This document shows, piece by piece, positions 1-64,000 of a stretch of 64,000 bases of DNA. Every line of letters starts with the position of its first letter. Position 1 is the first letter of the stretch. The notes beneath the pieces were generated by a model. The model saw only the letters and a list, made by a program, of their open reading frames with translations, did not search any database and was not told the origin of the DNA. A program made the translations under genes and the position numbers. The DNA is taken from assembly GCF_036855935.1 (NCBI RefSeq), contig NZ_JASPFK010000001.1:1089501-1153500 (forward strand), read 5' to 3'. This stretch comes from Sphingomonas sp. LR60 (GTDB taxonomy: Bacteria > Pseudomonadota > Alphaproteobacteria > Sphingomonadales > Sphingomonadaceae).

Positions 1-1014
1 CGCGAGGCCCAGCGCCACGCAGTTCGACACCCAGACGCGCTGGCGACGCCCCGTGGTAAAGCGGAGAAGGTTGGGTTCGGCGAATGCCTCCCCTTCGAGT
101 GTGGCGCGCAGCGTCGCTGCGGCCTCGTCGTCGGATAAGTGACTGCTCGCATAGACATAGCCGTTGCCAATGCGGTGCCGCAGCGGGATGCGCCATTGCC
201 ATCCCGCCGCCCGTGCCGTCACCCGGGTGTACGGCTCAATGGGCGCGGCACCCTCCCGATAGGCGCACGGGATCGCAACGGCTCGATCGACCGGCAGCAA
301 GGTGCGCCAGTCGTCATAGGGCTCGCCTAGCGTCTCGCCGGCAAGCAGCGCCCTGAATCCGGTGCAGTCGATGAAGAGATCGCCCGAGATTTGCGCGCCG
401 GTGTCGGTGTGCAGCGACAAGAGGCGGCCGGTTTCGCCGCAGCGCTCGACCCGGTTGATCCGGGCATCGACCCGGGTCACGCCCCGGGCCTCGGCGACCT
501 CGCGCAGATGATGGGCGAACAGCGCCGCGTCGAAATGGACTGCCCAATCGAAGAACCCATAGTCGGGCGCGGGGCGCAGCGGCGTCATCATCCGCCCACT
601 GAGCGCAAGCTGGCTCGCAAGGCTGTACCGGTCGAGCGTCGTCCGGTTGCCGCCAGCATGCAACTTCGACCAATATTGGTGGAAGTCGACGCCGTTCGAT
701 GGTGAGCCGTACAGACCAAAGGGATGGAAGAAGCCGCTGTCCTCACCGGTCCAGCCATCGAACAGGATGCCGAGCTTGGCAGTGGCATTGCTCGCGCGCA
801 TGACCTCCGCCTCGTCGAGGCCTGCCTCGGCGAAGAAGTCGCGGATTGCGGGCGTGGTGGCCTCGCCGACGCCAACCGTTCCGATCGTGGTCGATTCGAC
901 GAGCGTGATCGCGATGCCCAGTGGCGCGAGCCGACGCGACAGCAGCGCCGCCGCCATCCACCCCGCCGTCCCGCCGCCGGCAATGACGACCGATCGCACC
1001 CGTCCTGCGCTCAC
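1..1014 (-). CDS. Tryptophan-halogenase-family flavoprotein (C-terminus cut by window edge)
   Basis: Flavin-dependent halogenase-family protein; 338 codons are visible, against about 500 for the family, so the C-terminus lies outside the window. It starts with GTG at 1014, overlapping the stop of the upstream cupin gene (GTGA). The N-terminus has the FAD-binding GGGTAGW motif (residues 13-19), a lysine in the position of the catalytic lysine (K80, AKLGILFDGW) and the halogenase signature WxWxIP (WQWRIP, residues 272-277). Members next to TonB receptors and cupin-like genes in sphingomonads and Caulobacter are usually annotated as tryptophan halogenases, but their substrates are mostly unknown. 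Here it is the distal gene of a sugar-uptake operon, so a free-tryptophan substrate is doubtful. The family call is firm; the substrate is not. Confidence 0.88.
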   Translation of the reverse strand, partial: MSAGRVRSVVIAGGGTAGWMAAALLSRRLAPLGIAITLVESTTIGTVGVGEATTPAIRDFFAEAGLDEAEVMRASNATAKLGILFDGWTGEDSGFFHPFGLYGSPSNGVDFHQYWSKLHAGGNRTTLDRYSLASQLALSGRMMTPLRPAPDYGFFDWAVHFDAALFAHHLREVAEARGVTRVDARINRVERCGETGRLLSLHTDTGAQISGDLFIDCTGFRALLAGETLGEPYDDWRTLLPVDRAVAIPCAYREGAAPIEPYTRVTARAAGWQWRIPLRHRIGNGYVYASSHLSDDEAAATLRATLEGEAFAEPNLLRFTTGRRQRVWVSNCVALGLA

Positions 1015-2018
1015 GGCGACCGCCGCTGCGGCTCGCCGTCCATCGCGCGCAGGAAAGCATCTCGCTCAGGCGATTGCGGGCCGACATACCCGCGGGCATG
1101 GTCGGGCAGATGGTCGGCCATGCTCGCCGCCTCGTCGCCGAACACCATCGTGTCGAACCAGTGCCGCCACGCCTGCCGGTGTGCGGGCGGAAGGTCGCGG
1201 ATGGCGCGTAGGGTCTCGATCATTGCTGCCAGCGCGGACCGGCTGTCGGCTTCGGCCCACCAATGGTTGACCATCACGTTGAGCGGTCCTCGGGCGTGGA
1301 CTGCATGCCACCAGATCGGCGGAATGTAGAGCGCGTCGCCGGGCGCCAGGTCAGCGTGAAGGGCGTGACGCGCCGCCTCGGCGTAGCGCGGGTAGCGATC
1401 CAGGTCGGGTTTCGCCACGTCGACCATGCTCACCGGCGGACCGGCGATGGTCAGGTGCAGCGGACCGACATAGAGGTTGTCAACCTGCTCGGGCGGGAAC
1501 AGGGTGACGCGACGGGTGCCCGCAACAACCACCATCAAGTTGCTCGACTCATCGAAGTGGGTAGCGACGTGGCTTTCGTTGCCGATCCACACCCGCGCCT
1601 TCGCCGTCGGCAGATCGAAGCCGATCGGATTGGCCGTGGTCCATCCCGGCAGGACCGCGCCGGTCGCCGCGGCCCCCGCATACAGCGCGTTCGGCCGGAC
1701 CTGTCCGCGCTGGCTGAGCAAATGTCTCAGCAGCCCCGTGACCGTCGTCCCGCGCTTCTGGAAATTGCACCCGCGCAACGCACCGTCGTAGAAGTATCGC
1801 CCGCCGATCTCGGGCGGCCCGACCAGCAATTCAGTCTGCGTCCCGCTGTCGAGCGCGGCGATATAGTTGACCAGCGCCTCGTCGGAGCGACGCGCCGCCT
1901 CGACCGCGGGCCAGGCGGCCGCCTGCCCGCGCAGGACGACCGGCCGATACGCCGTCACGATCTCGGCGGCAAAGCCCGCCGCGTCGATCGAACCGCGGTC
2001 GGCGACCGGCTGGCTCAT
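1011..2018 (-). CDS. Cupin-like / JmjC-domain protein
   Basis: A 335-residue cupin_8 (JmjC-like) protein, probably an Fe(II)/2-oxoglutarate-dependent oxygenase. The metal triad is visible: HFD at H154 and D156 and the distal histidine H238 in IPPIWWHAV. No signal peptide, so it is cytoplasmic. It lies 70 bp downstream of the TonB receptor and overlaps the halogenase by 4 bp, so the three are probably one transcript. Cupin-like plus halogenase pairs recur beside TonB receptors in sphingomonads and Caulobacter; their role in sugar use is not established. The target of the oxygenase cannot be inferred from sequence. Confidence 0.85.
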   Translation of the reverse strand: MSQPVADRGSIDAAGFAAEIVTAYRPVVLRGQAAAWPAVEAARRSDEALVNYIAALDSGTQTELLVGPPEIGGRYFYDGALRGCNFQKRGTTVTGLLRHLLSQRGQVRPNALYAGAAATGAVLPGWTTANPIGFDLPTAKARVWIGNESHVATHFDESSNLMVVVAGTRRVTLFPPEQVDNLYVGPLHLTIAGPPVSMVDVAKPDLDRYPRYAEAARHALHADLAPGDALYIPPIWWHAVHARGPLNVMVNHWWAEADSRSALAAMIETLRAIRDLPPAHRQAWRHWFDTMVFGDEAASMADHLPDHARGYVGPQSPERDAFLRAMDGEPQRRSP

Positions 2019-2088
2019 CCCCGCCTCGGAGCAATGCGATGCCGTGCCCCTGCAGGGCCGCGGCGATCAACAAGACGCAGCGCCGAGA

Positions 2089-5000
2089 TCAGAACTTGAC
2101 CCGCGCGCCCATCGTGAACCGCCGTTCGTAAAGGTTGTTGTAGGCCTTCTGGTCCTCCCAGACCAAATAGTAGCGCTCGTACTCGCCGGTCAGGTTTGAC
2201 CCTTGCGCATAGATGGTGAAGTTGGGCGTGAAGTCGTAGCTGACCGACGCGTCGACATAGCTGACCGGCGACTGGTACAGCTGAAGGCCGCCGACGCCGC
2301 CGAAGTTCTGCGACACCGCACGCTCCGACCGATAGTTCCACGCCACGCGTGCCTGGAGGTGGTCGTCCTGGTAGAAGCCGGTGACGTTGGTCTGGATCTT
2401 CGAATTATCCTGGAAGGGCACGTCGCGTCCGGCCAGATCCTTCGCGCCCGACTTCGACGGCGAATAGGTCAGATTGAGGTCGAAACCGAAGTTCGACAGC
2501 AGCGTCGGCATGAAGGCAAGGTCACGGAACGACTGCTTCCATTGCGCCTCGACGCCCTTCAGCGTGCCCGACGCGCCCTGGACCGGCGTGGTGATGGAGA
2601 CCGGCCGTCCTCGGACAACCCCGTCATTGTCGGGCAGATCGGTGCGCACGATCGTGCCGTTCTGCGTGAAGCTGTCGACCTGAATATAGAAGCCGGCGAG
2701 GCTCAACAGGCTGCCGCGGCCGATGTAGTATTCCGCCGACAGGTCGAAGTTGGTCGCCCGCCACGGATCGAGCTGCGGATTGCCCGACGAACTGCCGCCC
2801 GTCACCCGGAACAGTGGAGTCGGTCCGCTGGTATCGATGGCATAGGTCGGGTTGAGGCCCCCACCCCATTGACTAAGGTTGAGCAGCGTCATCGTACGCG
2901 TCACCGCACCGCGCAGGCGCAGGTCGCTCGTGACGTCGACCGCGACGTTGATCGACGGCAGGAAGTCGGTGAAGCCCCGCTTCGTTTCCGTGGTGCCCTG
3001 AAAGGCGTTGGCGAGGCCATAGGGGCGCGGCACGCCGGTAATGTTCTGGATCACGTCGAGCCGCGTCTCGATCACCTTCACGCCGCCGTTGGCGCGGACC
3101 GGCATGCCGAACAGCTCGCCTTGGCCGTTGATCTGGAAATAGCCGGTGACCTGCTTCACGCCCACGGCATAGGACGCGCCCGGATTGGCGACCTCTACGT
3201 TGCCGGGATAGAAGGAGTCTTGGAACGCCTGCGCGTTGTCCATCGCTTTGGGATCGAGCACGTAGAGCGCCGGCACGCCGGCCGTAGGCGGCTTGACCTG
3301 CGCCAGTAGGCCGTTGAACTTCGGATCGTTGCCGCGATAGGCGATGCCGGCGGTGTAGAAGCCGCCCGCACCATCGGGCACGAAGCACGCCGCCGGATTG
3401 GTCGCCGAATTGGAATTCAGCGCGACGTCGAACGACTTCCACTTGACCAGGCAGGCACGATCCGCAGTCGCCGCCGGCCCTTGCGCCAGGCCCGCATACA
3501 GCGGCGCGGCGCGGTCGAACGAATAGTTGTCCGCTGATCGGTCGCTGTAACGGCCGCCGAATTCCAGGCTGAGCTCGTCGTTGACCTTCCACGTCGCATC
3601 GATGCGGCCGACCTTCAGATCGGCGTTGCGGCGATAGTTGGTTTCCGACGACGTTCCCTTGAACCCGATCTGTGCCGGATCGCCGAGCTGGGTCAGCAGC
3701 TGCTGCGGCAGCGAGAATGTCGGGCGATCTCCGGTAAAGTCGACGATCGAATGCAGAGAGTTCAACCCCGCCAGCGTGTTGACGGTGTAGCCGTTGGGAT
3801 TGAAGGGCCGATCGCCCCCGATCGAATCGGGGTAATTGCCGATACCGCCGGGCTGCCACTGGCGCCCGTTCGACGGGCTGAACGCGGCGTAGCTCTGATC
3901 GTAGGTCTGGCTTGCCTTGCCATACAGGCCGCGCGCAACGATCTTGAAGTTGTCGTCATTGTCGAACTTCAGTTCGAGATTGTAGTTCTGCGACTTGGTC
4001 ACAGAATGGTCGTTCTGCGACCATAGCGTGAAGTCACCAAGGTCGTAGTCGTAGACGCTGACGGTGTTGAAGTCGTAGGTCCCGCGCACCTTGGCGCCGG
4101 TATTGCGCGTCTGGGTCGGCACGAACTCGGCGGCTTGCCAGTTGATGTTAGCCTGCTGGAAGCCGGCGATGCGGGCGCGCTCGTCCTGCTTGGCATAGAA
4201 GGCGTCGCCGGTCAGTTCGAGGTTGTCGCTCAGCTTGAATTGGACCGAGCCGTTGATGCCCAGCCGCTCGCGACGGTTCTCGGTGTTGTAACCCTGGAAG
4301 CCCTGCGACACGAAATAGGCGTCGTTAATGTCGCCATCGCCGTTAACGTCGGCGCCCTGGGTGCCGAAGCGGACACCGCGCGGGCGGAACGAGGGCGAGA
4401 AGCCGCTGGTGCCGAGCGCGTCGGTCCCCTCCGACCGCACCTGACCGCCGTAGCCGGCGATGATGCCTTCCTGCGAATTGGCGAGGTGGATCTTGGTATA
4501 GGCAGCCGCCACCAGGATACCGAACCGGTCGCCGCGATACGCCACCAGCCCGTTGACGTTGGGCTCCCACCGATCGGTCTTCTGGCCATGCTGGATTTCG
4601 CCCGCGGCCGACACCGTCAGCGTCTTGGTGAAGTCGAACGGGCGCCGCGTGCGCAGGTTGACCGTGCCCGTGATGCCCGCGTCGAGCAGATCGGCAGTCG
4701 ACGATTTGACGACGTCGGCGCCGGAGAACAGCTGCGACGGGATGTCCTGGAAATTTGGCTGCACGCTCGTGATCGAGTTGCCGCTGAGATAGGATTCGCC
4801 GTTCAACAGCGTTGTCACCTGCGGCAGGCCGCGCACGTTGACCGCGCCACCTTCACCCGCTCCGCGGCGAATCTGAACGCCAGGAATGCGCTGCAGCGAA
4901 TCGGAGATGGTAACGTCGGGCAGCTTGCCAATGTCCTCGGCAGAGATCGAATCGATCACCGAGGCCGCGTTGCGCTTCAGCGCGATCGCGCGCTCCTGCG

Positions 5001-5208
5001 ATGCGCGGATACCGGTGACGACGATGTCGGCGCCCTCGGCGGTTTCGTCCGTGCCACTGGTCGGCGTCGGATCCTGCGCATTCCCCTGCGGCGTCGATGG
5101 TCCGGTCGCGCCCGGTGCGGTCGTCTGCGCCAGCGCGCTGCCGGCGAACGCGAGCGCGGATACCGTCGCCAGCAGCGCCAGCCTGCGCACGAGTGCTGCG
5201 TTCCCCAT
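2089..5208 (-). CDS. TonB-dependent receptor (outer-membrane transporter)
   Basis: A 1039-residue outer-membrane receptor. The chosen ATG at 5208 has an AGGGGAAG ribosome-binding site and begins a signal peptide ending in ALAQ near residue 28; the open frame extends upstream to 5592, but that part runs through the SDR gene. After a Pro/Thr-rich linker comes the TonB-box-like DIVVTGIR, then a plug domain (DSLQRIPGVQIRR) and a long beta-barrel ending in phenylalanine (ARVKF), as expected for Bam-dependent insertion. The length fits the large TonB receptors that import oligosaccharides. It is the central gene of the minus-strand operon, between the SDR (77-bp gap) and the cupin gene. The likely substrate is a sugar oligomer released by the neighbouring hydrolases; this is inferred from context. 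Confidence 0.93.
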   Translation of the reverse strand: MGNAALVRRLALLATVSALAFAGSALAQTTAPGATGPSTPQGNAQDPTPTSGTDETAEGADIVVTGIRASQERAIALKRNAASVIDSISAEDIGKLPDVTISDSLQRIPGVQIRRGAGEGGAVNVRGLPQVTTLLNGESYLSGNSITSVQPNFQDIPSQLFSGADVVKSSTADLLDAGITGTVNLRTRRPFDFTKTLTVSAAGEIQHGQKTDRWEPNVNGLVAYRGDRFGILVAAAYTKIHLANSQEGIIAGYGGQVRSEGTDALGTSGFSPSFRPRGVRFGTQGADVNGDGDINDAYFVSQGFQGYNTENRRERLGINGSVQFKLSDNLELTGDAFYAKQDERARIAGFQQANINWQAAEFVPTQTRNTGAKVRGTYDFNTVSVYDYDLGDFTLWSQNDHSVTKSQNYNLELKFDNDDNFKIVARGLYGKASQTYDQSYAAFSPSNGRQWQPGGIGNYPDSIGGDRPFNPNGYTVNTLAGLNSLHSIVDFTGDRPTFSLPQQLLTQLGDPAQIGFKGTSSETNYRRNADLKVGRIDATWKVNDELSLEFGGRYSDRSADNYSFDRAAPLYAGLAQGPAATADRACLVKWKSFDVALNSNSATNPAACFVPDGAGGFYTAGIAYRGNDPKFNGLLAQVKPPTAGVPALYVLDPKAMDNAQAFQDSFYPGNVEVANPGASYAVGVKQVTGYFQINGQGELFGMPVRANGGVKVIETRLDVIQNITGVPRPYGLANAFQGTTETKRGFTDFLPSINVAVDVTSDLRLRGAVTRTMTLLNLSQWGGGLNPTYAIDTSGPTPLFRVTGGSSSGNPQLDPWRATNFDLSAEYYIGRGSLLSLAGFYIQVDSFTQNGTIVRTDLPDNDGVVRGRPVSITTPVQGASGTLKGVEAQWKQSFRDLAFMPTLLSNFGFDLNLTYSPSKSGAKDLAGRDVPFQDNSKIQTNVTGFYQDDHLQARVAWNYRSERAVSQNFGGVGGLQLYQSPVSYVDASVSYDFTPNFTIYAQGSNLTGEYERYYLVWEDQKAYNNLYERRFTMGARVKF

Positions 5209-5285
5209 GAATCTTCCCCTTGCCTGTTTGTTTTTGTTGATGAGGGCGGGCGTTGCACCGTGACGGATCGCCGATGGCTGGATGG

Positions 5286-6035
5286 TCACCATCCCCCGTC
5301 GATCCCGATAATCTGTCCCGAGATCATGTCCGACGCTGGAGACGCCAGGAACAATACCAGGTTCGCCACGTCGGCGGCCTCGATCCGGCGCTTCACGCTT
5401 TGGTTTTCCAGGATCCATTGATTGTATTCGGCCAATCGGTCGCCAAACACGCGCTCCTCGGCGTTCGACACCACCGCGCCCGGCGCCACCGCGTTCACGC
5501 AGATGCCGAAAGCGCCCAGTTCGCGCGCCAGCGACTTGGTCAGCCCCAGCACCGCCCCCTTCGACGCGACATAGGGTACGTATCCGTCCCACCGGCCATT
5601 GAGGACCAGCGAACAGAAATTGACGATCTTGCCGTAGCCGCGCGCCTTCATCCCCGGCGCCAGTGCCAGGACAAGCGCGAAGGCCGCCGACGCGTTGACC
5701 CGCATCTGGTCCTCGAACTCTGCCGACGAGAATTGCTGGAACGGCTTGTTGATTATCAACGCGGCGTTGTTGACCAGGATGTCGATCGGCTGCTCGGTGT
5801 CGAGGCTGGCGATACTGCGCTGCGCCTCATCTAGCCTCGTCAGGTCGACGCCGACATAGCGCGCGCCCGACCCTATCTCGGCCGCGAGCGCGTGACCCTC
5901 CTGCTCGAGGCAAGGCAGATCGAGCAGGCATAGATGTGCGCCAGCGTCGCGCAGACGTACCGCTTCCGCCCGGCCCAATGTGCCCAGCGCACCCGTGATG
6001 AGCGCAGCTTTTCCTGCAAGCACCCCGTCAGACAT
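5286..6035 (-). CDS. Short-chain dehydrogenase/reductase (SDR)
   Basis: A 249-residue classical SDR, NAD(P)-dependent, probably oxidising or reducing a sugar or sugar acid. The cofactor motif TGALGTLG is at residues 14-21, followed by the NNAA motif (VNNAALI), the catalytic serine in NFCSLVLNG and the YxxxK pair in YVASK; the C-terminus ends with the usual GxxIxIDGG(W). The ATG at 6035 is preceded by GAGAGGAA; the open frame reaches 6101 but that start lacks a ribosome-binding site. It is first in the operon leading to the TonB receptor, and its promoter region, shared with the divergent enolase-superfamily gene, carries a predicted GntR operator. Confidence 0.9.
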   Translation of the reverse strand: MSDGVLAGKAALITGALGTLGRAEAVRLRDAGAHLCLLDLPCLEQEGHALAAEIGSGARYVGVDLTRLDEAQRSIASLDTEQPIDILVNNAALIINKPFQQFSSAEFEDQMRVNASAAFALVLALAPGMKARGYGKIVNFCSLVLNGRWDGYVPYVASKGAVLGLTKSLARELGAFGICVNAVAPGAVVSNAEERVFGDRLAEYNQWILENQSVKRRIEAADVANLVLFLASPASDMISGQIIGIDGGW

Positions 6036-6090
6036 CCAGACTATTCCTCTCGTCTGTCCGGTCTCGCAGCAACTAGACAGCTTGTCAACA

Positions 6091-6105
6091 ACCTGTATCA
6101 CAGGT
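6091..6105. promoter_or_regulatory. Predicted GntR-family operator (site 1)
   Basis: A perfect 5-bp inverted repeat with a 5-bp centre, ACCTG-TATCA-CAGGT, in the divergent intergenic region between the SDR and the enolase-superfamily gene. It shares the form ACCT-N7-AGGT and 11 of 15 bases with a second site before the esterase gene (9551-9565). FadR-type GntR regulators typically bind short palindromes of this size, and one is encoded at 8646-9332. Binding is inferred, not shown. Confidence 0.6.
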
Positions 6106-6162
6106 AGCTATCGATCTGCATATAAGGTTGACGAACAACATGTGGTTGGGGGAATGACGATC

Positions 6163-7374
6163 ATGAAGATCACCGCGATCGAGACGATCCGCGTGGCAGA
6201 GTTTCCCAACCTGCTGTGGGTTCAGGTCCATACCGACGAGGGGATCAGCGGCCTTGGTGAAACCTTCTACGGTGCCGCCGCGGTCGAGGCGCACATCCAC
6301 GAGGTTGCCGCGCCGCAGCTGATCGGTCGCGATCCGCTCGCGATCGACGCCATCTCGCGGTTGCTGGCGGGATATGTCGGCTTCCGTTCGACCGGTGTCG
6401 AAATCCGCGCCGCATCGGCGATCGACATCGCACTGTGGGATTTATTCGGCAAGGTCGCGGGTGAGCCGATCTGGCAGCTTCTGGGCGGCCGCACACGCGA
6501 GTCAATCCGCACTTACAACACGTGCGCCGGTTCGCATTACGTCCGCACGACGCGTGGCCAGTCGATCGAGAACTGGGGCCGCGGCATTACCCGTGTCACC
6601 GGCCACGACGATCTCGAAGCCTTCATGACACGCGCCGACGAACTCGCCGCCGACCTGCTCGAGTCGGGTATCACGGCGATGAAGATCTGGCCGTTCGATC
6701 ACGCCGCCGAACGCAACATGGGCGCATACATTTCGCCCGAAGAGTTGCGCGACGCGTTGAAACCGTTTGAACGCATCCGCAAGGCGGTGGGCGACCGGAT
6801 CGACATCATGGTCGAATTCCACTCGCTCTGGCTGTTGCCGCCCGCGATCCGCATCGCCGAGGCGCTCGCCCCTTTCGACACCTTCTGGCACGAAGACCCG
6901 ATCCGGATGGACAGCCTGGGATCGCTGAAGCGTTACGCCCAGCGCAGCCGAGCGCCGTTGTGCGCGTCCGAGACGCTGGGGTCGCGCTGGGCGTTCCGCG
7001 ATCTGCTCGAAACGGAGGCAGCTGGGGTGATCATGCTCGATCTCGGTTGGTGCGGCGGCCTGTCGGAAGCGCGCAAGATCGCCGCGATGGCGGAGACGTG
7101 GCACCTGCCGGTCGCGCCGCATGATTGTACCGGTCCGGTCGTGCTCACCGCCTCGACCCACCTTTGCCTCAACGCCACCAATGCGTTGGTGCAGGAATCG
7201 GTGCGCGCCTTCTACAACGGCTGGTACCAGGATCTCGTCACCCAGTTGCCGCCGGTGCGTGGCGGCATGATCACCGTACCCGATGGTCCCGGACTCGGGC
7301 TCGAGCTCCATGACGATCTCGACGCTCGGCTGACCGTCACACGTCGCCGCTATGATGCGAACAGCGCCGCATGA
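6163..7374 (+). CDS. Enolase-superfamily (mandelate racemase/muconate-lactonizing) sugar-acid dehydratase-like enzyme
   Basis: A 403-residue member of the mandelate racemase subgroup. Predicted catalytic residues are all present: general base K174 (MKIWPF), metal ligands E218, E244 (HEDP) and E270 (ASE), and the D293/H320 dyad (APHDC). The E-F-H at 218-220 matches the metal-ligand-x-His arrangement of acid-sugar dehydratases such as galactonate dehydratase, so dehydration of an aldonic or uronic acid is the likely reaction; the specific sugar is unknown. The ATG at 6163 is preferred because the GGGGGA ribosome-binding site sits 9 bp before it and abuts the alternative ATG at 6154. The stop overlaps the next gene (ATGA), indicating coupling. 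Confidence 0.85.
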   Translation: MKITAIETIRVAEFPNLLWVQVHTDEGISGLGETFYGAAAVEAHIHEVAAPQLIGRDPLAIDAISRLLAGYVGFRSTGVEIRAASAIDIALWDLFGKVAGEPIWQLLGGRTRESIRTYNTCAGSHYVRTTRGQSIENWGRGITRVTGHDDLEAFMTRADELAADLLESGITAMKIWPFDHAAERNMGAYISPEELRDALKPFERIRKAVGDRIDIMVEFHSLWLLPPAIRIAEALAPFDTFWHEDPIRMDSLGSLKRYAQRSRAPLCASETLGSRWAFRDLLETEAAGVIMLDLGWCGGLSEARKIAAMAETWHLPVAPHDCTGPVVLTASTHLCLNATNALVQESVRAFYNGWYQDLVTQLPPVRGGMITVPDGPGLGLELHDDLDARLTVTRRRYDANSAA

Positions 7375-8591
7375 CCGGCATCACCCGCAAGGACGTGCTC
7401 GTCGGCCTCGGGGCAGTTGCGACCGCTCCGGCACCCGCGACTGCGGCGCCGCCACGCCCGCGGCGGGGCCGGCCGCTCGCGATCGCGATGTGGGATTTTT
7501 CCTGGCTCGAGCGGCGCTGGCCCGGCGCAGGGTACGAGGATTGGGACATCGCATTAGAGGAGTTGGTCGACCGCGGCTACGACGCGGTACGGATCGACGC
7601 CTATCCGCATCTGGTCGCGGCCGACGACACGCGCGAATGGCTGCTGAAGCCGGTGTGGAACAACCAGGATTGGGGCGCGCCTACACTGACGCGGGTCGCC
7701 GTCCTTCCTGCTCTCACGCAATTTATAGCCCGCTGCCGCGCGCATGGCGTGCGCGTCGCCCTGTCGACCTGGTTTCGCGAGGACGCCGACAACGTCCGCC
7801 AACGGATCAAGACGCCCGCCGCGCTGGCCGACATATGGCGGCAGACACTGCGCGCGATCGAGCGGGCCGGGCTGCTCGACACCATCGTCTACGTCGATTT
7901 CTGCAACGAATGGCCGGGGCCGATCTGGGCGACCTTCCTCGATCCGCCGTTGCAATGGGGCGCGTGGCGCGATCCGCGGTCGCTGACCTGGATGCGCGGT
8001 GCGATCGCGGCGCTGCGGCCCGACTATCTCGACATGCCGCTGCTGTTCTCGGGAACGGCCGGCGAGATCGCCGACTATGCCAGCGGCGACGCGAGCATGA
8101 TGGATGCCTGCGAATACCACATCTGGATGGCGAACGGGAAGCACAACGAGTTCGCCAAGGCCGTTGGCTACAAGGGCGACCGCTTCTCGGACGAAGGCTA
8201 TCACAACCTCCAGCTCCAGGCGTACGACGTCTACACCGCCAGGGCCGACTATTGGCGCACGTCGCTGACCGACCAGATCGCCGCCGCGGCCGCCGCCTCG
8301 CGCACTGCGCGGCTGCCGATGATCACCACCGAATGCTGGGGCATCGTCGACTATAAGGATTGGCCACTGCTACGCTGGGATTGGGTGAAGGAATTGTGCG
8401 CGCTGGGCACGCTCGAAGCCTCGCGAACCGGTCGTTGGCTAGCGATCGCCACCAGCAACTTCTGCGGTCCACAGTTCCAGGGCATGTGGCGCGACATAGC
8501 CTGGCACCGCGCGCTCACCCGCGCGATCAAGCAGGGTCCGGTCGATCCCGCCTTGCAATCAGGTCGACTTTGGGCGCAACTTACCGCCTGA
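7371..8591 (+). CDS. Cellulase-like glycoside hydrolase (TIM-barrel)
   Basis: A 406-residue protein resembling the sugar-binding cellulase-like family (GH clan A fold). The candidate acid/base is E180 in FCNEWPG and the candidate nucleophile is E321 in TTECWG, the Asn-Glu and second Glu arrangement of clan A enzymes. The N-terminus (TRKDVLVGLGA, then an Ala/Pro-rich stretch) looks like a signal peptide but lacks a clear twin arginine. It overlaps the preceding dehydratase-like gene by 4 bp, so the two are co-translated. The substrate is not predictable; the neighbourhood points to a decorated polysaccharide. Confidence 0.72.
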   Translation: MTGITRKDVLVGLGAVATAPAPATAAPPRPRRGRPLAIAMWDFSWLERRWPGAGYEDWDIALEELVDRGYDAVRIDAYPHLVAADDTREWLLKPVWNNQDWGAPTLTRVAVLPALTQFIARCRAHGVRVALSTWFREDADNVRQRIKTPAALADIWRQTLRAIERAGLLDTIVYVDFCNEWPGPIWATFLDPPLQWGAWRDPRSLTWMRGAIAALRPDYLDMPLLFSGTAGEIADYASGDASMMDACEYHIWMANGKHNEFAKAVGYKGDRFSDEGYHNLQLQAYDVYTARADYWRTSLTDQIAAAAAASRTARLPMITTECWGIVDYKDWPLLRWDWVKELCALGTLEASRTGRWLAIATSNFCGPQFQGMWRDIAWHRALTRAIKQGPVDPALQSGRLWAQLTA

Positions 8592-8645
8592 TATGACGCG
8601 CCCGATCGCCACCCTCTCCGATCATTGCCAGGTGAGCACGCGCGC

Positions 8646-9332
8646 GTGAGCGAAGGAACGCAGGCGGTCATCGACGCCGTCACCGGATACATCGCCGCTC
8701 AGCGCCTACGCAGCGGCGATCCCCTGCCCAGCGAGAATGACTTCGCCGGATCGGTCGGCGTCAGCCGCACGGTGGTGCGTCAGGCGTTCGGCGCGCTCGG
8801 CGCGCTGCGCCTGATCGAGACGAGCAACGGCCGACGTCCCCGGGTCGGTCGGATCGACGGCTCGGTCGTGGCCATCCCGATGGCCCATGCGGTCAGCACG
8901 GCTCAGGCGACGGTGCAACAGGTATGGGACGCGCGCCGCGCGCTCGAGCGCCGCACCGCAGAATTGGCGGCGATGCAGCGCACCGAGGCGGAGGCGGATC
9001 GCATAGTCGCACTGTCCGGCTTGCTGCGCCAGGCGGGCGATGACCTGCCGCAGCAGGTGGAACACGACATTGCCTTCCACGCCGCCATTGCGGAAGCGAC
9101 GCGCAATCCGCTGCTGGCGCTGCTGATCGGCTCGTTCGCCGAATTGATGCGCAAGACCTGCCCGATCGGATGGCAGGCGCGGCGCACCAACGAAGATCGC
9201 CTCGCGGTATTCGACCAGCACGACCGGATCGCCAACGCCATCAAGGCGGGTGACCCGGTCGCGGCGCAAGCGGCGATGGACGCGCATTTCGAACTCAGCC
9301 TGCGTGCATTGGCCGGATCCGGCTTCAACTGA
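8646..9332 (+). CDS. FadR-subfamily GntR transcriptional regulator
   Basis: A 228-residue regulator with an N-terminal winged helix (LPSENDFAGSVGVSRTVVR) and a C-terminal all-helical FCD ligand-binding domain whose metal-binding histidines are visible (DIAFHAAIAEATRN, then a further His in DAHFELSL). The GTG at 8646 is favoured over the upstream TTG at 8625 because CAGGTGAG lies about 9 bp before it. It is 54 bp downstream of the hydrolase gene and may be in the same transcript. It is the obvious candidate to bind the two ACCT-N7-AGGT palindromes; regulators of this type usually respond to a sugar acid, which fits the adjacent dehydratase. Confidence 0.87.
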   Translation: MSEGTQAVIDAVTGYIAAQRLRSGDPLPSENDFAGSVGVSRTVVRQAFGALGALRLIETSNGRRPRVGRIDGSVVAIPMAHAVSTAQATVQQVWDARRALERRTAELAAMQRTEAEADRIVALSGLLRQAGDDLPQQVEHDIAFHAAIAEATRNPLLALLIGSFAELMRKTCPIGWQARRTNEDRLAVFDQHDRIANAIKAGDPVAAQAAMDAHFELSLRALAGSGFN

Positions 9333-9550
9333 CGCGTTGCATCACGGCCGGACGGCGATCCGTGCCGGCACGACGTTCCACCCCTTACCGCGCTCCGCGC
9401 TCCCTCCGCGGGCGGCTTGCCCGGCACCTGCAGCGCCGCCATCGCGGCGATGCTGACAGCGACGGCGGCTCACGCGAACGTCTTGCCGATCATCAACTTC
9501 TCCCGCTTGTCGGTACGGAAGCGCTCCGAAATGCACCAACGTTTCGACCA
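9333..9550. other. Intergenic region with a possible decayed gene start
   Basis: No intact gene. On the minus strand around 9440-9520, MIGKTFA followed by an in-frame stop and then a hydrophobic AAVAVSIAAMAAL stretch resembles the signal peptide of an exported protein broken by a stop. This is only suggestive, and could also be chance in high-G+C DNA. Confidence 0.25.
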
Positions 9551-9565
9551 ACCTATGCTACAGGT
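9551..9565. promoter_or_regulatory. Predicted GntR-family operator (site 2)
   Basis: Inverted repeat ACCT-ATGCTAC-AGGT, extended by A and T to AACCT/AGGTT arms, 62 bp before the esterase start. It matches site 1 at 11 of 15 positions, including the whole right half ACAGGT. Its position just upstream of the esterase gene suggests that this enzyme belongs to the same regulon as the divergent operons. Confidence 0.6.
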
Positions 9566-9627
9566 TCTTGCGCGGTCAATTACAGCGGCCCACACACCGT
9601 GGGGCGGCCAGCGCAGAAGGAACATCG

Positions 9628-11598
9628 GTGACGATCATGAGGCTTGGCTGGACGGCCCTCGCCGCGGCGGGAATATTGACCGTTACTGTATCCGCCGTGG
9701 CCACCGCGAAGGCACCGTCAGCGGCAGACACGCCTGCTCCCTCGCTCCTCGCCCACATCTTCGGCGACCATGGCGTGTTGCAGCGCGACCGTCCCATCCC
9801 AGTATGGGGCCACGCCGCTCCGCGCGCCGACGTCTCGGTCACGCTTGCCGGCCGAACTGTGGCGGTTCGCGCTGATGTCGGCGGTCGATGGAGCACCACC
9901 TTGCCGGCCCTGCCGGCGGGCGGTCCCTACACGCTCACTGTCCAATCGGGCCGCACGCACCAGACCCTCACCGACATGCTCGTCGGCGACGTCTATCTGT
10001 GCGGCGGCCAGTCCAACATGGAGTTTCCCGCGCGGCGCGCCACGGGCGCATGGGGTGGGGTCATCCCGCGGGCCATGCCGTCGCTGCGCTTCGCCCATGT
10101 CGAACGTGACAGCCGGCCCGCCGCGCTGCGTGATTTCGCCAAGCCGGTGGCGTGGAAGATCGTCGATCCCCAGTCGGTGGGCGATGCCTCGGCCGTCTGC
10201 TTCCACATGGCGGCGACGCTGCAGCGCCACCTCGACATCCCCATCGGCTTCATCGAATCCTTCTGGGGCGGAACCACGATCGAGAACTGGATCGCCGCGC
10301 CGGTGCTCGGCACCATGGCCGCCTATCGCCCCCGACTGTCAGCACTAGACCGCATGGCGCGCGATACCGATGCCGGTTTGCGAGCACAGGATGACCGCGA
10401 CGATGGCTGGTGGCTAGCCCATTACTCGGCATGGAACGCGGAACGGGCATGGCGGGGCGTCGACGTCGACGCGTCGGCCTGGTCGATCGCCCGATCGAAT
10501 GTGGCGGAGACGCCGGCCACCGCGCCGCTGACCGTCGGCTGGTACCGCCAGATCGTCGATCTGTCAGCCGATCAGGCCGCCACCGCCAATCGCATCGGAC
10601 TGGGCACGATCGACCGGCACGACAGTGTCTGGATCAACGGGCACTGGATAGGCGCGAACGATGCCGACTGGTTCTGGCGCGACTATCCGCTGCGGCCCGG
10701 CGTCGTCCATACCGGACGCAACGTCATTGCCATCCGCGTGCTGGGTCGTGCCGGCCTGACCGGCGATTCGGCGCAGCGGGCGATCGTGCTGAACGACGGC
10801 ACGCGCGTGCCGCTGGCCGATCGCTGGTCCTACCGCCGCGGCGGTGCGGTGCCCGACGGCGCGCCGCCGATCGCGGCGTGGCAGGTGCCTAACAGCGTGT
10901 CGACCTTGTACAACGGCATGATCGCACCGCTGGGCGGCTACGGCTTGCGGCTTATCGCCTGGTATCAGGGAGAGGCGAACGTCGGCGATCCCGCGGGCTA
11001 TGCCCGGCTACTGCCGATGCTGATGACGGATTGGCGCAGCCAATTCGGCCAGCCGGCGCTGCCGTTCATGGTCGCGCAGATCGCCGCCTTCGGCCCGCCG
11101 CTGATCCGCCCGGGCGATGCGCCGCGGGCCGCCTTGCGCGACGTGCAGGCGCGGGTGGTGCGCGCCGATCCTGCCGCCGGCCTCGCCGTCACCATCGACG
11201 TCAGCGATCGCTTTGACGTTCATGCGCCGCAGAAACGGCTGGTCGGCGAACGGCTGGCGCGTGCGGCTCGCGCCGTCGCCTATGGCGAGGCGATCACGGA
11301 CGGCGGGCCGCAGGTTAGCGGCGTGGCGCGCGATGGCGACGACCTGGTCGTGACCTTCGACCGCGCCGAACGTGGCCTCTTCACCTATAGCAGCGATGTC
11401 GCAATCGGCTTCGAATCCTGCGCAGGCACCGACTGCCGCTATGTAGCGGGGCAGGTCGAAGGACGTACCGTCCGCCTTCGCGGCGGCAACCGGCCCGGCG
11501 CGAACCGCGTCCGCTACGGCTGGGCGGATGCGCCGTTCGTCAACCTCTACGGCATCGACGACCTGCCCGCGGTGCCGTTCGCCAGCGACATTCGCTGA
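9628..11598 (+). CDS. Sialate O-acetylesterase-like secreted carbohydrate esterase
   Basis: A 656-residue SGNH/GDSL-type esterase of the sialate O-acetylesterase family, which removes acetyl groups from sugars. The GTG at 9628 has AGAAGG 7 bp upstream; it is followed by a hydrophobic signal peptide (about residues 5-27). The nucleophile block GGQSNMEF gives S129, and the late DVHAPQK block supplies the Asp/His pair. A jelly-roll insert (NRIGLGTIDRHDSVWING) lies between them, as in other members. The protein is probably periplasmic. It is in the predicted regulon (site 2) and faces the sulfatase gene convergently, so it likely removes substituents from the same polysaccharide. Confidence 0.85.
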   Translation: MTIMRLGWTALAAAGILTVTVSAVATAKAPSAADTPAPSLLAHIFGDHGVLQRDRPIPVWGHAAPRADVSVTLAGRTVAVRADVGGRWSTTLPALPAGGPYTLTVQSGRTHQTLTDMLVGDVYLCGGQSNMEFPARRATGAWGGVIPRAMPSLRFAHVERDSRPAALRDFAKPVAWKIVDPQSVGDASAVCFHMAATLQRHLDIPIGFIESFWGGTTIENWIAAPVLGTMAAYRPRLSALDRMARDTDAGLRAQDDRDDGWWLAHYSAWNAERAWRGVDVDASAWSIARSNVAETPATAPLTVGWYRQIVDLSADQAATANRIGLGTIDRHDSVWINGHWIGANDADWFWRDYPLRPGVVHTGRNVIAIRVLGRAGLTGDSAQRAIVLNDGTRVPLADRWSYRRGGAVPDGAPPIAAWQVPNSVSTLYNGMIAPLGGYGLRLIAWYQGEANVGDPAGYARLLPMLMTDWRSQFGQPALPFMVAQIAAFGPPLIRPGDAPRAALRDVQARVVRADPAAGLAVTIDVSDRFDVHAPQKRLVGERLARAARAVAYGEAITDGGPQVSGVARDGDDLVVTFDRAERGLFTYSSDVAIGFESCAGTDCRYVAGQVEGRTVRLRGGNRPGANRVRYGWADAPFVNLYGIDDLPAVPFASDIR

Positions 11599-11639
11599 CA
11601 AACCATCACCGCATCCGCCTCATCGCCGCCGCGTGCCCG

Positions 11640-11800
11640 GCGATGAGGCGCCGGGTCGAGGCGTCGATATCGAAGACGCAGGAACAGCCCAACCGCGATC
11701 ATCATCACCGCCCGACGTCCCAGCACATCGGCCAGGCGTCCGGTGCCGAGCGCTCCGGCCGCCTTGAGTGCCGGCGCGTTGCCGAGCGACGGTGATTGTC
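11640..11800 (-). pseudogene. Fragment of an MFS transporter
   Basis: On the minus strand this stretch translates as GALGTGRLADVLGRR followed by AVMMIAVGLF, the conserved loop between membrane segments 2 and 3 of major-facilitator sugar transporters. No frame continues far enough on either side to encode the remaining membrane segments, so this is a short remnant between the esterase and the sulfatase. It suggests a sugar or organic-acid importer was once part of the locus. Confidence 0.5.
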
Positions 11801-11852
11801 CCGATGCGATCGCCGCCGACGGGGAACGCGATCCGGCGTCCGCGACTCCCGT

Positions 11853-13685
11853 CTACCGGTCCGGCTCGCGGATCAGCCGGATCGCCTTCACGTCGCCCAC
11901 CTGACCCGCGGGCAGGCCGACCGAGTGGAGCGACAGCCAGGCGGTGGCCGTCGGCAGGTCGAGATATCCCAGCTCGCCTCGAGCCCAGCGCCGTTCGGGC
12001 ACCTCGTCGGTGGGATAGGTGCGCCGACCCCATGACGCCGTAGACGGAGGTGCCAGCGGCAGTATCGCGGATGCGCTCGCATTGGCGAACGAGGCGACCA
12101 TGCGCGGTCCCGTCGTACCGCCGGCGGTCGCATAGCTGACGCTCACCCGGTACCGGCCCGGCCTGCTCACCCGGACCAGCCAACGCATCGAGGCCGATGT
12201 GTCGGTCCAGCGATCGACCCAGTCGTGCGCCCATCCCCAATCGCCATGATAGTGGATGCCGCTGCCGTACAGGCTCGCCTCGTTGGCGGGCAGCTCGGTC
12301 ATTTCGTGGCCCGGCAGCCCTAGTTGCACCGGCTGCACGGCGCTCGCCCCCGACGATGCGTCGGCGTACCAGGCGAGATAGGCCGCCTTCATCGCGGCGA
12401 GGCGCGCCGGATCCTTGCTGGAGGCGTTTAGCGCCTGCGACGGATCGGCGATGACGTCGTACAAGGCCCAGCCCGCATCGGGCGTGAAGGTCGCAAGCCA
12501 GCGCCCCTGCCGAACCGCGCCGGGCGAGCTCTGGATGGCGACCTCGTCCGGTCGCCGCGTGTTGCGTAGCTGATGCGTGAACAGATACCGCGTGTCCCAA
12601 TCGCCACCGGCCGATCTTCCCGTCAACATGGGGACGAGCGACTTGCCGTCGATGGCGGGGCCAGGCGGCGGGGTAATACCCGCCAGTTCCATCAGCGTCG
12701 GATAGATGTCGATGTGCTGGGCGGGCGTAGCGATCCTAGTGCCGCCGGCCAGGTGCCCCGGCCAGCACATAACGAACGGCACCCTCGTGCCGCCCTCGTC
12801 GACGCTTCCCTTCGATCCCGTCAGCCCGGCATTGTAGCGTTGTTTCTTGTCGGGATAGACGGGTCCATTATCCGACAGATACACGACGATCGTGTCGTCC
12901 TGCTGCCCCTTCGCGCGGACGGCGTTCAGGATGCGCCCGACATTGTGATCGAAATCCTCGACGAGGGCGTAGATCGACGCGGTGGCGTCGTCCAACCCCG
13001 CCGTCTTGTATCGCCCCAGCAAGTTTGGCTTGGCCTCGTAGGGCGAGTGGGGCGCCGGCAGCGGCACATAGAGGAAGTACGGCTTGTCGCCGCTTTGCTC
13101 GACGTAGCGCACTGCGCGATCGGCGAGGATGTCAGTCAAATACCCCCGTGCGACATAGCGCCGCTCGCCCCGGACGAGCGCCGGGTTCCAGTAATTGAGG
13201 TGGCCATCGACAAAGCCGTCGAACGTCTGGAAACCCTGGCCAACCGGATCCGACGGGAAATGCGCGCCATTGTGCCATTTGCCGAACGCCGCCGTCGCAT
13301 AGCCGTTCGCCGCAAACGCTTCCGCCATCGTGACCTCGGACGGCCGCATGGCCTCGCCACCGCGCGTCACGCTCCACACACCGGTCCGCAACGATGCCCG
13401 CCCGGTCAGGATACTGGCGCGACTGGGCGCACACACGGGACTGACGTGGAATTGGTCCAGCGTCACGCCGCGCCGGCTGAGCGCATCGAGTACCGGCGTG
13501 CGGATGGCCTTGTTGCCGTTGAAGCCAACATCGCCGAACCCCTGATCATCGGCGACGATCAGGATGACGTTGGGGCGCCGCGCCTCTTTAGCTTTCGCGG
13601 CCAGATCAGGCCGCGCGACGACGTGCGGCACGGTCCCGACCTGCACGATTAGCGACGCCGACGCTAAGGCAAGCCACGATCGCAT
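11853..13685 (-). CDS. Formylglycine-dependent sulfatase (exported)
   Basis: A 610-residue sulfatase. The ATG at 13685 is preferred over the open-frame start at 13751, because it begins a signal peptide (MRSWLALASASLIV) and follows AAAGGGCGAG. The metal-binding DDQG is at residues 46-49 and the sulfatase signature is CAPSR at 85-89, with C85 the residue converted to formylglycine. Later conserved blocks SDNGP and GTRVP are present. The C-terminal 150 residues form an extra beta-rich domain of unknown role. The gene lies 135 bp downstream of its predicted maturase on the same strand, so substrate release and enzyme activation are probably co-expressed. Confidence 0.9.
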   Translation of the reverse strand: MRSWLALASASLIVQVGTVPHVVARPDLAAKAKEARRPNVILIVADDQGFGDVGFNGNKAIRTPVLDALSRRGVTLDQFHVSPVCAPSRASILTGRASLRTGVWSVTRGGEAMRPSEVTMAEAFAANGYATAAFGKWHNGAHFPSDPVGQGFQTFDGFVDGHLNYWNPALVRGERRYVARGYLTDILADRAVRYVEQSGDKPYFLYVPLPAPHSPYEAKPNLLGRYKTAGLDDATASIYALVEDFDHNVGRILNAVRAKGQQDDTIVVYLSDNGPVYPDKKQRYNAGLTGSKGSVDEGGTRVPFVMCWPGHLAGGTRIATPAQHIDIYPTLMELAGITPPPGPAIDGKSLVPMLTGRSAGGDWDTRYLFTHQLRNTRRPDEVAIQSSPGAVRQGRWLATFTPDAGWALYDVIADPSQALNASSKDPARLAAMKAAYLAWYADASSGASAVQPVQLGLPGHEMTELPANEASLYGSGIHYHGDWGWAHDWVDRWTDTSASMRWLVRVSRPGRYRVSVSYATAGGTTGPRMVASFANASASAILPLAPPSTASWGRRTYPTDEVPERRWARGELGYLDLPTATAWLSLHSVGLPAGQVGDVKAIRLIREPDR

Positions 13686-13820
13686 TTTTCTCGCCCTTTC
13701 ATGATGTAGCTCGGCCCTCGTCTGGTGCAGCCTAGAGCGATCCCCCACCATCGCAACGCCGATCGGCTAATATGGGCAGAACTTAGTGCTGATCTATACC
13801 GGGTTCGTTGCTCGCGACGG

Positions 13821-14734
13821 TCAGACGCGAACGACGCAGCGAAAGCCGATGTGCCCAGTCGAGGTGTCGATCGTCTGCGCCTGGCGCGCGGCCGGCCTGT
13901 AGCGCTGGCAATAGGTGGCGGCGCAAAGATGCGATCCGCCCTTCAGCACCTTGCGACCCAGCAGGGAGCTGCCGTCGCGATCCACGCTGTCGCGCTCGCG
14001 ACCACGCCGCGGGTCGGTGGGCAGGCCGCAGCATCCCTTGGCCCTGCGCCGCCCGCTTGGGGTCGGCCGTACCAGTCGGCTGTCCACTCCCACACGTTGC
14101 CGATCATGTCGTGGAGGCCATAGCCGTTGGCGGGAAAGGCCTTAACCGGCGACGTCCGTTCATAGCCGTCGAGGAGCTGGTTCGCGAATGGAAACAGGCC
14201 TTGCCAATAGTTCGCCATCATCACGCCGTCGGGCGCCAGCGTATCGCCCCATGCATAATCCGCGTCCTCGAGCCCGCCACGGGCGGCATATTCCCATTCC
14301 GCTTCGGTCGGCAGCTCTTTGCCGGCCCATCGGGCGTAGGCGAGGGCATCGGCAAACGCGACATGTACGACGGGATGGTCGCCCAGGTCCTCGATCCCGC
14401 TGTCCGGTCCCGTCGGATGCCGCCAGTCGGCGCCGGTAACGAAATGCCACCACAGCGAGGGATCGTCGGTAGGCACGGGTGCATCGGTCCGCTGAAATAC
14501 CAACGATCCCGCATCGATCGGTTTGCTGTTGAATGCTGGGCAGTGGGTCACGTCCGGCGCAAGCTCCGCCATCGTCACGTGCCCCGTTGCGCTGACGAAG
14601 CGGGCAAACGCTTCGTTGGTTACAGGCACCTCGTCTATCCAAAACTCTTCGACTTGGGCTTCATGGACCGGTGCCTCTTCAGGATAGAAGCGGTCCGATC
14701 CCATCTTGAAGCTTCGTGTCGGTAATCTCCTCAT
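13821..14734 (-). CDS. Formylglycine-generating enzyme (sulfatase maturase), frameshifted
   Basis: FGE/SUMF1-type enzyme that oxidises the sulfatase cysteine to formylglycine. It begins [16 protein letters not shown] and continues through [27 protein letters not shown] and [14 protein letters not shown], all FGE landmarks. The C-terminal part, [16 protein letters not shown] to [14 protein letters not shown] with the catalytic cysteine pair (C-x4-C), is in another frame. The frame changes at about 14045-14065, where one base appears missing from a G run. With one added base the protein would have about 305 residues, normal for the family. The ATG at 14734 sits directly after AAGGGG; an earlier ATG at 14782 is possible. 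Probably functional if the indel is a sequencing error. Confidence 0.8.
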
Positions 14735-14782
14735 CCCCTTATGAGAGGGGATTTGATTCGAGAGCTGGGAAGACCTATGCAT

Positions 14783-15180
14783 CTTGCTTGTTTAATCGGC
14801 ACCACCAATTTCCGATACCGTTAACGCCAGCAACCTTTCTCGCTGGCTGACACACTGGCAAGCGAACACTCCAGATCACCGCGAGATGGCGCCATTTCCG
14901 TGTGTCGCCGGTTTTCCCGGTATTTGTTCCCGATTGGCATTCCCAGAGTGTTTTATCCCACGGTTTGATGGTGCGATTCTTTCGATGAAATGGAAGGAGT
15001 AGTATGGGACAGGTTCCGCAACCTTTTGCTGGGGAGAAAAGTCGGCAGAGGCGGAGGGTTCCTCCACCTCAATGTCCAGACCTGGTGGATTAGGGATTGG
15101 CCGCTTCGGGGCAGCCGCAAGCTTAAGCTGCCACTCGTTCATGTGGCAGGCCGGGGCCTCGAACGGCTGTCGGTGGTGAT
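14783..15180. other. Non-coding or remnant DNA left of the insertion sequence
   Basis: No convincing gene. One short reading frame at 15004-15093 on the plus strand (29 codons, MGQVPQPFAGEK) has a good ribosome-binding site (GGAAGGAG) 5 bp before its ATG, but ends quickly. It might be the 5' end of a gene truncated by accessory DNA. Longer frames on either strand here have no recognisable domain. Confidence 0.35.
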
Positions 15181-15249
15181 GGGGTGGACGCCCCCGACGG
15201 CATCGATGTGCCAGAGTGGAGGTGTTGAACACCACTGAGGGAGGCGTCC

Positions 15250-16284
15250 GTGTCAGAGGTTACCACGATCGGGTTGGATATCGCCAAGCATGTTTTTCAC
15301 GCGCACGGCGCTGATGAGCGCGGCGTAATGGTGTTCAGTCGCAAGCTGACCCGCGGCAAGCTGCTGGATTTCTTCGCCAAGCATCCGCGCTGCGTGGTGG
15401 CACTGGAGGCATGCGGCGGTGCGCATCACTGGGCTCGCGAGCTCCAGGCGATGGGCCATGAGGTCCGGCTGATTCCGCCGGCTTACGTGAAGCCATTCGT
15501 AAAGCGGCACAAAAACGATGCGGTGGATGCCGAAGCGATCTGCGAGGCAGCACAACGACCGAGCATGCGGTTTGTGGCGGTGAAGAGCGAGGAGCAGCAG
15601 GCCGCGGCGCTGGTGTTTCGCACGCGCGATCTGGTCGTGAAGCAGCGGACCCAGATCGCCAATGCGATCCGTGGGCACCTGGCGGAATATGGCTGGGTCG
15701 CACCCAAGGGTGCCGCTCACCTCGCTGTGCTGGCAGACCTGCTCGAAGACGGCGAGATCGGGGAAACGCTGCCGGAGGCGGCGCGGCCGATGTTCGCCAT
15801 GATGGTCGACATGCTGGCGGTGCTCGACAGGCGGATCGCCGAGCTGGACAAGGAGATCACGCGTCGCGCTCGCGAGGATGAGGTCGCACGCCGGTTGATG
15901 ACCATCCCCGGCATTGGTCCGATCACCGCCACGGCCATTGCGGCGATCGCTCCACCGGCAGAGACGTTCGCCAAGGGCCGCGACTTCGCCGCTTGGCTGG
16001 GGTTGGTGCCGAAACAAGCGTCCACCGGCGGCAAGCAGAAGCTTGGCGCGATCTCGCGAATGGGCGAGCGAACGCTGAGGCGCCTGCTGATCATCGGCGC
16101 CAGCGCGGTCGTGCTCCAGGTGAGCAAGCGCGGGGCGCCGGCCGGCTCATGGCTCGAGGGCATGCTGGCCAGGAAGCCACGAATGCTGGTGACGGTCGCG
16201 CTCGCCAACAAGATGGCCCGCACCGTCTGGGCGTTGCTGGTCAGGCAAGAGGATTACAGAGCTCCGGTCGCAGTCGCGGCGTAA
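15250..16284 (+). CDS. IS110-family DEDD transposase
   Basis: A 344-residue transposase. The N-terminal RuvC-like domain shows the DEDD residues: D in IGLDIAK, E in VALEACG, and the Asp pair in KNDAVDAEAI. The C-terminal transposase_20 domain (TIPGIGPITATAIA, then FAAWLGLVPKQASTGGKQ) includes the serine-containing block conserved in this family. Full length with no stops, so probably active. GTG/ATG choice at the start is not critical: the frame begins 5'-GTGTCAGAGG after GAGGGAGGC. Confidence 0.93.
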   Translation: MSEVTTIGLDIAKHVFHAHGADERGVMVFSRKLTRGKLLDFFAKHPRCVVALEACGGAHHWARELQAMGHEVRLIPPAYVKPFVKRHKNDAVDAEAICEAAQRPSMRFVAVKSEEQQAAALVFRTRDLVVKQRTQIANAIRGHLAEYGWVAPKGAAHLAVLADLLEDGEIGETLPEAARPMFAMMVDMLAVLDRRIAELDKEITRRAREDEVARRLMTIPGIGPITATAIAAIAPPAETFAKGRDFAAWLGLVPKQASTGGKQKLGAISRMGERTLRRLLIIGASAVVLQVSKRGAPAGSWLEGMLARKPRMLVTVALANKMARTVWALLVRQEDYRAPVAVAA

Positions 16285-16524
16285 GCCGAGGCGGGCCAGA
16301 GGCGTCGGAGGGCGCGGTCGGTCGAAGGAGGGTATGGCACAAGAGTCGGCGAGACGGGGCCGGAAGAACCAGGGCTTTCCACCGTGCCATGAGCACGCTG
16401 TTGGTGATGTGGTTCCGGTCCGCGAACTCCCATACGGGCCAGCAGCTCAGCGCTGCATCAAAGGCCGGACAGATGGCAGCATCCGACTACGTGTCAGAAC
16501 TTCCAGATACCGCTTGCAACCGAA
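16285..16524 (+). ncRNA. Candidate bridge-RNA region of the IS110-family element
   Basis: The 240 bp between the transposase stop and the right inverted repeat encode no protein. In IS110-family elements the non-coding end flanking the transposase gene specifies a structured bridge RNA that recognises target and donor DNA; in IS1111-type elements it lies on the 3' side. Position and length fit, but no structure or transcript is demonstrated here. Confidence 0.4.
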
Positions 16525-16540
16525 GGGGCGTCCACAGATG

Positions 16541-16950
16541 GAAAGCGGCCAGTCCGCTTACGGGTGCCCACTAGCGCTAAGCTGCCATTTGTTCAGGCTT
16601 CCCTATCGGCAGCTTTGCGCCCTAATCTCGGTCATCCGACCAATCTACCAGCAATCTCGAAACTCGCGATTCATTCAGGAACGGTCGACGGGAGCAACTG
16701 GCGGATTGCCGCACGTTTGGTTTGGAGCAGCGCGAAATAGATAGTCGCCGTTCATTCAGCAGCCGGTCGGAATCGAAGACGCAGACTGGCTCGTGACAAG
16801 CGGAATAGCCATTTCGGCCATCCGAATCCCTTAGCCGATCAATCAACGAGCCGCGACGTGGTCGTCACCAGCCAACCTTTGGCTGCTCGCGCATCGCCAA
16901 CCGCCGAGGTCGGCGGGATGTCGTTTGGGCTCGGTCCGACCCGCCTCGAT
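16541..16950. other. Intergenic stretch between the IS and the defence operon
   Basis: About 410 bp without a supportable gene on either strand. Short frames have no recognisable motif. It contains the likely transcription-termination zone of the defence operon, but no strong hairpin-plus-T-tract was recognised. Confidence 0.5.
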
Positions 16951-17868
16951 TTAGCTGGCGCTCGCGAACCTTTCGCGGTGATGTGCCAAGTAGTCGGATC
17001 CGGGCCATAGGCGTTCGTCTCCGGGCAGGTGCAGCCGACCGTCCGTCGGGAGGAATGTGCGCCTCAGGTGCTCGGGTAGCAAGTTATGGGCGACCAGGAG
17101 GCGGTAATCCTCACCGACCGAAACGAGGTGGCGGTCGAAGAGCCAGTGTGCGGTGCCGCACAGTGCAATGCCGTTCTGGATAACGTCCGGTCCATTCAGG
17201 GCGACAGGCACAATGTGCGCGGCTTGCGCCTCCGCGCGTCCCCCACCGTTGATGATGCGAAGCCCGGTCACGGCGCAGGTGTCGTCGTAGGCGGCCAGGA
17301 CTGCTCCGCGGAAGCTGGCGTCGCGGATGCGCCTGTTGACCAGCAGCTGCGCGACCCGCCGCGCGCGGTCCTCTGGCGCGTCCGCTGCCGCCGCCTCAGC
17401 CGCGAGCGCCGCCTCCGGGGGACCCACATCCAACCTGCGCGAGTTCGCCGGCGCCAGCGTGGCACTCAGCCCCTTCAGACAGATCGCGGCAAAGTCGACG
17501 TCCTCCAGCGGTCTGACGGACCTGCCGCGCAACGCGACCCCCACGCCCGCGCGTTCCGGCAGCACCCGGAGCGGGCCCTCCTCGTAGCGTCCTTCGGTCG
17601 CGAACGGCACCTTCGCATCGAACGGCAGGTAGTCGGCCACTAGCGCGTAGGCGTGAGTGGGGTCGAGCGGATCATCGATGACGTCCACGACACGGGCGAC
17701 GCCGAAGTACGCCTTGGACCCGCCGTTGCGGTAGGGTTCGCGATACACGATCCAGTCGCCTCGCGTCGCGAGCATCACGTCGAGGTAGAGCCGCTTGGGA
17801 AAATGGTACCGCCTGGCGACGTCGTCCCTGTAGGGCGAGCCCACCTTGGCATCGAAGACGGCCTTCAT
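16951..17868 (-). CDS. HNH endonuclease coupled to druE
   Basis: A 305-residue protein starting at ATG 17868, overlapping the druE stop by 4 bp (ATGA), so its translation is coupled to the helicase. The C-terminal third is an HNH_2-type nuclease: CAVTGL, then AAHIVPVAL and NGIALCGTAHWLFDRH, giving the His/Asn/His catalytic set. The N-terminal half (GDWIVYREPYRNGG, YFGVARV, ADYLPF) is a separate beta-rich domain resembling small DNA- or modified-base-reading barrels, though I cannot assign it to a named family. HNH is not one of the four canonical Druantia type II genes; coupling suggests it works with the system. Long upstream extension of the frame to 18354 lies inside druE and is not used. 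Confidence 0.82.
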   Translation of the reverse strand: MKAVFDAKVGSPYRDDVARRYHFPKRLYLDVMLATRGDWIVYREPYRNGGSKAYFGVARVVDVIDDPLDPTHAYALVADYLPFDAKVPFATEGRYEEGPLRVLPERAGVGVALRGRSVRPLEDVDFAAICLKGLSATLAPANSRRLDVGPPEAALAAEAAAADAPEDRARRVAQLLVNRRIRDASFRGAVLAAYDDTCAVTGLRIINGGGRAEAQAAHIVPVALNGPDVIQNGIALCGTAHWLFDRHLVSVGEDYRLLVAHNLLPEHLRRTFLPTDGRLHLPGDERLWPGSDYLAHHRERFASAS

Positions 17869-20800
17869 GCCGCTCGCCGCGCGTCCTCGAGCGCCCGGAG
17901 CGGCCTGCGCTCCAGCTCGAACGTGTCGACGAAGAGGACATCGTCGCTTCGGGCCAGCGCCTCGCCTTCTGGTCCGTCGCGCTTCCAGAGCGGATGGATA
18001 ACCAGCATCGTCCGGGCCCTGCCGCCCCCGCCGTTCTCGACGAGGCAGGGCAGTCCGGAGCTTGCATGCACGCCCGCCACCAACGATCCCGGACGCATCC
18101 GCGCGGTGGTCGCGGCCAGCGCGGCGGCACGCTCGTGCCACCCGGCCAGTTCGGGGTGCGCCAGGTCGCCGTCGAGGCCGCACGCGTGCCCCGGCTCGAT
18201 CATCGCGCGGAGGTAGGACAACCCAAGCCGCCAATCCAGGAGTCCGTGGTACGGACGGTTCGAGTAGCGCTGGATGCATCGGTAGCACGACGTCTGGCAC
18301 CTGGCCGCGTGCTCGCCTTCGTCGTCGATCGCGAGCAGGTCGACCAGCGGCCACCTCCCCGGTCCTCGACCACGCTGCGGATCAGGTCGACGATCTGCGG
18401 ACGGCCTTGGCTCGTATCGGTGCCAAGGCGCCGCGAGAGGCCGGAGCCGTTGATGAGAGCGTCGGCGACCTGGAGCATCGGCCGCCCGTCCCTCAGTCGC
18501 GGCTCAAGCGCCTCGAACTCGTCGGACGAGACGTCGAGATCAATCGCCGCCCGCTGCACCAGCATCTGCGTTGCGCTGATCGCGGCCGCGCGCGTCGGCA
18601 GGTGCGAGTCCATTCCTCTCCTGGCCACCTTCAACAAGGTCAGGCGGGGGTCGTGGGACATCATCTCGAGGTAGAGCGCGTCGGTCTCCTTCTTCGCGAT
18701 GAGACCGAATCTCGCGTCCGAACCCGGCTCGACCGCCCAGCGCCCGCCTGAACCGGGGTTGCGGGCCACGTCGGGATCGACGGCCTGGGTGCCCTGGAGT
18801 TCCGTGATCCAGTTCGCGGGCGGGACTGGTACGCCAAGATCCTGCGCCTCGACGACCGCGAAGCGCGCGGCCGATCCAAGATCGTCCTCGGGCCCGTCGT
18901 TCAGCTGCATGATGGTCACGCCAGCGCCGCGTCTCACGCGGACGTTGCCGATGTCCGCGGTCTCACCCCCGTGCAGCAGGGTGGCGACGGTGCGGGTCGA
19001 CATCCGGCCGATCGTGTCGAGGTCGTTCCGCTCCGGCCTGAAGTCGGTTCTGAACGCCGAAGGCGTGACATAGTCGAGAAACGCGTCGGCCGGGATGTCC
19101 GCCCGGCAGTCCTCGCACGGCAGCGCCCCGATGGGCCGCGTCACGGCGTAGCTCGCTGAACCGCACTGCGGGCAGAGCGCGACGCTGTGCTCGGACTCCT
19201 CCAGTCGGACGCCGCGGCGACGACGACGTCGTTGCCCCGCCGGTCCGGAGGCAGCAGGGTGCCGGTGAAACCGATCACGCGATGCTTCCGCTTGTCCTTG
19301 GTGAGGACCGAACCCGGCGCGAACTCGAAAACGGCCATGTCCAGGTCGCGGTCCATCGTCGACCAGTCGTAGTCGGTGTTCCGATCCTCGCTCTGCGCGC
19401 GCAACCCGAGGTAGAGCTGCCTGACGCGGGTCGGCATCCCGTACATCGGCAGCAGCCCGCGCTCGGCGAGGAACTGCGCCAGACCCCGGCGCTCGCCATG
19501 AATCCGCGAGCGGCGCTGAGCCTCGATCTCGCCGACGATCGCGTCGACCGTGGCGTTCGCCAGAAGCCTCGCGCGCTGGTCGCGATCGATCGTGGCCGCC
19601 TCTACGAAGCCGTCCCGAACATCCTCCGTCGCCGCGAGCGCGCGGCGAAGCGCCAGCGGCCAATCCTCGCCCGCCACGTCGCCGTAGTATTCGTCCGTGG
19701 GCACGTACTCGCCATGCACGTCGGGCGGCACTAGACCGTCGCTCGGGAAGCCGACCCCCTGGTCCTCGTACTCCCGGCGCAGGAGGTCGAAGGCGGCACG
19801 CAGCCAGACCTTGCGGAGCAGGCGCATCGGAATCGGGTCGTGATCGGCCGCGAGGAAGGGCGGCGGGGGCGGATCCCCGGTGATCGCGGCGGGATGGGCG
19901 AAATAGTAGGCGTCGTGGCTGCGCCCGCGGCAGAAGGTCACCACGAGCGAGAAGGCCTGCCCGCGACGTCCGGCGCGGCCGACCCGCTGCTGGTAGTTGA
20001 ACCTCTGCGGCGGCATGTTCGCCTGGTAGACGCTCTGCAGCGATCCGATGTCGATGCCCACCTCCATGGTGGTCGTGACCGAGAGCATGTCGATTTCCCG
20101 CGCGCGTCGCGAAACCGGGTTCTCCCCCTCGACGAAGATGCCCTTGAACTTCCGCAAGCGGTCGGAGAAGTCGTCCGTCTGCCCAGTCAGCTCCTCGCAC
20201 CGCAGCCGGAAGCGCCTGACGCCCTCGGCCTGCCCGCGCACGATCCGCCTCCCCAGGAAGTTCGACGCCCACAGCTCCTCAACCCGTCCCGTCGCCTCCG
20301 GCGACAGCGGCGCGTAGCAGCGGGTGCACAGGCCGACCCCGCGGTGCATGTGGACGCGCTCGCACGATCCGCACCGCCAGTACGGATCGTCCTCGCGCGC
20401 GATCCGCAGGTACACGTTCTGGATCCTGAAGAGGCCGTTCTGGTGGCCCATCGCACTGAGCCGATGCAGGATGCCGGTCAGGCCCGCCCCGCCGTCGTCG
20501 CCGAACACCGCGCGGGCGAAGCGCAGGACGCGATTGGTCCGGGGCACTGCGGAGGCGTCGGGCCACTCCCTGGCGCCGTTCTCGTCGAAGAACTTGTTCT
20601 CGCGCACGCGCGTGGCGCTGGCGAAGACGCGCAGCCACGCGTCCATGCGGTCGACGTCGTCGCCGGCACCGTCGGAGAGCGACGGGTAGGCGAGGCCGGT
20701 CTCCTCGAGCGCGAAGAACGTGTTGGCGAAGATAACGTCGTCGACGAGCTCGGTCTGCTGGTCGAAGATCCTGCCCCAGAGCTTGGCCTTGTCGGCGTCG

Positions 20801-23721
20801 GAGAGGTCGGTGCTGTAGCGGACGACCCCCGCCTCCTCCCGGAACGCCTCGTGCCAGGGCCTCTTCATGAACGTCTGCAGACCGACCTCATCGAACGGAT
20901 GCACGCCGAGCCGCACGTACTCCGCTATGAGTTCGCCGACGGCGTCGCCCTGGGCACCCACGTCGAAGATGCGCGCGAGCTGAACCTTGCGGTTGGCGAC
21001 GCTGACCTGGCGGTCCGTGGTCTGCTGATTGAGTTCGGCCATCAGCGCCATCGCCTCGGCCTGGCCCTCGATGGTGCCGCTGGCCAGCAGCTCGCCGGCG
21101 CGCGCGAAGGCGGCCGTACGGTCGAGCGCCTCGGCCGACCGCCGCTCCAGGTAGCGGCGCGCCACCGAGACCAGCACCTCGCGCCTGAGGTCGCGCAGGT
21201 GCAGGCGCTCGATCTCAAGGGACTGATTGGCCGCGTCCTGCCGACTGTCGGAAAAGACGATGCTCTTCGGGTCCGCGCCAATCGCGTAGAGCAGCTCGAA
21301 TAGCTCCGTCGCGACGAGCTGGGACGCCTTGCTGACGCCGGTGCGAAACGCGCGGATGGGCGAACGGGAACGGCTGGTCGACGGTCGGTTCGAGTAGTCG
21401 GTGCCGCACTTGGGACAGCAGAAGGGCTGCGCGGACTTCATGCCGAGAGTCGAGCCGTTCCGCACGGCGGCGTCGGCCTGGAAGTAGAGACGCCCGCCGA
21501 TAGAGCCGGCGGGAACCTCGCCTCCGACCGTCAGCACGCCCGTCTCGGGATCCAGGCTCGCCGCCTCCCAATCGTCGTAGCCCTTCTCCGAGACCTGCGG
21601 ATCCGACCGTCGCGGCCAGAACACCGCGAACTGGTCGAAGGTCATAGAATCGTAGTACTCGGCGGCCGCGCGCTCCGGCAGGTTCTCCAGCTCCGCCGTC
21701 GCGGGCAGGAGCTCGGTTTCGCGCCTGCCGCCGTTGGCCGTTCCCCGCTGCCCGCCGACGAGCAGATCGCCGCACGCCTCGCAGTAAAGCAGCTCGAAAA
21801 GCCGCGGCCCGCGCACTTCGCCGGGCGCGGGAGCTGCGTGCGACAGCCCGCGCTCAACGCCCAGATCGGAGTAGCGGACCCCGCCCTCGTCGTCGACGGA
21901 GAGCGCGGCGAACAGCCCTTCCACGTTGCGCACGAAGCAGTGGACGCGGAAGGACGGCGTCGCCGGGTCGACGCGGACCGCGTCGCGGAAGGCGGTGGAC
22001 TCCGGAAGCGCGCGCGCCAGCATCAGCCCACGGACGGCCTCGACGCGAGCCGGGTCGCCGAAGACCCGTCCCGCAATGTCGCCGACCGATCGCGCGCGGA
22101 CGCCGTCCCCCTCGCGGCACGCGTCCGTCAGAACCGCGGCGGCCGCCTCGGCGAGCGCGCGAACCGTGCGTTCCCCTTCCGGGATCCCCAGCGCCGCGGC
22201 GGCTTCGTCGATGGCACCCTGGGCCGCGGCACCGTCGTCGAGGCGTGCGACCATGTCTGAGCCCGCGGCGCAGGCCCCGAGCAGCGCCTCGAAGGGCTCA
22301 GCGGCGGGGGTGCTGGCGCCCGCCGCCGGGAGCTCGGCCACGCCCCGCACCACGCAGCTCTCCCAGAACTCGGTGGTCTCGGAGCCGGCGTCGCCGGGAC
22401 CCGAGCTGGTGCCGAAAGGCGCGAACATGTCGCGCAGATAGCGCCGCGACTGATGGCCGCGCTCGCCGTCCATCGGGAGCGAGGCCGACGATGCGAGGAT
22501 GCGCAGCTTGTGGCGGTGGCCGGGGTGATCAAGGCCGAGCCGCTGCACGAGGGACTTCACCAAGTAGGCGATCTCCGTGCCCGCCGAGCCGCGGATCAGG
22601 TGGAGTTCGTCGAAGACCAGGTAGAAGTAGGAATCGTCGCTGGACTCCAGCCAGGACCGGGTCCGCTCGAAGATACCCTGCTCAACCTCGCGCGAAAGCA
22701 TGGCTCCCAGCATCGAGGCGTTGGTGACCAGCAGGTCCGGGGGGCTGTCGTGCATGTCCCATCGAGAGACCATCTCCCCGCCGTCCAGCGACGGGAAGAT
22801 GTAGCGGGTCAGATCAGGGGCGGGCCGGCCCTCGGCGCGCGCGAGCTCGGCCTCCGCCGCGTCGTGCCGCCGGGCCGCGGACTGGTCGGCGTCGTAGTCC
22901 AGGAGAGCGAGCCGCAACTGCCGGAGCCTGCGGCTCCGGCGACGCCGTTCGGACTCCTCGCCCGAGATCTCGCGGGTGGTGCTCGTAGCCGGTCACCGGC
23001 GTCGAGCCGGTGTACTGGCCGAAGAAGAGGCGGTTGCCGGCGAAGCGCGCGTCCATGGTCGCCCGCGCTTCATCGGAGTCGAGGGTCCGCCTCAGACGCA
23101 CCATCTGATCCTCAACTAGGGCGTTCATCGGGTAGAGCACGAGGGCGCGCACCGCGGCCGGCCGGTTCTCGCCGACACGCCGGGAGTCCACTTGGACCGC
23201 GGCGTCGCCCACCAGCGATCGCTGAGATAGCCGGCCGACGGCGCGGTCCACCCAATCGCCTCCTGCGCCATGGCGGCGAGGATCGGCAGCATAAAGCTCT
23301 CGGTCTTGCCGGAGCCGGTGCCGGACGTGACGATGCCCGGCCGGCCCGGCCTGATCCCGCGCGCCAGCATCTCCACCTGGTGCTGGTACGGCGCGTACCC
23401 CGAGGCTCGGCGCAGCTCGCCCTGAGACGCCGAACCCTCGAACAGACCGGACAGGGCGAGCTCGACGAACGCGACGCGCGCCTCGCGGTTGAGCGGCTCG
23501 AGCGGCCCGTGCGCGAGGTCGACCAGCTCCTCCAGCCTGCGCTCGCTGGATCGGTAGCGTGGGACGGGTTCGACGAACGGCAGCGTGGCGAAGACGTCGG
23601 GGCGCTCGAGCAGAGCCCGCCGCGCCTCCGCGACGACCGGATCGGAGATGCGGAAGCTGGTTTCCACGTAGGACCTGAAGAAGTCCTGGATGCGGTCGAA
23701 GCCGCCGATCGGGTCGAGCAC
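17865..23721 (-). CDS. druE: DruE-like giant helicase with DUF1998/zinc-binding C-terminus (frameshifted)
   Basis: About 1,950 residues when the frames are joined; the size and domains match DruE, the shared helicase of Druantia systems. Walker A is [10 protein letters not shown] (K139), the DExH box is FDELHLIRG, motif III is ILASSASLP, and motif VI is [12 protein letters not shown]. Zinc-binding parts follow: [10 protein letters not shown]...CEDC and the C-terminal [14 protein letters not shown] typical of DUF1998 helicases. Four single-base shifts break the frame, at about 23209, 22975, 19213 and 18358; three look like a lost G or C and one like a gained C. Each side of every break reads as the same protein, so the gene is likely whole in the organism. 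It starts 12 bp after druG. Confidence 0.82.
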
Positions 23722-23733
23722 CTGTTGTCCCCT

Positions 23734-25814
23734 CTAGCTTCCGGTACTACCGCGGATGATCGTCAGGAAACGGCGCGCCGCGCGCTCGCCCGCCGTCCCG
23801 TCGTCCGGCGTGATCGCCGCCGCCTCCGCCGCGATCCGCGCCGTCCTGACCGCCACGGCCACTTCCAAGTCCGTGCCGTCGGCAGCGAGGGATGCGAGCG
23901 CCGCGTCCGCGGCGGACAGGTCCTGCGCGCGATCACCCGGATCCAAGCGTCCCGCGAGGGAGCCGGAACCGAGTAGGCGCGGGGCCAGCAGGGCGGACCC
24001 CGGCGCCACGGCGCCCTCGACCGCGAGGCGGCAGGTGCCGGGGGAGCGAAGCGGCCTCCGAGGCGTCCTGATCCAGCAGCGTCGCGAAGAGAAGCAGTCG
24101 CCGCGGGATCAGGCCCCTGCGGGCGAGCGCAGCGAGGGCGGGGTGCCACGAGCGGGCTGCGGAGCGCTCGATGCCGCGCAGCTGAACGAGGTGGACGTGC
24201 CCCTCCGACGCCAGCGCAGCCGCCTGCGAGACCTGCGAGGCGAGACCGGAGCCCGGCCGCGACCAGATGTCGTCCGGCGCGATCACCGTCTCGTCGGCGT
24301 CGAACGGCACGAGGCGCCCGGCGGCTAGCAGCGCCTCGGCGACGAGCGCGAAGTCCTCCGCCTGCGGTCCGTGGAGGACCGGCACCTCGCCGGCCAGCGC
24401 GAGTGCGGCGAAGTCGGCCATGAGCGCTTTGCCCGCCGGCGTGAGAAGCGCACACGACGCGATGCGGGTCCCGAGCTCGGCCACGTCGAAGGAGGCGACC
24501 GCACCCGCGTCGGCTTGCGCGATCTCGGTTACCGCCCGGGGGTGGCAATGCCCCGCCTGGCGCGCTCAGCGAACTCGCGTTCCGCCGCCGCCGCACGCTC
24601 GGCGGCTGCACGGGCAGCCTCCTTGAGCCCATCAGCCTCGGAGCGGAGTTCGCTCGCCCGCGCGTCAAGGGCGTCGCACTCCGCTTCGAGCCTCTCCCGC
24701 TCCGAACGCGCGGCCTCGACCGTCGCCGCGGCCTCCTCCCGATGACGTCGGGCCTCGTCCTCGCCTTGCGCAGCGCGCTGCGCGAGGCGACGCTCCAGGT
24801 CGGCGGAAAGCTCGCGCTCGCGCGCCGAGGATCGCTCGTCCGCCGCCTTCGCCAGCGCGGCCTCGCGCGCCGCGATGCGCGCGGCCTGCTCGGCCCTACG
24901 CCCGTCCAGCTCGGTCTCGAACTCGCGCTCCGCCGCGGCGCGCGCATCCTCGCGCGCATGCGCCGCCTCGCGGGCAATCGCGGCTTCAACCGCGGCCGCG
25001 ATCTGGGGATCGCCGCGGGCTGCGGCGAGGTACGCTGCCATCACCTCGCGGTCCGCCCTCAGGCGCGCCGCCAGGTCGCCGGAGCGAAGGGCCTCGAAGG
25101 CGAGTTCGTGGTCGGTGCCGATCGCGGACACGCGGCCGGTCTTCTCCTCCCGGTGCAGGTCCAGCCAGGCGATCAGCTCGGGCAGGCGCGGATCGTCCGC
25201 GCCGGCCAGAGCCCGAACGACGTGGGCGACATAGTCGGCACCCGGAGACCAGTCGTGAACGGCGAGCGGCGGGGCGTCCACCGGGTCGTACAGCGTACGC
25301 CCCGTGGCGCCCGACGGCTCCGGAAACGCGCATCCCTCGTCGAATGACAGGCACGCCACCTTGCCGAGACTCCGGTCGGCGCAGCGAAGCCGGCCGTCGC
25401 GGGCGCGCTCGAGCTGCATGGTGAGGACGCGGTCGTCGGAGAAGCGCACCGACCAGTGACCCGCCTCGGCAGCACCGTCCCAGCCCTCGCGCGTTAACAG
25501 GAACCGGGCCGCCTCTACCGTTCCCAATCCGCGCAGGTCGGCGAAACGGCTCAGGAAGCGATGCGCGCCCACCCGGACCTGCCTCGCGCCGGGGCGGCCC
25601 TCGTCGGCCACCTGGAAGGCGACCCACTCGCCGGAGCTGGCCTCGAGCGCCGCCGGACCCTGCAGCTCCACCTGGCCGGTCTTGGGAAAAGCTTGCGCGG
25701 CGCCTCGATCGACTCCCAGTCCTCGGTGCCGCGACGGACCAGCACGTCCACCGGCGCGCGCCCGCCGCTGCGCCTCGCGACCTTGCCCGCGTACCAGGGG
25801 CGCCCGCCGCTCAC
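23734..25814 (-). CDS. druG: DruG-like protein with central coiled coil (frameshifted)
   Basis: About 690 residues after joining frames. GTG at 25814 overlaps the druF stop (GTGA). The N-terminus (RPWYAGKVARRSGGR, LVRRGTEDWESIEAP) reads into a beta-rich part ending near YVAHVVRALAG; a long Ala/Glu/Arg coiled coil follows (roughly residues 270-440, for example AEREFETELDGRRAEQ), then a C-terminal helical domain (PVLHGPQAEDFALVAEALL). Shifts at about 25685, 24540 and 24042 lie in C or G runs. No catalytic motif is visible. Identification as DruG rests on position between a DruF-like gene and druE in a druM-containing operon; DruG proteins have no known biochemical activity. Confidence 0.65.
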
Positions 25815-28347
25815 GCCGCGAGCACCCTGCCGGCGTGCCACCGGAGCCGTGTCCGGCCGCCGTCACGACGCGGACGCGTCAGCGGCGTGCCGCCAGCCGC
25901 TCCCGGCGCGACCGCGGCGGTCTCGGGCAATCCCGCGAGGCTTCCGGGCAACGCGTCGGCGAAGGCGCGGAGGGTCGCGACGTCGACCGGATATGTGTAG
26001 CCACCGCCGTCCGCAGGACCTGCGCAGGAGAGCGCGGCGACCCGCAGCCGCCGGGCCAGTTCGAACGGGAGGGCTCCTTCCGCCGACGTGCGCACAAGCA
26101 ACCCGTCGCGGACCTCCAGGAACGGGATCCCCGCGATCGAATGGCCTTGGGCGATCGCCGCGGTCCGGGTGGCGTGACAGGTCTCGCCGCCGGTCCAGCG
26201 GACCCGGTACTGGTCATGGTCGCGGCCGCCGGGATGCGCCCACCGCTCGATCTCGACGGGACCCTCGGAGGCGATACCGACGACGAAGCGCCTGCGCGTC
26301 CAATCCCAGGACGAGGCGCGGACATGATCGGCGGCGACCAGTTCGGAGATCTCGATGCGCCCGGCTGCGGCTGAAGAGGACGTGCCCTCGCGCACCGGCC
26401 AGCCCAGCGCCCCGGAGATCGCGAGAGGATCGACGCCGACCGCCCCGATGATCGGCGGAGCCCAGGCGGAGAGCGGTCGCACGCGGAACGGAGCTCCGCC
26501 GGCGCCAACCGCCACCTGCCTGAACTCCTCTTGGAGTGCCGCACATGTTGCGCCATCGACCAGGGTGCCCCAAGCGGTCGCCCCGAGTGTGACGGGCTCC
26601 AGCGTCCAGAAACGACCCCGCCACCGAGCGCGATGCCGCGCCGCGACGAAGCCGGACTCCTGCATGGCGCGCAGCACTTCCCAGCCCGAAGCGGGGCGCC
26701 CGCGCGCGACACCAGGTCGATGATCTCCGCGTCGCCGAGCCCCGACCGTCCCGACGCGTAGACGGCCTCGAGGAGGTCGCCGACACCGCACAGCCCGCCC
26801 TCCCACACGATGGGCGGCAGGACCGACGGCGACGGCAGAGCGCCTTCACCCTCAACCTGATCGACGAGCCATTCCGCCACGGCCGGCCCCCGCTCGGCCG
26901 CTCGACCCAGTTCGCCATGGGGCGCGGCATCGCGGTAGAAGCGGACGCGACGTGTCCATTCGGGCGCGTCGCCGCTGGTACCGGACGAGACCGAGAGCTC
27001 GTACGAGCCGTCGAGGTCGGCGTCGGCGGCGATCTGTCCGCCATCGCAGCGGGCAGACGGGGGCGACAGCCCCCGCTCGACCACCTCGCGGACGGCGCTG
27101 GCGCGGCCCGCCGCGACGATGCGGGGCAGGAACCGCCTCCGTCCCAGCATTCCCGAGCCGGTGCTCACGCCACCCTCGACGGAGACGTCGATCAGGCGCT
27201 CGCGGCGGAGCCTCGACAGCTGCAGCCTGGCGAGCAAATCGTCCACCGTGCCTGGCGGGACCGGCGCGGCCGTCAGCAGCCAATCGCCGTTGGGCGCGAA
27301 CGCGGCGTTGGTCCCGCGCGCGACCGCGGCGTGCGTCGGCGCCACCCCAACGTGGACGCGACCGGGCGGCGGATCCGACTCCGCAGCCCAGCTCGCCATG
27401 CCCGTCTGCCGGAAGAACACCACCCCGCGCTGCGCGGCCGCGGCCAGGTTTCCACTTCGGACCACCGGGATGGCGCGCATCGCTGCGGCGAGCGTGACGA
27501 CCGGGGAACCGTCAAGACGCAGCCCCGCGCGACCATCCTCGTCAAACTCGATCCTGAGCGAGACATCGTTCGGCCCGTCGCCGGCCGACCTGTTGTTCGC
27601 GGCCCTGAGCACGAGCCGCCAGAAGCGATGGCCCGTGGACGCGCCGCCGCCGCGAAACGCGTCCCGAAACTCGGCGAACGCTGACTCCATGCCCCACGAC
27701 GCGCCGTCCCGGGCTATTGCCGCTTCGATCGCGCGGATCAGGCCGGGCGGGTCGGAGGCGCCCCGGGGAAAGTTGGCGAGCGCCTTCTCCAGAAACCGGA
27801 CGTCCGAGCGGGTAGGGAATGACAGGCGACGCGTGTGGCCGATCTGGGTCCACGAGCGGGGGTCGGGAAGCACGAGCCTGCGGAACGGCTCACCAGCGGC
27901 GAGCCGCGCCTCAAGCCAGTGTTCCAGATCGTGCCACATCGACGCGATGCCGGGCAGCTGCATCATGGTCCGCGACGTGCCCAGCCAGATCTTCAGGCGC
28001 TCGCGGAACTGGCCCTGCCCCGAATAGGCACCGTCGAGCAGAGTATCGATCAGAAGCGACGCGCACAGGTAGGCGAAGCACTCCGGGCGGGTCGTCCCTG
28101 CGATGCGGGGCGTGCCGGAGCGGAAGGCGTCGAACACGCGCGGGTCCGTCCGAACCGCGGTCCTGAACGCCTCCTCCGCCTGCCCAGCGGTGGCGGCGGC
28201 GTCCGGGAAGACCGCGGCGAGGGTCTCGCCGGTGATCTCGAACGACCGCAGGGGCGACGCATCGCCGCATTCGCCTAGCCGCAGGAAGTGGTCGACCAGC
28301 GCCCGCTCCCAAGCCGCAAGCGTGGTCGGCAGCGCATCGCCGCTCAA
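25811..28347 (-). CDS. druF: DruF-like protein of unknown activity (frameshifted)
   Basis: About 845 residues after joining two frames at about 26700, where one G appears missing (coding-strand GGG for GGGG). It starts at TTG 28347, overlapping the druM stop (TTGA). No recognisable enzyme motif; the first half includes RLSFPTRSDVRFLEKALAN and the second half WEVLRAMQESGFVAAR and FWTLEPVTLG, which look like winged-helix and barrel segments but cannot be assigned confidently. It is named from synteny: second gene after a cytosine methylase and before a coiled-coil protein and a giant DUF1998 helicase, the druM-F-G-E order of Druantia type II. Confidence 0.62.
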
Positions 28348-29580
28348 GCGGGCAGCCTTCCTGCGGCGTCCTCGTCGCGACGGGCAGCGGGTTCAGCAGG
28401 AGCCGTGACGATCCTCTCGATGATCGTGCGCGCGATGAACGACACGACCGGCGCGACCACGCCGTCGCCCATCAGCTGGAAGGCATGCTGGTACCGCACG
28501 GGCAGTGGATAGTCCGACGGCAGGCCCATCAGGGTAGCCGCCTCGCGAGGCGAGAGCAGCCTCGTCCTGACCAGGTCGCCGTCCACGACCACGATCTCGC
28601 GGCCGCGAAGCGCCACCGCGCGGAGTGCGCAGGCATCCGAGGGTCGGCCCGAAAGCGATTTCAGCACACTGCACGTTACCGTCCCCGTCGGGGCGAGGCC
28701 GCATGCGCAGATATAGGCTGCCGACCATCGGACGACCTGCCTCGCGGGCGAGAGCGAGCCGAGCCCTGTGCGCAGGAGGCATCATGGCCAGCAGGCGTCG
28801 GGTCTCCTCCTCGGGATGCCAGTCCGCGGCATCGGAAAGGTCGAGCGCGTCGGCCAAGGCGCTCTCCGGCGGCTCCGGGGCCTCGCCCAGCGTCCACCAA
28901 CGCCACCTCTCGGATGCCGCCGGGGACAGCAGTGCGCGCGCGGTCGCGATCGCGGGATTGTGCCAGGGCCGCACCGGTGCGTCGACCTGGAGGTCGGCGG
29001 GAACGGACAGATCCCCCCGGGCGGCTATGACGAACACCCGCGGTCGCGACTGCGCGACGAAAAGCTTCGCGTCCACCGTGACCGCACCGAACGCGTAGCC
29101 GAGCTTGGCCAGCGCCTCACAAACGGCGGCGAAGTCGCGCCCGCCGTTTGACGATAGCAGACCAGGCACGTTCTCCAAAACGATGACAGAGGGATGTCGC
29201 GCCTCGAGCTTCAGGTCGGCCATCAGGTCCATGAACGGCCACAGCGCGCTGGATCGCGTCGCGCGATCATCGGAAGATCCGACGCCACGGCCCGCGCCGG
29301 CCACCGACAGGTCTTGGCACGGGAAGGAGGCCCAAGCGAGGTGGGCCTCCGCTGGCAGGTCTTCCACCCGCACGTCATCAATGTTCCGCTCGTCCAGCTC
29401 ACCATCGCCCCAACTTGCCCGATAAGCTGCAGCCTTGAGCGCGCTGTTGTCGTTCGCGAACGAGCACGACCAGCGAGCGCCCAGGCCCACACGCGCCATG
29501 CCGCCGCCCGCGAAGAACTCGTAAAACGTGAGTGGGGCTTCCGACCCTTTGATCAAATCCGCCCCCACTCGCTCCAGCAT
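28344..29580 (-). CDS. druM: DruM-like C5-cytosine DNA methyltransferase (frameshifted near C-terminus)
   Basis: About 412 residues. Motif I FFAGGGMA (from residue 22), motif IV FPCQDLS with nucleophile C88, motif VI LENVPG (E136) and motif VIII QSRPRV are all present. The C-terminal motifs IX-X, LLSPREAATLMGLPSDYP and QLMGDGVVAPVV, lie in another frame, reached by a one-base shift at about 28649 in a C run. It is the first gene of the minus-strand operon; the 55-160 bp upstream must hold the promoter. The methylase would mark host DNA so that the rest of the system spares it; that role is an inference from Druantia type II and R-M logic. Confidence 0.85.
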
Positions 29581-29689
29581 GGAAAAGTGTCCGGAACCGC
29601 TGATCCTTCTTCCCCCATTCTCAAGACATTCTCCAATGCGTTCTGAGCAGCTTACAACCGAACAGCGCGGGGGGAAGAGCTACGTCGAA

Positions 29690-30200
29690 GAAAATCGCGT
29701 GCGGTGATCTGCGCCGTTGGCACCCAGAGATCGGCGCGAAGGTCGTGGCCTACGGCTTCGCCGATCTGGATGTTGGGGAGGCGGACGCCGATGCCGACGT
29801 CGCCCGACCGATCTCCCGATATCTTTACAGGTCTGCGGCACTGATCACCGACATCGAGCCGGAAGACAGGTCGCGCGGACGGCCATGGCCGTTCTTCCGG
29901 GTGGATCGCGACTGGCCGGGCGGCATGAGCGGCGGTCCCGTGGTCAACGCAGGCGGCCACGTGGTTGGCGTCGTCAGCACGGGCATGACCGTCATGAGCA
30001 GTGGCGAACCGCAGAGCCTGTACGGCACCGGCAACACGATCTGGCGCCTCAACCAGCATTCCTGCCGAACACCGGCTGACGAAGCCTTGGTTCAACGACG
30101 CAAGCAGAAAAAAGGAACGTTAATGAACGACCGGTTTGGGGAAGCTACTAGGTCGGCCTCAGTGTCCGCAACTGGGTCAAATTGGCTGTTGGGCCGATGA
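29690..30200 (+). pseudogene. Truncated trypsin-like serine protease
   Basis: Only the C-terminal half of a chymotrypsin-fold protease: KVVAYGFADL, then DWPGGMSGGPVVNAGG with the nucleophile serine in GMSGGP and HVVGVVSTG. The His/Asp half is missing; upstream the frame reaches the promoter region of druM without a credible start. It lies divergent to the Druantia operon and may be debris from the insertion of that island, or the end of a protease gene broken by it. Confidence 0.6.
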
Positions 30201-30306
30201 GGTGCCGACCTAGCCACCATCGCTCTAGCGGCGGCTGAGGTCGAGCCTTACAGATTACGGAATGGGCACGCCGCCCGTTACAGCTATGACGTTTCCAGAC
30301 ATGTAG

Positions 30307-31427
30307 CTAACCGCGATCCACACGCTTAGCGCGCAACTCATTGACGGCGTTTTCCCACTTGGGATCCGCCGCCAGTGCTGTGCTGCGTCGTATGTCGACG
30401 GGCTGGCGAGGCAGCGTGGTTCGACTGCCAGCCCAAACTTTTGGATGCGCGCTGGCAGGTCGCGGCTCGAAACGACGGGGCATCGCGCGTGCCATGCACG
30501 CAGGCGCTGTAGCAGATCGCGTTTCAAGGCCTTGCCGCCTAGACCCGTGCAGAACACCGCATGATCAAACTCGATGTGGCACAACGACTCTGCCAAGCGC
30601 AACGCGAGCGATGGGCGATTGATGGACCCGCGAAAGCGCTTGTACCCGCTCTGCTCATACGCGTCTTTCATGAGCCGACCGCATTTCACCGGCGCCTTGA
30701 AGAGGTAGAAGCATTGACTACGCAGGCGTGCAAGCGTCTTGACGGGTTTGATGGTGACGGTGGGCGCGCCAAGCCAGCTGGTCAGGATGTTGCGATCTCG
30801 AAGAAGGCGGGCAGTGGCCTGGGGCTTGAAGCGGGGATCATCGGTGTAGCCCAGCGCGTGGGCGTGAAATTCAAACATGCGACCGTGGCCGCCGCCGGGG
30901 TAGTTGGAGACTGCCTGAAGCTCGAGCAGGCCAACGGCGTGCAAGCCGGTGAGGCCGAGGACCTTTGCGAAATCGCGGCGGCAACGCGCCAACTCGATGA
31001 CGGTTTGGTATTCAAGACTGTTGCCGACATCGCTGATGAGGGTGACGAAAAACCAGCGGCGAGGCGTGCTGGGCGGCTTCCACAGCGGCTTCACCGCTTC
31101 AAACAAAATTTCATACGCACTTTTTCGAATTTTCAGATTGGCAAGAGAGAGGGTCTCGGGAAGCTTCCGGTCAGTGCCCAGCCCCAAGCCAATACGCAAT
31201 GCACGGCGCTCTGCAGGCGAGATGTCGGCGTCGTTGATGATGGGAGCGAGTAACTGCGTGAATTCGCTGATTGAGCGTGCCATCCGGCTATCAGGATGCA
31301 TCCACTCTATCGGGTCGTAGGCGGTGTCGTCACTGACGAGTGGCAGGTGCGCGATGCTCAAATCGACATTTTGCGTGCAAAGCGCTGGGTTGAGGCCCTG
31401 ATCATCATGAGATCGGCGGCGCGTCAT
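30307..31427 (-). CDS. Candidate HUH endonuclease (replication/transposition initiator)
   Basis: About 373 residues. Three ordered motifs match HUH Rep-type nucleases: motif 1 WFFVTLIS (125-132), the His-hydrophobe-His pair in FEFHAHALGY (H188, H190) preceded by VGLLELQAVSN, and a YxxK motif in CFYLFKAPVK (Y241, K244). Such enzymes nick single-stranded DNA through the tyrosine to start rolling-circle replication, transfer or transposition. The frame stays open to 30255, but switching frame at about 30411 gives a more protein-like tail ending NELRAKRVDRG at 30307, so a one-base indel is likely. The start is uncertain. It follows two minus-strand genes with which it may form one mobile cassette. 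Confidence 0.55.
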
Positions 31428-31564
31428 CGGGACAGGGCCGGAAAAAGGGGTGGGCCAGATGAGCGAGTTGAGGGTGCTGGCGGGGTAGGTAGATGGTGTG
31501 GGGCGGGGTGGGGGCTATACACTGAGTGTAAGTCATAGCTGCTGTGCCTTGAATATGACGCGAA

Positions 31565-31591
31565 AAGCCACGCACTTTGTGTGCGTGGCTT
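31565..31591 (-). terminator. Rho-independent terminator after the HTH gene
   Basis: Perfect 11-bp stem, AAGCCACGCAC and GTGCGTGGCTT, with a 5-base loop. On the minus strand the stem is followed by TTTTC, as expected for termination of the gene ending at 31654. It therefore separates that gene from the HUH-candidate gene downstream. Confidence 0.75.
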
Positions 31592-31653
31592 CGCTGCATT
31601 TGATTCTTTTGGGGTGGTGCGCCGTCTCCGAAAGGGAGACGGCGCAATGGGTT

Positions 31654-32781
31654 TTACAGCTTCACGAGCGGTGGCGGCGCACCATGGGTTTCGAGTGCGT
31701 GCTCCCAAAGAAGGTGGATCACGTCGGCACGATCCAGCCAGCCACGACGCTGCTTTGCGTTAGACGCGCGCACGATGGATGGTGCGAGTGCTTGCCGCAG
31801 GATCGCCTCGCTCAGTCCCGCGGCGGAATAGACCTTCTGCACAGGCGTCAGCACACCGAGCTGAAACTCAACAAGGGCGCGCTGACGCCGGCTGGCGCGC
31901 CAGCGCTCTTTGCCAATCGCCAACGCTTTCTCATTCGCGTTACGCTGCAGGGTCTTGGGCGCTCGGACGAACTTCTCAACCATGGCGCGAATGTCCGCCG
32001 CTGTGGGGTTTTCACAGACTTCAGTCGGCAGCTCGGGACGGTGCGACGGAATCGATGAGGGTTGCTGCGCGCGGGTGCGAGTGCCGGGGTAGCTGGTGGC
32101 TGCGTTCACGAACTCCACAAATAACGACACAACGCTGCACGCCACCGCGAAAGCTTCGTCTTCTGCGATAGGCAACGCCAACGTCGTCACAGCTCGGCTG
32201 ATCGAATGAGGCTGGCGCTTTTTAAAGCTATTAGCCGGCTTGCGCGCTTTTGACATGTCCAAAACCAAGCGGCGGGCAGATGCGTCGCATTCTTGCGCGC
32301 ACGTGAGCATCACTCCGATCTTCTTGAGCGGATTGATCTCATTCAGCGCCTGCAAGCGGGCAGCGACCTCCTCAACGAACTCGAGCTCTGTCCGTACTGC
32401 CCCGGTCGCGGCGTAGGTCAGAATGGGCTCGCTCATGCCCCTGAGGTTCGAAACGATTTCCTGCTCCTTGGGACGCCCGCTGAAGATCCGTTGAAGGATC
32501 GGCGCGTTGCGCTTGCGCTTAGTGACCTTGTTGTTGTCGTCGAGTTGCGGGTTTGCCTTGCGCGAGCTGTAGCCCATCTCAGCACCCCCACGTGTGGTGG
32601 AGCGCTGGATGAAAGCGTCGATGCTCGATGCGAGGATCAGGCGACGGCGCCCAATCCGGATGGTGTCGAGCTCATTCCGCGACAGGAGCGCGTAGAGGGT
32701 GGTTTTGCCGACGCCCATTATCCTGTGAGCTTCACCAATCGACAGGGCCTTCGGGGTGAGTCCAGATACTTCAGATTTCAT
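31654..32781 (-). CDS. Helix-turn-helix DNA-binding protein, unknown function
   Basis: A 375-residue protein. The first 55 residues form an excisionase/MerR-like helix-turn-helix (LSIGEAHRIMGVGKTTLYALL) ending in RRLILASSIDAFIQ. The remaining 320 residues are mostly helical and unrecognised. It lies 143 bp after the 240-residue gene and just before a strong terminator. Together with the HUH candidate this resembles the replication or control region of a mobile element or plasmid, but no specific family can be named. Confidence 0.6.
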   Translation of the reverse strand: MKSEVSGLTPKALSIGEAHRIMGVGKTTLYALLSRNELDTIRIGRRRLILASSIDAFIQRSTTRGGAEMGYSSRKANPQLDDNNKVTKRKRNAPILQRIFSGRPKEQEIVSNLRGMSEPILTYAATGAVRTELEFVEEVAARLQALNEINPLKKIGVMLTCAQECDASARRLVLDMSKARKPANSFKKRQPHSISRAVTTLALPIAEDEAFAVACSVVSLFVEFVNAATSYPGTRTRAQQPSSIPSHRPELPTEVCENPTAADIRAMVEKFVRAPKTLQRNANEKALAIGKERWRASRRQRALVEFQLGVLTPVQKVYSAAGLSEAILRQALAPSIVRASNAKQRRGWLDRADVIHLLWEHALETHGAPPPLVKL

Positions 32782-32924
32782 CTCAATCCTCCAGTTATCC
32801 GTGGCGAAGCCAGCGGAGGACGACGCATCTGGACGCTGATTGCGAGAAAGGCCCGCAGCATAAGTTTGTTAAATGCTGCAGGGCGAAGATGACCGAATTG
32901 ACGCATCTTTTGCGCGAATTTGCG

Positions 32925-33647
32925 TCAGACTAATTTTTTCATTCTTTCCAAAAGCTTGTAGGCCTGAGGAGCTGCAGCTCTGATCATGTACGGGGACGTT
33001 TCTCCATGCTCACGATCGGCTACGAGAGCCTCTGCTTCCCTTTTGAGCCACTCAATGCTGCCCTCCAGCTCAACCTTCCCAGAGGTACGCTCAAGAATGA
33101 TCGCCATCACGTACAGCCAAGCCGCATCGCGCTTTGATCCGTCCTCCGGACGTCCACGCTTGGGCTTCGTCTCACTGGGACCAAATATCTGAGGTTGAAG
33201 CCTTTTGAGGTCAGGAAGATAGAAGCGAACACCTTCCATCATGAAACGACGGCGTGGCTTAAGCCGCGTTGTGGCGAGAAAGCGACTAACTGAGACGCGC
33301 CACTGCTGGCGATCCTCGGAGATGGCTTTTTCCATCCTCCAATAACGTTGCGGAACAGGCCCGCTATCAACCAAATCTGGCTTCTTCTTCCAGGCATCTC
33401 CGGTGAAACGTTCGTCGGACTTCCACATAGCTGAAGCTTTGGCTCGGAGGTCGCCATGTCGCAGATAAAGTGCAAGCATGTTTTCGATATCTGCCGGATT
33501 GTGGTGGCTTCTCATGAGCGTCCGGCGGACCTCAGATGCTTTTATCCAATCTGGGTCCTCAGTTATGCTGCTCTGAGCGCCTTGGGTTGCGGTCATCGCA
33601 ATACCAGTAGTCTCATTTTGATCTTCACGACTTGCATCTTCTTCCAC
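32925..33647 (-). CDS. Hypothetical protein
   Basis: A 240-residue protein of unknown function. GTG at 33647 is chosen because AAGGACG stands before it; the frame reaches 33695. It is hydrophilic, rich in Lys/Arg, with a basic segment LKPRRRFMMEGVRFYLP and another KPKRGRPEDGSKRD, which suggests nucleic-acid binding. No signal peptide or membrane segment. First gene of a three-gene minus-strand cassette next to a decayed IS element. Confidence 0.5.
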   Translation of the reverse strand: MEEDASREDQNETTGIAMTATQGAQSSITEDPDWIKASEVRRTLMRSHHNPADIENMLALYLRHGDLRAKASAMWKSDERFTGDAWKKKPDLVDSGPVPQRYWRMEKAISEDRQQWRVSVSRFLATTRLKPRRRFMMEGVRFYLPDLKRLQPQIFGPSETKPKRGRPEDGSKRDAAWLYVMAIILERTSGKVELEGSIEWLKREAEALVADREHGETSPYMIRAAAPQAYKLLERMKKLV

Positions 33648-33686
33648 AGTGAACGTCCTTCGATTTGTGAGAGGTAAAGCTAGTGG

Positions 33687-34540
33687 TAGGGTCAAGGCTC
33701 GTTAGTCACAACCGGAAGATGACTGCGGCAGTTAGGCCAATGGCGGAGAAGAAGGCGCTAGGGCAGCGGTCGTAATAAGTGGCGACCTGCCGCCAGTCCC
33801 CTTCGGCAAGCTCTGGACTGGCTTGGGAGACCGATCATGATCTCGATACGGCTACGGCGCCTGTAGCGGCGTTTGCCGTATTTGATGGGCTCAAGCCGAG
33901 ATCTCCGACCTAGGATGCATGGCTGGATGCCCTTGGCCGGCAAGGCATTCTTGCATTAGTCGGCGTCATAACCGCGGTCGCCGAGCAGCCATGGCGCCTT
34001 GGGCAGATCGTCGAGAGATGTGGCCGCGCCGGTGTAATTGCTGACTTTTCTGACGATCATGAAGAAGCTCAAGGCTCGGCCGTTTGCGTCCCCGACGGCG
34101 TGGAGCTCGGTGTGCATGCCGCCTTTCATTCGGCCGATCAGGCGGCCGAGATTTCCGATTTAACCGGCAGGCCCGAGGCCATGCGGTGCGCCTTGAGGTA
34201 TGTCGCGTTGATCATGACGGTGTCGGGCTCGGCATCGACTGCAGCCAACCCTCCATTATGCGCGTGAACACGCCTTGCTCGCCCCGGCGCTTCCACCGGC
34301 TGTACAGCGTCTTGTGAGGACCATAAGCGCTGAGCGCAGCTCGCCAGAGCAGCCCGTTACTTTTGACGCAGACGATGCCGCTCAGCACCCGCTAGTCAAC
34401 CACCTAAGGCGGGCCGTGGCTCTTCGGAAAGAACGGTCACAGCCGCTCGATTCGCTCAGCCGTCAGCCAAAGCAGGTCGCTCATTCCAGTCTCCTCTCGG
34501 AGCCTGAAAAAGATTGTGATGCTCACATCAATTGACCCTG
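33687..34540 (-). mobile_element. Decayed IS5-family insertion sequence
   Basis: About 855 bp, the usual size for the group. The ends carry an inverted pair: AGGGTCAA at 33688-33695 and TTGACCCT at 34532-34539. The enclosed transposase reading frame is broken by several stops and shifts, so the copy is dead. Confidence 0.65.
33706..34484 (-). pseudogene. IS5-family transposase pseudogene
   Basis: Starts MSDLLWLTAERIERL at 34484 and ends SAFFSAIGLTAAVIFRL at 33706 on the minus strand, both typical of IS5-type transposases. Between them, recognisable pieces (YGPHKTLYSRWKR, GRLIGRMKGGMHTELHA and a KYGKRRYRRRSRIEIM block) fall in different frames separated by stops. This is genuine decay rather than one isolated homopolymer error. 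Confidence 0.75.
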
Positions 34541-34698
34541 ACGCCAGCGCAGGGGTCTGCTCGTCCACTTCGCGACAGTGCGCCAGCTACATATTTTTTG
34601 TCACTATCCGTTCGTCGTGGTTCGCCACGTTCTGCGAACAAATATTCGACCGTTATTTGACTATTTTGCTGACCGCAAAGCCAAGCCATTGAAAAGGC

Positions 34699-34715
34699 TG
34701 GTGACCCCTACGGGA
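34699..34715 (+). repeat. attL: tRNA-Glu 3'-end copy
   Basis: Seventeen bases identical to 46705-46721. Immediately left of it is a small hairpin, AGCC-ATTGAAAA-GGCT (34684-34699), which would have been the terminator of the tRNA before insertion. Confidence 0.8.
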
Positions 34716-34825
34716 GCAATCAACGACTAAGAATAAGACTAAGAAAAACAAGGAAGCGTTGTTTTTCCTCGCGTTAGGTCGGATCACTGCGAGACATTGG
34801 TGTGAGATTCGTGCTTCGGAGGAAA

Positions 34826-36565
34826 ATGACTGCTACCCTGCCATACATTCGTGATCGCGACGGGGTGTTCCAATATGAGCGGCGCGTGCCCCTTGCCGTT
34901 CGTAGAGACGATCGTCGCTTCCAAGAGCGCTTCGGCGGTCGTGAGCTATTCCGTCGTTCACTTCGAACAAAGGATCGCGCCGAAGCGCTCGCCGCGTATC
35001 AGGCCGTTGATCGCGAGTTTGAATCGTTGGTTGCTTGTCCGCCGCCCGTGCTATCTTTAACCTTGGTGGCGCGAGCAGCCCCGAAACGAACTGTGACAAA
35101 TGACGACCTTGCAGCGATCACTGATCGCTACGCCTCGGTCACGTCTGATCCTTTCGAAAACCTGCACCGACGCGCGGGTGTCTGTCCCGCGTCAGCGGAG
35201 GAATTGGAGCGCTTGCAATATGAGTTAGAGGTATACGGCGAGCAGATCGGCGCTGCTATTCGCTCGCGAGTGTCCAACCCAAATGCCTTTGCTACGACGC
35301 CGGTAGATGAAGCGGACAAACTAATTGCCGAGCAGGGGTATCACGCACCGCCGGGAAGTGACGAGCGAGGGGCAATCATCGGTGCCATTCGCGCGGGGCT
35401 GGAACAGGGCTATAAGCGCGTTTCTGCGCTGGCGCAGGGAGCGATAGGGCCCACCCTGCCATCGCCTGTAGCCTCCCCAAAAACGCTGAATGTGCTGACG
35501 CTACGTGAAGGCGTGGAGACATACATAAAGGGTAAGAAGCTGTCTGTTAAGGGAATTAGCGAAGTTCAGTTAGCGCTTAGGCAATTCGAGGAAGTGGTCG
35601 GTCGGAAATCTATTGCCGCTATTGTTCGTGAAGACGCGTTCAAATTTGTAACGGCACTTGGCAAGTTGACCGTGGGTGGCAAATCCGACGGCAGCATCGT
35701 TAGAAAGCTGTCGCATGGTAGCATCAGCAAACGCATTAGAATGCTAGGAGCGGTCATCAGCTACTTGCGGGATCGTGGAGAATATGTCGGTGAAAATCAT
35801 CTCGCTGATGTAAAGCTAAGTGCCCATCTTCCTGCCGTTGACAAAGTGATCATGCCAGATAAGCGGCGGTTACAAACGTCTGAACTGAATGAGGTATTCA
35901 AGCATCCGTGGTTTTCGGGGTGCGCGTCAGCAAGTGACGTATATTCGAAAGGTAATTATCGCCTGAACGACCGTAGATTTTGGGTGCCTATCGTTGCCCT
36001 GTTTACGGGTTGCCGTGCGGCTGAACTTGGCGGGCTTCTCGTAAGTGAGGTACGGCTTGACGATTTGCATCCCCATATCGTCATTCAGCCAAATCGATAT
36101 CGCACGATCAAAAACAATAAGCGGCGATGCGTCCCGATCCTTGACGCGCTCTTCGATCTTGGTTTCCGCGAATACGTGATGTCTATTCGGGGCAGGGGGC
36201 ATGATCGGCTATTTCCCGATTGGACGGCCAGCAAACGAAAAGGGAGTGCGGAAAGTGACGATCCGGCGTGGTCGAACGCATCCATTATCAGGGCATTCAA
36301 TAGGCAGGTAATACCGACTACGCTAAAGCATGTTCTTTCGCCAAATGCTCGCCGTGAAGTAAGCTTTCACTCGCTACGTGGAGCGTTCAAGGCGATGCTC
36401 GTTGCGGGCCATAATATTTCGTTGCCGATAGCCAATGATATTGTTGGACATGCGCAAGACGAATTGGATGCTCGTTACATCGGCGCGCTTAGCATCGAGG
36501 AAACCTACCCAAAGGTAAAGTCCTGCTTCTATAAAGGACTGATGCTGCCTACGTCGCCAATATGA
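34826..36565 (+). CDS. Tyrosine recombinase (integrase)
   Basis: A 579-residue integrase. ATG 34826 has an excellent GGAGG ribosome-binding site 3 bp upstream of the AAA before it; the frame reaches 34802. The N-terminal part (FQYERRVPLAVRR, LFRRSLRTKDRAEALA) is the short domain common in proteobacterial island integrases. The catalytic domain shows Arg I in FTGCRAAEL, Lys in RYRTIKNNK, HxxR in FHSLRGAF, the second His in IVGHAQDELDARY and a late tyrosine. It stands next to attL and should catalyse integration and excision at tRNA-Glu. Confidence 0.92.
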   Translation: MTATLPYIRDRDGVFQYERRVPLAVRRDDRRFQERFGGRELFRRSLRTKDRAEALAAYQAVDREFESLVACPPPVLSLTLVARAAPKRTVTNDDLAAITDRYASVTSDPFENLHRRAGVCPASAEELERLQYELEVYGEQIGAAIRSRVSNPNAFATTPVDEADKLIAEQGYHAPPGSDERGAIIGAIRAGLEQGYKRVSALAQGAIGPTLPSPVASPKTLNVLTLREGVETYIKGKKLSVKGISEVQLALRQFEEVVGRKSIAAIVREDAFKFVTALGKLTVGGKSDGSIVRKLSHGSISKRIRMLGAVISYLRDRGEYVGENHLADVKLSAHLPAVDKVIMPDKRRLQTSELNEVFKHPWFSGCASASDVYSKGNYRLNDRRFWVPIVALFTGCRAAELGGLLVSEVRLDDLHPHIVIQPNRYRTIKNNKRRCVPILDALFDLGFREYVMSIRGRGHDRLFPDWTASKRKGSAESDDPAWSNASIIRAFNRQVIPTTLKHVLSPNARREVSFHSLRGAFKAMLVAGHNISLPIANDIVGHAQDELDARYIGALSIEETYPKVKSCFYKGLMLPTSPI

Positions 36566-37119
36566 CGTAGGCAAATTCTGTGGGGCGTTGGGCGTGCCAT
36601 TGTAACCGTTCCTTTGGACGGCATAACCTTACGCTCGGCGATGATTGGCATCCCAGCCATCGGAGCGCCCATTTCTGGCCTGTAGGAGCGCGTCGGAGTG
36701 TGAAGGCGGAATTGTGGTGGTGCTAGTCGCTTGCCCCCATCCTGCCCCTCCTAGGCCCTCCATATGGCGTTGGTGAGGATTGCGGTTTCGCGCGCGTAAA
36801 AGGCTTCAACGATCATTTTGGACGAGTGTCAGCGTAATCAATCGTCACCAGTAAATCAAAGGGATACAACAAGCCGCATTTAAATAGCGCGGATTCTAGT
36901 AAATATCAGCCACTTATCTGGCGCTTAAATGCGGTAGTCACTAAATATATCTTAATATTACTAAATAACAGGGTCTTTCGGTCCAGTTCTAAACCGGACA
37001 CATAGGCTACCATTCCGCAATTATCCATGAAATGGTTTCCCTATATGCCTTCCCTTTTTCCCTCCTTCCCCCTCTCTCTTTCGTTCTATTTCTTCTATAA
37101 TAAGTTTTATACCTTTGAT
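36566..37119. other. A+T-rich non-coding region with repeats; candidate origin or control region
   Basis: No gene in about 550 bp. It contains an inverted pair, CCGCATTTAAATAGCGC (36874-36890) and GCGCTTAAATGCGG (36921-36934), and four related short motifs of the form A(C/G)TAAAT(A/C) near 36849, 36899, 36940 and 36960. A pyrimidine-rich tract runs from about 37045 to 37095 just before the polymerase-like gene. Position next to a replication-type gene suggests an origin or promoter complex; this is inference. Confidence 0.4.
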
Positions 37120-38421
37120 GTGAATAGTCAGAGGGGTCGACACCTAAGGCTTATAAGCCAAGCAGTAAGTGATGTAGCTATTCGTCTTCTAGACGATCTA
37201 TCTAAAAAGGTCGCAGCAAGAACCTTCAAGGTTTATAAACCAAGCAAACCATTCATGAAGGCTTTGGGAGCATTCGTATCTGACTTGCTCGATATCGCTT
37301 CTAGCGACGAGATTGATTACGGCTATCATAGCGTCAGCCAAAAGGCCTTCACCGGCGAGGAGGTAGGACAGAAGCCGTTCGTCTCGGTGGTCAATGGCAT
37401 GTTGGCCCTGAATCTCATCGTGAGAGTCAAGGGGTTCAAGGAGCATACCGGTCCAAACGCCAAGGCCGAGGCGACACGCTTCTGGCCGACAGCCAAGCTA
37501 CTGAAATTAGCAGCGGCCTATGGGATCACGCCAGCAAACAGGGGTTTGCACTTTGGCTTCATGCCACGGCCAGCTTCCATACCGCAGCCCGTCACGTTGA
37601 AGAGCGCCCGGACATTCACACGCGATCCGCAGCCGATGCCCATTCGGCCCGGTGATACGAAGGCGACCGCCATCGCCGCACAGGTCAACGACCTAAACGC
37701 GTTTTTTGCCAAGCAGGTGATCGAACCGAATAAGCACTACGGTTTCGTGCGCATGTTTGCCAACGGTGATCGACCCGACTTCGATTGGGATCAGGGCGGA
37801 AGGCTCTACTCGGTTGGGTTCGACAATTACCAACAGCTACCCGGCAAGCCGAGGGAGGGAGAACCGATTAGCCGAGCAGGTATCCGCATCAACGGTGAAA
37901 CCACGGTGGAGTTGGATATCAAGGCAAGCCACCTGACGATCCTACACGCCATGATGAAGGTGCCGCTACCAGGCCGCACCGATCCCTACGGTATTGAAGG
38001 ATACGACCGGGCGGTTATCAAGACGTTCGTAACAATGACGCTTGGCTATGATCGCTTCCATAAGGATTGGACTAAGGATGCAATAGACACATTCAGAAAG
38101 AAGAGCGTGTCATCGTATAATCCGGATGGATTAGCCTTAACGGCCTTTTCATTCAACGACGTTAAGGAGGCAACGCTAGACAACTTGACTATCCTAAAAG
38201 GTTGGAAGGATAGCCATATTCGATGGGGCGACCTTCAATATTTGGAGAGCGAGGTAATAATCGCTACTATCAGCGAGCTAGCTTTCAAGTACGGTATTGC
38301 CGCACTCCCGGTTCATGACTCCATCATTGTGCCGGTATCGGCAAGAGAGCTAGCTATTCAGGTTCTAAAACAGAAATTTGAAGAGCTAATTGGTCTAACG
38401 CCAACGATAGAGGCAAAATGA
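37120..38421 (+). CDS. Compact family-A DNA-polymerase-like protein
   Basis: A 433-residue protein (GTG 37120; the frame runs up to 37027 through a low-complexity, Phe/Ser-rich stretch that is unlikely to be translated). Three polymerase landmarks occur in order: GGRLYS...NYQQLP (227-241) then VELDIKASHLTILHAM (motif A, D266), RAVIKTFVTMTLGY (motif B/O-helix, R298, K301, Y310), and LPVHDSIIV (motif C, H399-D400). These parallel PolA and T7-RNA-polymerase signatures (GRL...NLQNIP, DYSQIELR, R...K...YG, HDE/HDS). No 3'-5' exonuclease domain; the N-terminal 200 residues are unassigned. It overlaps the next small frame by ATGA. Likely a replication or priming enzyme of the element. Confidence 0.55.
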   Translation: MNSQRGRHLRLISQAVSDVAIRLLDDLSKKVAARTFKVYKPSKPFMKALGAFVSDLLDIASSDEIDYGYHSVSQKAFTGEEVGQKPFVSVVNGMLALNLIVRVKGFKEHTGPNAKAEATRFWPTAKLLKLAAAYGITPANRGLHFGFMPRPASIPQPVTLKSARTFTRDPQPMPIRPGDTKATAIAAQVNDLNAFFAKQVIEPNKHYGFVRMFANGDRPDFDWDQGGRLYSVGFDNYQQLPGKPREGEPISRAGIRINGETTVELDIKASHLTILHAMMKVPLPGRTDPYGIEGYDRAVIKTFVTMTLGYDRFHKDWTKDAIDTFRKKSVSSYNPDGLALTAFSFNDVKEATLDNLTILKGWKDSHIRWGDLQYLESEVIIATISELAFKYGIAALPVHDSIIVPVSARELAIQVLKQKFEELIGLTPTIEAK

Positions 38422-38495
38422 CTAAGCTCACACAACAGATAATTTCAAGTAAAATTTGTGAATGGACAGGTAAGGCCGGGGAGCGCTGTCGCTAA
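38418..38495 (+). CDS. Possible small protein or broken gene start
   Basis: A 25-codon frame (MTKLTQQIISSKICEWTG) starting in the ATGA overlap with the polymerase-like gene. It ends abruptly after a GGGG run, and the adjacent frame then carries KTSHVHHLPVPICAV, so the two could be one small Cys/His-rich protein split by an indel. Too short for a firm call. Confidence 0.25.
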   Translation: MTKLTQQIISSKICEWTGKAGERCR

Positions 38496-38623
38496 GACTT
38501 CGCATGTTCACCACCTGCCTGTTCCAATTTGCGCTGTACGAGGCTCTGCGGGCAAAATAGAGCATATTGCCGCAAAGGGTCGCAGTTGGCCCGCTATGGC
38601 GAAGGCCGGATCAAGGAGGGGTC

Positions 38624-39018
38624 ATGAAAACAGAAGCCCATTACGAACGCCTAGCGAGTACCTGTCGGGCAATCGTAGCCTCCCCCAAGTTACGCAATTT
38701 GTAGTCGGCATCACAACCAACCCATCGGCTCGCCGTCAGAGCTACAAGCGTTGGGCGGAAAATCATGAGAATGGTCCCGGAAAGCTAGATGGATTTGTCA
38801 TTCTTGATTGGGGGTACAGCCAAGACGATATTCGTGCGGTTGAAGAGTATCTCTTCAATGCCTTGGTAGATCATGACAATTACGGGGTCATTGATATGAG
38901 GTACAAGCCGTCCGTATACAAGAAGGGACCGAAGGCTGATGATCAATCAATCTATATTGCTTGGTGGTCACCCTACCTAGTTATATCAGATCAATTCATG
39001 TCTGACGACGATCAATAG
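38624..39018 (+). CDS. Small GIY-YIG-like protein (frameshifted)
   Basis: A strong GGAGGGG ribosome-binding site precedes ATG 38624 (MKTEAHYERLASTCRAIVASP). That frame stops early, but changing frame at the C5 run at 38682-38686 continues into FVVGITTNPSARRQSYKRW and IRAVEEYLFNAL to the stop at 39018. The block resembles the GIY-YIG nuclease start (YYIGIT...R...YK) with a later conserved Glu, though the Tyr residues are partly replaced. An alternative is a longer protein in the downstream frame from 38458. Nuclease activity is unproven. Confidence 0.4.
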
Positions 39019-39038
39019 CTCATTCAAGGATTCAGGTG

Positions 39039-39650
39039 ATGAACGACGATGAGTTTCAGTTGCGTTGTGACGAGTTGGCAACAAGCTACCTAGATCACGT
39101 TCTTCTAATTCTCCGAGTCAACGATCGGGGAGCGAATCTCCGCGACTTTCTCGATCCGTGGTGGAGCTTCAATAAGGGGGAGCCTTTTATCGGCGGCCGG
39201 AAGAATGGAAATTTGTCGCAGCGGACTCTAAACAATCCGTGTGCATGTGGCTGCGGGAATATAGATAAATCGCTCGGAAACAGACTTCTTTATCTGGATT
39301 GGATTTCGGTCGGAGCGCAAAAGGCGCTTTCCCGCCGCGTCTGCAAAAACAAAATCGAGCAGCGTGATCCACACGACCGTCTGATTGTTGAACATTCCGT
39401 CCCCTTCGCGTACATTGTAAATACCCTTTTCGCAGCGCGCGAGACGTGGGATCGAAATAGTTTGCATCAGTTCTTGATCGCTAACTTTAAGCGAGCGTTG
39501 ATAACGAGAGAAGAGGATGCTCTTCTCGATGGCTATCAAAATGGACGGTCTTTAACAGCGAATATGCCAATTGGGTGGAATGTTGGCTCTGATCCTTATT
39601 CCCGATATCAAGAGCGCGGCATTATCGAGCACAGGCAGGAGCTTCACTAA
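39039..39650 (+). CDS. Hypothetical protein with possible zinc/HNH-like motif
   Basis: A 203-residue protein; ATG 39039 follows AAGGA. It contains a compact cysteine cluster, NPCACGCGN, and later LIVEHSVPFAYIV, an arrangement like the Cys knuckle plus EH..P of some HNH nucleases, but no full HNH consensus. It is 20 bp after the GIY-YIG-like gene on the same strand and probably co-transcribed with it and the polymerase-like gene. Confidence 0.5.
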   Translation: MNDDEFQLRCDELATSYLDHVLLILRVNDRGANLRDFLDPWWSFNKGEPFIGGRKNGNLSQRTLNNPCACGCGNIDKSLGNRLLYLDWISVGAQKALSRRVCKNKIEQRDPHDRLIVEHSVPFAYIVNTLFAARETWDRNSLHQFLIANFKRALITREEDALLDGYQNGRSLTANMPIGWNVGSDPYSRYQERGIIEHRQELH

Positions 39651-39877
39651 AGCGGCAACGTCGTCTGCCCGTCTGGCACAATCACGACCGGCGCATCCAA
39701 GCTATCCCCGATCCGGGCAGCAAGGACCATGGCGGCTTCCTCCCCTACGCGTTCACTAGGGGCGGCTATGCCCACCCGGACCCAACCGGGCGCGGTGAGA
39801 ACGGCAGCGGCGAGAGCAAGGGGCGATGGCGATTCTATGCCCCTTTGCTCCCCTTTTGATCTCGCGTGCTCCGCCAA
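39647..39877 (-). CDS. Small hypothetical protein
   Basis: A 76-residue protein on the minus strand, converging with and overlapping the previous gene by 4 bp. Sequence LALAAAVLTAPGWVRVGIAAP and MVLAARIGDSLDAPVVIVPDG looks like a folded soluble domain, not a shadow frame. No known family recognised. Confidence 0.4.
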   Translation of the reverse strand: MAEHARSKGEQRGIESPSPLALAAAVLTAPGWVRVGIAAPSERVGEEAAMVLAARIGDSLDAPVVIVPDGQTTLPL

Positions 39878-39930
39878 ATCGATTCTATAGTGACGAAAGC
39901 CTTTTGGCCGCGCGTCCCTACCAACCTCGA

Positions 39931-40137
39931 TTATTTCTGCTTCTGGAAGCGTTCAAGCTGGTCGTTAAGGTTGCGCACAGCATCGGCATAATCATCTGCC
40001 GCCCTTGCAACGTTGTTGTTTAGTAGCTGCTGCGTCTGATAACGTTCATACGCCCATAGGCCTAAAGGTATGGATACAAAGGTGGCGGATACGGCAGCAA
40101 TAAAAAGGAAAGCGCGACCTGCTAGCACCTTCCTCAT
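39931..40137 (-). CDS. Small single-pass membrane protein
   Basis: A 68-residue protein with one N-terminal membrane helix (FLFIAAVSATFVSIPLGLWA) and a hydrophilic helical tail likely to form a coiled coil (DAVRNLNDQLERFQKQ). The shape resembles phage spanin or Rz-type and small anchoring proteins, but there is no specific evidence of lysis function. It follows the exported-protein gene at 40181-40570 on the same strand. Confidence 0.5.
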   Translation of the reverse strand: MRKVLAGRAFLFIAAVSATFVSIPLGLWAYERYQTQQLLNNNVARAADDYADAVRNLNDQLERFQKQK

Positions 40138-40180
40138 TACGAATCATTATCAGGAACGAATCCCGCCTCATGGAACGCCT

Positions 40181-40570
40181 TCATCGACCGGCTTTTAAAA
40201 ACGGCACCATGTGCCTATATTCGAGCAGGTCGGTACGATTGCATGGCTCGTTGTAAGGATCGGCGCTCATGCGCCGAACGCGATTGTCCAAGGTCCGATT
40301 TAGGAACGCTTCGATCTTTTCTGTAGTTATATAACCTCGCAGGTTATCACGAACTTGCGCGCGGATAACGCGCTCGTTGCCAGTATGACAACGAGCTTCA
40401 TTCACGTAAAGCGCGCCTGATGCTGATGCGTAAGTTGTTAGGCCATCGAAGGCGAAATATAGCAAATCTTTTGCTTCGACCTTATCTGCACGACCTTTGG
40501 CGGCAGCACTGACAGACGCCGAACATGCCAGCGCCGTAGCCATGCCGCAGGCGATTAGCGCTTTTAGCAT
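40181..40570 (-). CDS. Exported hypothetical protein
   Basis: A 129-residue protein. ATG 40570 has GGAGGG 9 bp upstream; the longer open frame to 40765 is not supported. A signal peptide (MLKALIACGMATALACSASVSA) precedes a helical domain with two widely spaced cysteines (EARCHTGNE and NEPCNRTD), which could form a disulphide. Function unknown; the size and export suggest a Rap/lysozyme-inhibitor-like or lysis-related periplasmic protein, without firm evidence. Confidence 0.55.
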   Translation of the reverse strand: MLKALIACGMATALACSASVSAAAKGRADKVEAKDLLYFAFDGLTTYASASGALYVNEARCHTGNERVIRAQVRDNLRGYITTEKIEAFLNRTLDNRVRRMSADPYNEPCNRTDLLEYRHMVPFLKAGR

Positions 40571-40811
40571 AAGTGATGCCCTCCTTTGCTTGGAGGCATC
40601 CCCGGCAGCGAGCCGGGTATTGGAATCCCCGTGCGTAGCCCGGAGCACCGCCACCTTTGGGCGCAAGCCTTGGACATACGCAGCGGTTACCCGGCCGAGA
40701 AACTCGACCGAGCTACGCTTCGAAGGGGATTCCACGCCCCACAGCCCGAATTTGCGGACCTGCATGGCGGTGATGGATTAAACGGGAATGCGCTGCTACC
40801 GGGCAGTTAGT

Positions 40812-41354
40812 TCAGGCCGCGCCGAGCGCCCGGTAAACGCTAGCGCGAGCAATGCCGAGCTTAGTGGCAATATCGACCGGGCGGACGCCTTCCGCTTTGA
40901 GCGCCCGCACCGCTCCCGCATCTACCGTAGGCTTGCGGCCCTTGTAGCGCCCATCTGCCTTTGCCTTGGCGATTCCTTCCGCCTGACGCTCCTTGCGAAT
41001 GGCGGTTTCAAACTGCGCGAAGACGCCAAGCATTTGCAGGAACGCGACGCCCGCCGGTGACGACGTGTCGATAGGCTGCTCGATGGCTTTCAGGTATGCG
41101 CCCTTGCGCTTGATGGTCGCGACGATCGTTTCCAAATCGCCGACGGATCGCGCCAGACGGTCAATACGGCTGACTAGGAGCGTGTCACCCTCCCGGATGA
41201 AATCCAACGCATCGGCGAGCGCCTTGCGGTTGTCGGTGCTGGTGCCGCTCTCTTTTTCCGCAAATAGCTTTTCGCACCCGGCAGCTTTGAGGGCGTCGAA
41301 CTGAACGTCGAGCGATTGCCCCGCCGACGACACCCTTGCGTAACCTACCAGCAT
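40812..41354 (-). CDS. Serine recombinase (resolvase/invertase family)
   Basis: A 180-residue small serine recombinase. ATG 41354 starts MLVGYARVSSAGQS with the catalytic serine in RVSS; SRIDRLARS is the conserved arginine block, and FAQFETAIRKERQAEGI leads into a C-terminal helix-turn-helix (VRPVDIATKLGIARASVYRAL). Its promoter region holds a 10-bp inverted repeat enclosing a CCGTTTAAACGG palindrome, a plausible recombination site. It could resolve dimers of the element or invert a segment. Confidence 0.92.
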   Translation of the reverse strand: MLVGYARVSSAGQSLDVQFDALKAAGCEKLFAEKESGTSTDNRKALADALDFIREGDTLLVSRIDRLARSVGDLETIVATIKRKGAYLKAIEQPIDTSSPAGVAFLQMLGVFAQFETAIRKERQAEGIAKAKADGRYKGRKPTVDAGAVRALKAEGVRPVDIATKLGIARASVYRALGAA

Positions 41355-41365
41355 GACCACGCTCC

Positions 41366-41431
41366 GTCTCAATAGAGTCTAGATAATGCGAGTCATACGT
41401 CCCGTTTAAACGGAGTCAACCCTATTGAGAC
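41366..41431. repeat. Inverted repeat with central palindrome; possible resolvase site
   Basis: GTCTCAATAG at 41366-41375 and CTATTGAGAC at 41422-41431 are perfect inverted arms; between them is the 12-bp palindrome CCGTTTAAACGG (41402-41413). It sits 12 bp upstream of the serine recombinase start, the usual place for a res site or autoregulatory operator. Confidence 0.5.
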
Positions 41432-41442
41432 GCCGCCCGCGT

Positions 41443-41520
41443 CTCACACCGCTGTCTCTGATGGGTATACGCCAGCGGGGCGCAGAACTCACACCGTCTG
41501 TCCCGCATGGGCATACCCAC
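41443..41520. repeat. Imperfect tandem direct repeat
   Basis: Two copies of about 31-33 bp, 41443-41473 and 41488-41520, each beginning CTCACACCG and ending in an ATGGG(T/C)ATAC segment. They lie between the serine recombinase and the AAA-TOPRIM gene, which are divergent, and may be binding sites for the recombinase or a regulator. Confidence 0.45.
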
Positions 41521-41596
41521 ATGCGCTCTTAGTCGCCCTTGTCATCGATTATGTTATCGTTAGCGTGTGATTGCGACACGTCGATTAAGGCTGACT

Positions 41597-43231
41597 ATGA
41601 CAATCCCAATCGTTGAGGTTCAACGCCAGGCGGCATTACATACTAGCCGTATATTCAGTGTCCCAAGCTCTAGCGCTCCAATCGCGCTGCCTGTCTCTAG
41701 CGGGAAGGTGTCCTTAGTCATCGGCCCAAACGGCGCCGGCAAATCTGCCTTCGCTCACTTGATTTACAAAAGTCTACCGCAAGGGCTGGCAGAATTTTTT
41801 CCAGGGCATCGGCAAATTTATTTTAGCAGCGATCATTTTGACTTTTTGGGCCAGCCGATCGACCAACTTCATGCTAACCTTTACGATCAAGGTCAGGTTT
41901 CAAATCGGTTTAGGTCGGCCTGGTCGGAGGATCACCTAAAAAGTGTCTTAAAGCGGCTTACAAATGACGAATTTCAATATGTGTGGGATATTGCAGAGAG
42001 CGCACAAAGCTATGCACCTATTGGATCAGAAAAGGGGCCTTTATCGGTCCTAAATTCAATCTTTAAGTCAGTGGATTTACCAGTAACTTTTACCATTGAA
42101 GCTGGACAACTGCGCGCGACTCGGGATGGCGGATCGACCTATGCCATTGATCGACTTTCAGACGGAGAGCGAGCGGCACTTCTCCTGGTGGCCGCGATTA
42201 TCGTGCAACCGATCAACCATACGGTTGTCATCGATGAACCTGAAAAGCATCTGCACGGTGCAATTGCCGGTCCTTTGATTGCTGCTGCCGTTCGTGCGCG
42301 GCTCGACCTGGCTTATGTTTTTACAACCCACGCGCTTAGCCTGATTGAGGCACTTAAGCCGGATCAAATACTGCATGTAAGAAGTTCACAAGTTGTCGGT
42401 CCTAATGACGAGCGCAACTTTGACGCTCACTTGATGACAGGCCAGGATGGATTGCCGGATGATGTGAAGGCGTCCATTGCGGGGTCAAGAAAGAAGCTAC
42501 TGTTTGTTGAGGGTACTGCATCATCTGATGATCTAGCGCTATACACGCTGTTATACCCACAATGGAGTATCGCCCCGAAAGGCGGGGCAGATACTGTAAT
42601 TTCAAATGTTCGCGCCGTTGCATCAAACGGTCAGTTCACTTGGCTTGAGTCACGCGGTATTATCGATCTTGACGGCAGAAATCAGCAGGAAGTCGCGGCG
42701 CTTCAAGCAGATGGTATTCACGCTCTTCTAGTTCCGACGATCGAAAATGTTTTTTGCCTTAAAGAGGTTATAGAGGTAGCAGCGGACGTTTTCTCAAGTC
42801 TTTCGGGCGGCTCTGATCCCCAGGCCGTTATGAGCAGAATAACAGCGGCGCTTCCCGCCCTCTTTATGCATGAGCGAGCAAACTTCATTGCGCGGCGAAC
42901 ATTGTGGATTGTAAATCGCCAGGTGTCTGCGACAAAGCTATCTGTTGCTGGATTAAAGAATGGAGTATTTAAAGTTGATGCTGTAGATGCAGGGGCAACG
43001 TTCGATGCCGTTTCAGCCGATATAGATCGTCTGATTGCCGGTAACCCATTTGCAGCATTATCGCTTTTGCCAATCAAGAATACGTCTATTCTCAAAAGAA
43101 TAGCTGCTGAAGCGGGATATCCCACAGTTTCTTTATACAAAAATACTATATTACATCAGATTGCAACTGGAAGCTCTCATGGGAATAAAATGAAAGAGGC
43201 TATGTACAACTACCTGCCAGTGCTATCCTGA
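41597..43231 (+). CDS. AAA/ABC ATPase fused to TOPRIM-like (DUF4435) domain; candidate defence protein
   Basis: A 544-residue protein (ATG 41597). The N-terminal 300 residues are an SMC/ABC-type ATPase: Walker A GPNGAGKS (43-50), signature-like LSDGERAALL, Walker B VVIDEPEKHLH and switch FTTHAL. The C-terminal 240 residues begin KKLLFVEGTASSDDLALY and contain GIIDLDGR, the Glu and Asp-x-Asp of a TOPRIM/DUF4435 fold. This pairing occurs in OLD-family nucleases and in PARIS, where AriA (ATPase) and AriB (DUF4435) can be one fused protein; the total is short for a typical fused AriAB. It lies divergent to a recombinase inside a mobile element, a common place for defence cargo. Confidence 0.7.
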   Translation: MTIPIVEVQRQAALHTSRIFSVPSSSAPIALPVSSGKVSLVIGPNGAGKSAFAHLIYKSLPQGLAEFFPGHRQIYFSSDHFDFLGQPIDQLHANLYDQGQVSNRFRSAWSEDHLKSVLKRLTNDEFQYVWDIAESAQSYAPIGSEKGPLSVLNSIFKSVDLPVTFTIEAGQLRATRDGGSTYAIDRLSDGERAALLLVAAIIVQPINHTVVIDEPEKHLHGAIAGPLIAAAVRARLDLAYVFTTHALSLIEALKPDQILHVRSSQVVGPNDERNFDAHLMTGQDGLPDDVKASIAGSRKKLLFVEGTASSDDLALYTLLYPQWSIAPKGGADTVISNVRAVASNGQFTWLESRGIIDLDGRNQQEVAALQADGIHALLVPTIENVFCLKEVIEVAADVFSSLSGGSDPQAVMSRITAALPALFMHERANFIARRTLWIVNRQVSATKLSVAGLKNGVFKVDAVDAGATFDAVSADIDRLIAGNPFAALSLLPIKNTSILKRIAAEAGYPTVSLYKNTILHQIATGSSHGNKMKEAMYNYLPVLS

Positions 43232-43574
43232 TAAATGGAACCGAGCGTTTAGGCCAAAGTCCAATCAATCTCGATGATAGCTATTTTCGCTTGGACGCGA
43301 CGCGTCATTGCTTATGGTTCAGCAAATGGCGTTTCACATCGTCGCTTATTTTGAACGAGCGGCTTCAACACGTTTGTGCCCAATAAAGCTTCGGTGCCGA
43401 CTGATTCTCTAGGCCAGTGTAGTTCCTATGTAATCGGTCCGGGAAAGTCGGTGAAAACGCGGGTAGGTGCGTTTGTCGCTACCCGCCCCCGCTTCTTTTG
43501 CCTAAGTAGCTAGAATTAAGTCGATCCTGATGGATCGTGATAATTTCCCGGTTCGACTGTAAGTCTGTCCGCTA
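43232..43574. other. Intergenic region carrying one copy of a 51-bp repeat
   Basis: No gene seen. The segment holds the first copy of a 51-bp repeat (43429-43479) whose partner is at 44970-45020. The HNH gene ends at its right edge. Confidence 0.5.
43429..43479 (+). repeat. 51-bp direct repeat, copy 1
   Basis: Begins TGTAATCGGTCCGGGAAA and ends GTTTGTCGC; identical to copy 2 at about 43 of 51 positions. The two copies flank a 1.5-kb segment with two minus-strand genes. Confidence 0.65.
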
Positions 43575-44318
43575 TCAGCTGTTTTTAGTTCTCGTAAGTG
43601 CGGCGTTCAGGTCGGGGAGGGACAAGGGCGTCCTCTGGCGATGTGCCATACGATGACAGCTAGCGCATAGCAGCGCCAAGTCCACCAGCTTAGTCTTACT
43701 CACTGTTACGAGCGTGTGGACAGGCTTTACATGGTGAACTTCTATATAGCCCGCACCAATGTCGCCATAGACTGCTTCGTAGTCGAAGCCGCATACCTCA
43801 CAAGCCAGCGCACCAATCGCCGCCGCCGCTTTCCGCTTTTCCGCGATAAGCTTGGGATCGCGCTCATATCGCTTATGTAGCCGCATGATGACGCCACCCT
43901 CTTCCCCCTCGTACGGTTCGGCAGGGGGTAACTTGGCTACGGTCGCTTCGTCGGCAGCGTTGACGGTATCGCGTATGACCGTGGCGGCGGCGGCTAGACC
44001 AGTCCTGTCATTCTCGTATTCGGCCCACACGACCTTTTCGAGTTTGCCCCCGGATTGCATCCCGACCTTGCCTAGCACGGTAAAGGCAGGGTCCAGCGCC
44101 CTTAGGTTCATCATCTTAAGGTAGACGCCGTTCTCATTTCGCAGCGTAGGAGCCGCTGTGACGCCGTTTAGCCGATGCATCTTATTCAAGATGGCGGATA
44201 GCTCCGCAACGGTCGTGCTGCCCTTTCCCGGCGGACTGACGGGGTTCGTCATGTACAGGTCGAGCGCGAGAATGAGTTCGTCGTGCGACCATGCCGGGTT
44301 GCGGAGTGGCTTCATCAT
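43575..44318 (-). CDS. HNH endonuclease
   Basis: A 247-residue protein. The C-terminal HNH domain is complete: CEVCGFDYEAVYG, then IEVHHVKPVH and LALLCASCHRMAHR, with four zinc cysteines and the His/Asn-type active site. The N-terminal 130 residues start NPAWSHDELILALDLY, a segment that often precedes HNH domains in restriction-type proteins. It is the second of two minus-strand genes enclosed by the 51-bp repeats. Likely a restriction or homing nuclease; specificity unknown. Confidence 0.85.
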   Translation of the reverse strand: MMKPLRNPAWSHDELILALDLYMTNPVSPPGKGSTTVAELSAILNKMHRLNGVTAAPTLRNENGVYLKMMNLRALDPAFTVLGKVGMQSGGKLEKVVWAEYENDRTGLAAAATVIRDTVNAADEATVAKLPPAEPYEGEEGGVIMRLHKRYERDPKLIAEKRKAAAAIGALACEVCGFDYEAVYGDIGAGYIEVHHVKPVHTLVTVSKTKLVDLALLCASCHRMAHRQRTPLSLPDLNAALTRTKNS

Positions 44319-44362
44319 TGGACAAGCCTAACGCGTTGCGCCGCCACCGCAATGCTCCGACC

Positions 44363-44884
44363 TTACGCGTCTACCGACCAGACCTGCACCCCACCTTGCT
44401 CAAGCTCGGCCCGCCGCTCGATGCCGGGGTATGCCGGAGAAGCGAAGAACACGTATCGGTACCGCTCGGATCGCGCGACCAGCTTAGCTAGGTCGCTTGC
44501 CAGCTTACGGTTGTTGCGCGGGTGGACTGCGGCGAACGTTTCAGCGCCCACCAAGCCCTCTTCCATACTCATTATGTCGAGCGGCCGGGACATATGAGCG
44601 CCCGGAGCAAGCACAAAGCCTCCTGCATCGGGGTGAAGGTCGAGAAGCACCCGCGTAGCCGCCAGCGCTACGGCGTAGGTGAAAGTTTGATTGATCTGCT
44701 CAATGACGTTCAAGCCCCGATCTGCGATCGGGTGGAAGCCGACCGCCTCGAATTTGAGGGAGCGCAACAGGTCCATCGAGTCACCGCTGTGTGCCGTTAT
44801 CCAAGCTTGCGTTCGATCCGCTGCGCTCCGTAGGGTCAACAAGTGACGCTCCACGTCCTGAACCGTTTCAACGATAAGCTCCAA
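44363..44884 (-). CDS. Hypothetical protein, partner of HNH gene
   Basis: A 173-residue soluble protein, 44 bp upstream of the HNH gene on the same strand. It reads as a folded alpha/beta protein (FTYAVALAATRVLLDLHPDAGG, RYVFFASPAYPGIERRAELEQ, VQVWSVDA) whose final strand pattern is like a nuclease or restriction-fold tail. No motif is firm enough to name a family. Confidence 0.5.
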   Translation of the reverse strand: MELIVETVQDVERHLLTLRSAADRTQAWITAHSGDSMDLLRSLKFEAVGFHPIADRGLNVIEQINQTFTYAVALAATRVLLDLHPDAGGFVLAPGAHMSRPLDIMSMEEGLVGAETFAAVHPRNNRKLASDLAKLVARSERYRYVFFASPAYPGIERRAELEQGGVQVWSVDA

Positions 44885-44969
44885 CCTGTCTCTCCCTGTA
44901 CAAGCGCCGATCCCGCCCTCGACGTTTGAGGACGTTTAGCTCGCCTCGACCGGCTTTGTGTAATTCCGG

Positions 44970-45020
44970 TGTAATCAGTCCGGGAAAAACGGTGAAATTG
45001 CGGGTAGATCGGTTTGTCGC
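44970..45020 (+). repeat. 51-bp direct repeat, copy 2
   Basis: Begins TGTAATCAGTCCGGGAAA and ends GTTTGTCGC; partner of 43429-43479. It lies 99 bp before the PD-(D/E)XK-like gene and 86 bp after the start of the hypothetical gene read in the opposite direction. Confidence 0.65.
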
Positions 45021-45118
45021 GAGACGGGGGTGGGTTGCGGGTCTGCTTGTCCAGGGAGATAAGCCAGCTTCAAGTATGCCGACCCAATAGGCTGTGCAAT
45101 CAAGAGGGGAAGGGGGCG

Positions 45119-46018
45119 ATGACGAGTGTTTGGCGGCTTCGCATGAAGTCGGGGCAGGAAGGTGTGAAGCATGAGGCTGCGAAGGCGTTTGCGCTGACAG
45201 AAGGGTGGGTAGGGTCGGGATGGGGCCTAAACGGCAGCGACTACGCCGATCAGATCAAAGATGGGTGTACGGACGTGCAAACCTACCTTGCGCTTGCCGC
45301 TCATCGTTTCCCACAGGACGCAAGTCTCGCAAAGGCGGCGAAGGCGATAGCGGTAGAAATGGCGAGCGGGGATATTTGCTGGACCTATGATCCGCGTAAA
45401 GGAGAATATTGGTGCGGAAAAGTCACCGGCGACTTCGTCTACCGTCAAGGCGGAATGTTCGATGAGTATGACCTTCACCTGCTGCGACCTTGCCGATGGG
45501 CTTTAGCGGGAACCGCTGATGCGATACCGGGAGCCGTTCGCCGAGGATTTGCAGGGCCGTTCGGAGCAGTAACGCAACTAACCACCGATAAAGAGCGAAT
45601 CATCAACGCGGCCCGTTATGCCCTCGGAGAGCCTAACGTTGAAATTTTCGGCGACCTGTTTGAGGCTGCTAGCCCCGAAGATTTAGAGGACTTAGTCGCA
45701 CTGTTCCTGCAAGATCACGGTTGGCGCTTGCTGCCAAGCACCTCAAAAACTTCAATGGCTAGTTATGAATTTGTTGTGGTTGAGAGTAAATCCGGGCGAC
45801 GGGCGGGTGTTCAGGTCAAGAGCGGAAATGTTAGCTACTTGGAACAAGCCGTTGCCGAAGATTTTGATTCGTTCTTTGTTTTTCTCGCGGGTAAAAATCC
45901 ACGGATCATTGGCGACCACAAGGCGGAAATAATAGACCGCGAGAACTTGAGGAGGTTCGCATTGAACAATCTAGCCATAATCCCCAAGAGGTTGGCTGCG
46001 GTTTGGGCGGTGAGCTAG
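45119..46018 (+). CDS. Putative PD-(D/E)XK-type nuclease
   Basis: A 299-residue protein; ATG 45119 follows GAGGGGAAGGGGG. The N-terminal part (VKHEAAKAFALTEGWVGSGWG) is unassigned. The C-terminal part has the layout of a restriction-endonuclease fold: EDLVALFLQDHGWRLLPS, then YEFVVVESKSG and AGVQVKSGNVSYLE, where the Asp/Glu and the Q-x-K take the places of the catalytic triad, and SFFVFLAG as the following strand. This matches Mrr-like and related variants. Probably another restriction or defence gene of the element. Confidence 0.6.
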   Translation: MTSVWRLRMKSGQEGVKHEAAKAFALTEGWVGSGWGLNGSDYADQIKDGCTDVQTYLALAAHRFPQDASLAKAAKAIAVEMASGDICWTYDPRKGEYWCGKVTGDFVYRQGGMFDEYDLHLLRPCRWALAGTADAIPGAVRRGFAGPFGAVTQLTTDKERIINAARYALGEPNVEIFGDLFEAASPEDLEDLVALFLQDHGWRLLPSTSKTSMASYEFVVVESKSGRRAGVQVKSGNVSYLEQAVAEDFDSFFVFLAGKNPRIIGDHKAEIIDRENLRRFALNNLAIIPKRLAAVWAVS

Positions 46019-46047
46019 GTATCATAAAAAGGCAAAGGGGGGCGTAG

Positions 46048-46632
46048 TTACGCCACGCGACGTTGCCTGGTCAGGAGCTTCAAATCCCACCAACAGTATA
46101 GCTCTTTCTCCTCGATGCGGCCTTGTTGGTGCAGCCAACGACCTAGTTCAACGACTGATTTCCATCTAGGCCGAAGAACGTTCTCCGTTTGTTGCCAAGC
46201 TGTTATGAACGCGTCGACCAACGGGCCGTCATCAAGCCAACGAAGGCGCAGCATGATTTTGGCTGCATCCTCATCAGGAGTAGGAGCTAAGCGACCGCTG
46301 GCAAGCCCCTCCGCAAGGTAGTGAGCGGCGAAAAGCCTATCTGCCTCACTCTGCCTCCTAAATCGACGTTCGGCGATCGGACCAGCGAGCAATTCAATGG
46401 TGTCCAGTCGCGCTGCCTCAACAAGATCGACTGCGACGCTGGGCTTGGCATAATGGTGACCGAACGCTGGTTGAAAGCGCGCTTGCGAAGCGGTGAATCC
46501 TAGCTGACCGTTCGGCTGCTCGATGATCGACAGGGACTCAATATTCCGCCGACATGCGTTCGCCATGATCGCAACGGCATGTCCGGCTTCATGGACAGCA
46601 ACATACAGGGGGATACCTCGCGGCATTATCAT
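46048..46632 (-). CDS. Stand-alone M41-like zinc metallopeptidase
   Basis: A 194-residue protein with the zinc-binding HEAGHAVA motif near its start (VHEAGHAVAIMA) and a downstream acidic helix (DTIELLAGPIAERRF), as in the peptidase domain of FtsH, but without an AAA domain or membrane anchor. Small M41-like proteins are found on mobile elements, sometimes as regulators that cleave repressors. It is the last gene before attR. Start at 46632 or 46626. Confidence 0.65.
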   Translation of the reverse strand: MIMPRGIPLYVAVHEAGHAVAIMANACRRNIESLSIIEQPNGQLGFTASQARFQPAFGHHYAKPSVAVDLVEAARLDTIELLAGPIAERRFRRQSEADRLFAAHYLAEGLASGRLAPTPDEDAAKIMLRLRWLDDGPLVDAFITAWQQTENVLRPRWKSVVELGRWLHQQGRIEEKELYCWWDLKLLTRQRRVA

Positions 46633-46704
46633 CCATTGTGATGCGAGACAAAACTGTGAGACAATCTCGCTAACAGACCATCTAAGTCATTGAAAAACTT
46701 AGCA

Positions 46705-46779
46705 TGGTGACCCCTACGGGAATCGAACCCGTGCTTCAGCCGTGAAAGGGCCGCGTCCTAACCGCTAGACGAAGGGGCC
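46705..46779 (-). tRNA. tRNA-Glu (anticodon TTC)
   Basis: Seventy-five bases on the minus strand including an encoded CCA. The acceptor stem pairs GGCCCCT with AGGGGTC (one G-T pair), the anticodon loop is CTTTCAC giving TTC, and the T arm is GGGTTCGATTCCC. Its last 17 bases form attR of the integrative element, so the gene remains functional after insertion. Confidence 0.95.
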
Positions 46780-46838
46780 TCGTTGCGGTGCCGAGCCGCC
46801 TAGGCGGATTGTGTCGGGCGGTCAAGCGCCTCGCGCGA

Positions 46839-48584
46839 TCAATTTGCCCAGGCGGCGTCGTCGAGGTGAAGCTCGGCCACGTCACGCCCGCTCCAGTCGT
46901 CGCGCTTGGCGCGGCCCGCCAGCCACAGGCGTCGCGTCGGACCGGCCGCCAGCAACGCCTGCCCCAAGGCCGTATCAGCGGCGCGGAACGCCATCGCTTT
47001 CAGGCTGCGGCCGTCATCGCCGGCGACGATCGCGCGGACGTGGCCGTTGCCGACCACATCGACCTTCACCGCGCGTACCGGGCCGACCGCGACGCGCGGC
47101 GCGGGCCAGCCGGTGCCATAAGGCCCACCGGCCTCCAGTGCGTCGACGAGCGACGGCGTCACGCCGCCGGGCGCGACCACCGAATCGAACAGCAAGGCAC
47201 GCGCCGCCATCGCCTCGGCCACCGCGCCGGCCAGCCGCGCGTCGAGCCAATCGGCGAAGGCGCTCACCTGGTCGGCGGCGATCGTCAGCCCCGCCGCCAT
47301 CGCATGGCCGCCACCCGCGATCAGCAAGCCCTGTTCGCGTGCCGCCAGCACCGCCGCGCCGAGATCGACGCCGGTGATCGACCGACCAGAGCCCTTGCCG
47401 ATACCGTCCTCGTCGAGCGCGATGACGATCGCGGGGCGGCCGAGCTTTTCCTTGAGCCGCCCGGCGACGATCCCGATCACGCCCGGATGCCAGCCCGCAC
47501 CCGCGACGACGCAGACGGCGCAATCGTGGCGCAGCATCGCCTCCGCGCCTTCCTGCACCATCGCCTCGATCGCGCGGCGTTCCTCGTTGAGCCGGTCGAG
47601 TTCGGTGGCGATCGCGCGCGCCTCGACCGGATCGTTGGTGGTGAGCAGCCGCACGCCGAGATCGGCACGCCCGACACGTCCCCCGGCATTGATCCGCGGC
47701 CCGAGCGCGAAGCCGAGGTCGCTCGCGGTCGGCGCGCGGGTCAGCCGCGTTGCCTCGGCCAGCGCGGTGAGCCCGACATTGCGACGCTGCGCCATCACCT
47801 TCAGCCCCTGCGCGACGAACGCGCGATTGAGCCCGCGCAGTTGCGCGACGTCCGCGACCGTGCCGAGCGCGACCAGATCGAGCAGGTCGAGCAGCTTCGG
47901 CTCGGCGCGTTCGGCGAAATAGCCGCGCGTCCGCAACGTGCGCAGCAGCGCCGCGCCGAGCAGGAAGCAGACCCCGACCGCCGCGAGGTGCCCGTGCAGC
48001 GCGCCATCGCCTTCGTCGCGGCGGTTGGGGTTCACGACCGCCACCGCGCGCGGAAGCTGCGTCGCACATTGGTGATGATCGGCGACGATCACGTCGCAGC
48101 GCGCCGCCTCAAGCGCCTCGAAAGCCTGCGCGCCGCAATCGACGGTGACGATCAACGTCGCCCCTTCGTCGGCGAGGCGTGTCAGCGCGGCGGCGTTGGG
48201 GCCATAGCCTTCGGTCAGCCGGTCGGGGATGTAGACGCGTGCATCACGCCCCAGCGCGCGCAGCAACAGCACCAGCAGCGCCGACGAGGTCGCGCCATCG
48301 ACGTCATAGTCGCCGAAGATCGCGATCGATTCCCCGCGCTCCACCGCATCGGCGAGCCGTGCGGCGGCGGTATCCATGTCGCGGAAGATCGAGGGGTCGG
48401 GCATGAAGCTGCGGATCGACGGCAATTTGTGCGCGTCGAGCGCCTCGCGCGGGCAACCGCGGGCAAGCAGCAATTGGGTGAGCAGATCGTCGGGCACGAA
48501 CCCGTCGCGCTGGTCGGCGGCCAGCGCACGCCAGCGCCAGGGCTGGCCGAGGATCGAGCGCTCGACATCGAGTACGTGACGCAT
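46839..48584 (-). CDS. recJ: Single-stranded-DNA-specific exonuclease RecJ
   Basis: A 581-residue RecJ, 5'-3' exonuclease of recombination and mismatch repair. ATG 48584 (MRHVLDVERSILG) is chosen over 48620 as the family start. DHH-superfamily motifs are clear: IFGDYDVDGATS, TVDCG, VADHHQ and the DHHA1 motif AGGGHAMAAGL, with the OB-fold C-terminus (RLWLAGRAKRDDWSG). The frame is intact. Confidence 0.95.
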   Translation of the reverse strand: MRHVLDVERSILGQPWRWRALAADQRDGFVPDDLLTQLLLARGCPREALDAHKLPSIRSFMPDPSIFRDMDTAAARLADAVERGESIAIFGDYDVDGATSSALLVLLLRALGRDARVYIPDRLTEGYGPNAAALTRLADEGATLIVTVDCGAQAFEALEAARCDVIVADHHQCATQLPRAVAVVNPNRRDEGDGALHGHLAAVGVCFLLGAALLRTLRTRGYFAERAEPKLLDLLDLVALGTVADVAQLRGLNRAFVAQGLKVMAQRRNVGLTALAEATRLTRAPTASDLGFALGPRINAGGRVGRADLGVRLLTTNDPVEARAIATELDRLNEERRAIEAMVQEGAEAMLRHDCAVCVVAGAGWHPGVIGIVAGRLKEKLGRPAIVIALDEDGIGKGSGRSITGVDLGAAVLAAREQGLLIAGGGHAMAAGLTIAADQVSAFADWLDARLAGAVAEAMAARALLFDSVVAPGGVTPSLVDALEAGGPYGTGWPAPRVAVGPVRAVKVDVVGNGHVRAIVAGDDGRSLKAMAFRAADTALGQALLAAGPTRRLWLAGRAKRDDWSGRDVAELHLDDAAWAN

Positions 48585-48680
48585 CCCGCGCGCTTTAACC
48601 GAATGGCTGCAGCGCGTCACGCGACAAGAAAAGTTCTATGAGATATTGTAACATCGCTCCGATCGGCCTAACTTGCCGGC

Positions 48681-49061
48681 ATGATCGCCCGTGATGTCAG
48701 CAAGATCGGCCGGCTCGACCGGGTCGCGATGTGGTTATCGGCGGCCTGTGTCGTTCACTGCCTGGCGACCGCGATCCTGGTTGCGGTGCTGTCGACCGCG
48801 GGCGGGGTCCTCGGCAGCCCGGTGATCCACGAAACCGGGCTGGTGCTGGCGATCGCGCTGGGCTGCGTCGCGTTCGGCCGCGGGATCCTCGCACATCGGC
48901 GCGTGCTGCCGATCCTCCTCGGCGCGACCGGCTTGTCGCTGATGATGGCCGCGCTGGTCGTCGCCCATGCCGGCGGGCATCTGGTCGAATCGGCGCTGAC
49001 GATCGTCGGCGTCGCGGTGCTTGCGGCGGGACACGCGCTCAATCGGCACACGCATCGCTAG
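48681..49061 (+). CDS. MerC-domain membrane protein
   Basis: A 126-residue integral membrane protein with four hydrophobic segments. The conserved cysteine pair and histidine are in ACVVHCLATAI, as in MerC mercury transporters, and a further cysteine lies in ALGCVAFG. Placed 218 bp before the zur gene with no mer operon nearby, it may handle another metal. Membrane topology is clear; substrate is not. Confidence 0.8.
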   Translation: MIARDVSKIGRLDRVAMWLSAACVVHCLATAILVAVLSTAGGVLGSPVIHETGLVLAIALGCVAFGRGILAHRRVLPILLGATGLSLMMAALVVAHAGGHLVESALTIVGVAVLAAGHALNRHTHR

Positions 49062-49122
49062 ACCGGGCGAGCTTCAGCGTTTCCCGGACGGAATATCACT
49101 CCAATCCGAACGTTTCCTCTTC

Positions 49123-49203
49123 GTCGCCCCGGACTTGATCCGGGGCCCCGCTTTGGCGACAGAGCTAAGAAGCGGGATCCCGGATCAAGTCCGGGATGAC
49201 GGC
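49123..49203. repeat. Palindromic intergenic repeat (type A, copy 1)
   Basis: Arms CCCCGGACTTGATCCGGGGC and its near-complement GGATCAAGTCCGGGATGAC around a short spacer with GCTT/AAGC. A second copy lies at 58079-58163. Fits the REP-like repeats seen widely in sphingomonads. Confidence 0.8.
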
Positions 49204-49278
49204 GTGAGGAATTTGTCTAACGAACCGCGACCCGCGCACAAACTTGCCGCGGCCCCGCACGACGCTTAAATCCCCGGT

Positions 49279-49773
49279 ATGGCGCGACATGCACATCACG
49301 AACCGCACGGCGACGATCTGCTCGCCGCGGCACAGGCGACGCTGGAGCGCTCGGGCGAGCAATGGACCGCGATGCGCGCCAACGTCTATGCGGCGCTGTC
49401 GGGGTTCGCCAAGCCTGCCTCCGCCTATGACATCGCCGAGGCATTGTCGCGCAGCGAGGGGCGGCGGATCGCCGCCAACAGCATCTATCGCATTCTAGAT
49501 CTGTTCGTGACCGCCAATCTCGCGCTGCGCGTGGAAAGTGCGAACGCCTATGTCGCCAACGCGCATCCCGGCTGCCGCCACGATTGCATCTTCCTCGTCT
49601 GCGACGGCTGCGGGAGCACGACGCACTTCGACGACGATTCGCTGACCGGCGGTTTGCGCGCCGCCGCCAGCGCCGCCGGGTTCGAGGCGGAGCGGCCGGT
49701 GATCGAGGTCCGCGGTCGCTGCGCCGACTGTGCCGCGGCAGCCCGCACGCAAAGCGGGCAATCGACACACTGA
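49279..49773 (+). CDS. zur: Fur-family regulator, probably Zur
   Basis: A 164-residue Fur-family repressor. The winged-helix part (ASAYDIAEALSRSEGRRIAANSIYRILDLF) is followed by the dimerisation domain with two structural Cys-x2-Cys pairs (VCDGCGS and CADCA) and histidines in HPGCRHDCIF. The short acidic and Cys-rich C-terminus and histidine-rich N-terminus (ARHAHHEPHG) favour Zur, the zinc-sensing member. Followed directly by dxs. Confidence 0.85.
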   Translation: MARHAHHEPHGDDLLAAAQATLERSGEQWTAMRANVYAALSGFAKPASAYDIAEALSRSEGRRIAANSIYRILDLFVTANLALRVESANAYVANAHPGCRHDCIFLVCDGCGSTTHFDDDSLTGGLRAAASAAGFEAERPVIEVRGRCADCAAAARTQSGQSTH

Positions 49774-49796
49774 TCCTGCTCGGCTATTCGGGTTAG

Positions 49797-51713
49797 ATGG
49801 TTGAAGTACCGAACACGCCGTTGCTCGACACCGTCGATACGCCCGCCGATCTCCGCCGACTGAAGCCGGAACAGCTTCGCCAGCTTGCCGACGAATTGCG
49901 TCAGGAAACGATCTCGGCGGTCGGCGTCACGGGTGGCCATCTCGGCTCGGGGCTGGGCGTCGTCGAACTGACCGTCGCGATCCACTACGTCTTCGACACG
50001 CCGACCGACCGGTTGATCTGGGATGTCGGCCACCAATGCTATCCGCACAAGATCCTGACCGGCCGACGTGACCGGATTCGCACCTTGCGGCAGGGCGGGG
50101 GCTCTCGGGCTTCACCAAGCGCAGCGAAAGCGAATACGACCCGTTCGGCGCGGCGCACAGCTCGACCTCGATCTCCGCGGCACTCGGCTTCGCGACCGCC
50201 AGCAAGCTCGCCGACAAGCCGGGCAAGGGCATTGCGGTGATCGGCGATGGCGCGATGTCGGCAGGCATGGCCTATGAGGCGATGAACAACGCCGAGGCGG
50301 CGGGCAACCGCTTGGTCGTGATCCTCAACGACAACGATATGTCGATCGCCCCGCCGGTCGGCGGGCTGTCGGCATACCTGTCGCGGATGGTGTCGAGCCG
50401 CGAGTTCCTGGGCGTGCGCGAGATCATGAAGCGCGTTGCCAAGCGGTTGCCGCGCCGGTTCCAGGCCGCAGCGCGGAAGACCGACGAATATGCCCGCGGC
50501 ATGACGATGGGCGGCACGCTCTTCGAGGAGCTGGGCTTCTATTACGTCGGCCCGATCGACGGCCACAATCTCGACCATCTGATCCCCGTGCTCGAGAACG
50601 TTCGCGATGCGGAGGAAGGGCCGATCCTCGTCCACGTCGTGACCAAGAAGGGCAAGGGCTACGCCCCGGCCGAGAACGCTGCCGACAAATATCACGGCGT
50701 TCAGAAGTTCGACGTCATCACCGGTACGCAGGCCAAGGCGCCGCCGGGACCGCCGGCCTATCAGAACGTCTTCGGCGAGGCGCTGAGCGCCGCTGCGGAC
50801 AAGGACGACCGTATCTGCGCGATCACTGCGGCGATGCCGTCGGGCACCGGGCTCGACCGGTTCGCGGCGACGCATCCGGAACGCTTCTTCGATGTCGGCA
50901 TCGCCGAGCAACATGCAGTCACCTTCGCCGCCGGGCTGGCGGCGCAGGGGATGCGCCCGTTCTGCGCGATCTATTCGACCTTCCTGCAACGCGCCTACGA
51001 TCAGGTCGTGCATGACGTCGCGATCCAGAACCTGCCGGTGCGCTTCGCGATCGATCGCGCCGGGCTGGTCGGCGCGGATGGCGCGACCCATGCGGGCAGC
51101 TTCGACGTCACCTATCTGGCGACGCTCCCCAATTTCGTCGTGATGGCCGCCGCAGACGAGGCCGAGCTGGTCCACATGGTCCAGACCTGCGTCGAGCATG
51201 ATTCGGGGCCGATCGCGGTTCGCTATCCGCGCGGCAACGGCACCGGGGTCGCGCTGCCCGAAACGCCCAAGGCGCTCCAGATCGGCAAGGGCCGGATCGT
51301 GCGCGAGGGCAAGAAGGTCGCGATCCTGTCGCTCGGCACGCGGCTCATCGAGGCGCTCAAGGCCGCCGACACGCTCGATGCCAAGGGGCTGAGCACGACG
51401 GTCGCCGATCTGCGCTTCGCCAAGCCGCTCGACGAGGCGCTGATCCGCCGGCTGCTCACCTCGCACGAGGTGGCGATCACGATTGAGGAGAATGCGATTG
51501 GCGGGCTCGGCGCGCATGTGCTGACGATGGCCTCGGACGAGGGGCTGACCGACGCGGGGCTGCGCATCCGCACGATGCGTTTGCCCGACCTGTTCCAGGA
51601 TCAGGACAAGCCCGAGCTGCAATATGCGCAGGCGCGGCTCGACGCCGATGCGATCGTCGACACGGTGTTGAAGGCGCTGCGCTACAACGAAGCAGGCGTC
51701 ATCGCGCGCGTGA
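49797..51713 (+). CDS. dxs: 1-deoxy-D-xylulose-5-phosphate synthase (frameshifted)
   Basis: Thiamine-diphosphate enzyme that makes DXP from pyruvate and glyceraldehyde-3-phosphate, first step of the MEP isoprenoid pathway. About 639 residues, the family norm. N-terminal [14 protein letters not shown], then [16 protein letters not shown] (ThDP motif) and [14 protein letters not shown] are present. A single-base loss in a G run at 50097-50101 (five Gs where six are needed) breaks the frame after RTLRQGG. At the 3' end the expected stop TGA at 51711-51713 is out of frame by an indel at about 51700-51710, so the frame runs on into the next gene. As dxs is normally essential, these shifts are probably sequence errors. 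Confidence 0.9.
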
Positions 51714-52096
51714 CCGGCTGGCAGAAGGTCGCCGCGCTGACGGCGTTCTACGTCATCGGCATGTTGTGGGTGAACTGGACGATGGTCCGCCGCGTCCGCG
51801 GCGCGGTCGCGGCGCGCGCCGCCTGGACCGCCGAGGATTTCGACGCGGTCTTCGCCGACCTCGACCCGCGCCTCGCCCCGGCGGTGCGCGCGGCGCTCGC
51901 GCCGTGGTACGGGGAGGGCGTGGTGCCGCGCCCCGAGGACACGCTCAAGCGCTTCCTGAAAATGGACCGCGGCGAGGTCGACGACCTCGTCACCGACGCC
52001 GCGGCGCGGGCTGAGCTTCCGCCACCCGGCCTGTCGTTGCCCGACCTGCCTGATGTGGCGGCAGTGGTCCGCTACCTCGCGTCACTAGGCAGGTAG
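51710..52096 (+). CDS. Small membrane protein downstream of dxs
   Basis: A 128-residue protein if started at GTG 51710, which would overlap the dxs stop as GTGA. One membrane segment ([20 protein letters not shown]) precedes a soluble part ([20 protein letters not shown]...). It appears fused to Dxs in the present sequence, but Dxs proteins normally end where this starts. Function unknown. Confidence 0.55.
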
Positions 52097-52238
52097 CAAC
52101 AAACCCATCACTCCGTTCGTGCTGAGCCTGTCGAAGCACGTGCCCGGCAACACGCCCCTTCCCGAACGCAGGCCAAAGCCCCCAACCACGAACAACCCGA
52201 CCATAAACCCGCTTGCGCAATCATCAGACAAGCCCTAC

Positions 52239-52254
52239 GTTCAACATGTTAAAC
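52239..52254. promoter_or_regulatory. Palindromic operator of the toxin-antitoxin operon
   Basis: GTTCAACA-TGTTAAAC, a 16-bp near-perfect palindrome 10 bp before the antitoxin start and overlapping the ribosome-binding site zone (GGAGG). Ribbon-helix-helix antitoxins usually repress their own operon through such sites. Confidence 0.6.
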
Positions 52255-52264
52255 GGAGGGGCAG

Positions 52265-52501
52265 GTGCTCGGGGTCAGGCTCGATACGGAACTCGAAGAA
52301 CGGCTCGCCAATGTCGCGCGGACGCAGGGCCGCAGCAAGAGCGATATCGCGCGTGAGGCGGTGCGGCGTTATGTCGAACTGCATGACGAGGCGTTCCGTC
52401 GCGAGGCGCGCCGTCAATCGCAACGCGCCTCGCGTCGCGACACCCACGAGGATTACGCCTTCTGGGAACAGGCCGAGCGTGAGGATGCGGCATGGCGGTG
52501 A
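52265..52501 (+). CDS. Ribbon-helix-helix antitoxin
   Basis: A 78-residue protein with GTG start after GGAGGGGCAG. The ribbon-helix-helix core is VRLDTELEERLANVARTQGR followed by SKSDIAREAVRRYVEL; the tail is acidic and basic, suited to binding the toxin. Overlaps the toxin gene by 10 bp, the usual TA arrangement. Confidence 0.85.
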   Translation: MLGVRLDTELEERLANVARTQGRSKSDIAREAVRRYVELHDEAFRREARRQSQRASRRDTHEDYAFWEQAEREDAAWR

Positions 52502-52842
52502 GTGACGCGCCCGAGATCCGCCACGGCGCGATCGTGCTCGTCGATGCGCCCGAAGGCGCCAGCGGTGGGCCTCGAGCATGCGTCGTCGTGCAGGCCGATC
52601 TGTTCAACGACAGCCATGCCACCGTCACGCTCTGTCCGTTGACGACCGTCGTCGGCGGCGAGGTGCTGTTCCGCGTCACGATCTCGCCGCAGGAACATAC
52701 CGGCCTCACCGTCGAATGCGAGGTGCAGGTCGACCGCATCACCAGCATCCGCCGTCACCGCATCGTCAAGGTGATCGGCCATGCCTCCGCCACCCGCATG
52801 GAGCAGGTCGATCAGGCGCTGCGCCGCTGGCTCGCTTTGTAA
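52492..52842 (+). CDS. MazF/PemK-family toxin
   Basis: A 116-residue MazF-type endoribonuclease. The RHGAIVLVDAPEG start, the RACVVVQADLFN strand and the TVTLCPLTT and VDRITSIRRHRIVKVIG blocks follow the PemK/MazF pattern. It would cleave mRNA when the labile antitoxin is lost. Situated in the core region between dxs and aldolase. Confidence 0.85.
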   Translation: MAVSDAPEIRHGAIVLVDAPEGASGGPRACVVVQADLFNDSHATVTLCPLTTVVGGEVLFRVTISPQEHTGLTVECEVQVDRITSIRRHRIVKVIGHASATRMEQVDQALRRWLAL

Positions 52843-52864
52843 TTCAACAGGACAGGAAGAAACC

Positions 52865-53773
52865 ATGACGCCGATCGTGAAGTCGATTCTGGACAAATAC
52901 GAAGCCACCAGCCCCGCGGTGAAGGCCAATCTGGCGCGCATCCTGATGCACGGGAAGCTGGGCGGCACCGGCAAGCTCATCATCCTGCCGGTCGATCAGG
53001 GGTTCGAACATGGCCCGGCGCGCAGCTTTGCGGTCAACCCGCCGGCCTATGACCCGCACTACCATTACCAGCTCGCGATCGACGCCGGGCTGTCGGCCTA
53101 TGCCGCGCCGCTCGGGGCGCTGGAGGCCGGGGCGGATACGTTCGCGGGGCAGATCCCGACGATCCTGAAGGTCAACAGTTCGAACAGCTGGGCGACGCAG
53201 ATCGCCCAGGCGCAGACCGGCAGCGTCGAGGACGCGCTGCGGCTGGGTTGCGCGGCGATCGGCTTCACCATCTATCCGGGCGCGGACGACATCTTCGCGT
53301 CAATGGAGCAGATCCGCGCGCTGCGCGAGGAAGCCGCCGCGGCGGGTCTTGCGACCGTCATCTGGAGCTATCCGCGCGGCGGCAAGCTCAGCAAGGACGG
53401 CGAACTGGCGCTCGACGTCGGCGCCTATGCCGCGCACATGGCGGCGCTGCTCGGTGCGCACATCATCAAGGTCAAGCTGCCCAGCGCGCACATCGAACAG
53501 CCCGAGGCGCAAGAGAGCTACGAGGGCACCGACTGGTCGAACCAGGCCGATCGCGTCCGCCACGTCGTCCAGTCGAGCTTCGCGGGTCGCCGGATCGTCG
53601 TCTTCTCGGGCGGCGCGGCCAAGGGCACCGATGCGGTCTATCAAGACGCGCGCGACATTCTCGCGGGCGGCGGCAACGGCTCGATCATCGGCCGCAACAC
53701 TTTCCAGCGCGAGCGCGGCGAGGCGCTGGCGATGCTCGACAAGCTGGTGTCGATCTACAAGGGCCAGGAGTAA
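52865..53773 (+). CDS. Class I fructose-bisphosphate aldolase
   Basis: A 302-residue aldolase of the DhnA/DeoC-like class I type, acting in glycolysis and gluconeogenesis. Starts MTPIVKSILDKYEATSP; LPVDQGFEHGP is the substrate-binding start, and GAHIIKVKLP contains the Schiff-base lysine. SYPRGG and the phosphate-binding GGGNGSIIGRN are also visible. Frame intact. Confidence 0.9.
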   Translation: MTPIVKSILDKYEATSPAVKANLARILMHGKLGGTGKLIILPVDQGFEHGPARSFAVNPPAYDPHYHYQLAIDAGLSAYAAPLGALEAGADTFAGQIPTILKVNSSNSWATQIAQAQTGSVEDALRLGCAAIGFTIYPGADDIFASMEQIRALREEAAAAGLATVIWSYPRGGKLSKDGELALDVGAYAAHMAALLGAHIIKVKLPSAHIEQPEAQESYEGTDWSNQADRVRHVVQSSFAGRRIVVFSGGAAKGTDAVYQDARDILAGGGNGSIIGRNTFQRERGEALAMLDKLVSIYKGQE

Positions 53774-53782
53774 GGCCGACAA

Positions 53783-53932
53783 CTCCCTCTCCCCTCCGGG
53801 GAGAGGGCCGGGGTGAGGGGCAGTGAGGCACGGTGCGCTCGCCGCGCGCACCAAGCGGAGGTCGCCCCTTTCCCCCACACCGCCCCACTCGCGGCAACCC
53901 CTCACCCAACCCTCTCCCCATCGGGGAGAGGG
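53783..53932. repeat. CCCTCTCCCC/GGGGAGAGGG palindromes (two units)
   Basis: Two related inverted-repeat units, 53783-53820 and 53898-53932, each a CCTCTCCCC stem pairing with GGGGAGAGG. They occupy most of the space between the aldolase and thiE genes; common in sphingomonad intergenic regions and likely act as hairpin terminators or repeats. Confidence 0.7.
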
Positions 53933-53975
53933 CTTATGCCTTCCACCACTCCCCCAAACCCGCTACGCGCCGCGC

Positions 53976-54656
53976 ATGACTGAAGACCCGCTCGGCCCGC
54001 TCGACCCCGATTTCGGCGCCAACTTCAAGCGCGACGATCGCCGTCCGCGCTGCCAGCTCTACCTGATCTCGCCGCTCGACGTGACCGGCGGCTTCCCCGA
54101 CCGTCTCAAGAGCGCGCTCGACGCCGGCCCGGTCGCCGCCTTCCAGTTCCGCGTAAAGGACGTCGACCAGCACAGCGCCGCGCGGCTCGCCGAGCCGCTC
54201 CAGCGTATCTGCGCCGACCGTGACGTCGCCTTCATCGTCAACGACTCGATCAGCCTCGCCAAGCGCCTCGGTGCGGACGGCGTGCATCTCGGGCAGGAGG
54301 ACGGCGACTCGCGCGAGGCACGCGACGCGCTCGGCCCGGCGGTGCAGATCGGCGTCACCTGCCACGACAGCCGCCATCTCGCGATGGAAGCGGGCGAGGC
54401 AAACGCCGACTATGTCGCGTTTGGCAGCTTCTATCCTACCACCACCAAGGCGGTGGAGCATCATCCCGAGCCGGTGATCCTGTCGTGGTGGCATGCCTTG
54501 TTCGAGCTGCCCTCGGTCGCGATCGGCGGGATCACGCCCGACAATGCCGCGCCGCTGATCGCCGCCGGTGCCGACTTCATCGCTGCCAGCCATGCGGTAT
54601 GGGGCGGCGACGAGGCCGCCGCGATCCGCGCCTTCGATGCGGTGCTGAAGGGCTGA
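53976..54656 (+). CDS. thiE: Thiamine-phosphate synthase
   Basis: A 226-residue TIM-barrel enzyme joining the pyrimidine and thiazole halves of thiamine. Signature residues: FQFRVKDVDQ, IVNDSISLAKRLGADGVHLGQEDGD, TCHDSRHL, VAFGSFYPTTTK and GGITPDNAAPLIAAGADFIA. It starts 40 bp past the repeat units. Its product cofactor is used by Dxs nearby, though linkage is probably coincidental. Confidence 0.92.
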   Translation: MTEDPLGPLDPDFGANFKRDDRRPRCQLYLISPLDVTGGFPDRLKSALDAGPVAAFQFRVKDVDQHSAARLAEPLQRICADRDVAFIVNDSISLAKRLGADGVHLGQEDGDSREARDALGPAVQIGVTCHDSRHLAMEAGEANADYVAFGSFYPTTTKAVEHHPEPVILSWWHALFELPSVAIGGITPDNAAPLIAAGADFIAASHAVWGGDEAAAIRAFDAVLKG

Positions 54657-54711
54657 CGGACCCCGACGCGGCAAAGCGCGTTGTTACGGCATCGAAATAC
54701 GAGAGGTGCCC

Positions 54712-55712
54712 GTGAAGCGTATCGCCCCCGTCGCCGCCAGCTTGATCGCCGTGACGCTCACCGCCGCCGCCCCGGCGCAGCGGAGCGCGACCCCGCCGCT
54801 CGATCCGGCGGTGATGCGGACCCAGGTTGTGCTCGACAAGCTCGGCTTCGGCCCCGGCGTGATCGACGGGCGCGGCGGGCAGTCGTTGACCAACGCGCTG
54901 AAAGGCTTTCAGGAAAGCCGCGGCCTGCGCGTGACCGGCACGCCGGACGCGGCGACACTCGATGCGCTGCACCACTTCGGCAATGTCCGGCCGACAATGC
55001 AGGTGACGCTCGACGCCGCCGCGATGCGCGGGCCGTATGTCGCGAACATGCCGGACGATTATGCCGAAAAGGCCAAGTTGCCCTCGATGGCCTACAGCCG
55101 CCCGCTCGAAAAGCTTGCCGAGCGCTTCCACACCACGCCCAAGGTGCTGGCCGAGCTGAACCCGGGCGTGACCACGATCGGCGTCGGCACCAGGATCACC
55201 GTGCCCAACACCTTCCCGACCTCGCGCGCCTATCCCGCCGATGCGACGCCGGCCTGGCGCGCGACGCTCGCCTCGCTCAACGTCGAGGCCGCGGTGCCGC
55301 AGGCCGCGAAGATCGTCGTCGACAAGTCCGACGGCATCCTGCGCGTCCTCGACGGCAACGGGCATCTGGTCGCCCAATATACCGCGACGATCGGTTCGTC
55401 GCGTGATCCGCTGCCGCTCGGCAACTGGAAGGTGCTGCACGTCTCGCCCAACCCCGACTGGAAGATGAATCCGAAGATCCTCAAGGGCGTGCCCGACGAC
55501 ACGCAGGCGCAGATCATTCCGCCCGGCCCGAACAATCCGGTCGGCGTGGTGTGGATCGACCTGAGCAAGGAGCATTACGGCATCCACGGCACCAGCGAGC
55601 CGGAGCAGATCGGCCGCGCACAGTCGAACGGTTGCGTCCGCCTGACGAATTGGGATGCGGCGCGCGTCGCATTGATGGTGAAGGGGGAACCCCGGTGCTG
55701 TTCCAAGCCTGA
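54712..55712 (+). CDS. Exported L,D-transpeptidase with peptidoglycan-binding domain (frameshift at 3' end)
   Basis: A YkuD-type L,D-transpeptidase of about 333 residues that cross-links peptidoglycan. GTG 54712 follows AGAGG; a signal peptide (VAASLIAVTLTAAAPAQ) comes first, then a PG_binding_1 repeat (LDKLGFGPGVIDG), a LysM-like middle and the catalytic block HGTSEPEQIGRAQSNGCVRL. At 55683-55687 a five-base G run should have six Gs: with the extra base the gene ends VLFQA-stop at 55712. Without it the frame runs into the M23 gene, giving a false fusion. Confidence 0.85.
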
Positions 55713-55713
55713 C

Positions 55714-56301
55714 ATGACCAAGCTCGGCTGGTCGATCCTCGCGATCATCCTGCTGCTCGGGGCCGGCTTCGTGTCGATGCTCTCGATCGGTTCGCGCGCG
55801 CCAGTCGCCGCGCCGCCGCCGCAATCCGCGGGATCGCCGCCGCCCGAAGCGACGAATGGACGCTTGCTCGTGCCGGTTGCAGGCGTGACGCGCGACGCCC
55901 TAGTCGACACCTTCGGCCAGCCGCGCGACGGCGGCGCGCGGCATCACGAGGCGATCGACATCATGGCGCCGCGCGGCACGCCGGTGCTCGCCGCCGCCGA
56001 CGGGCGCGTCGACAAATTGTTCGACAGCGCGGCGGGCGGCCGCACGATCTACATCCGCTCCACCGACGGCGCGACCATGTATTATTACGCGCATCTCGAC
56101 AGCTATCGCGACGGGCTGACCGAGGGACAGGTGATCCGGCGCGGCGAGCCGATCGCTTCGGTCGGCGCGACCGGCAACGCCGATGCCGCTGCGCCGCACC
56201 TGCATTTCTCCGTGCTGCGCACCACCCCGACGCAGGGTTGGTCGGAAGGGCAGGCGGTCGATCCCTTTCCGCTTCTTGCCGAACCGCGCGCCAACCGCTA
56301 A
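55714..56301 (+). CDS. M23-family (LytM) peptidase
   Basis: A 195-residue protein starting MTKLGWSILAIILLLGAG, an N-terminal membrane anchor, followed by a Pro-rich linker and an M23 peptidase domain. Zinc ligands are visible in ARHHEAIDIMAPRGT (H, D) and in APHLHFSVL (HxH). It starts 1 bp past the expected transpeptidase stop and is probably co-transcribed; both act on peptidoglycan. Confidence 0.85.
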   Translation: MTKLGWSILAIILLLGAGFVSMLSIGSRAPVAAPPPQSAGSPPPEATNGRLLVPVAGVTRDALVDTFGQPRDGGARHHEAIDIMAPRGTPVLAAADGRVDKLFDSAAGGRTIYIRSTDGATMYYYAHLDSYRDGLTEGQVIRRGEPIASVGATGNADAAAPHLHFSVLRTTPTQGWSEGQAVDPFPLLAEPRANR

Positions 56302-56367
56302 GTCGCCGCGATCGGCGCCCGCGGACCACCGCCGGCGCCGCGGCTCTTTTACAGCAGGCGAAACCCC

Positions 56368-56931
56368 ATGAAGATCAGCGGCGTGGACATCCGTCCCGGC
56401 AACATCATCGAGTACGAAGGCGGTATCTGGCGCGCGGTCAAGATCCAGCACACGCAGCCCGGCAAGGGCGGCGCGTACATGCAGGTCGAGCTGAAGAACC
56501 TGCGCGATGGCCGCAAGAACAATGTCCGCTTCCGCTCGGCCGAGACGGTCGAGCGCGTCCGCCTCGACACCAAGGACTTCCAGTTCCTGTTCGCCGAAGG
56601 CGAGGACCTCGTGTTCATGGACAAGGAAACCTATGATCAGGTGACGCTGCCGCGCGACCTGCTCGGCGACGCCGCCGCCTTTCTGCAGGACGGCATGGAT
56701 GTCGTTATGGAGCTTCACGACGAAGAGCCGATCAGCGTCCAGCTCCCCGACACGATCGAAGCGACGATCGTCGAGGCCGATGCGGTGGTGAAGGGGCAGA
56801 CCGCCTCGTCCAGCTACAAGCCCGCGATCCTCGACAATGGCGTGCGCGTGATGGTGCCACCGCACATCTCCAGCGGCGTGCGGATCGTGGTCGACGTCTA
56901 CGAGCAGACCTACGTCCGGCGCGCCGACTGA
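56368..56931 (+). CDS. efp: Elongation factor P
   Basis: A 187-residue EF-P, which relieves ribosome stalling at polyproline stretches. Three beta-barrel domains; [17 protein letters not shown] start, the modifiable loop lysine in QPGKGGAY, and the C-terminal [14 protein letters not shown] block. Complete and intact. Confidence 0.95.
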
Positions 56932-56936
56932 TCTTA

Positions 56937-57124
56937 CCCCCTCCCTTTCAAGGGAGGGGCCGGGGGTGGGTGGCGTGCTCGCGATACGGCAGCCGCACCC
57001 AAGGCGGAGACCGTACCACCCGGACACTACCCATCCATCATCGGGTAATCCATGCCCCGCATGGATTAGAAATGCCGGGGGCATTTCGACCCGATTATCC
57101 CTCCCTCAAAAAGGGAGGGGGAGT
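56937..57124. repeat. Intergenic inverted-repeat cluster between efp and the IMPase gene
   Basis: CCCCTCCCTTTCAAGGGAGGGGC at the left (56938-56960 region) and CCCTCCCTCAAAAAGGGAGGGG at the right (57101-57122 region) are hairpins; between them are further palindromes (ATGCCCCGCATGG and GCCGGGGGCATT). Likely terminators plus repeated elements. Confidence 0.6.
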
Positions 57125-57131
57125 TAGAAAA

Positions 57132-57944
57132 ATGCCATCTCATTCCGGACTGTTCACCGTCATCGAACGCGCGGCACGCAAGGCCGCCCCGCGGCTGCGT
57201 CGCGACTTCAACGAGGTCCAGCACCTGCAGGTCAGCCGTAAGGGCCCGGCCGATTTCGTCAGCCAGGCCGACCAGCGCTGCGAGCGGACGCTCTACGACG
57301 AACTGTCGAAGGCACGCCCCGACTGGGGCTTCGTCATGGAAGAAGGCGGCACGATCGAGGGCGATCCGAACAAGCCGCGCTTCATCATCGACCCGCTCGA
57401 CGGCACGTCGAACTTCCTCCACGGCATCCCGCATTTCTGCATCTCGATCGCGGTCGAGGAGCCGATGCCGAACGGCAAGCGCGAGATCACGACCGCGCTC
57501 GTCTATCAACCGCTGACCGACGAGAGCTTCTGGGCCGAGAAGGGCCGCGGCGCGTGGTTGCAGGACCAGCGGCTGCGCGTGTCGTCGCGCCGCGAGACTT
57601 CGGAAGCGCTGATCGCGACCGGCATCCCCTTCATGGGGCACGGTGATTTCGTGCAATGGACGCGCATCTTCGGCGCGGTCGCGCCGCAGGTCGCGGGCAT
57701 CCGCCGGCTCGGCGCCGCAGCGCTCGACCTCGCCTGGGTCGCGGCCGGACGGTTCGATGGCTATTGGGAAAGCGACCTGAAGCTGTGGGACGTCGCGGCG
57801 GGGATGCTGCTGGTCAAGGAAGCCGGCGGCTACGTCACCGACTTCCGCGGCGGCGACCGCGCGATCGAACGCAACGAATTCCTCGCCGCCAACGACGCGC
57901 TCCACAACAAGCTGCACAAGATGGTCGCGCAGGCGCTGCGCTGA
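57132..57944 (+). CDS. suhB: Inositol monophosphatase family protein
   Basis: A 270-residue Mg-dependent phosphatase. ATG 57132 follows GGGAGGGGGAG. Family motifs: EEGGTIEGDP, IIDPLDGTSNFLHG and the C-terminal WESDLKLWDVAAGMLLVKEAGG. Could be SuhB (also a transcription-antitermination factor) or a close homologue; single copies in this family are often annotated suhB. Confidence 0.88.
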   Translation: MPSHSGLFTVIERAARKAAPRLRRDFNEVQHLQVSRKGPADFVSQADQRCERTLYDELSKARPDWGFVMEEGGTIEGDPNKPRFIIDPLDGTSNFLHGIPHFCISIAVEEPMPNGKREITTALVYQPLTDESFWAEKGRGAWLQDQRLRVSSRRETSEALIATGIPFMGHGDFVQWTRIFGAVAPQVAGIRRLGAAALDLAWVAAGRFDGYWESDLKLWDVAAGMLLVKEAGGYVTDFRGGDRAIERNEFLAANDALHNKLHKMVAQALR

Positions 57945-57950
57945 CCGATC

Positions 57951-58037
57951 CGTCATTGCGACCCCGGCGAAGGCCGGGGAAGCAATCCAGAGCCGGACCA
58001 GGACGCCCTGGATTGCTTCGCTACGCTCGCGATGACG
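57951..58037. repeat. Palindromic intergenic repeat (type B)
   Basis: CGTCATTGCGA...GAAGCAATCCAG paired with CTGGATTGCTTC...TCGCGATGACG across a short spacer. A nested palindrome of this kind is a known recurrent intergenic element in sphingomonads and related groups. Confidence 0.75.
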
Positions 58038-58078
58038 AGCGTGCCTGCGATTGAGATGAGACGCCCTTCCCACAAGCC

Positions 58079-58163
58079 GTCGCCCCGGACTTGATCCGGG
58101 GCCCCGCTTCTTCTCGCACCGTGGGAAAGAGGAAGCGGGATCCCGGATCAAGTCCGGGATGAC
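58079..58163. repeat. Palindromic intergenic repeat (type A, copy 2)
   Basis: Second copy of the repeat at 49123-49203, with the same CCCCGGACTTGATCCGGGG and GGATCAAGTCCGGGATGACG arms; only the spacer differs. Confidence 0.8.
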
Positions 58164-58174
58164 GATCGGTGATG

Positions 58175-59533
58175 TTACCCCCGCGGCAAGGTAATCGTCG
58201 CCACCAACCCGCCGCCGTCGCGCGCGGTCAGCACGATCCGCCCGCCGGCTTCCTCGACGATCGCCCGTGCCAGCGCGAGCCCCAGCCCGATCCCCCCGGT
58301 ATGCCGGTTACGCGAGCTTTCGAGCCGGAAGAACGGATCGAACACCTGATCCAGCCGCTCGGGCGGTATCCCCGGCCCGCGATCCGCGACCATGATCGCC
58401 GCCATGCGCGCGTCCGACGCCAGCGATACCTCGGCCGCCCCGGCGTATTTCACCGCATTCTCGATCAGGTTGCGCACCGCGCGCCGGATCAGCGACGGCC
58501 GCAACCGCATCCGCAACCGCTCCGCCTCTTCGAACGTCACCGCTTCGCCCAGGTCGCGGAAATCCTCCACCACGGCATCGACCAGCGCGGCGAGATCAAC
58601 CTCGGTTTCCGGCTCGCTCGGGCGGCCCAGCCGTGCCAGCGACAGGATGTCGTCCAGCGTGCGGTTCATTTCCGCGATCGTATCCGCCATCCGCGCCCGA
58701 TCCTGATCGTCCTCAACCGATTCGATCCGCACGCGTAAGGCCGCGAGCGGCGTGCGCAGGTCATGCCCGATCGCGCCGAGCATCCGGTCCTTCTCGTCGA
58801 GCATCGCGGTGACGCGCAGCCGCAATGCGTTGAACGCCGCGATCACCGCGCAGACGTCGGGCGGCCCGCTTTCCTCCAGTGGCTCGGGCGCCACCGCGGG
58901 CGAATAACCCCGCGCCGCCGCCGCCAGTTCGCGCAGCGGACGCGAGATCCGTCGCGCGACCCACAACACCGGTGCCAGCACCACGACATACAGGATCAAC
59001 GTCTGGCCGAGGAGCCGCCAGAACAGCCGCAGGTCGTCGCGCGGCAACCCGCCGGCCAACGCCATCCAGCGCCCATCGGTGCGCCGCACCGCGATCACGA
59101 TCGAATCGCGCGGGCCGTCGTCGCGTGCCGCCCGCGCCGCCATCCGCCGCTCGAAGCGGCTGAGCGGGATGCGATATTGCCACGGCTTGGCGATCGCGAC
59201 ATCGACCGCCGCGACACGGACTCCCATGTCGGAAAGCTGGGTCGTCAACTCTCGCGCCACCGCCGGCTGTGCGACCATCGCGCGCGTAATTGGGTTCCGC
59301 GGCACCAGCCGCACGCGCCCGCGATCGGACACCACCGGCCGTCCGGCGGCCTCCTGGTCGAGCGCGTCGGCAATGCGATAGGCGGCGGGGCGCGTGATCT
59401 GCGCCATCCGCACCGCCCCGCGCTCGCGCAGCAGCATCGCGAGGTTGATCGCCTGCGCCATGAACAGCGCCAGCGCGACCAGCAACGCCATCTGCCCCGC
59501 CAGGCTGCGCGGCCAGGGCATCCGCAGCTTCAC
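58175..59533 (-). CDS. Membrane sensor histidine kinase
   Basis: A 452-residue EnvZ-like kinase. GTG 59533 overlaps the response-regulator stop (GTGA). Two membrane segments (residues about 9-31 and 165-185) enclose a periplasmic domain; then HAMP, the H-box GAIGHDLRTPLAALR with phosphoacceptor His, N-box NLIENAVKYAG and G-boxes DRGPGIP and GIGLGLALA. Co-translated with its regulator. The stimulus is unknown. Confidence 0.93.
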   Translation of the reverse strand: MKLRMPWPRSLAGQMALLVALALFMAQAINLAMLLRERGAVRMAQITRPAAYRIADALDQEAAGRPVVSDRGRVRLVPRNPITRAMVAQPAVARELTTQLSDMGVRVAAVDVAIAKPWQYRIPLSRFERRMAARAARDDGPRDSIVIAVRRTDGRWMALAGGLPRDDLRLFWRLLGQTLILYVVVLAPVLWVARRISRPLRELAAAARGYSPAVAPEPLEESGPPDVCAVIAAFNALRLRVTAMLDEKDRMLGAIGHDLRTPLAALRVRIESVEDDQDRARMADTIAEMNRTLDDILSLARLGRPSEPETEVDLAALVDAVVEDFRDLGEAVTFEEAERLRMRLRPSLIRRAVRNLIENAVKYAGAAEVSLASDARMAAIMVADRGPGIPPERLDQVFDPFFRLESSRNRHTGGIGLGLALARAIVEEAGGRIVLTARDGGGLVATITLPRG

Positions 59534-60252
59534 AGCCGCGTCACGTCCGTCGACAGCGCATAGCCGCCGCCCCACACCGTCTTGATGATCTCGGGATTCT
59601 TGGGATCGGGCTCGATCTTACGACGCAGGCGGCTGACCTGATTGTCGATCGCGCGGTCGAAGGCGGCCGCCTCGCGCCCCTGCGTCAGGTCGAGCAACTG
59701 GTCGCGCGTCAGCACCTGTCGTGGGCGCTGCACCAGCGCGAGCAGCAGGTTGTACTCGCCGGTGGACAACGGCACCGACACGCCCTCGCGATCGATCAAC
59801 GCGCGCTCACCGGTCTTCAGCACCCAGCCGGCAAAGGCATAGGACCCGCTCTCCGGCGCATGGTGCCGCACCCCGCCGCCGCCCGCGGTACGCCGCAGCA
59901 CGGTCTTGATCCGTGCCGCCAGTTCGCGGGGCGAGAAGGGCTTCACGACATAATCGTCCGCCCCCATCTCCAGCCCGACAATCCGGTCGGTCTCTTCGCT
60001 CTTGGCGGTCAGCAGGATCACCGGCGTCTCGCCGGTGGCGCGGACGTGGCGGCACAGCGACAGCCCGTCCTCGCCCGGCATCATGATGTCGAGCACGATC
60101 AGGTCGATCGCATAGGCCGCCAGCCGCGTGCGCGCCGCCTCCGCATCACCCGCCTGGGTGACGCGAAAGCCCTGCTTGGTCAGATAGCTGGCCAACGGCT
60201 CGCGGATCGACCGCTCGTCATCGACCAGCAGGAGGTGCGGCATCTCGCCCAT
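59530..60252 (-). CDS. OmpR-family response regulator
   Basis: A 240-residue two-component regulator. Receiver domain begins PHLLLVDDERSIREP, with phosphoacceptor Asp in LIVLDIMMPGEDG and the Lys in LTAKSEE; the C-terminal winged helix (STGEYNLLLALVQRPRQVLTRDQLLDL) is OmpR/PhoB type. ATG 60252 is the likely start; the frame extends to 60282. Overlaps the kinase gene downstream by 4 bp. Confidence 0.93.
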   Translation of the reverse strand: MGEMPHLLLVDDERSIREPLASYLTKQGFRVTQAGDAEAARTRLAAYAIDLIVLDIMMPGEDGLSLCRHVRATGETPVILLTAKSEETDRIVGLEMGADDYVVKPFSPRELAARIKTVLRRTAGGGGVRHHAPESGSYAFAGWVLKTGERALIDREGVSVPLSTGEYNLLLALVQRPRQVLTRDQLLDLTQGREAAAFDRAIDNQVSRLRRKIEPDPKNPEIIKTVWGGGYALSTDVTRL

Positions 60253-60293
60253 GGTCACGGCACCTGACACAATCGTCGCCATGCGAAAAGGGG

Positions 60294-60788
60294 TCAGCCG
60301 ATCGGCGCGGCGTCGGCATCGGCCGGCGGCGTCTGCCCGTCGTGCGGGCGATCATGGCCGAGCCGCCGCGACCGCATCAGCATCATCATCGCCTCGCGCT
60401 CGTTGGCGTCGATCCGCCCGTCATGGTTGGTGTCGATCCGGTCGAAACGCTTGAGCGCGCGGTCGCGGAACTCGGCCTGCGTCTGGTCGGCATCGCGGCG
60501 GCCACCGCGCGCGCCGTCACCCCGTCGCGCGGCATCGGCGCGGCGCCGCTCGCGCCACGCGCGCCGCTCGTCGCGGGTCAGCTTTCCGTCGTGGTTGGTG
60601 TCCATCGCCGCAAAGCGTCGGTCGGCGTCGGCGGCGGCCTCGTCGCGCGTCACCACGCCGTCCCCGTCGCTGTCCGACGTCTCCATCGGCGTTCGGGGCG
60701 GGGGCGGGGTTTGCGCCTGCACGCTGGCGGCACCCAGCCCACCCAGCATCGCGGCACCCAATACGGCGGCGGTCGTCCACGTCCTCAT
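60294..60788 (-). CDS. Exported EF-hand calcium-binding protein
   Basis: A 164-residue protein with a signal peptide (MRTWTTAAVLGAAMLGG...SVQAQ) and three EF-hand loops: DSDGDGVVTRDE, DTNHDGKLTRDE and DTNHDGRIDANE, separated by very basic linkers (RERRRADAARRGDG). Located 41 bp upstream of the response regulator, same strand; may be regulated with it. Role unknown, probably periplasmic calcium sensing or buffering. Confidence 0.85.
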   Translation of the reverse strand: MRTWTTAAVLGAAMLGGLGAASVQAQTPPPPRTPMETSDSDGDGVVTRDEAAADADRRFAAMDTNHDGKLTRDERRAWRERRRADAARRGDGARGGRRDADQTQAEFRDRALKRFDRIDTNHDGRIDANEREAMMMLMRSRRLGHDRPHDGQTPPADADAAPIG

Positions 60789-60906
60789 CGCACTTCCCCT
60801 TCGTTCCCAAGGGCGCGATCGCCCCGACCGTCACGTTGTGCGGGCGGAGCGTCGCGGGAACATGTCGGTGGCGGGACGAAACTGTCGCGACTTGTATCAA
60901 CGGCGG

Positions 60907-61545
60907 TTATTTCGGCGGCGCGACCGCCTTGCCGCGCGCATAGGCGCGCTCGACCGCCGGACGCGCCGCGATCGTCGCGTGCCAGCGCGCGACGTTGGGG
61001 AAGCTCGCCATATCTTGCCCCTGCGCCTCGGGCAGGATCCACGGATAGCAGGCCATGTCGGCAATCGTATATTCGTCACCGATCACGAACTCGCGCCCCT
61101 CCAGCTGGCCATCGAGCACGCCGTACAGCCGCGTCGTCTCCTTGAGGTAGCGGTCGATCGCATAGGGCACCTTCTCGGGGGCAAAGCGCGTGAAATGGTG
61201 GTTCTGCCCCAGCATCGGGCCGAGCCCGCCCATCTGCCACATCAACCATTGCAGCACGTCGACATGCGCGCGCGGATCGCGGCCGCCGAACGATCCGGTC
61301 TTGTGCGCCAGGTACAGCAGGATCGCGCCGCTCTCGAACACGCTGATCGGCGCACCGCCGTCGCGCGGCGCATGGTCGACGATCGCCGGCATCCGGTTGT
61401 TCGGCGCGATCTTCAGGAACTCTGGCCTGAACTGCGCACCCCCGCCGATGTCGACCGGATGGATCTGATGCTCGAGCCCCGCCTCCTCAAGGAAGATCAG
61501 CACCTTGTGCCCATTCGGCGTCGGCCAGTAATGAAGGTCGATCAT
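60907..61545 (-). CDS. Glutathione S-transferase family protein
   Basis: A 212-residue cytosolic GST. ATG 61545 (MIDLHYWPTPNGHKVLIFLEEAG) has AGGAG upstream; thioredoxin-like N-domain contains NRMPAIVDH and VFESGAILLYLA (cis-Pro and glutathione-binding ES), followed by the helical C-domain (YTIADMACYPWI). Similar to YfcG/YghU-type GSTs with disulphide reductase activity. Confidence 0.88.
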   Translation of the reverse strand: MIDLHYWPTPNGHKVLIFLEEAGLEHQIHPVDIGGGAQFRPEFLKIAPNNRMPAIVDHAPRDGGAPISVFESGAILLYLAHKTGSFGGRDPRAHVDVLQWLMWQMGGLGPMLGQNHHFTRFAPEKVPYAIDRYLKETTRLYGVLDGQLEGREFVIGDEYTIADMACYPWILPEAQGQDMASFPNVARWHATIAARPAVERAYARGKAVAPPK

Positions 61546-61707
61546 CGCATTCAGCTCCTGTGCGTAGCGCGTTTCGATGCATAGCACCTCGCGCCGCCGT
61601 CCGTTCCGCGGTCGGCACTCAGTTCGCCGATGCCGGAAAGCGACACATGCTTGCAGCCGGGCAACAAAAGATTATGAGGTCAAACTAACAAGTTGCTGGG
61701 GGGCGAC

Positions 61708-62562
61708 GTGACGGGGAAAGAAAACAGGGCGGCGATGGTGGATGTACGCTATGTCCCGCCCGGGGGCCGGCTGAAGCGCTATGTCACCGGCTATCACCGT
61801 TTCGCGGCCCCCGTCTGCCCCAATCGCGAGATGCACGACGCCTTCTTCCCCAGCGTCGCGACGATCCGCGTGTCGCTGCGCAACAGCCCGTCCTGGTCGT
61901 TGAAGATCGCCAGCCGCCTCGTCGATCCGATGCCCGCAGTCGCCCTCACGGGGCCGACCAGCTATGCCGGCTATCTCACCTGCTACGGCGGCGAACTGGT
62001 CGGCGTCGGGCTGCAGCCGCTCGGCTGGGCGCAGATCTTCGGCGGCGATGTCTCGCGCTACGCCAACCGCGTCATCGCGCTCGGCGACATCGATCCGGGC
62101 GCGAACATGCTCCGCGAGGCGCTGGAGAGCGACCAGCCGTTCGAGGCGGCGTTCGAGGCGTGGCTGGAGGCGCGGCTCGACCGCCGCCCGCCCGCCGACC
62201 CGCGCATCGAGATCCTGTGCGAGCTGCTGCGCGATCCAGCCACGACCCGGATCGAAACCGTCGCGGAAGCGCTCGACATGTCGCCGCGCGCGCTGGCGGC
62301 GATGACGCGCTTCAACTTCGGCTTCACCCCCAAGCTGCTGCTCCGCCGCACGCGCTTCCTTCGCGCGGTGACGATCGTGCTGACCCAGCCCGAAGCGGGG
62401 CCGGCGGCGCTGGAGGCGGCCGGCTATTGGGACCGGTCGCACTTCCTGCGCGACAGCCATCTGTTCCTCGGCTGCTCGGTGCGCGAATTCACCCGCCGCC
62501 GCGGCCCGCACAACCAGGTCGCGATCATGGCGCGGATTCAGGCGTTCGGCACGCCGGTCTAG
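61708..62562 (+). CDS. AraC-family transcriptional regulator
   Basis: A 284-residue regulator with an N-terminal unknown sensor domain (DVRYVPPGGRLKRYVTGYH) and C-terminal AraC/XylS helix-turn-helix pair (TVAEALDMSPRALAAMTRFNFGFTPK, then AGYWDRSHFLRD). The GTG 61708 follows GGGGGGCGAC; the frame starts at 61693. It converges with the TetR-type regulator. Confidence 0.85.
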   Translation: MTGKENRAAMVDVRYVPPGGRLKRYVTGYHRFAAPVCPNREMHDAFFPSVATIRVSLRNSPSWSLKIASRLVDPMPAVALTGPTSYAGYLTCYGGELVGVGLQPLGWAQIFGGDVSRYANRVIALGDIDPGANMLREALESDQPFEAAFEAWLEARLDRRPPADPRIEILCELLRDPATTRIETVAEALDMSPRALAAMTRFNFGFTPKLLLRRTRFLRAVTIVLTQPEAGPAALEAAGYWDRSHFLRDSHLFLGCSVREFTRRRGPHNQVAIMARIQAFGTPV

Positions 62563-62575
62563 CCGGCGCGGGCGC

Positions 62576-63810
62576 TCACCCGCCAACGCGCGGTCGTCGA
62601 ACATCCCGAACATCAGCGTCGAGGCATAGAAATGGATCGCGCGATCGCGATCCATGCTCCACGCCCATTTGCGCATGTCGAACGCGGCGTTGAGCATCCC
62701 CATCAGCGCCTGCGACGCGACCAGGCTGTCGACCGGGCGGACGGTGCCCTCGGCGATCCCGTCCATCATCGTGCCCGCGAAGCGCCGCGCGATCCGCGTC
62801 GAGCGGTCGATCATCTGCTGCCGCTCGCCCGCGGGCAGCCCGCTCAGCGCGGTGGTGCGCAACAGCGACTCGCGCTCCGAAAACTGCACCGCCACCAGTG
62901 TCGCAACCGTGTCGCACAGCCGCTGCCAATAGTTCCCGTCACGCTCGTCGGCGAGCCGCTGCGCCGCGGCGATCGTGTCGAAGCTGCGGCGGTAACAGGC
63001 GACGACCAGATCGTCCTTGGCATCGAGATGGTGGTAGAAGCTGCCCTTGGTGACGTTCAGCTCCGACGCGATCCGCTGCACCGATGCGCCGCGATACCCC
63101 AGCTCGTTGATGAGCCGCGTCGCCGCGAGCAGGAACGCCTCGCGCCCCGGCACCGGATCGTCGTGCGGCAGCGCGACCGCCGCCGGGTTCCAGCCGGCAC
63201 CGTCCACCGCCAGCCCGTCGCGCAGCAACGCGATTAGCCGCGCCGCCGCCCGCGGATATTGATCGACCTCGTAGCGCGGCAACCACAACGGCAGCCAGAA
63301 GATGTTCTCCAGCAGCACATGCGCGCGCGCGCCGGCCAGGTCGGTCGCCTCGCGCGACAGCCCGCTGCCCCACAAGGCGCGCGTCCGCCGGAACACCTCA
63401 CGCCAGCGGTTCATCAACGTCGCGCGCATCGGCTCGTCCATCGCGCGCAGGTCTGACAGCACCGCCAGCGCGCGTTCCTCGCCGCGCTCGATCCGCATCA
63501 GCCGCTCGACGTTGAGCGTCACCATCCGCGCGACCCGCGCCTGTGGAGTCGCTTCGCGCGCGGCATCGTCGAGCATCGCCATCAGGCTGTCGAGCGTCTG
63601 CTCGAAGGCGGCGGCGGCCAGATCCTCCTTGCGCTTGAAATAATAGGTCACGCTGGTGGTGTTCAGCCCGACACGGCGCGCGACATCGGCGAAGGTCATC
63701 CCCTTCGCGCTCTGCTCGTTGATCGCGTCGGCGGCGGCGGCAAGGATCGCCTGGCGCTTCTCGCGAAAGCGCCGCGTGCTGCCGGTGTCTTCGGTTGTCA
63801 TTTCCCCCAT
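62576..63810 (-). CDS. Tandem TetR-type transcriptional regulator
   Basis: About 412 residues with two TetR-type DNA-binding domains: first MTFADVARRVGLNTTSVTYYF (residues 37-57), second ASVQRIASELNVTKGSFYHHL, each followed by a helical ligand domain. In the present sequence the frame runs on to 61672 antisense to the AraC gene, because a GGG run at 62579-62581 lacks the base that would place TGA at 62576-62578 in frame. Divergent to the acyl-CoA dehydrogenase gene, so it probably represses a fatty-acid or related degradation operon. Confidence 0.8.
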
Positions 63811-63944
63811 GACGTAGCGTTAGCATGGCTGCTTTCGAAGATGCAGTCCTTTTCTTCAAGGGCGCTATGCTCCCGATCTGCGGCTTTACCGAACATCGGG
63901 TATGGCCTACATCACGCAGCCGACAGCCACGGAGAGGAAGCGCG

Positions 63945-64000
63945 GTGGATTTTACCCTGAGCGAGCGCGAGACGCATTTCCGCGATCGGGTACGCGAGTT
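63945..64000 (+). CDS. Acyl-CoA dehydrogenase, N-terminus (cut by window edge)
   Basis: GTG 63945 with GGAGAGGAAG upstream starts VDFTLSERETHFRDRVRE, typical of acyl-CoA dehydrogenase N-termini. Only 18 codons are visible. Divergent from the tandem TetR regulator, its probable repressor. Confidence 0.65.
   Translation, partial: MDFTLSERETHFRDRVRE

What the first reader, a model, noticed from the sequence alone, without database searches (positions are those of the whole stretch)
37120..38421. Very small family-A polymerase-like protein encoded by the element
GRLYS...NYQQLP, ELDIKASHLTILHA, RAVIKTFVTMTLGY and VHDSI occur in the order and context of PolA/T7-RNAP motifs, in a protein of only 433 residues with no exonuclease domain. 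Its motif C (HDS) is like single-subunit RNA polymerases, and the motif A-B distance is unusually short. It could be a new type of replicative or priming polymerase for small integrative elements.
Basis: partly seen in the sequence, partly recalled or inferred. Interest (0 to 1): 0.75.

Follow-up and report, generated by a model that had tools for sequence, protein, structure and literature searches.

The report
Mini polymerase of tRNA-integrated genomic islands
The gene really encodes a very small DNA-polymerase-I-like enzyme and is a shared gene of a family of small mobile islands that sit in tRNA genes, but this kind of polymerase (TV-Pol) was already described in 2008, so it is a well-defined new member with an untested priming function rather than a new type.

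Summary
The ORF (GTG 37120 or ATG 37027, to 38421, +) gives a confident model (pLDDT 93.8) whose residues 147-433 are a family-A/single-subunit-RNAP palm and fingers. Catalytic Arg, Asp, RxxxK and HD motifs are nearly invariant in 71 aligned sequences. The gene lies in a 12.0-kb island bounded by a 17-bp copy of the tRNA-Glu 3' end (34699-34715, 46705-46721). In 29 att-bounded islands (6.7-16.4 kb, many tRNA isotypes) found through this gene, 27 hold a tyrosine integrase and 25 a small serine resolvase; other cargo varies and includes anti-phage defence genes. The claim 'new type' fails: Iyer, Abhiman and Aravind described TV-Pols, with the same motifs and the same kinds of neighbours, in 2008 and predicted primase-polymerase activity; phage relatives appear as divPolA2 (2024); a member, CcPol, was shown to prime with a partner protein (2020). 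Added here: island boundaries, a winged-helix-like N-terminal domain, no PolA glutamate at the steric-gate position, and no D5 helicase in 21 of 24 searched genomes. Most likely function: priming and copying the excised island (inferred). Novelty: new member of a known kind.

The parts
34699..34715 (.). att copy at the left end (17-bp direct repeat of the tRNA-Glu 3' end)
   Evidence: exact repeat of 46705-46721; only these two copies with up to 3 mismatches in the window
34802..36565 (+). tyrosine recombinase (integrase), DUF6538 plus Phage_integrase
   Evidence: PF20172 E 4e-8, PF00589 E 2.7e-6; phrog_1 integrase E 6.7e-22; starts 103 bp inside the left att copy
37036..37096 (+). pyrimidine-rich tract before the polymerase core (inside the 464-aa reading frame, upstream of the 433-aa one)
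   Evidence: strongest such tract of the element; the enrichment across loci did not replicate in further loci
37027..38421 (+). TV-Pol/divPolA2-type mini family-A polymerase gene (464 aa from ATG; the finding's 433 aa from GTG 37120)
37237..37527 (+). winged-helix-like part of the N-terminal domain (residues about 40-136 of the 433)
37558..38418 (+). palm and fingers, polymerase core (residues 147-433)
37801..37803 (+). R228, hairpin arginine
   Evidence: R in 68 of 68 lettered rows; 44 of 44 in the other alignment
37915..37932 (+). motif A, D266 to H271 (H271 at the steric-gate position)
   Evidence: D266 69 of 69 lettered rows; position 271 never E (H 41 of 70 lettered)
38008..38022 (+). 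motif B, R297xxxK301
   Evidence: R 68 of 71, K 71 of 71
38314..38322 (+). motif C, H399-D400-S401
   Evidence: H and D 70 of 70 lettered rows; S 48, A 21, G 1
38458..39018 (+). unknown ORF directly downstream
   Evidence: no Pfam match at E up to 1; not among the window ORFs with relatives in the other loci
39036..39650 (+). unknown ORF
   Evidence: no Pfam match at E up to 1
40812..41372 (-). small serine recombinase (gamma-delta resolvase type)
   Evidence: PF00239 E 2.9e-39; relatives in 37 of the loci held then; profile hits inside 25 of 29 delimited elements
41567..43231 (+). cargo: AriAB (PARIS)-like ATPase-TOPRIM protein
   Evidence: PDLC02982 AriAB E 2.2e-47; AAA_21 E 8.5e-9, DUF4435 E 2.8e-6
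43575..44318 (-). cargo: HNH endonuclease
   Evidence: PF01844 E 3.2e-7
44363..44884 (-). cargo: unknown
   Evidence: no match
45119..46018 (+). cargo: candidate defence protein PDC-S02 (weak Mrr_cat)
   Evidence: PDLC04816 E 1.7e-47; PF04471 E 0.0064, below cut-off
46048..46632 (-). cargo: protein with a weak M41-peptidase-like stretch
   Evidence: PF01434 E 0.018, below cut-off
46705..46721 (.). att copy at the tRNA end
   Evidence: homology with 3 of 3 relatives compared stops at 46701-46705
46705..46779 (-). tRNA-Glu (ttc), target gene

Best explanation
It is a TV-Pol (divPolA2-like) mini family-A polymerase, the likely replication gene of a small tRNA-targeted integrative element. Shown by computation: palm/fingers fold, intact catalytic residues, an extra winged-helix-like N-terminal domain, and frequent company of a tyrosine integrase and a small serine resolvase inside att-bounded islands. 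Inferred: the integrase excises the island as a circle at the 17-bp att core; the polymerase, held on the template by its N-terminal domain, starts a new strand (primes) and extends it, with host enzymes doing unwinding and the rest; the resolvase turns multimers into monomers before reintegration or transfer. Confidence is about 0.93 for what it is; the figure given below is for the mechanism.
Against: No biochemical test of an N-domain TV-Pol was found in the papers seen. No iteron-like repeats stand out in the 520 bp upstream: 3 of 68 loci exceed all of their 12 shuffles (about 5 expected), the window does not, so no origin is identified. D5_N helicase (PF08706) is missing from 21 of 24 searched genomes, and the open frames of the 3 matches were not found in the fetched stretches of those three loci, although that helicase is the main argument for priming in TV-Pols. 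No SSB-like partner gene was identified; none was tested by fold. The N-terminal wHTH assignment rests on weak matches. Six of 29 delimited elements lack a detected integrase or resolvase. Excision, circular forms and copy number were not observed.
Confidence: 0.55

Rival explanations
1. It is a single-subunit RNA polymerase: it transcribes element genes or makes RNA primers at one site recognised by the N-terminal domain.
Against: Foldseek lists family-A DNA polymerases first. No Pfam RNA_pol match in the 44 sequences of alignment A1 at E up to 1. Position 271 is His or aromatic in 52 of 70 lettered rows and Gly in 6; T7 RNAP has Gly there (motif A DGSCSGIQ), while aromatic gates are known in other DNA polymerase families (recalled). 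CcPol, the tested relative, uses dNTPs much better than NTPs.
Confidence: 0.2
2. It is a primer-dependent repair or second-strand polymerase that fills gaps or converts a single-stranded excision or transfer intermediate, with host primase doing the priming.
For: CcPol without its partner only extends primers. No D5 helicase in most searched genomes and no recognised partner gene: apart from the polymerase, resolvase, integrases and what look like antisense frames of the resolvase, no ORF cluster is in more than 8 of 73 loci. Barbaviruses carry divPolA2 beside a regular PolB.
Against: The host already has PolA for gap filling, yet the gene is widely kept with intact catalytic residues and with its N-terminal domain (at least 120 of 146 N-domain columns filled in at least 60 of 70 relatives).
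Confidence: 0.2
3. The polymerase is a counter-defence or abortive-infection device of a defence island rather than its replication gene.
For: Cargo of these islands includes defence genes.
Against: Integrase and resolvase accompany it while other cargo varies; no PADLOC match for the polymerase; relatives occur in phages.
Confidence: 0.04

Closest known systems
TV-Pol family (Iyer, Abhiman, Aravind 2008, PMC2579912, main text read)
   Same: Size, minimal PolA/T7-RNAP core, hairpin Arg, two palm Asp, fingers Asp and RxxxK, no nuclease, mobile elements with resolvase and integrase, restriction-modification genes nearby; a subset with an extra N-terminal domain
   Different: [quoted passage not shown] the model here is a winged-helix-like alpha/beta domain. 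The main text does not mention tRNA target sites. No D5 helicase in most genomes searched here (other TV-Pols are linked to it)
divPolA2 of phages (Yutin et al. 2024, PMC11348598, section 13 read)
   Same: Active-looking palm, no exonuclease, N-terminal globular domain, structural matches to both DNAP and mitochondrial RNAP; viral-library match to the Rheinheimera phage Barba31A 'DNA polymerase' (435 aa, E 1.6e-19, TM 0.49)
   Different: Phage-borne accessory gene there; island-borne with integrase and resolvase here. The authors found no similarity for the N-terminal domain
CcPol-MP, PolA-SSB primases (Bebel 2020 PMC7581432, passages; Rice 2023 PMC10061031, parts 1-3 of 5)
   Same: A-family polymerase of an integrative element; primase activity shown there
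   Different: Two-protein enzyme with an OB-fold partner and a helicase (mostly COG3378), exonuclease domain in part or whole, mostly large serine recombinases, Bacillota
T7-like and mitochondrial single-subunit RNA polymerases
   Same: Palm/fingers overlay, HDS motif C, similar motif B
   Different: Half the length, motif spacing 35 and 134 here against 94 and 275 in T7 RNAP; no Pfam RNA_pol match

Membership tests
TV-Pol | Palm with two conserved catalytic Asp | tested here: met
   D266 69/69 and D400 70/70 lettered rows; overlay on PolA and RNAP
TV-Pol | Beta-hairpin with an absolutely conserved Arg | tested here: met
   R228 68/68 lettered rows, in strand 226-231 of the model
TV-Pol | Fingers with a conserved Asp and RxxxK | tested here: met
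   D288 65/70 lettered, R297 68/71, K301 71/71
TV-Pol | Two-helix antiparallel thumb module | not tested
   No coordinates could be inspected
TV-Pol | No nuclease domain | tested here: met
   Length 433; no Pfam family in the protein at E up to 1; no exonuclease among the rows shown for the N-domain alone
TV-Pol | Neighbourhood with gamma-delta resolvase or lambda-type integrase in a mobile element (N-domain subset) | tested here: met
   23 of 29 delimited elements have both, all 29 have at least one
TV-Pol | Sequence relationship to a TV-Pol named in the 2008 paper | tested here: inconclusive
   In the first 50 kb of Microcystis phage Ma-LMM01 the best ORF is gp030, next to transposases: E 4.5e-4 with the 71-row profile, 51 columns, ahead of PolA and RNAP controls; E 0.011, below inclusion, with profile A3. 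A search of the whole record with A3 found nothing. It shows no HD motif C in the alignment. That gp030 is the TV-Pol meant in the paper is inferred from its neighbours
divPolA2 | Small PolA-like palm, no exonuclease, N-terminal domain, structural match to a barbavirus protein | tested here: met
   rank 4; tblastn hits in 24 of 50,697 phage records (Vibrio, Aeromonas, Pseudoalteromonas)
PolA-SSB primase (CcPol-MP) | COG3378/D5-type helicase partner | tested here: not met
   No PF08706 match in 21 of 24 host genomes, the window's included; the 3 matches not found inside the fetched element stretches. DUF927-type helicases not searched
PolA-SSB primase (CcPol-MP) | OB-fold SSB partner gene | tested here: inconclusive
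   No conserved partner ORF at blastp level; folds of neighbours not predicted, and MP homologues diverge fast
DNA polymerase I (Pfam PF00476) | Match to the family profile, HDE motif C, Glu steric gate | tested here: not met
   No PF00476 match in the window protein or in 44 sequences at E up to 1; HDE 0 of 70, E at 271 0 of 70 lettered rows
Single-subunit RNA polymerase (Pfam PF00940) | Match to the family profile | tested here: not met
   No match at E up to 1
Any of the above | Primer extension, de novo priming, dNTP or rNTP preference | not testable with these tools
   Needs purified protein

The most novel reading that the evidence does not exclude
The N-domain TV-Pols are one-protein initiators: the winged-helix-like domain does the work that the OB-fold partner does for CcPol, binding the element's DNA and allowing de novo synthesis, so that a 12-kb island launches its own copying without a helicase, SSB or separate primase gene of its own. 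It would be a further make of primase (family-A palm plus wHTH in one chain), or, if it prefers rNTPs, an exceptionally small RNA polymerase of the T7 superfold.
Probability: 0.3. Interest if true: 0.65.

Novelty: new member of a known kind. Interest (0 to 1): 0.42.

Why it matters
In the papers seen, priming by an A-family DNA polymerase of a mobile element is shown for CcPol-MP (and stated as partly unpublished for a second S. aureus pair); the 2020 eLife paper says that, to its authors' knowledge, no other TV-Pol had been characterised. This family offers a compact single-chain enzyme, a confident model, named catalytic residues and element ends, which makes the 2008 prediction directly testable. 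It also links a broad set of mostly alphaproteobacterial tRNA islands by one shared gene, useful as a marker.

Tried and rejected
Sequence-profile proof of kinship with PolA or T7-like RNAP: no PDB sequence hit at E up to 10 and no significant hhalign score. The hhalign test was weak: the PolA-RNAP control pair did not score either, the target sets were narrow (13 PolA, 19 T7-like RNAP rows), and 3 of the 12 host PolA frames taken (L080, L083, L084) lacked HDE and may be the wrong frame, but were left in. The structural match is the evidence.

Iteron-like repeats upstream of the polymerase as an origin: at most 4 copies of a 9-mer; 3 of 68 regions exceed all of their 12 shuffles, about 5 expected by chance.

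Pyrimidine or purine tract upstream of the polymerase as an element feature: in the first set the strongest tract lay within -420..+30 of the core in 16 of 63 loci that have a tract (2.6 expected by length), and upstream Y tracts of score 20 or more were 5 of 69 against 0 of 44, 0 of 34, 0 of 53 and 0 of 241 in controls. In 12 further loci it did not hold: 1 of the 9 that have a tract, 0.97 expected. A first version of that second test read one strand only and was redone. I treat the tract as limited to the closest relatives and do not build on it.

Clean empty site: not shown. Homology to the 3 relatives compared (of the 11 whose loci were returned; 60 relatives searched) ends at the tRNA 3' end, but their other flank differs from the window's and from the sequence outside the outer att copy.

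PADLOC match for the polymerase: none at E up to 0.01. Absence of other replication or packaging genes in the cargo is not claimed: one search shows 25 of 74 Pfam families and 25 of 396 PADLOC families. For PF08706 I gave 25 handles (the window's genome and 24 of the 28 other delimited loci); one was not held, 24 were searched.

Paper searches without a paper on these elements; the library holds open-licence papers only.

Full report
What is there. The reading frame is real: ATG 37027 (464 aa) or GTG 37120 (433 aa) to 38421 on the plus strand. It has no Pfam match, one PHROG match of unknown function (phrog_4756, E 4.2e-24) and no PDB sequence match. A protein search gave 525 proteins, its own included, at E <= 1e-3 among the 7,998 candidates scored; of the 120 listed nearly all are unnamed or 'hypothetical protein', and one UniRef label begins 'DNA-directed DNA polymerase f' (P0060).

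Active site. In 71 aligned sequences (the window and 70 loci) R228 is R in 68 of 68 lettered rows, R252 R in 69 of 69, D266 D in 69 of 69, D288 D in 65 of 70, R297 R in 68 of 71, K301 K in 71 of 71, H399-D400 HD in 70 of 70. The residue after the motif C Asp is S (48), A (21) or G (1), never E. Position 271, in the place of the PolA glutamate steric gate when motif A is laid on DYSQIELR, is H 41, G 6, Y 6, Q 5, F 4, S 2 and six others once each, never E. In the separate 44-row set one row has Y instead of D at 266. Motif spacing is the shortest of the four compared: A-to-B 35 and A-to-C 134 residues, against 53 and 178 (host PolA L074), 47 and 179 (T7 DNA polymerase), 94 and 275 (T7 RNAP) (a second host PolA, L082, gave no motif B match with the pattern used).

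The element. A 17-bp repeat of the tRNA-Glu 3' end lies at 34699-34715 and 46705-46721: a 12.0-kb island with the integrase at its left end. A 611-bp query of the tRNA-Glu/recJ side has a match in 61 of 61 genomes of the genus (own included; some to the tRNA or another short part only), and homology with the three relatives compared ends at 46701-46705. A further 47-bp copy of the same tRNA end lies 42.7 kb left of the window in the same contig (G000:C1:1046842), so a second, about 77-kb island may sit in tandem outside this one.

The family of elements. Relatives were found in 64 genome loci, 5 viral contigs, 2 of 72,556 plasmid records and 24 of 50,697 phage records. Of 70 loci examined, 44 have a tRNA, 41 have one whose 3' end faces the polymerase, and 28 have in addition a direct repeat of 15 bp or more of that tRNA end beyond the polymerase. 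With the window these make 29 delimited elements of 6.7-16.4 kb at tRNA genes of many isotypes. 27 of 29 hold a tyrosine integrase, 25 of 29 a small serine resolvase, 23 both; resolvase ORFs number 26 inside (312.5 kb) and 1 outside (331 kb) of the elements in the same stretches, that one in a locus that also has a second polymerase hit outside the element (L013). Distribution is patchy: 25 of 296 genomes of the order at E <= 1e-3, 16 of 397 of the family at E <= 1e-30, own genome included; one copy in its own genome, which also has an ordinary PolA. Loci came from a search for the polymerase, so its presence is by construction; that of integrase and resolvase is not. The 42 of 70 loci without a found repeat may be other element types, cut contigs or phages.

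Cargo. The window's island carries an AriAB-like (PARIS) protein, an HNH protein and a PDC-S02 candidate. Among 134 other ORFs of 140 aa or more from the 29 elements, the most frequent Pfam matches are AAA_21 (5), AAA_15 (4), SMC_N (4), HNH (4), MucR (3), ResIII (3) and HNH_3 (3), then type I restriction-modification and Bro-N genes (2 each); PADLOC shows AriA/AriAB, type I methyltransferase and specificity, Septu-like and Gabija-like matches. Only 25 of 74 and 25 of 396 families are shown, so how many of the 134 are defence genes is not known. D5_N helicase occurs in 3 of 24 host genomes searched, and not inside the fetched stretches of those three loci as far as open-frame lengths tell, so it is not a regular partner of this element type.

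What is already known. Iyer et al. 2008 (main text read in full) named the TV-Pol family: the same motifs, the same size, many alphaproteobacterial elements, gamma-delta resolvase and lambda-type integrase neighbours, a subset with an extra N-terminal domain, and the proposal that they prime and polymerise. Features tested here agree (membership table); the direct sequence link to a named TV-Pol carrier is weak: gp030 of Microcystis phage Ma-LMM01, beside transposases, is the best ORF of the first 50 kb at E 4.5e-4 over 51 columns with one profile and E 0.011 with another, while an alignment search of the whole record found nothing. Yutin et al. 2024 (section 13 and passages) describe divPolA2 in phages with the same layout and leave open repair DNAP or RNAP; the Barba31A protein is rank 4 in the viral fold search, and Aeromonas phage 2L372X carries two copies. 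Bebel et al. 2020 (passages) showed that CcPol with MP primes with dNTPs and needs both catalytic Asp; Rice 2023 (parts 1-3 of 5) widened this to PolA-SSB primases in Bacillota. Searches for these elements themselves in print listed no paper that I recognised as describing them; the library holds open-licence papers only, and I saw listings, not texts, there.

How it most likely works. Integrase excises the island; the polymerase primes and extends on it, with its N-terminal domain as DNA-binding part; host enzymes supply unwinding; the resolvase makes monomers. Only gene content, ends, fold and residues are shown; every step of action is inferred. The RNAP reading and the gap-filling reading stay open.

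Verdict. Ordinary in kind, since the family is known; above ordinary in value, because the biochemistry of N-domain TV-Pols is untested in the papers seen and the case is well delimited.

Noticed in passing
window 37036-37096; also L002, L004, L006, L008, L010, L011, L072 upstream of the polymerase: Pyrimidine (or purine) tract of 22 nt or more just before the polymerase core, visible in close relatives as a P/S/L/F-rich N-terminus (P0002, P0005, P0007, P0009, P0010). Enriched in the first set, not in 12 further loci.
   Followed up: partly
G000:C1:1046842-1046888 (42.7 kb left of the window) to window 34698: A 47-bp copy of the tRNA-Glu 3' end suggests a second island of about 77 kb in tandem with the 12-kb one; it would contain window 1-34698.
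   Followed up: partly
window 28393-32781: Outside the 12-kb island: C-5 DNA methyltransferase (28393-29580 -), a possible trypsin-like fragment (29745-30200 +, below cut-off) and an HTH_17 protein (31654-32781 -), perhaps part of the outer island.
   Followed up: no
L013, outside 5983-14625: A second polymerase hit and a second resolvase hit on the other strand beside the delimited element: perhaps two elements in tandem.
   Followed up: no
L191 and L193 (Aeromonas phage 2L372X): Two divergent copies of the mini polymerase in one phage genome.
   Followed up: no
G008:C2:431262-431954: A same-genus genome has a second, partial PF00476 match (E 1.5e-24, 551-aa frame) besides its PolA.
   Followed up: no
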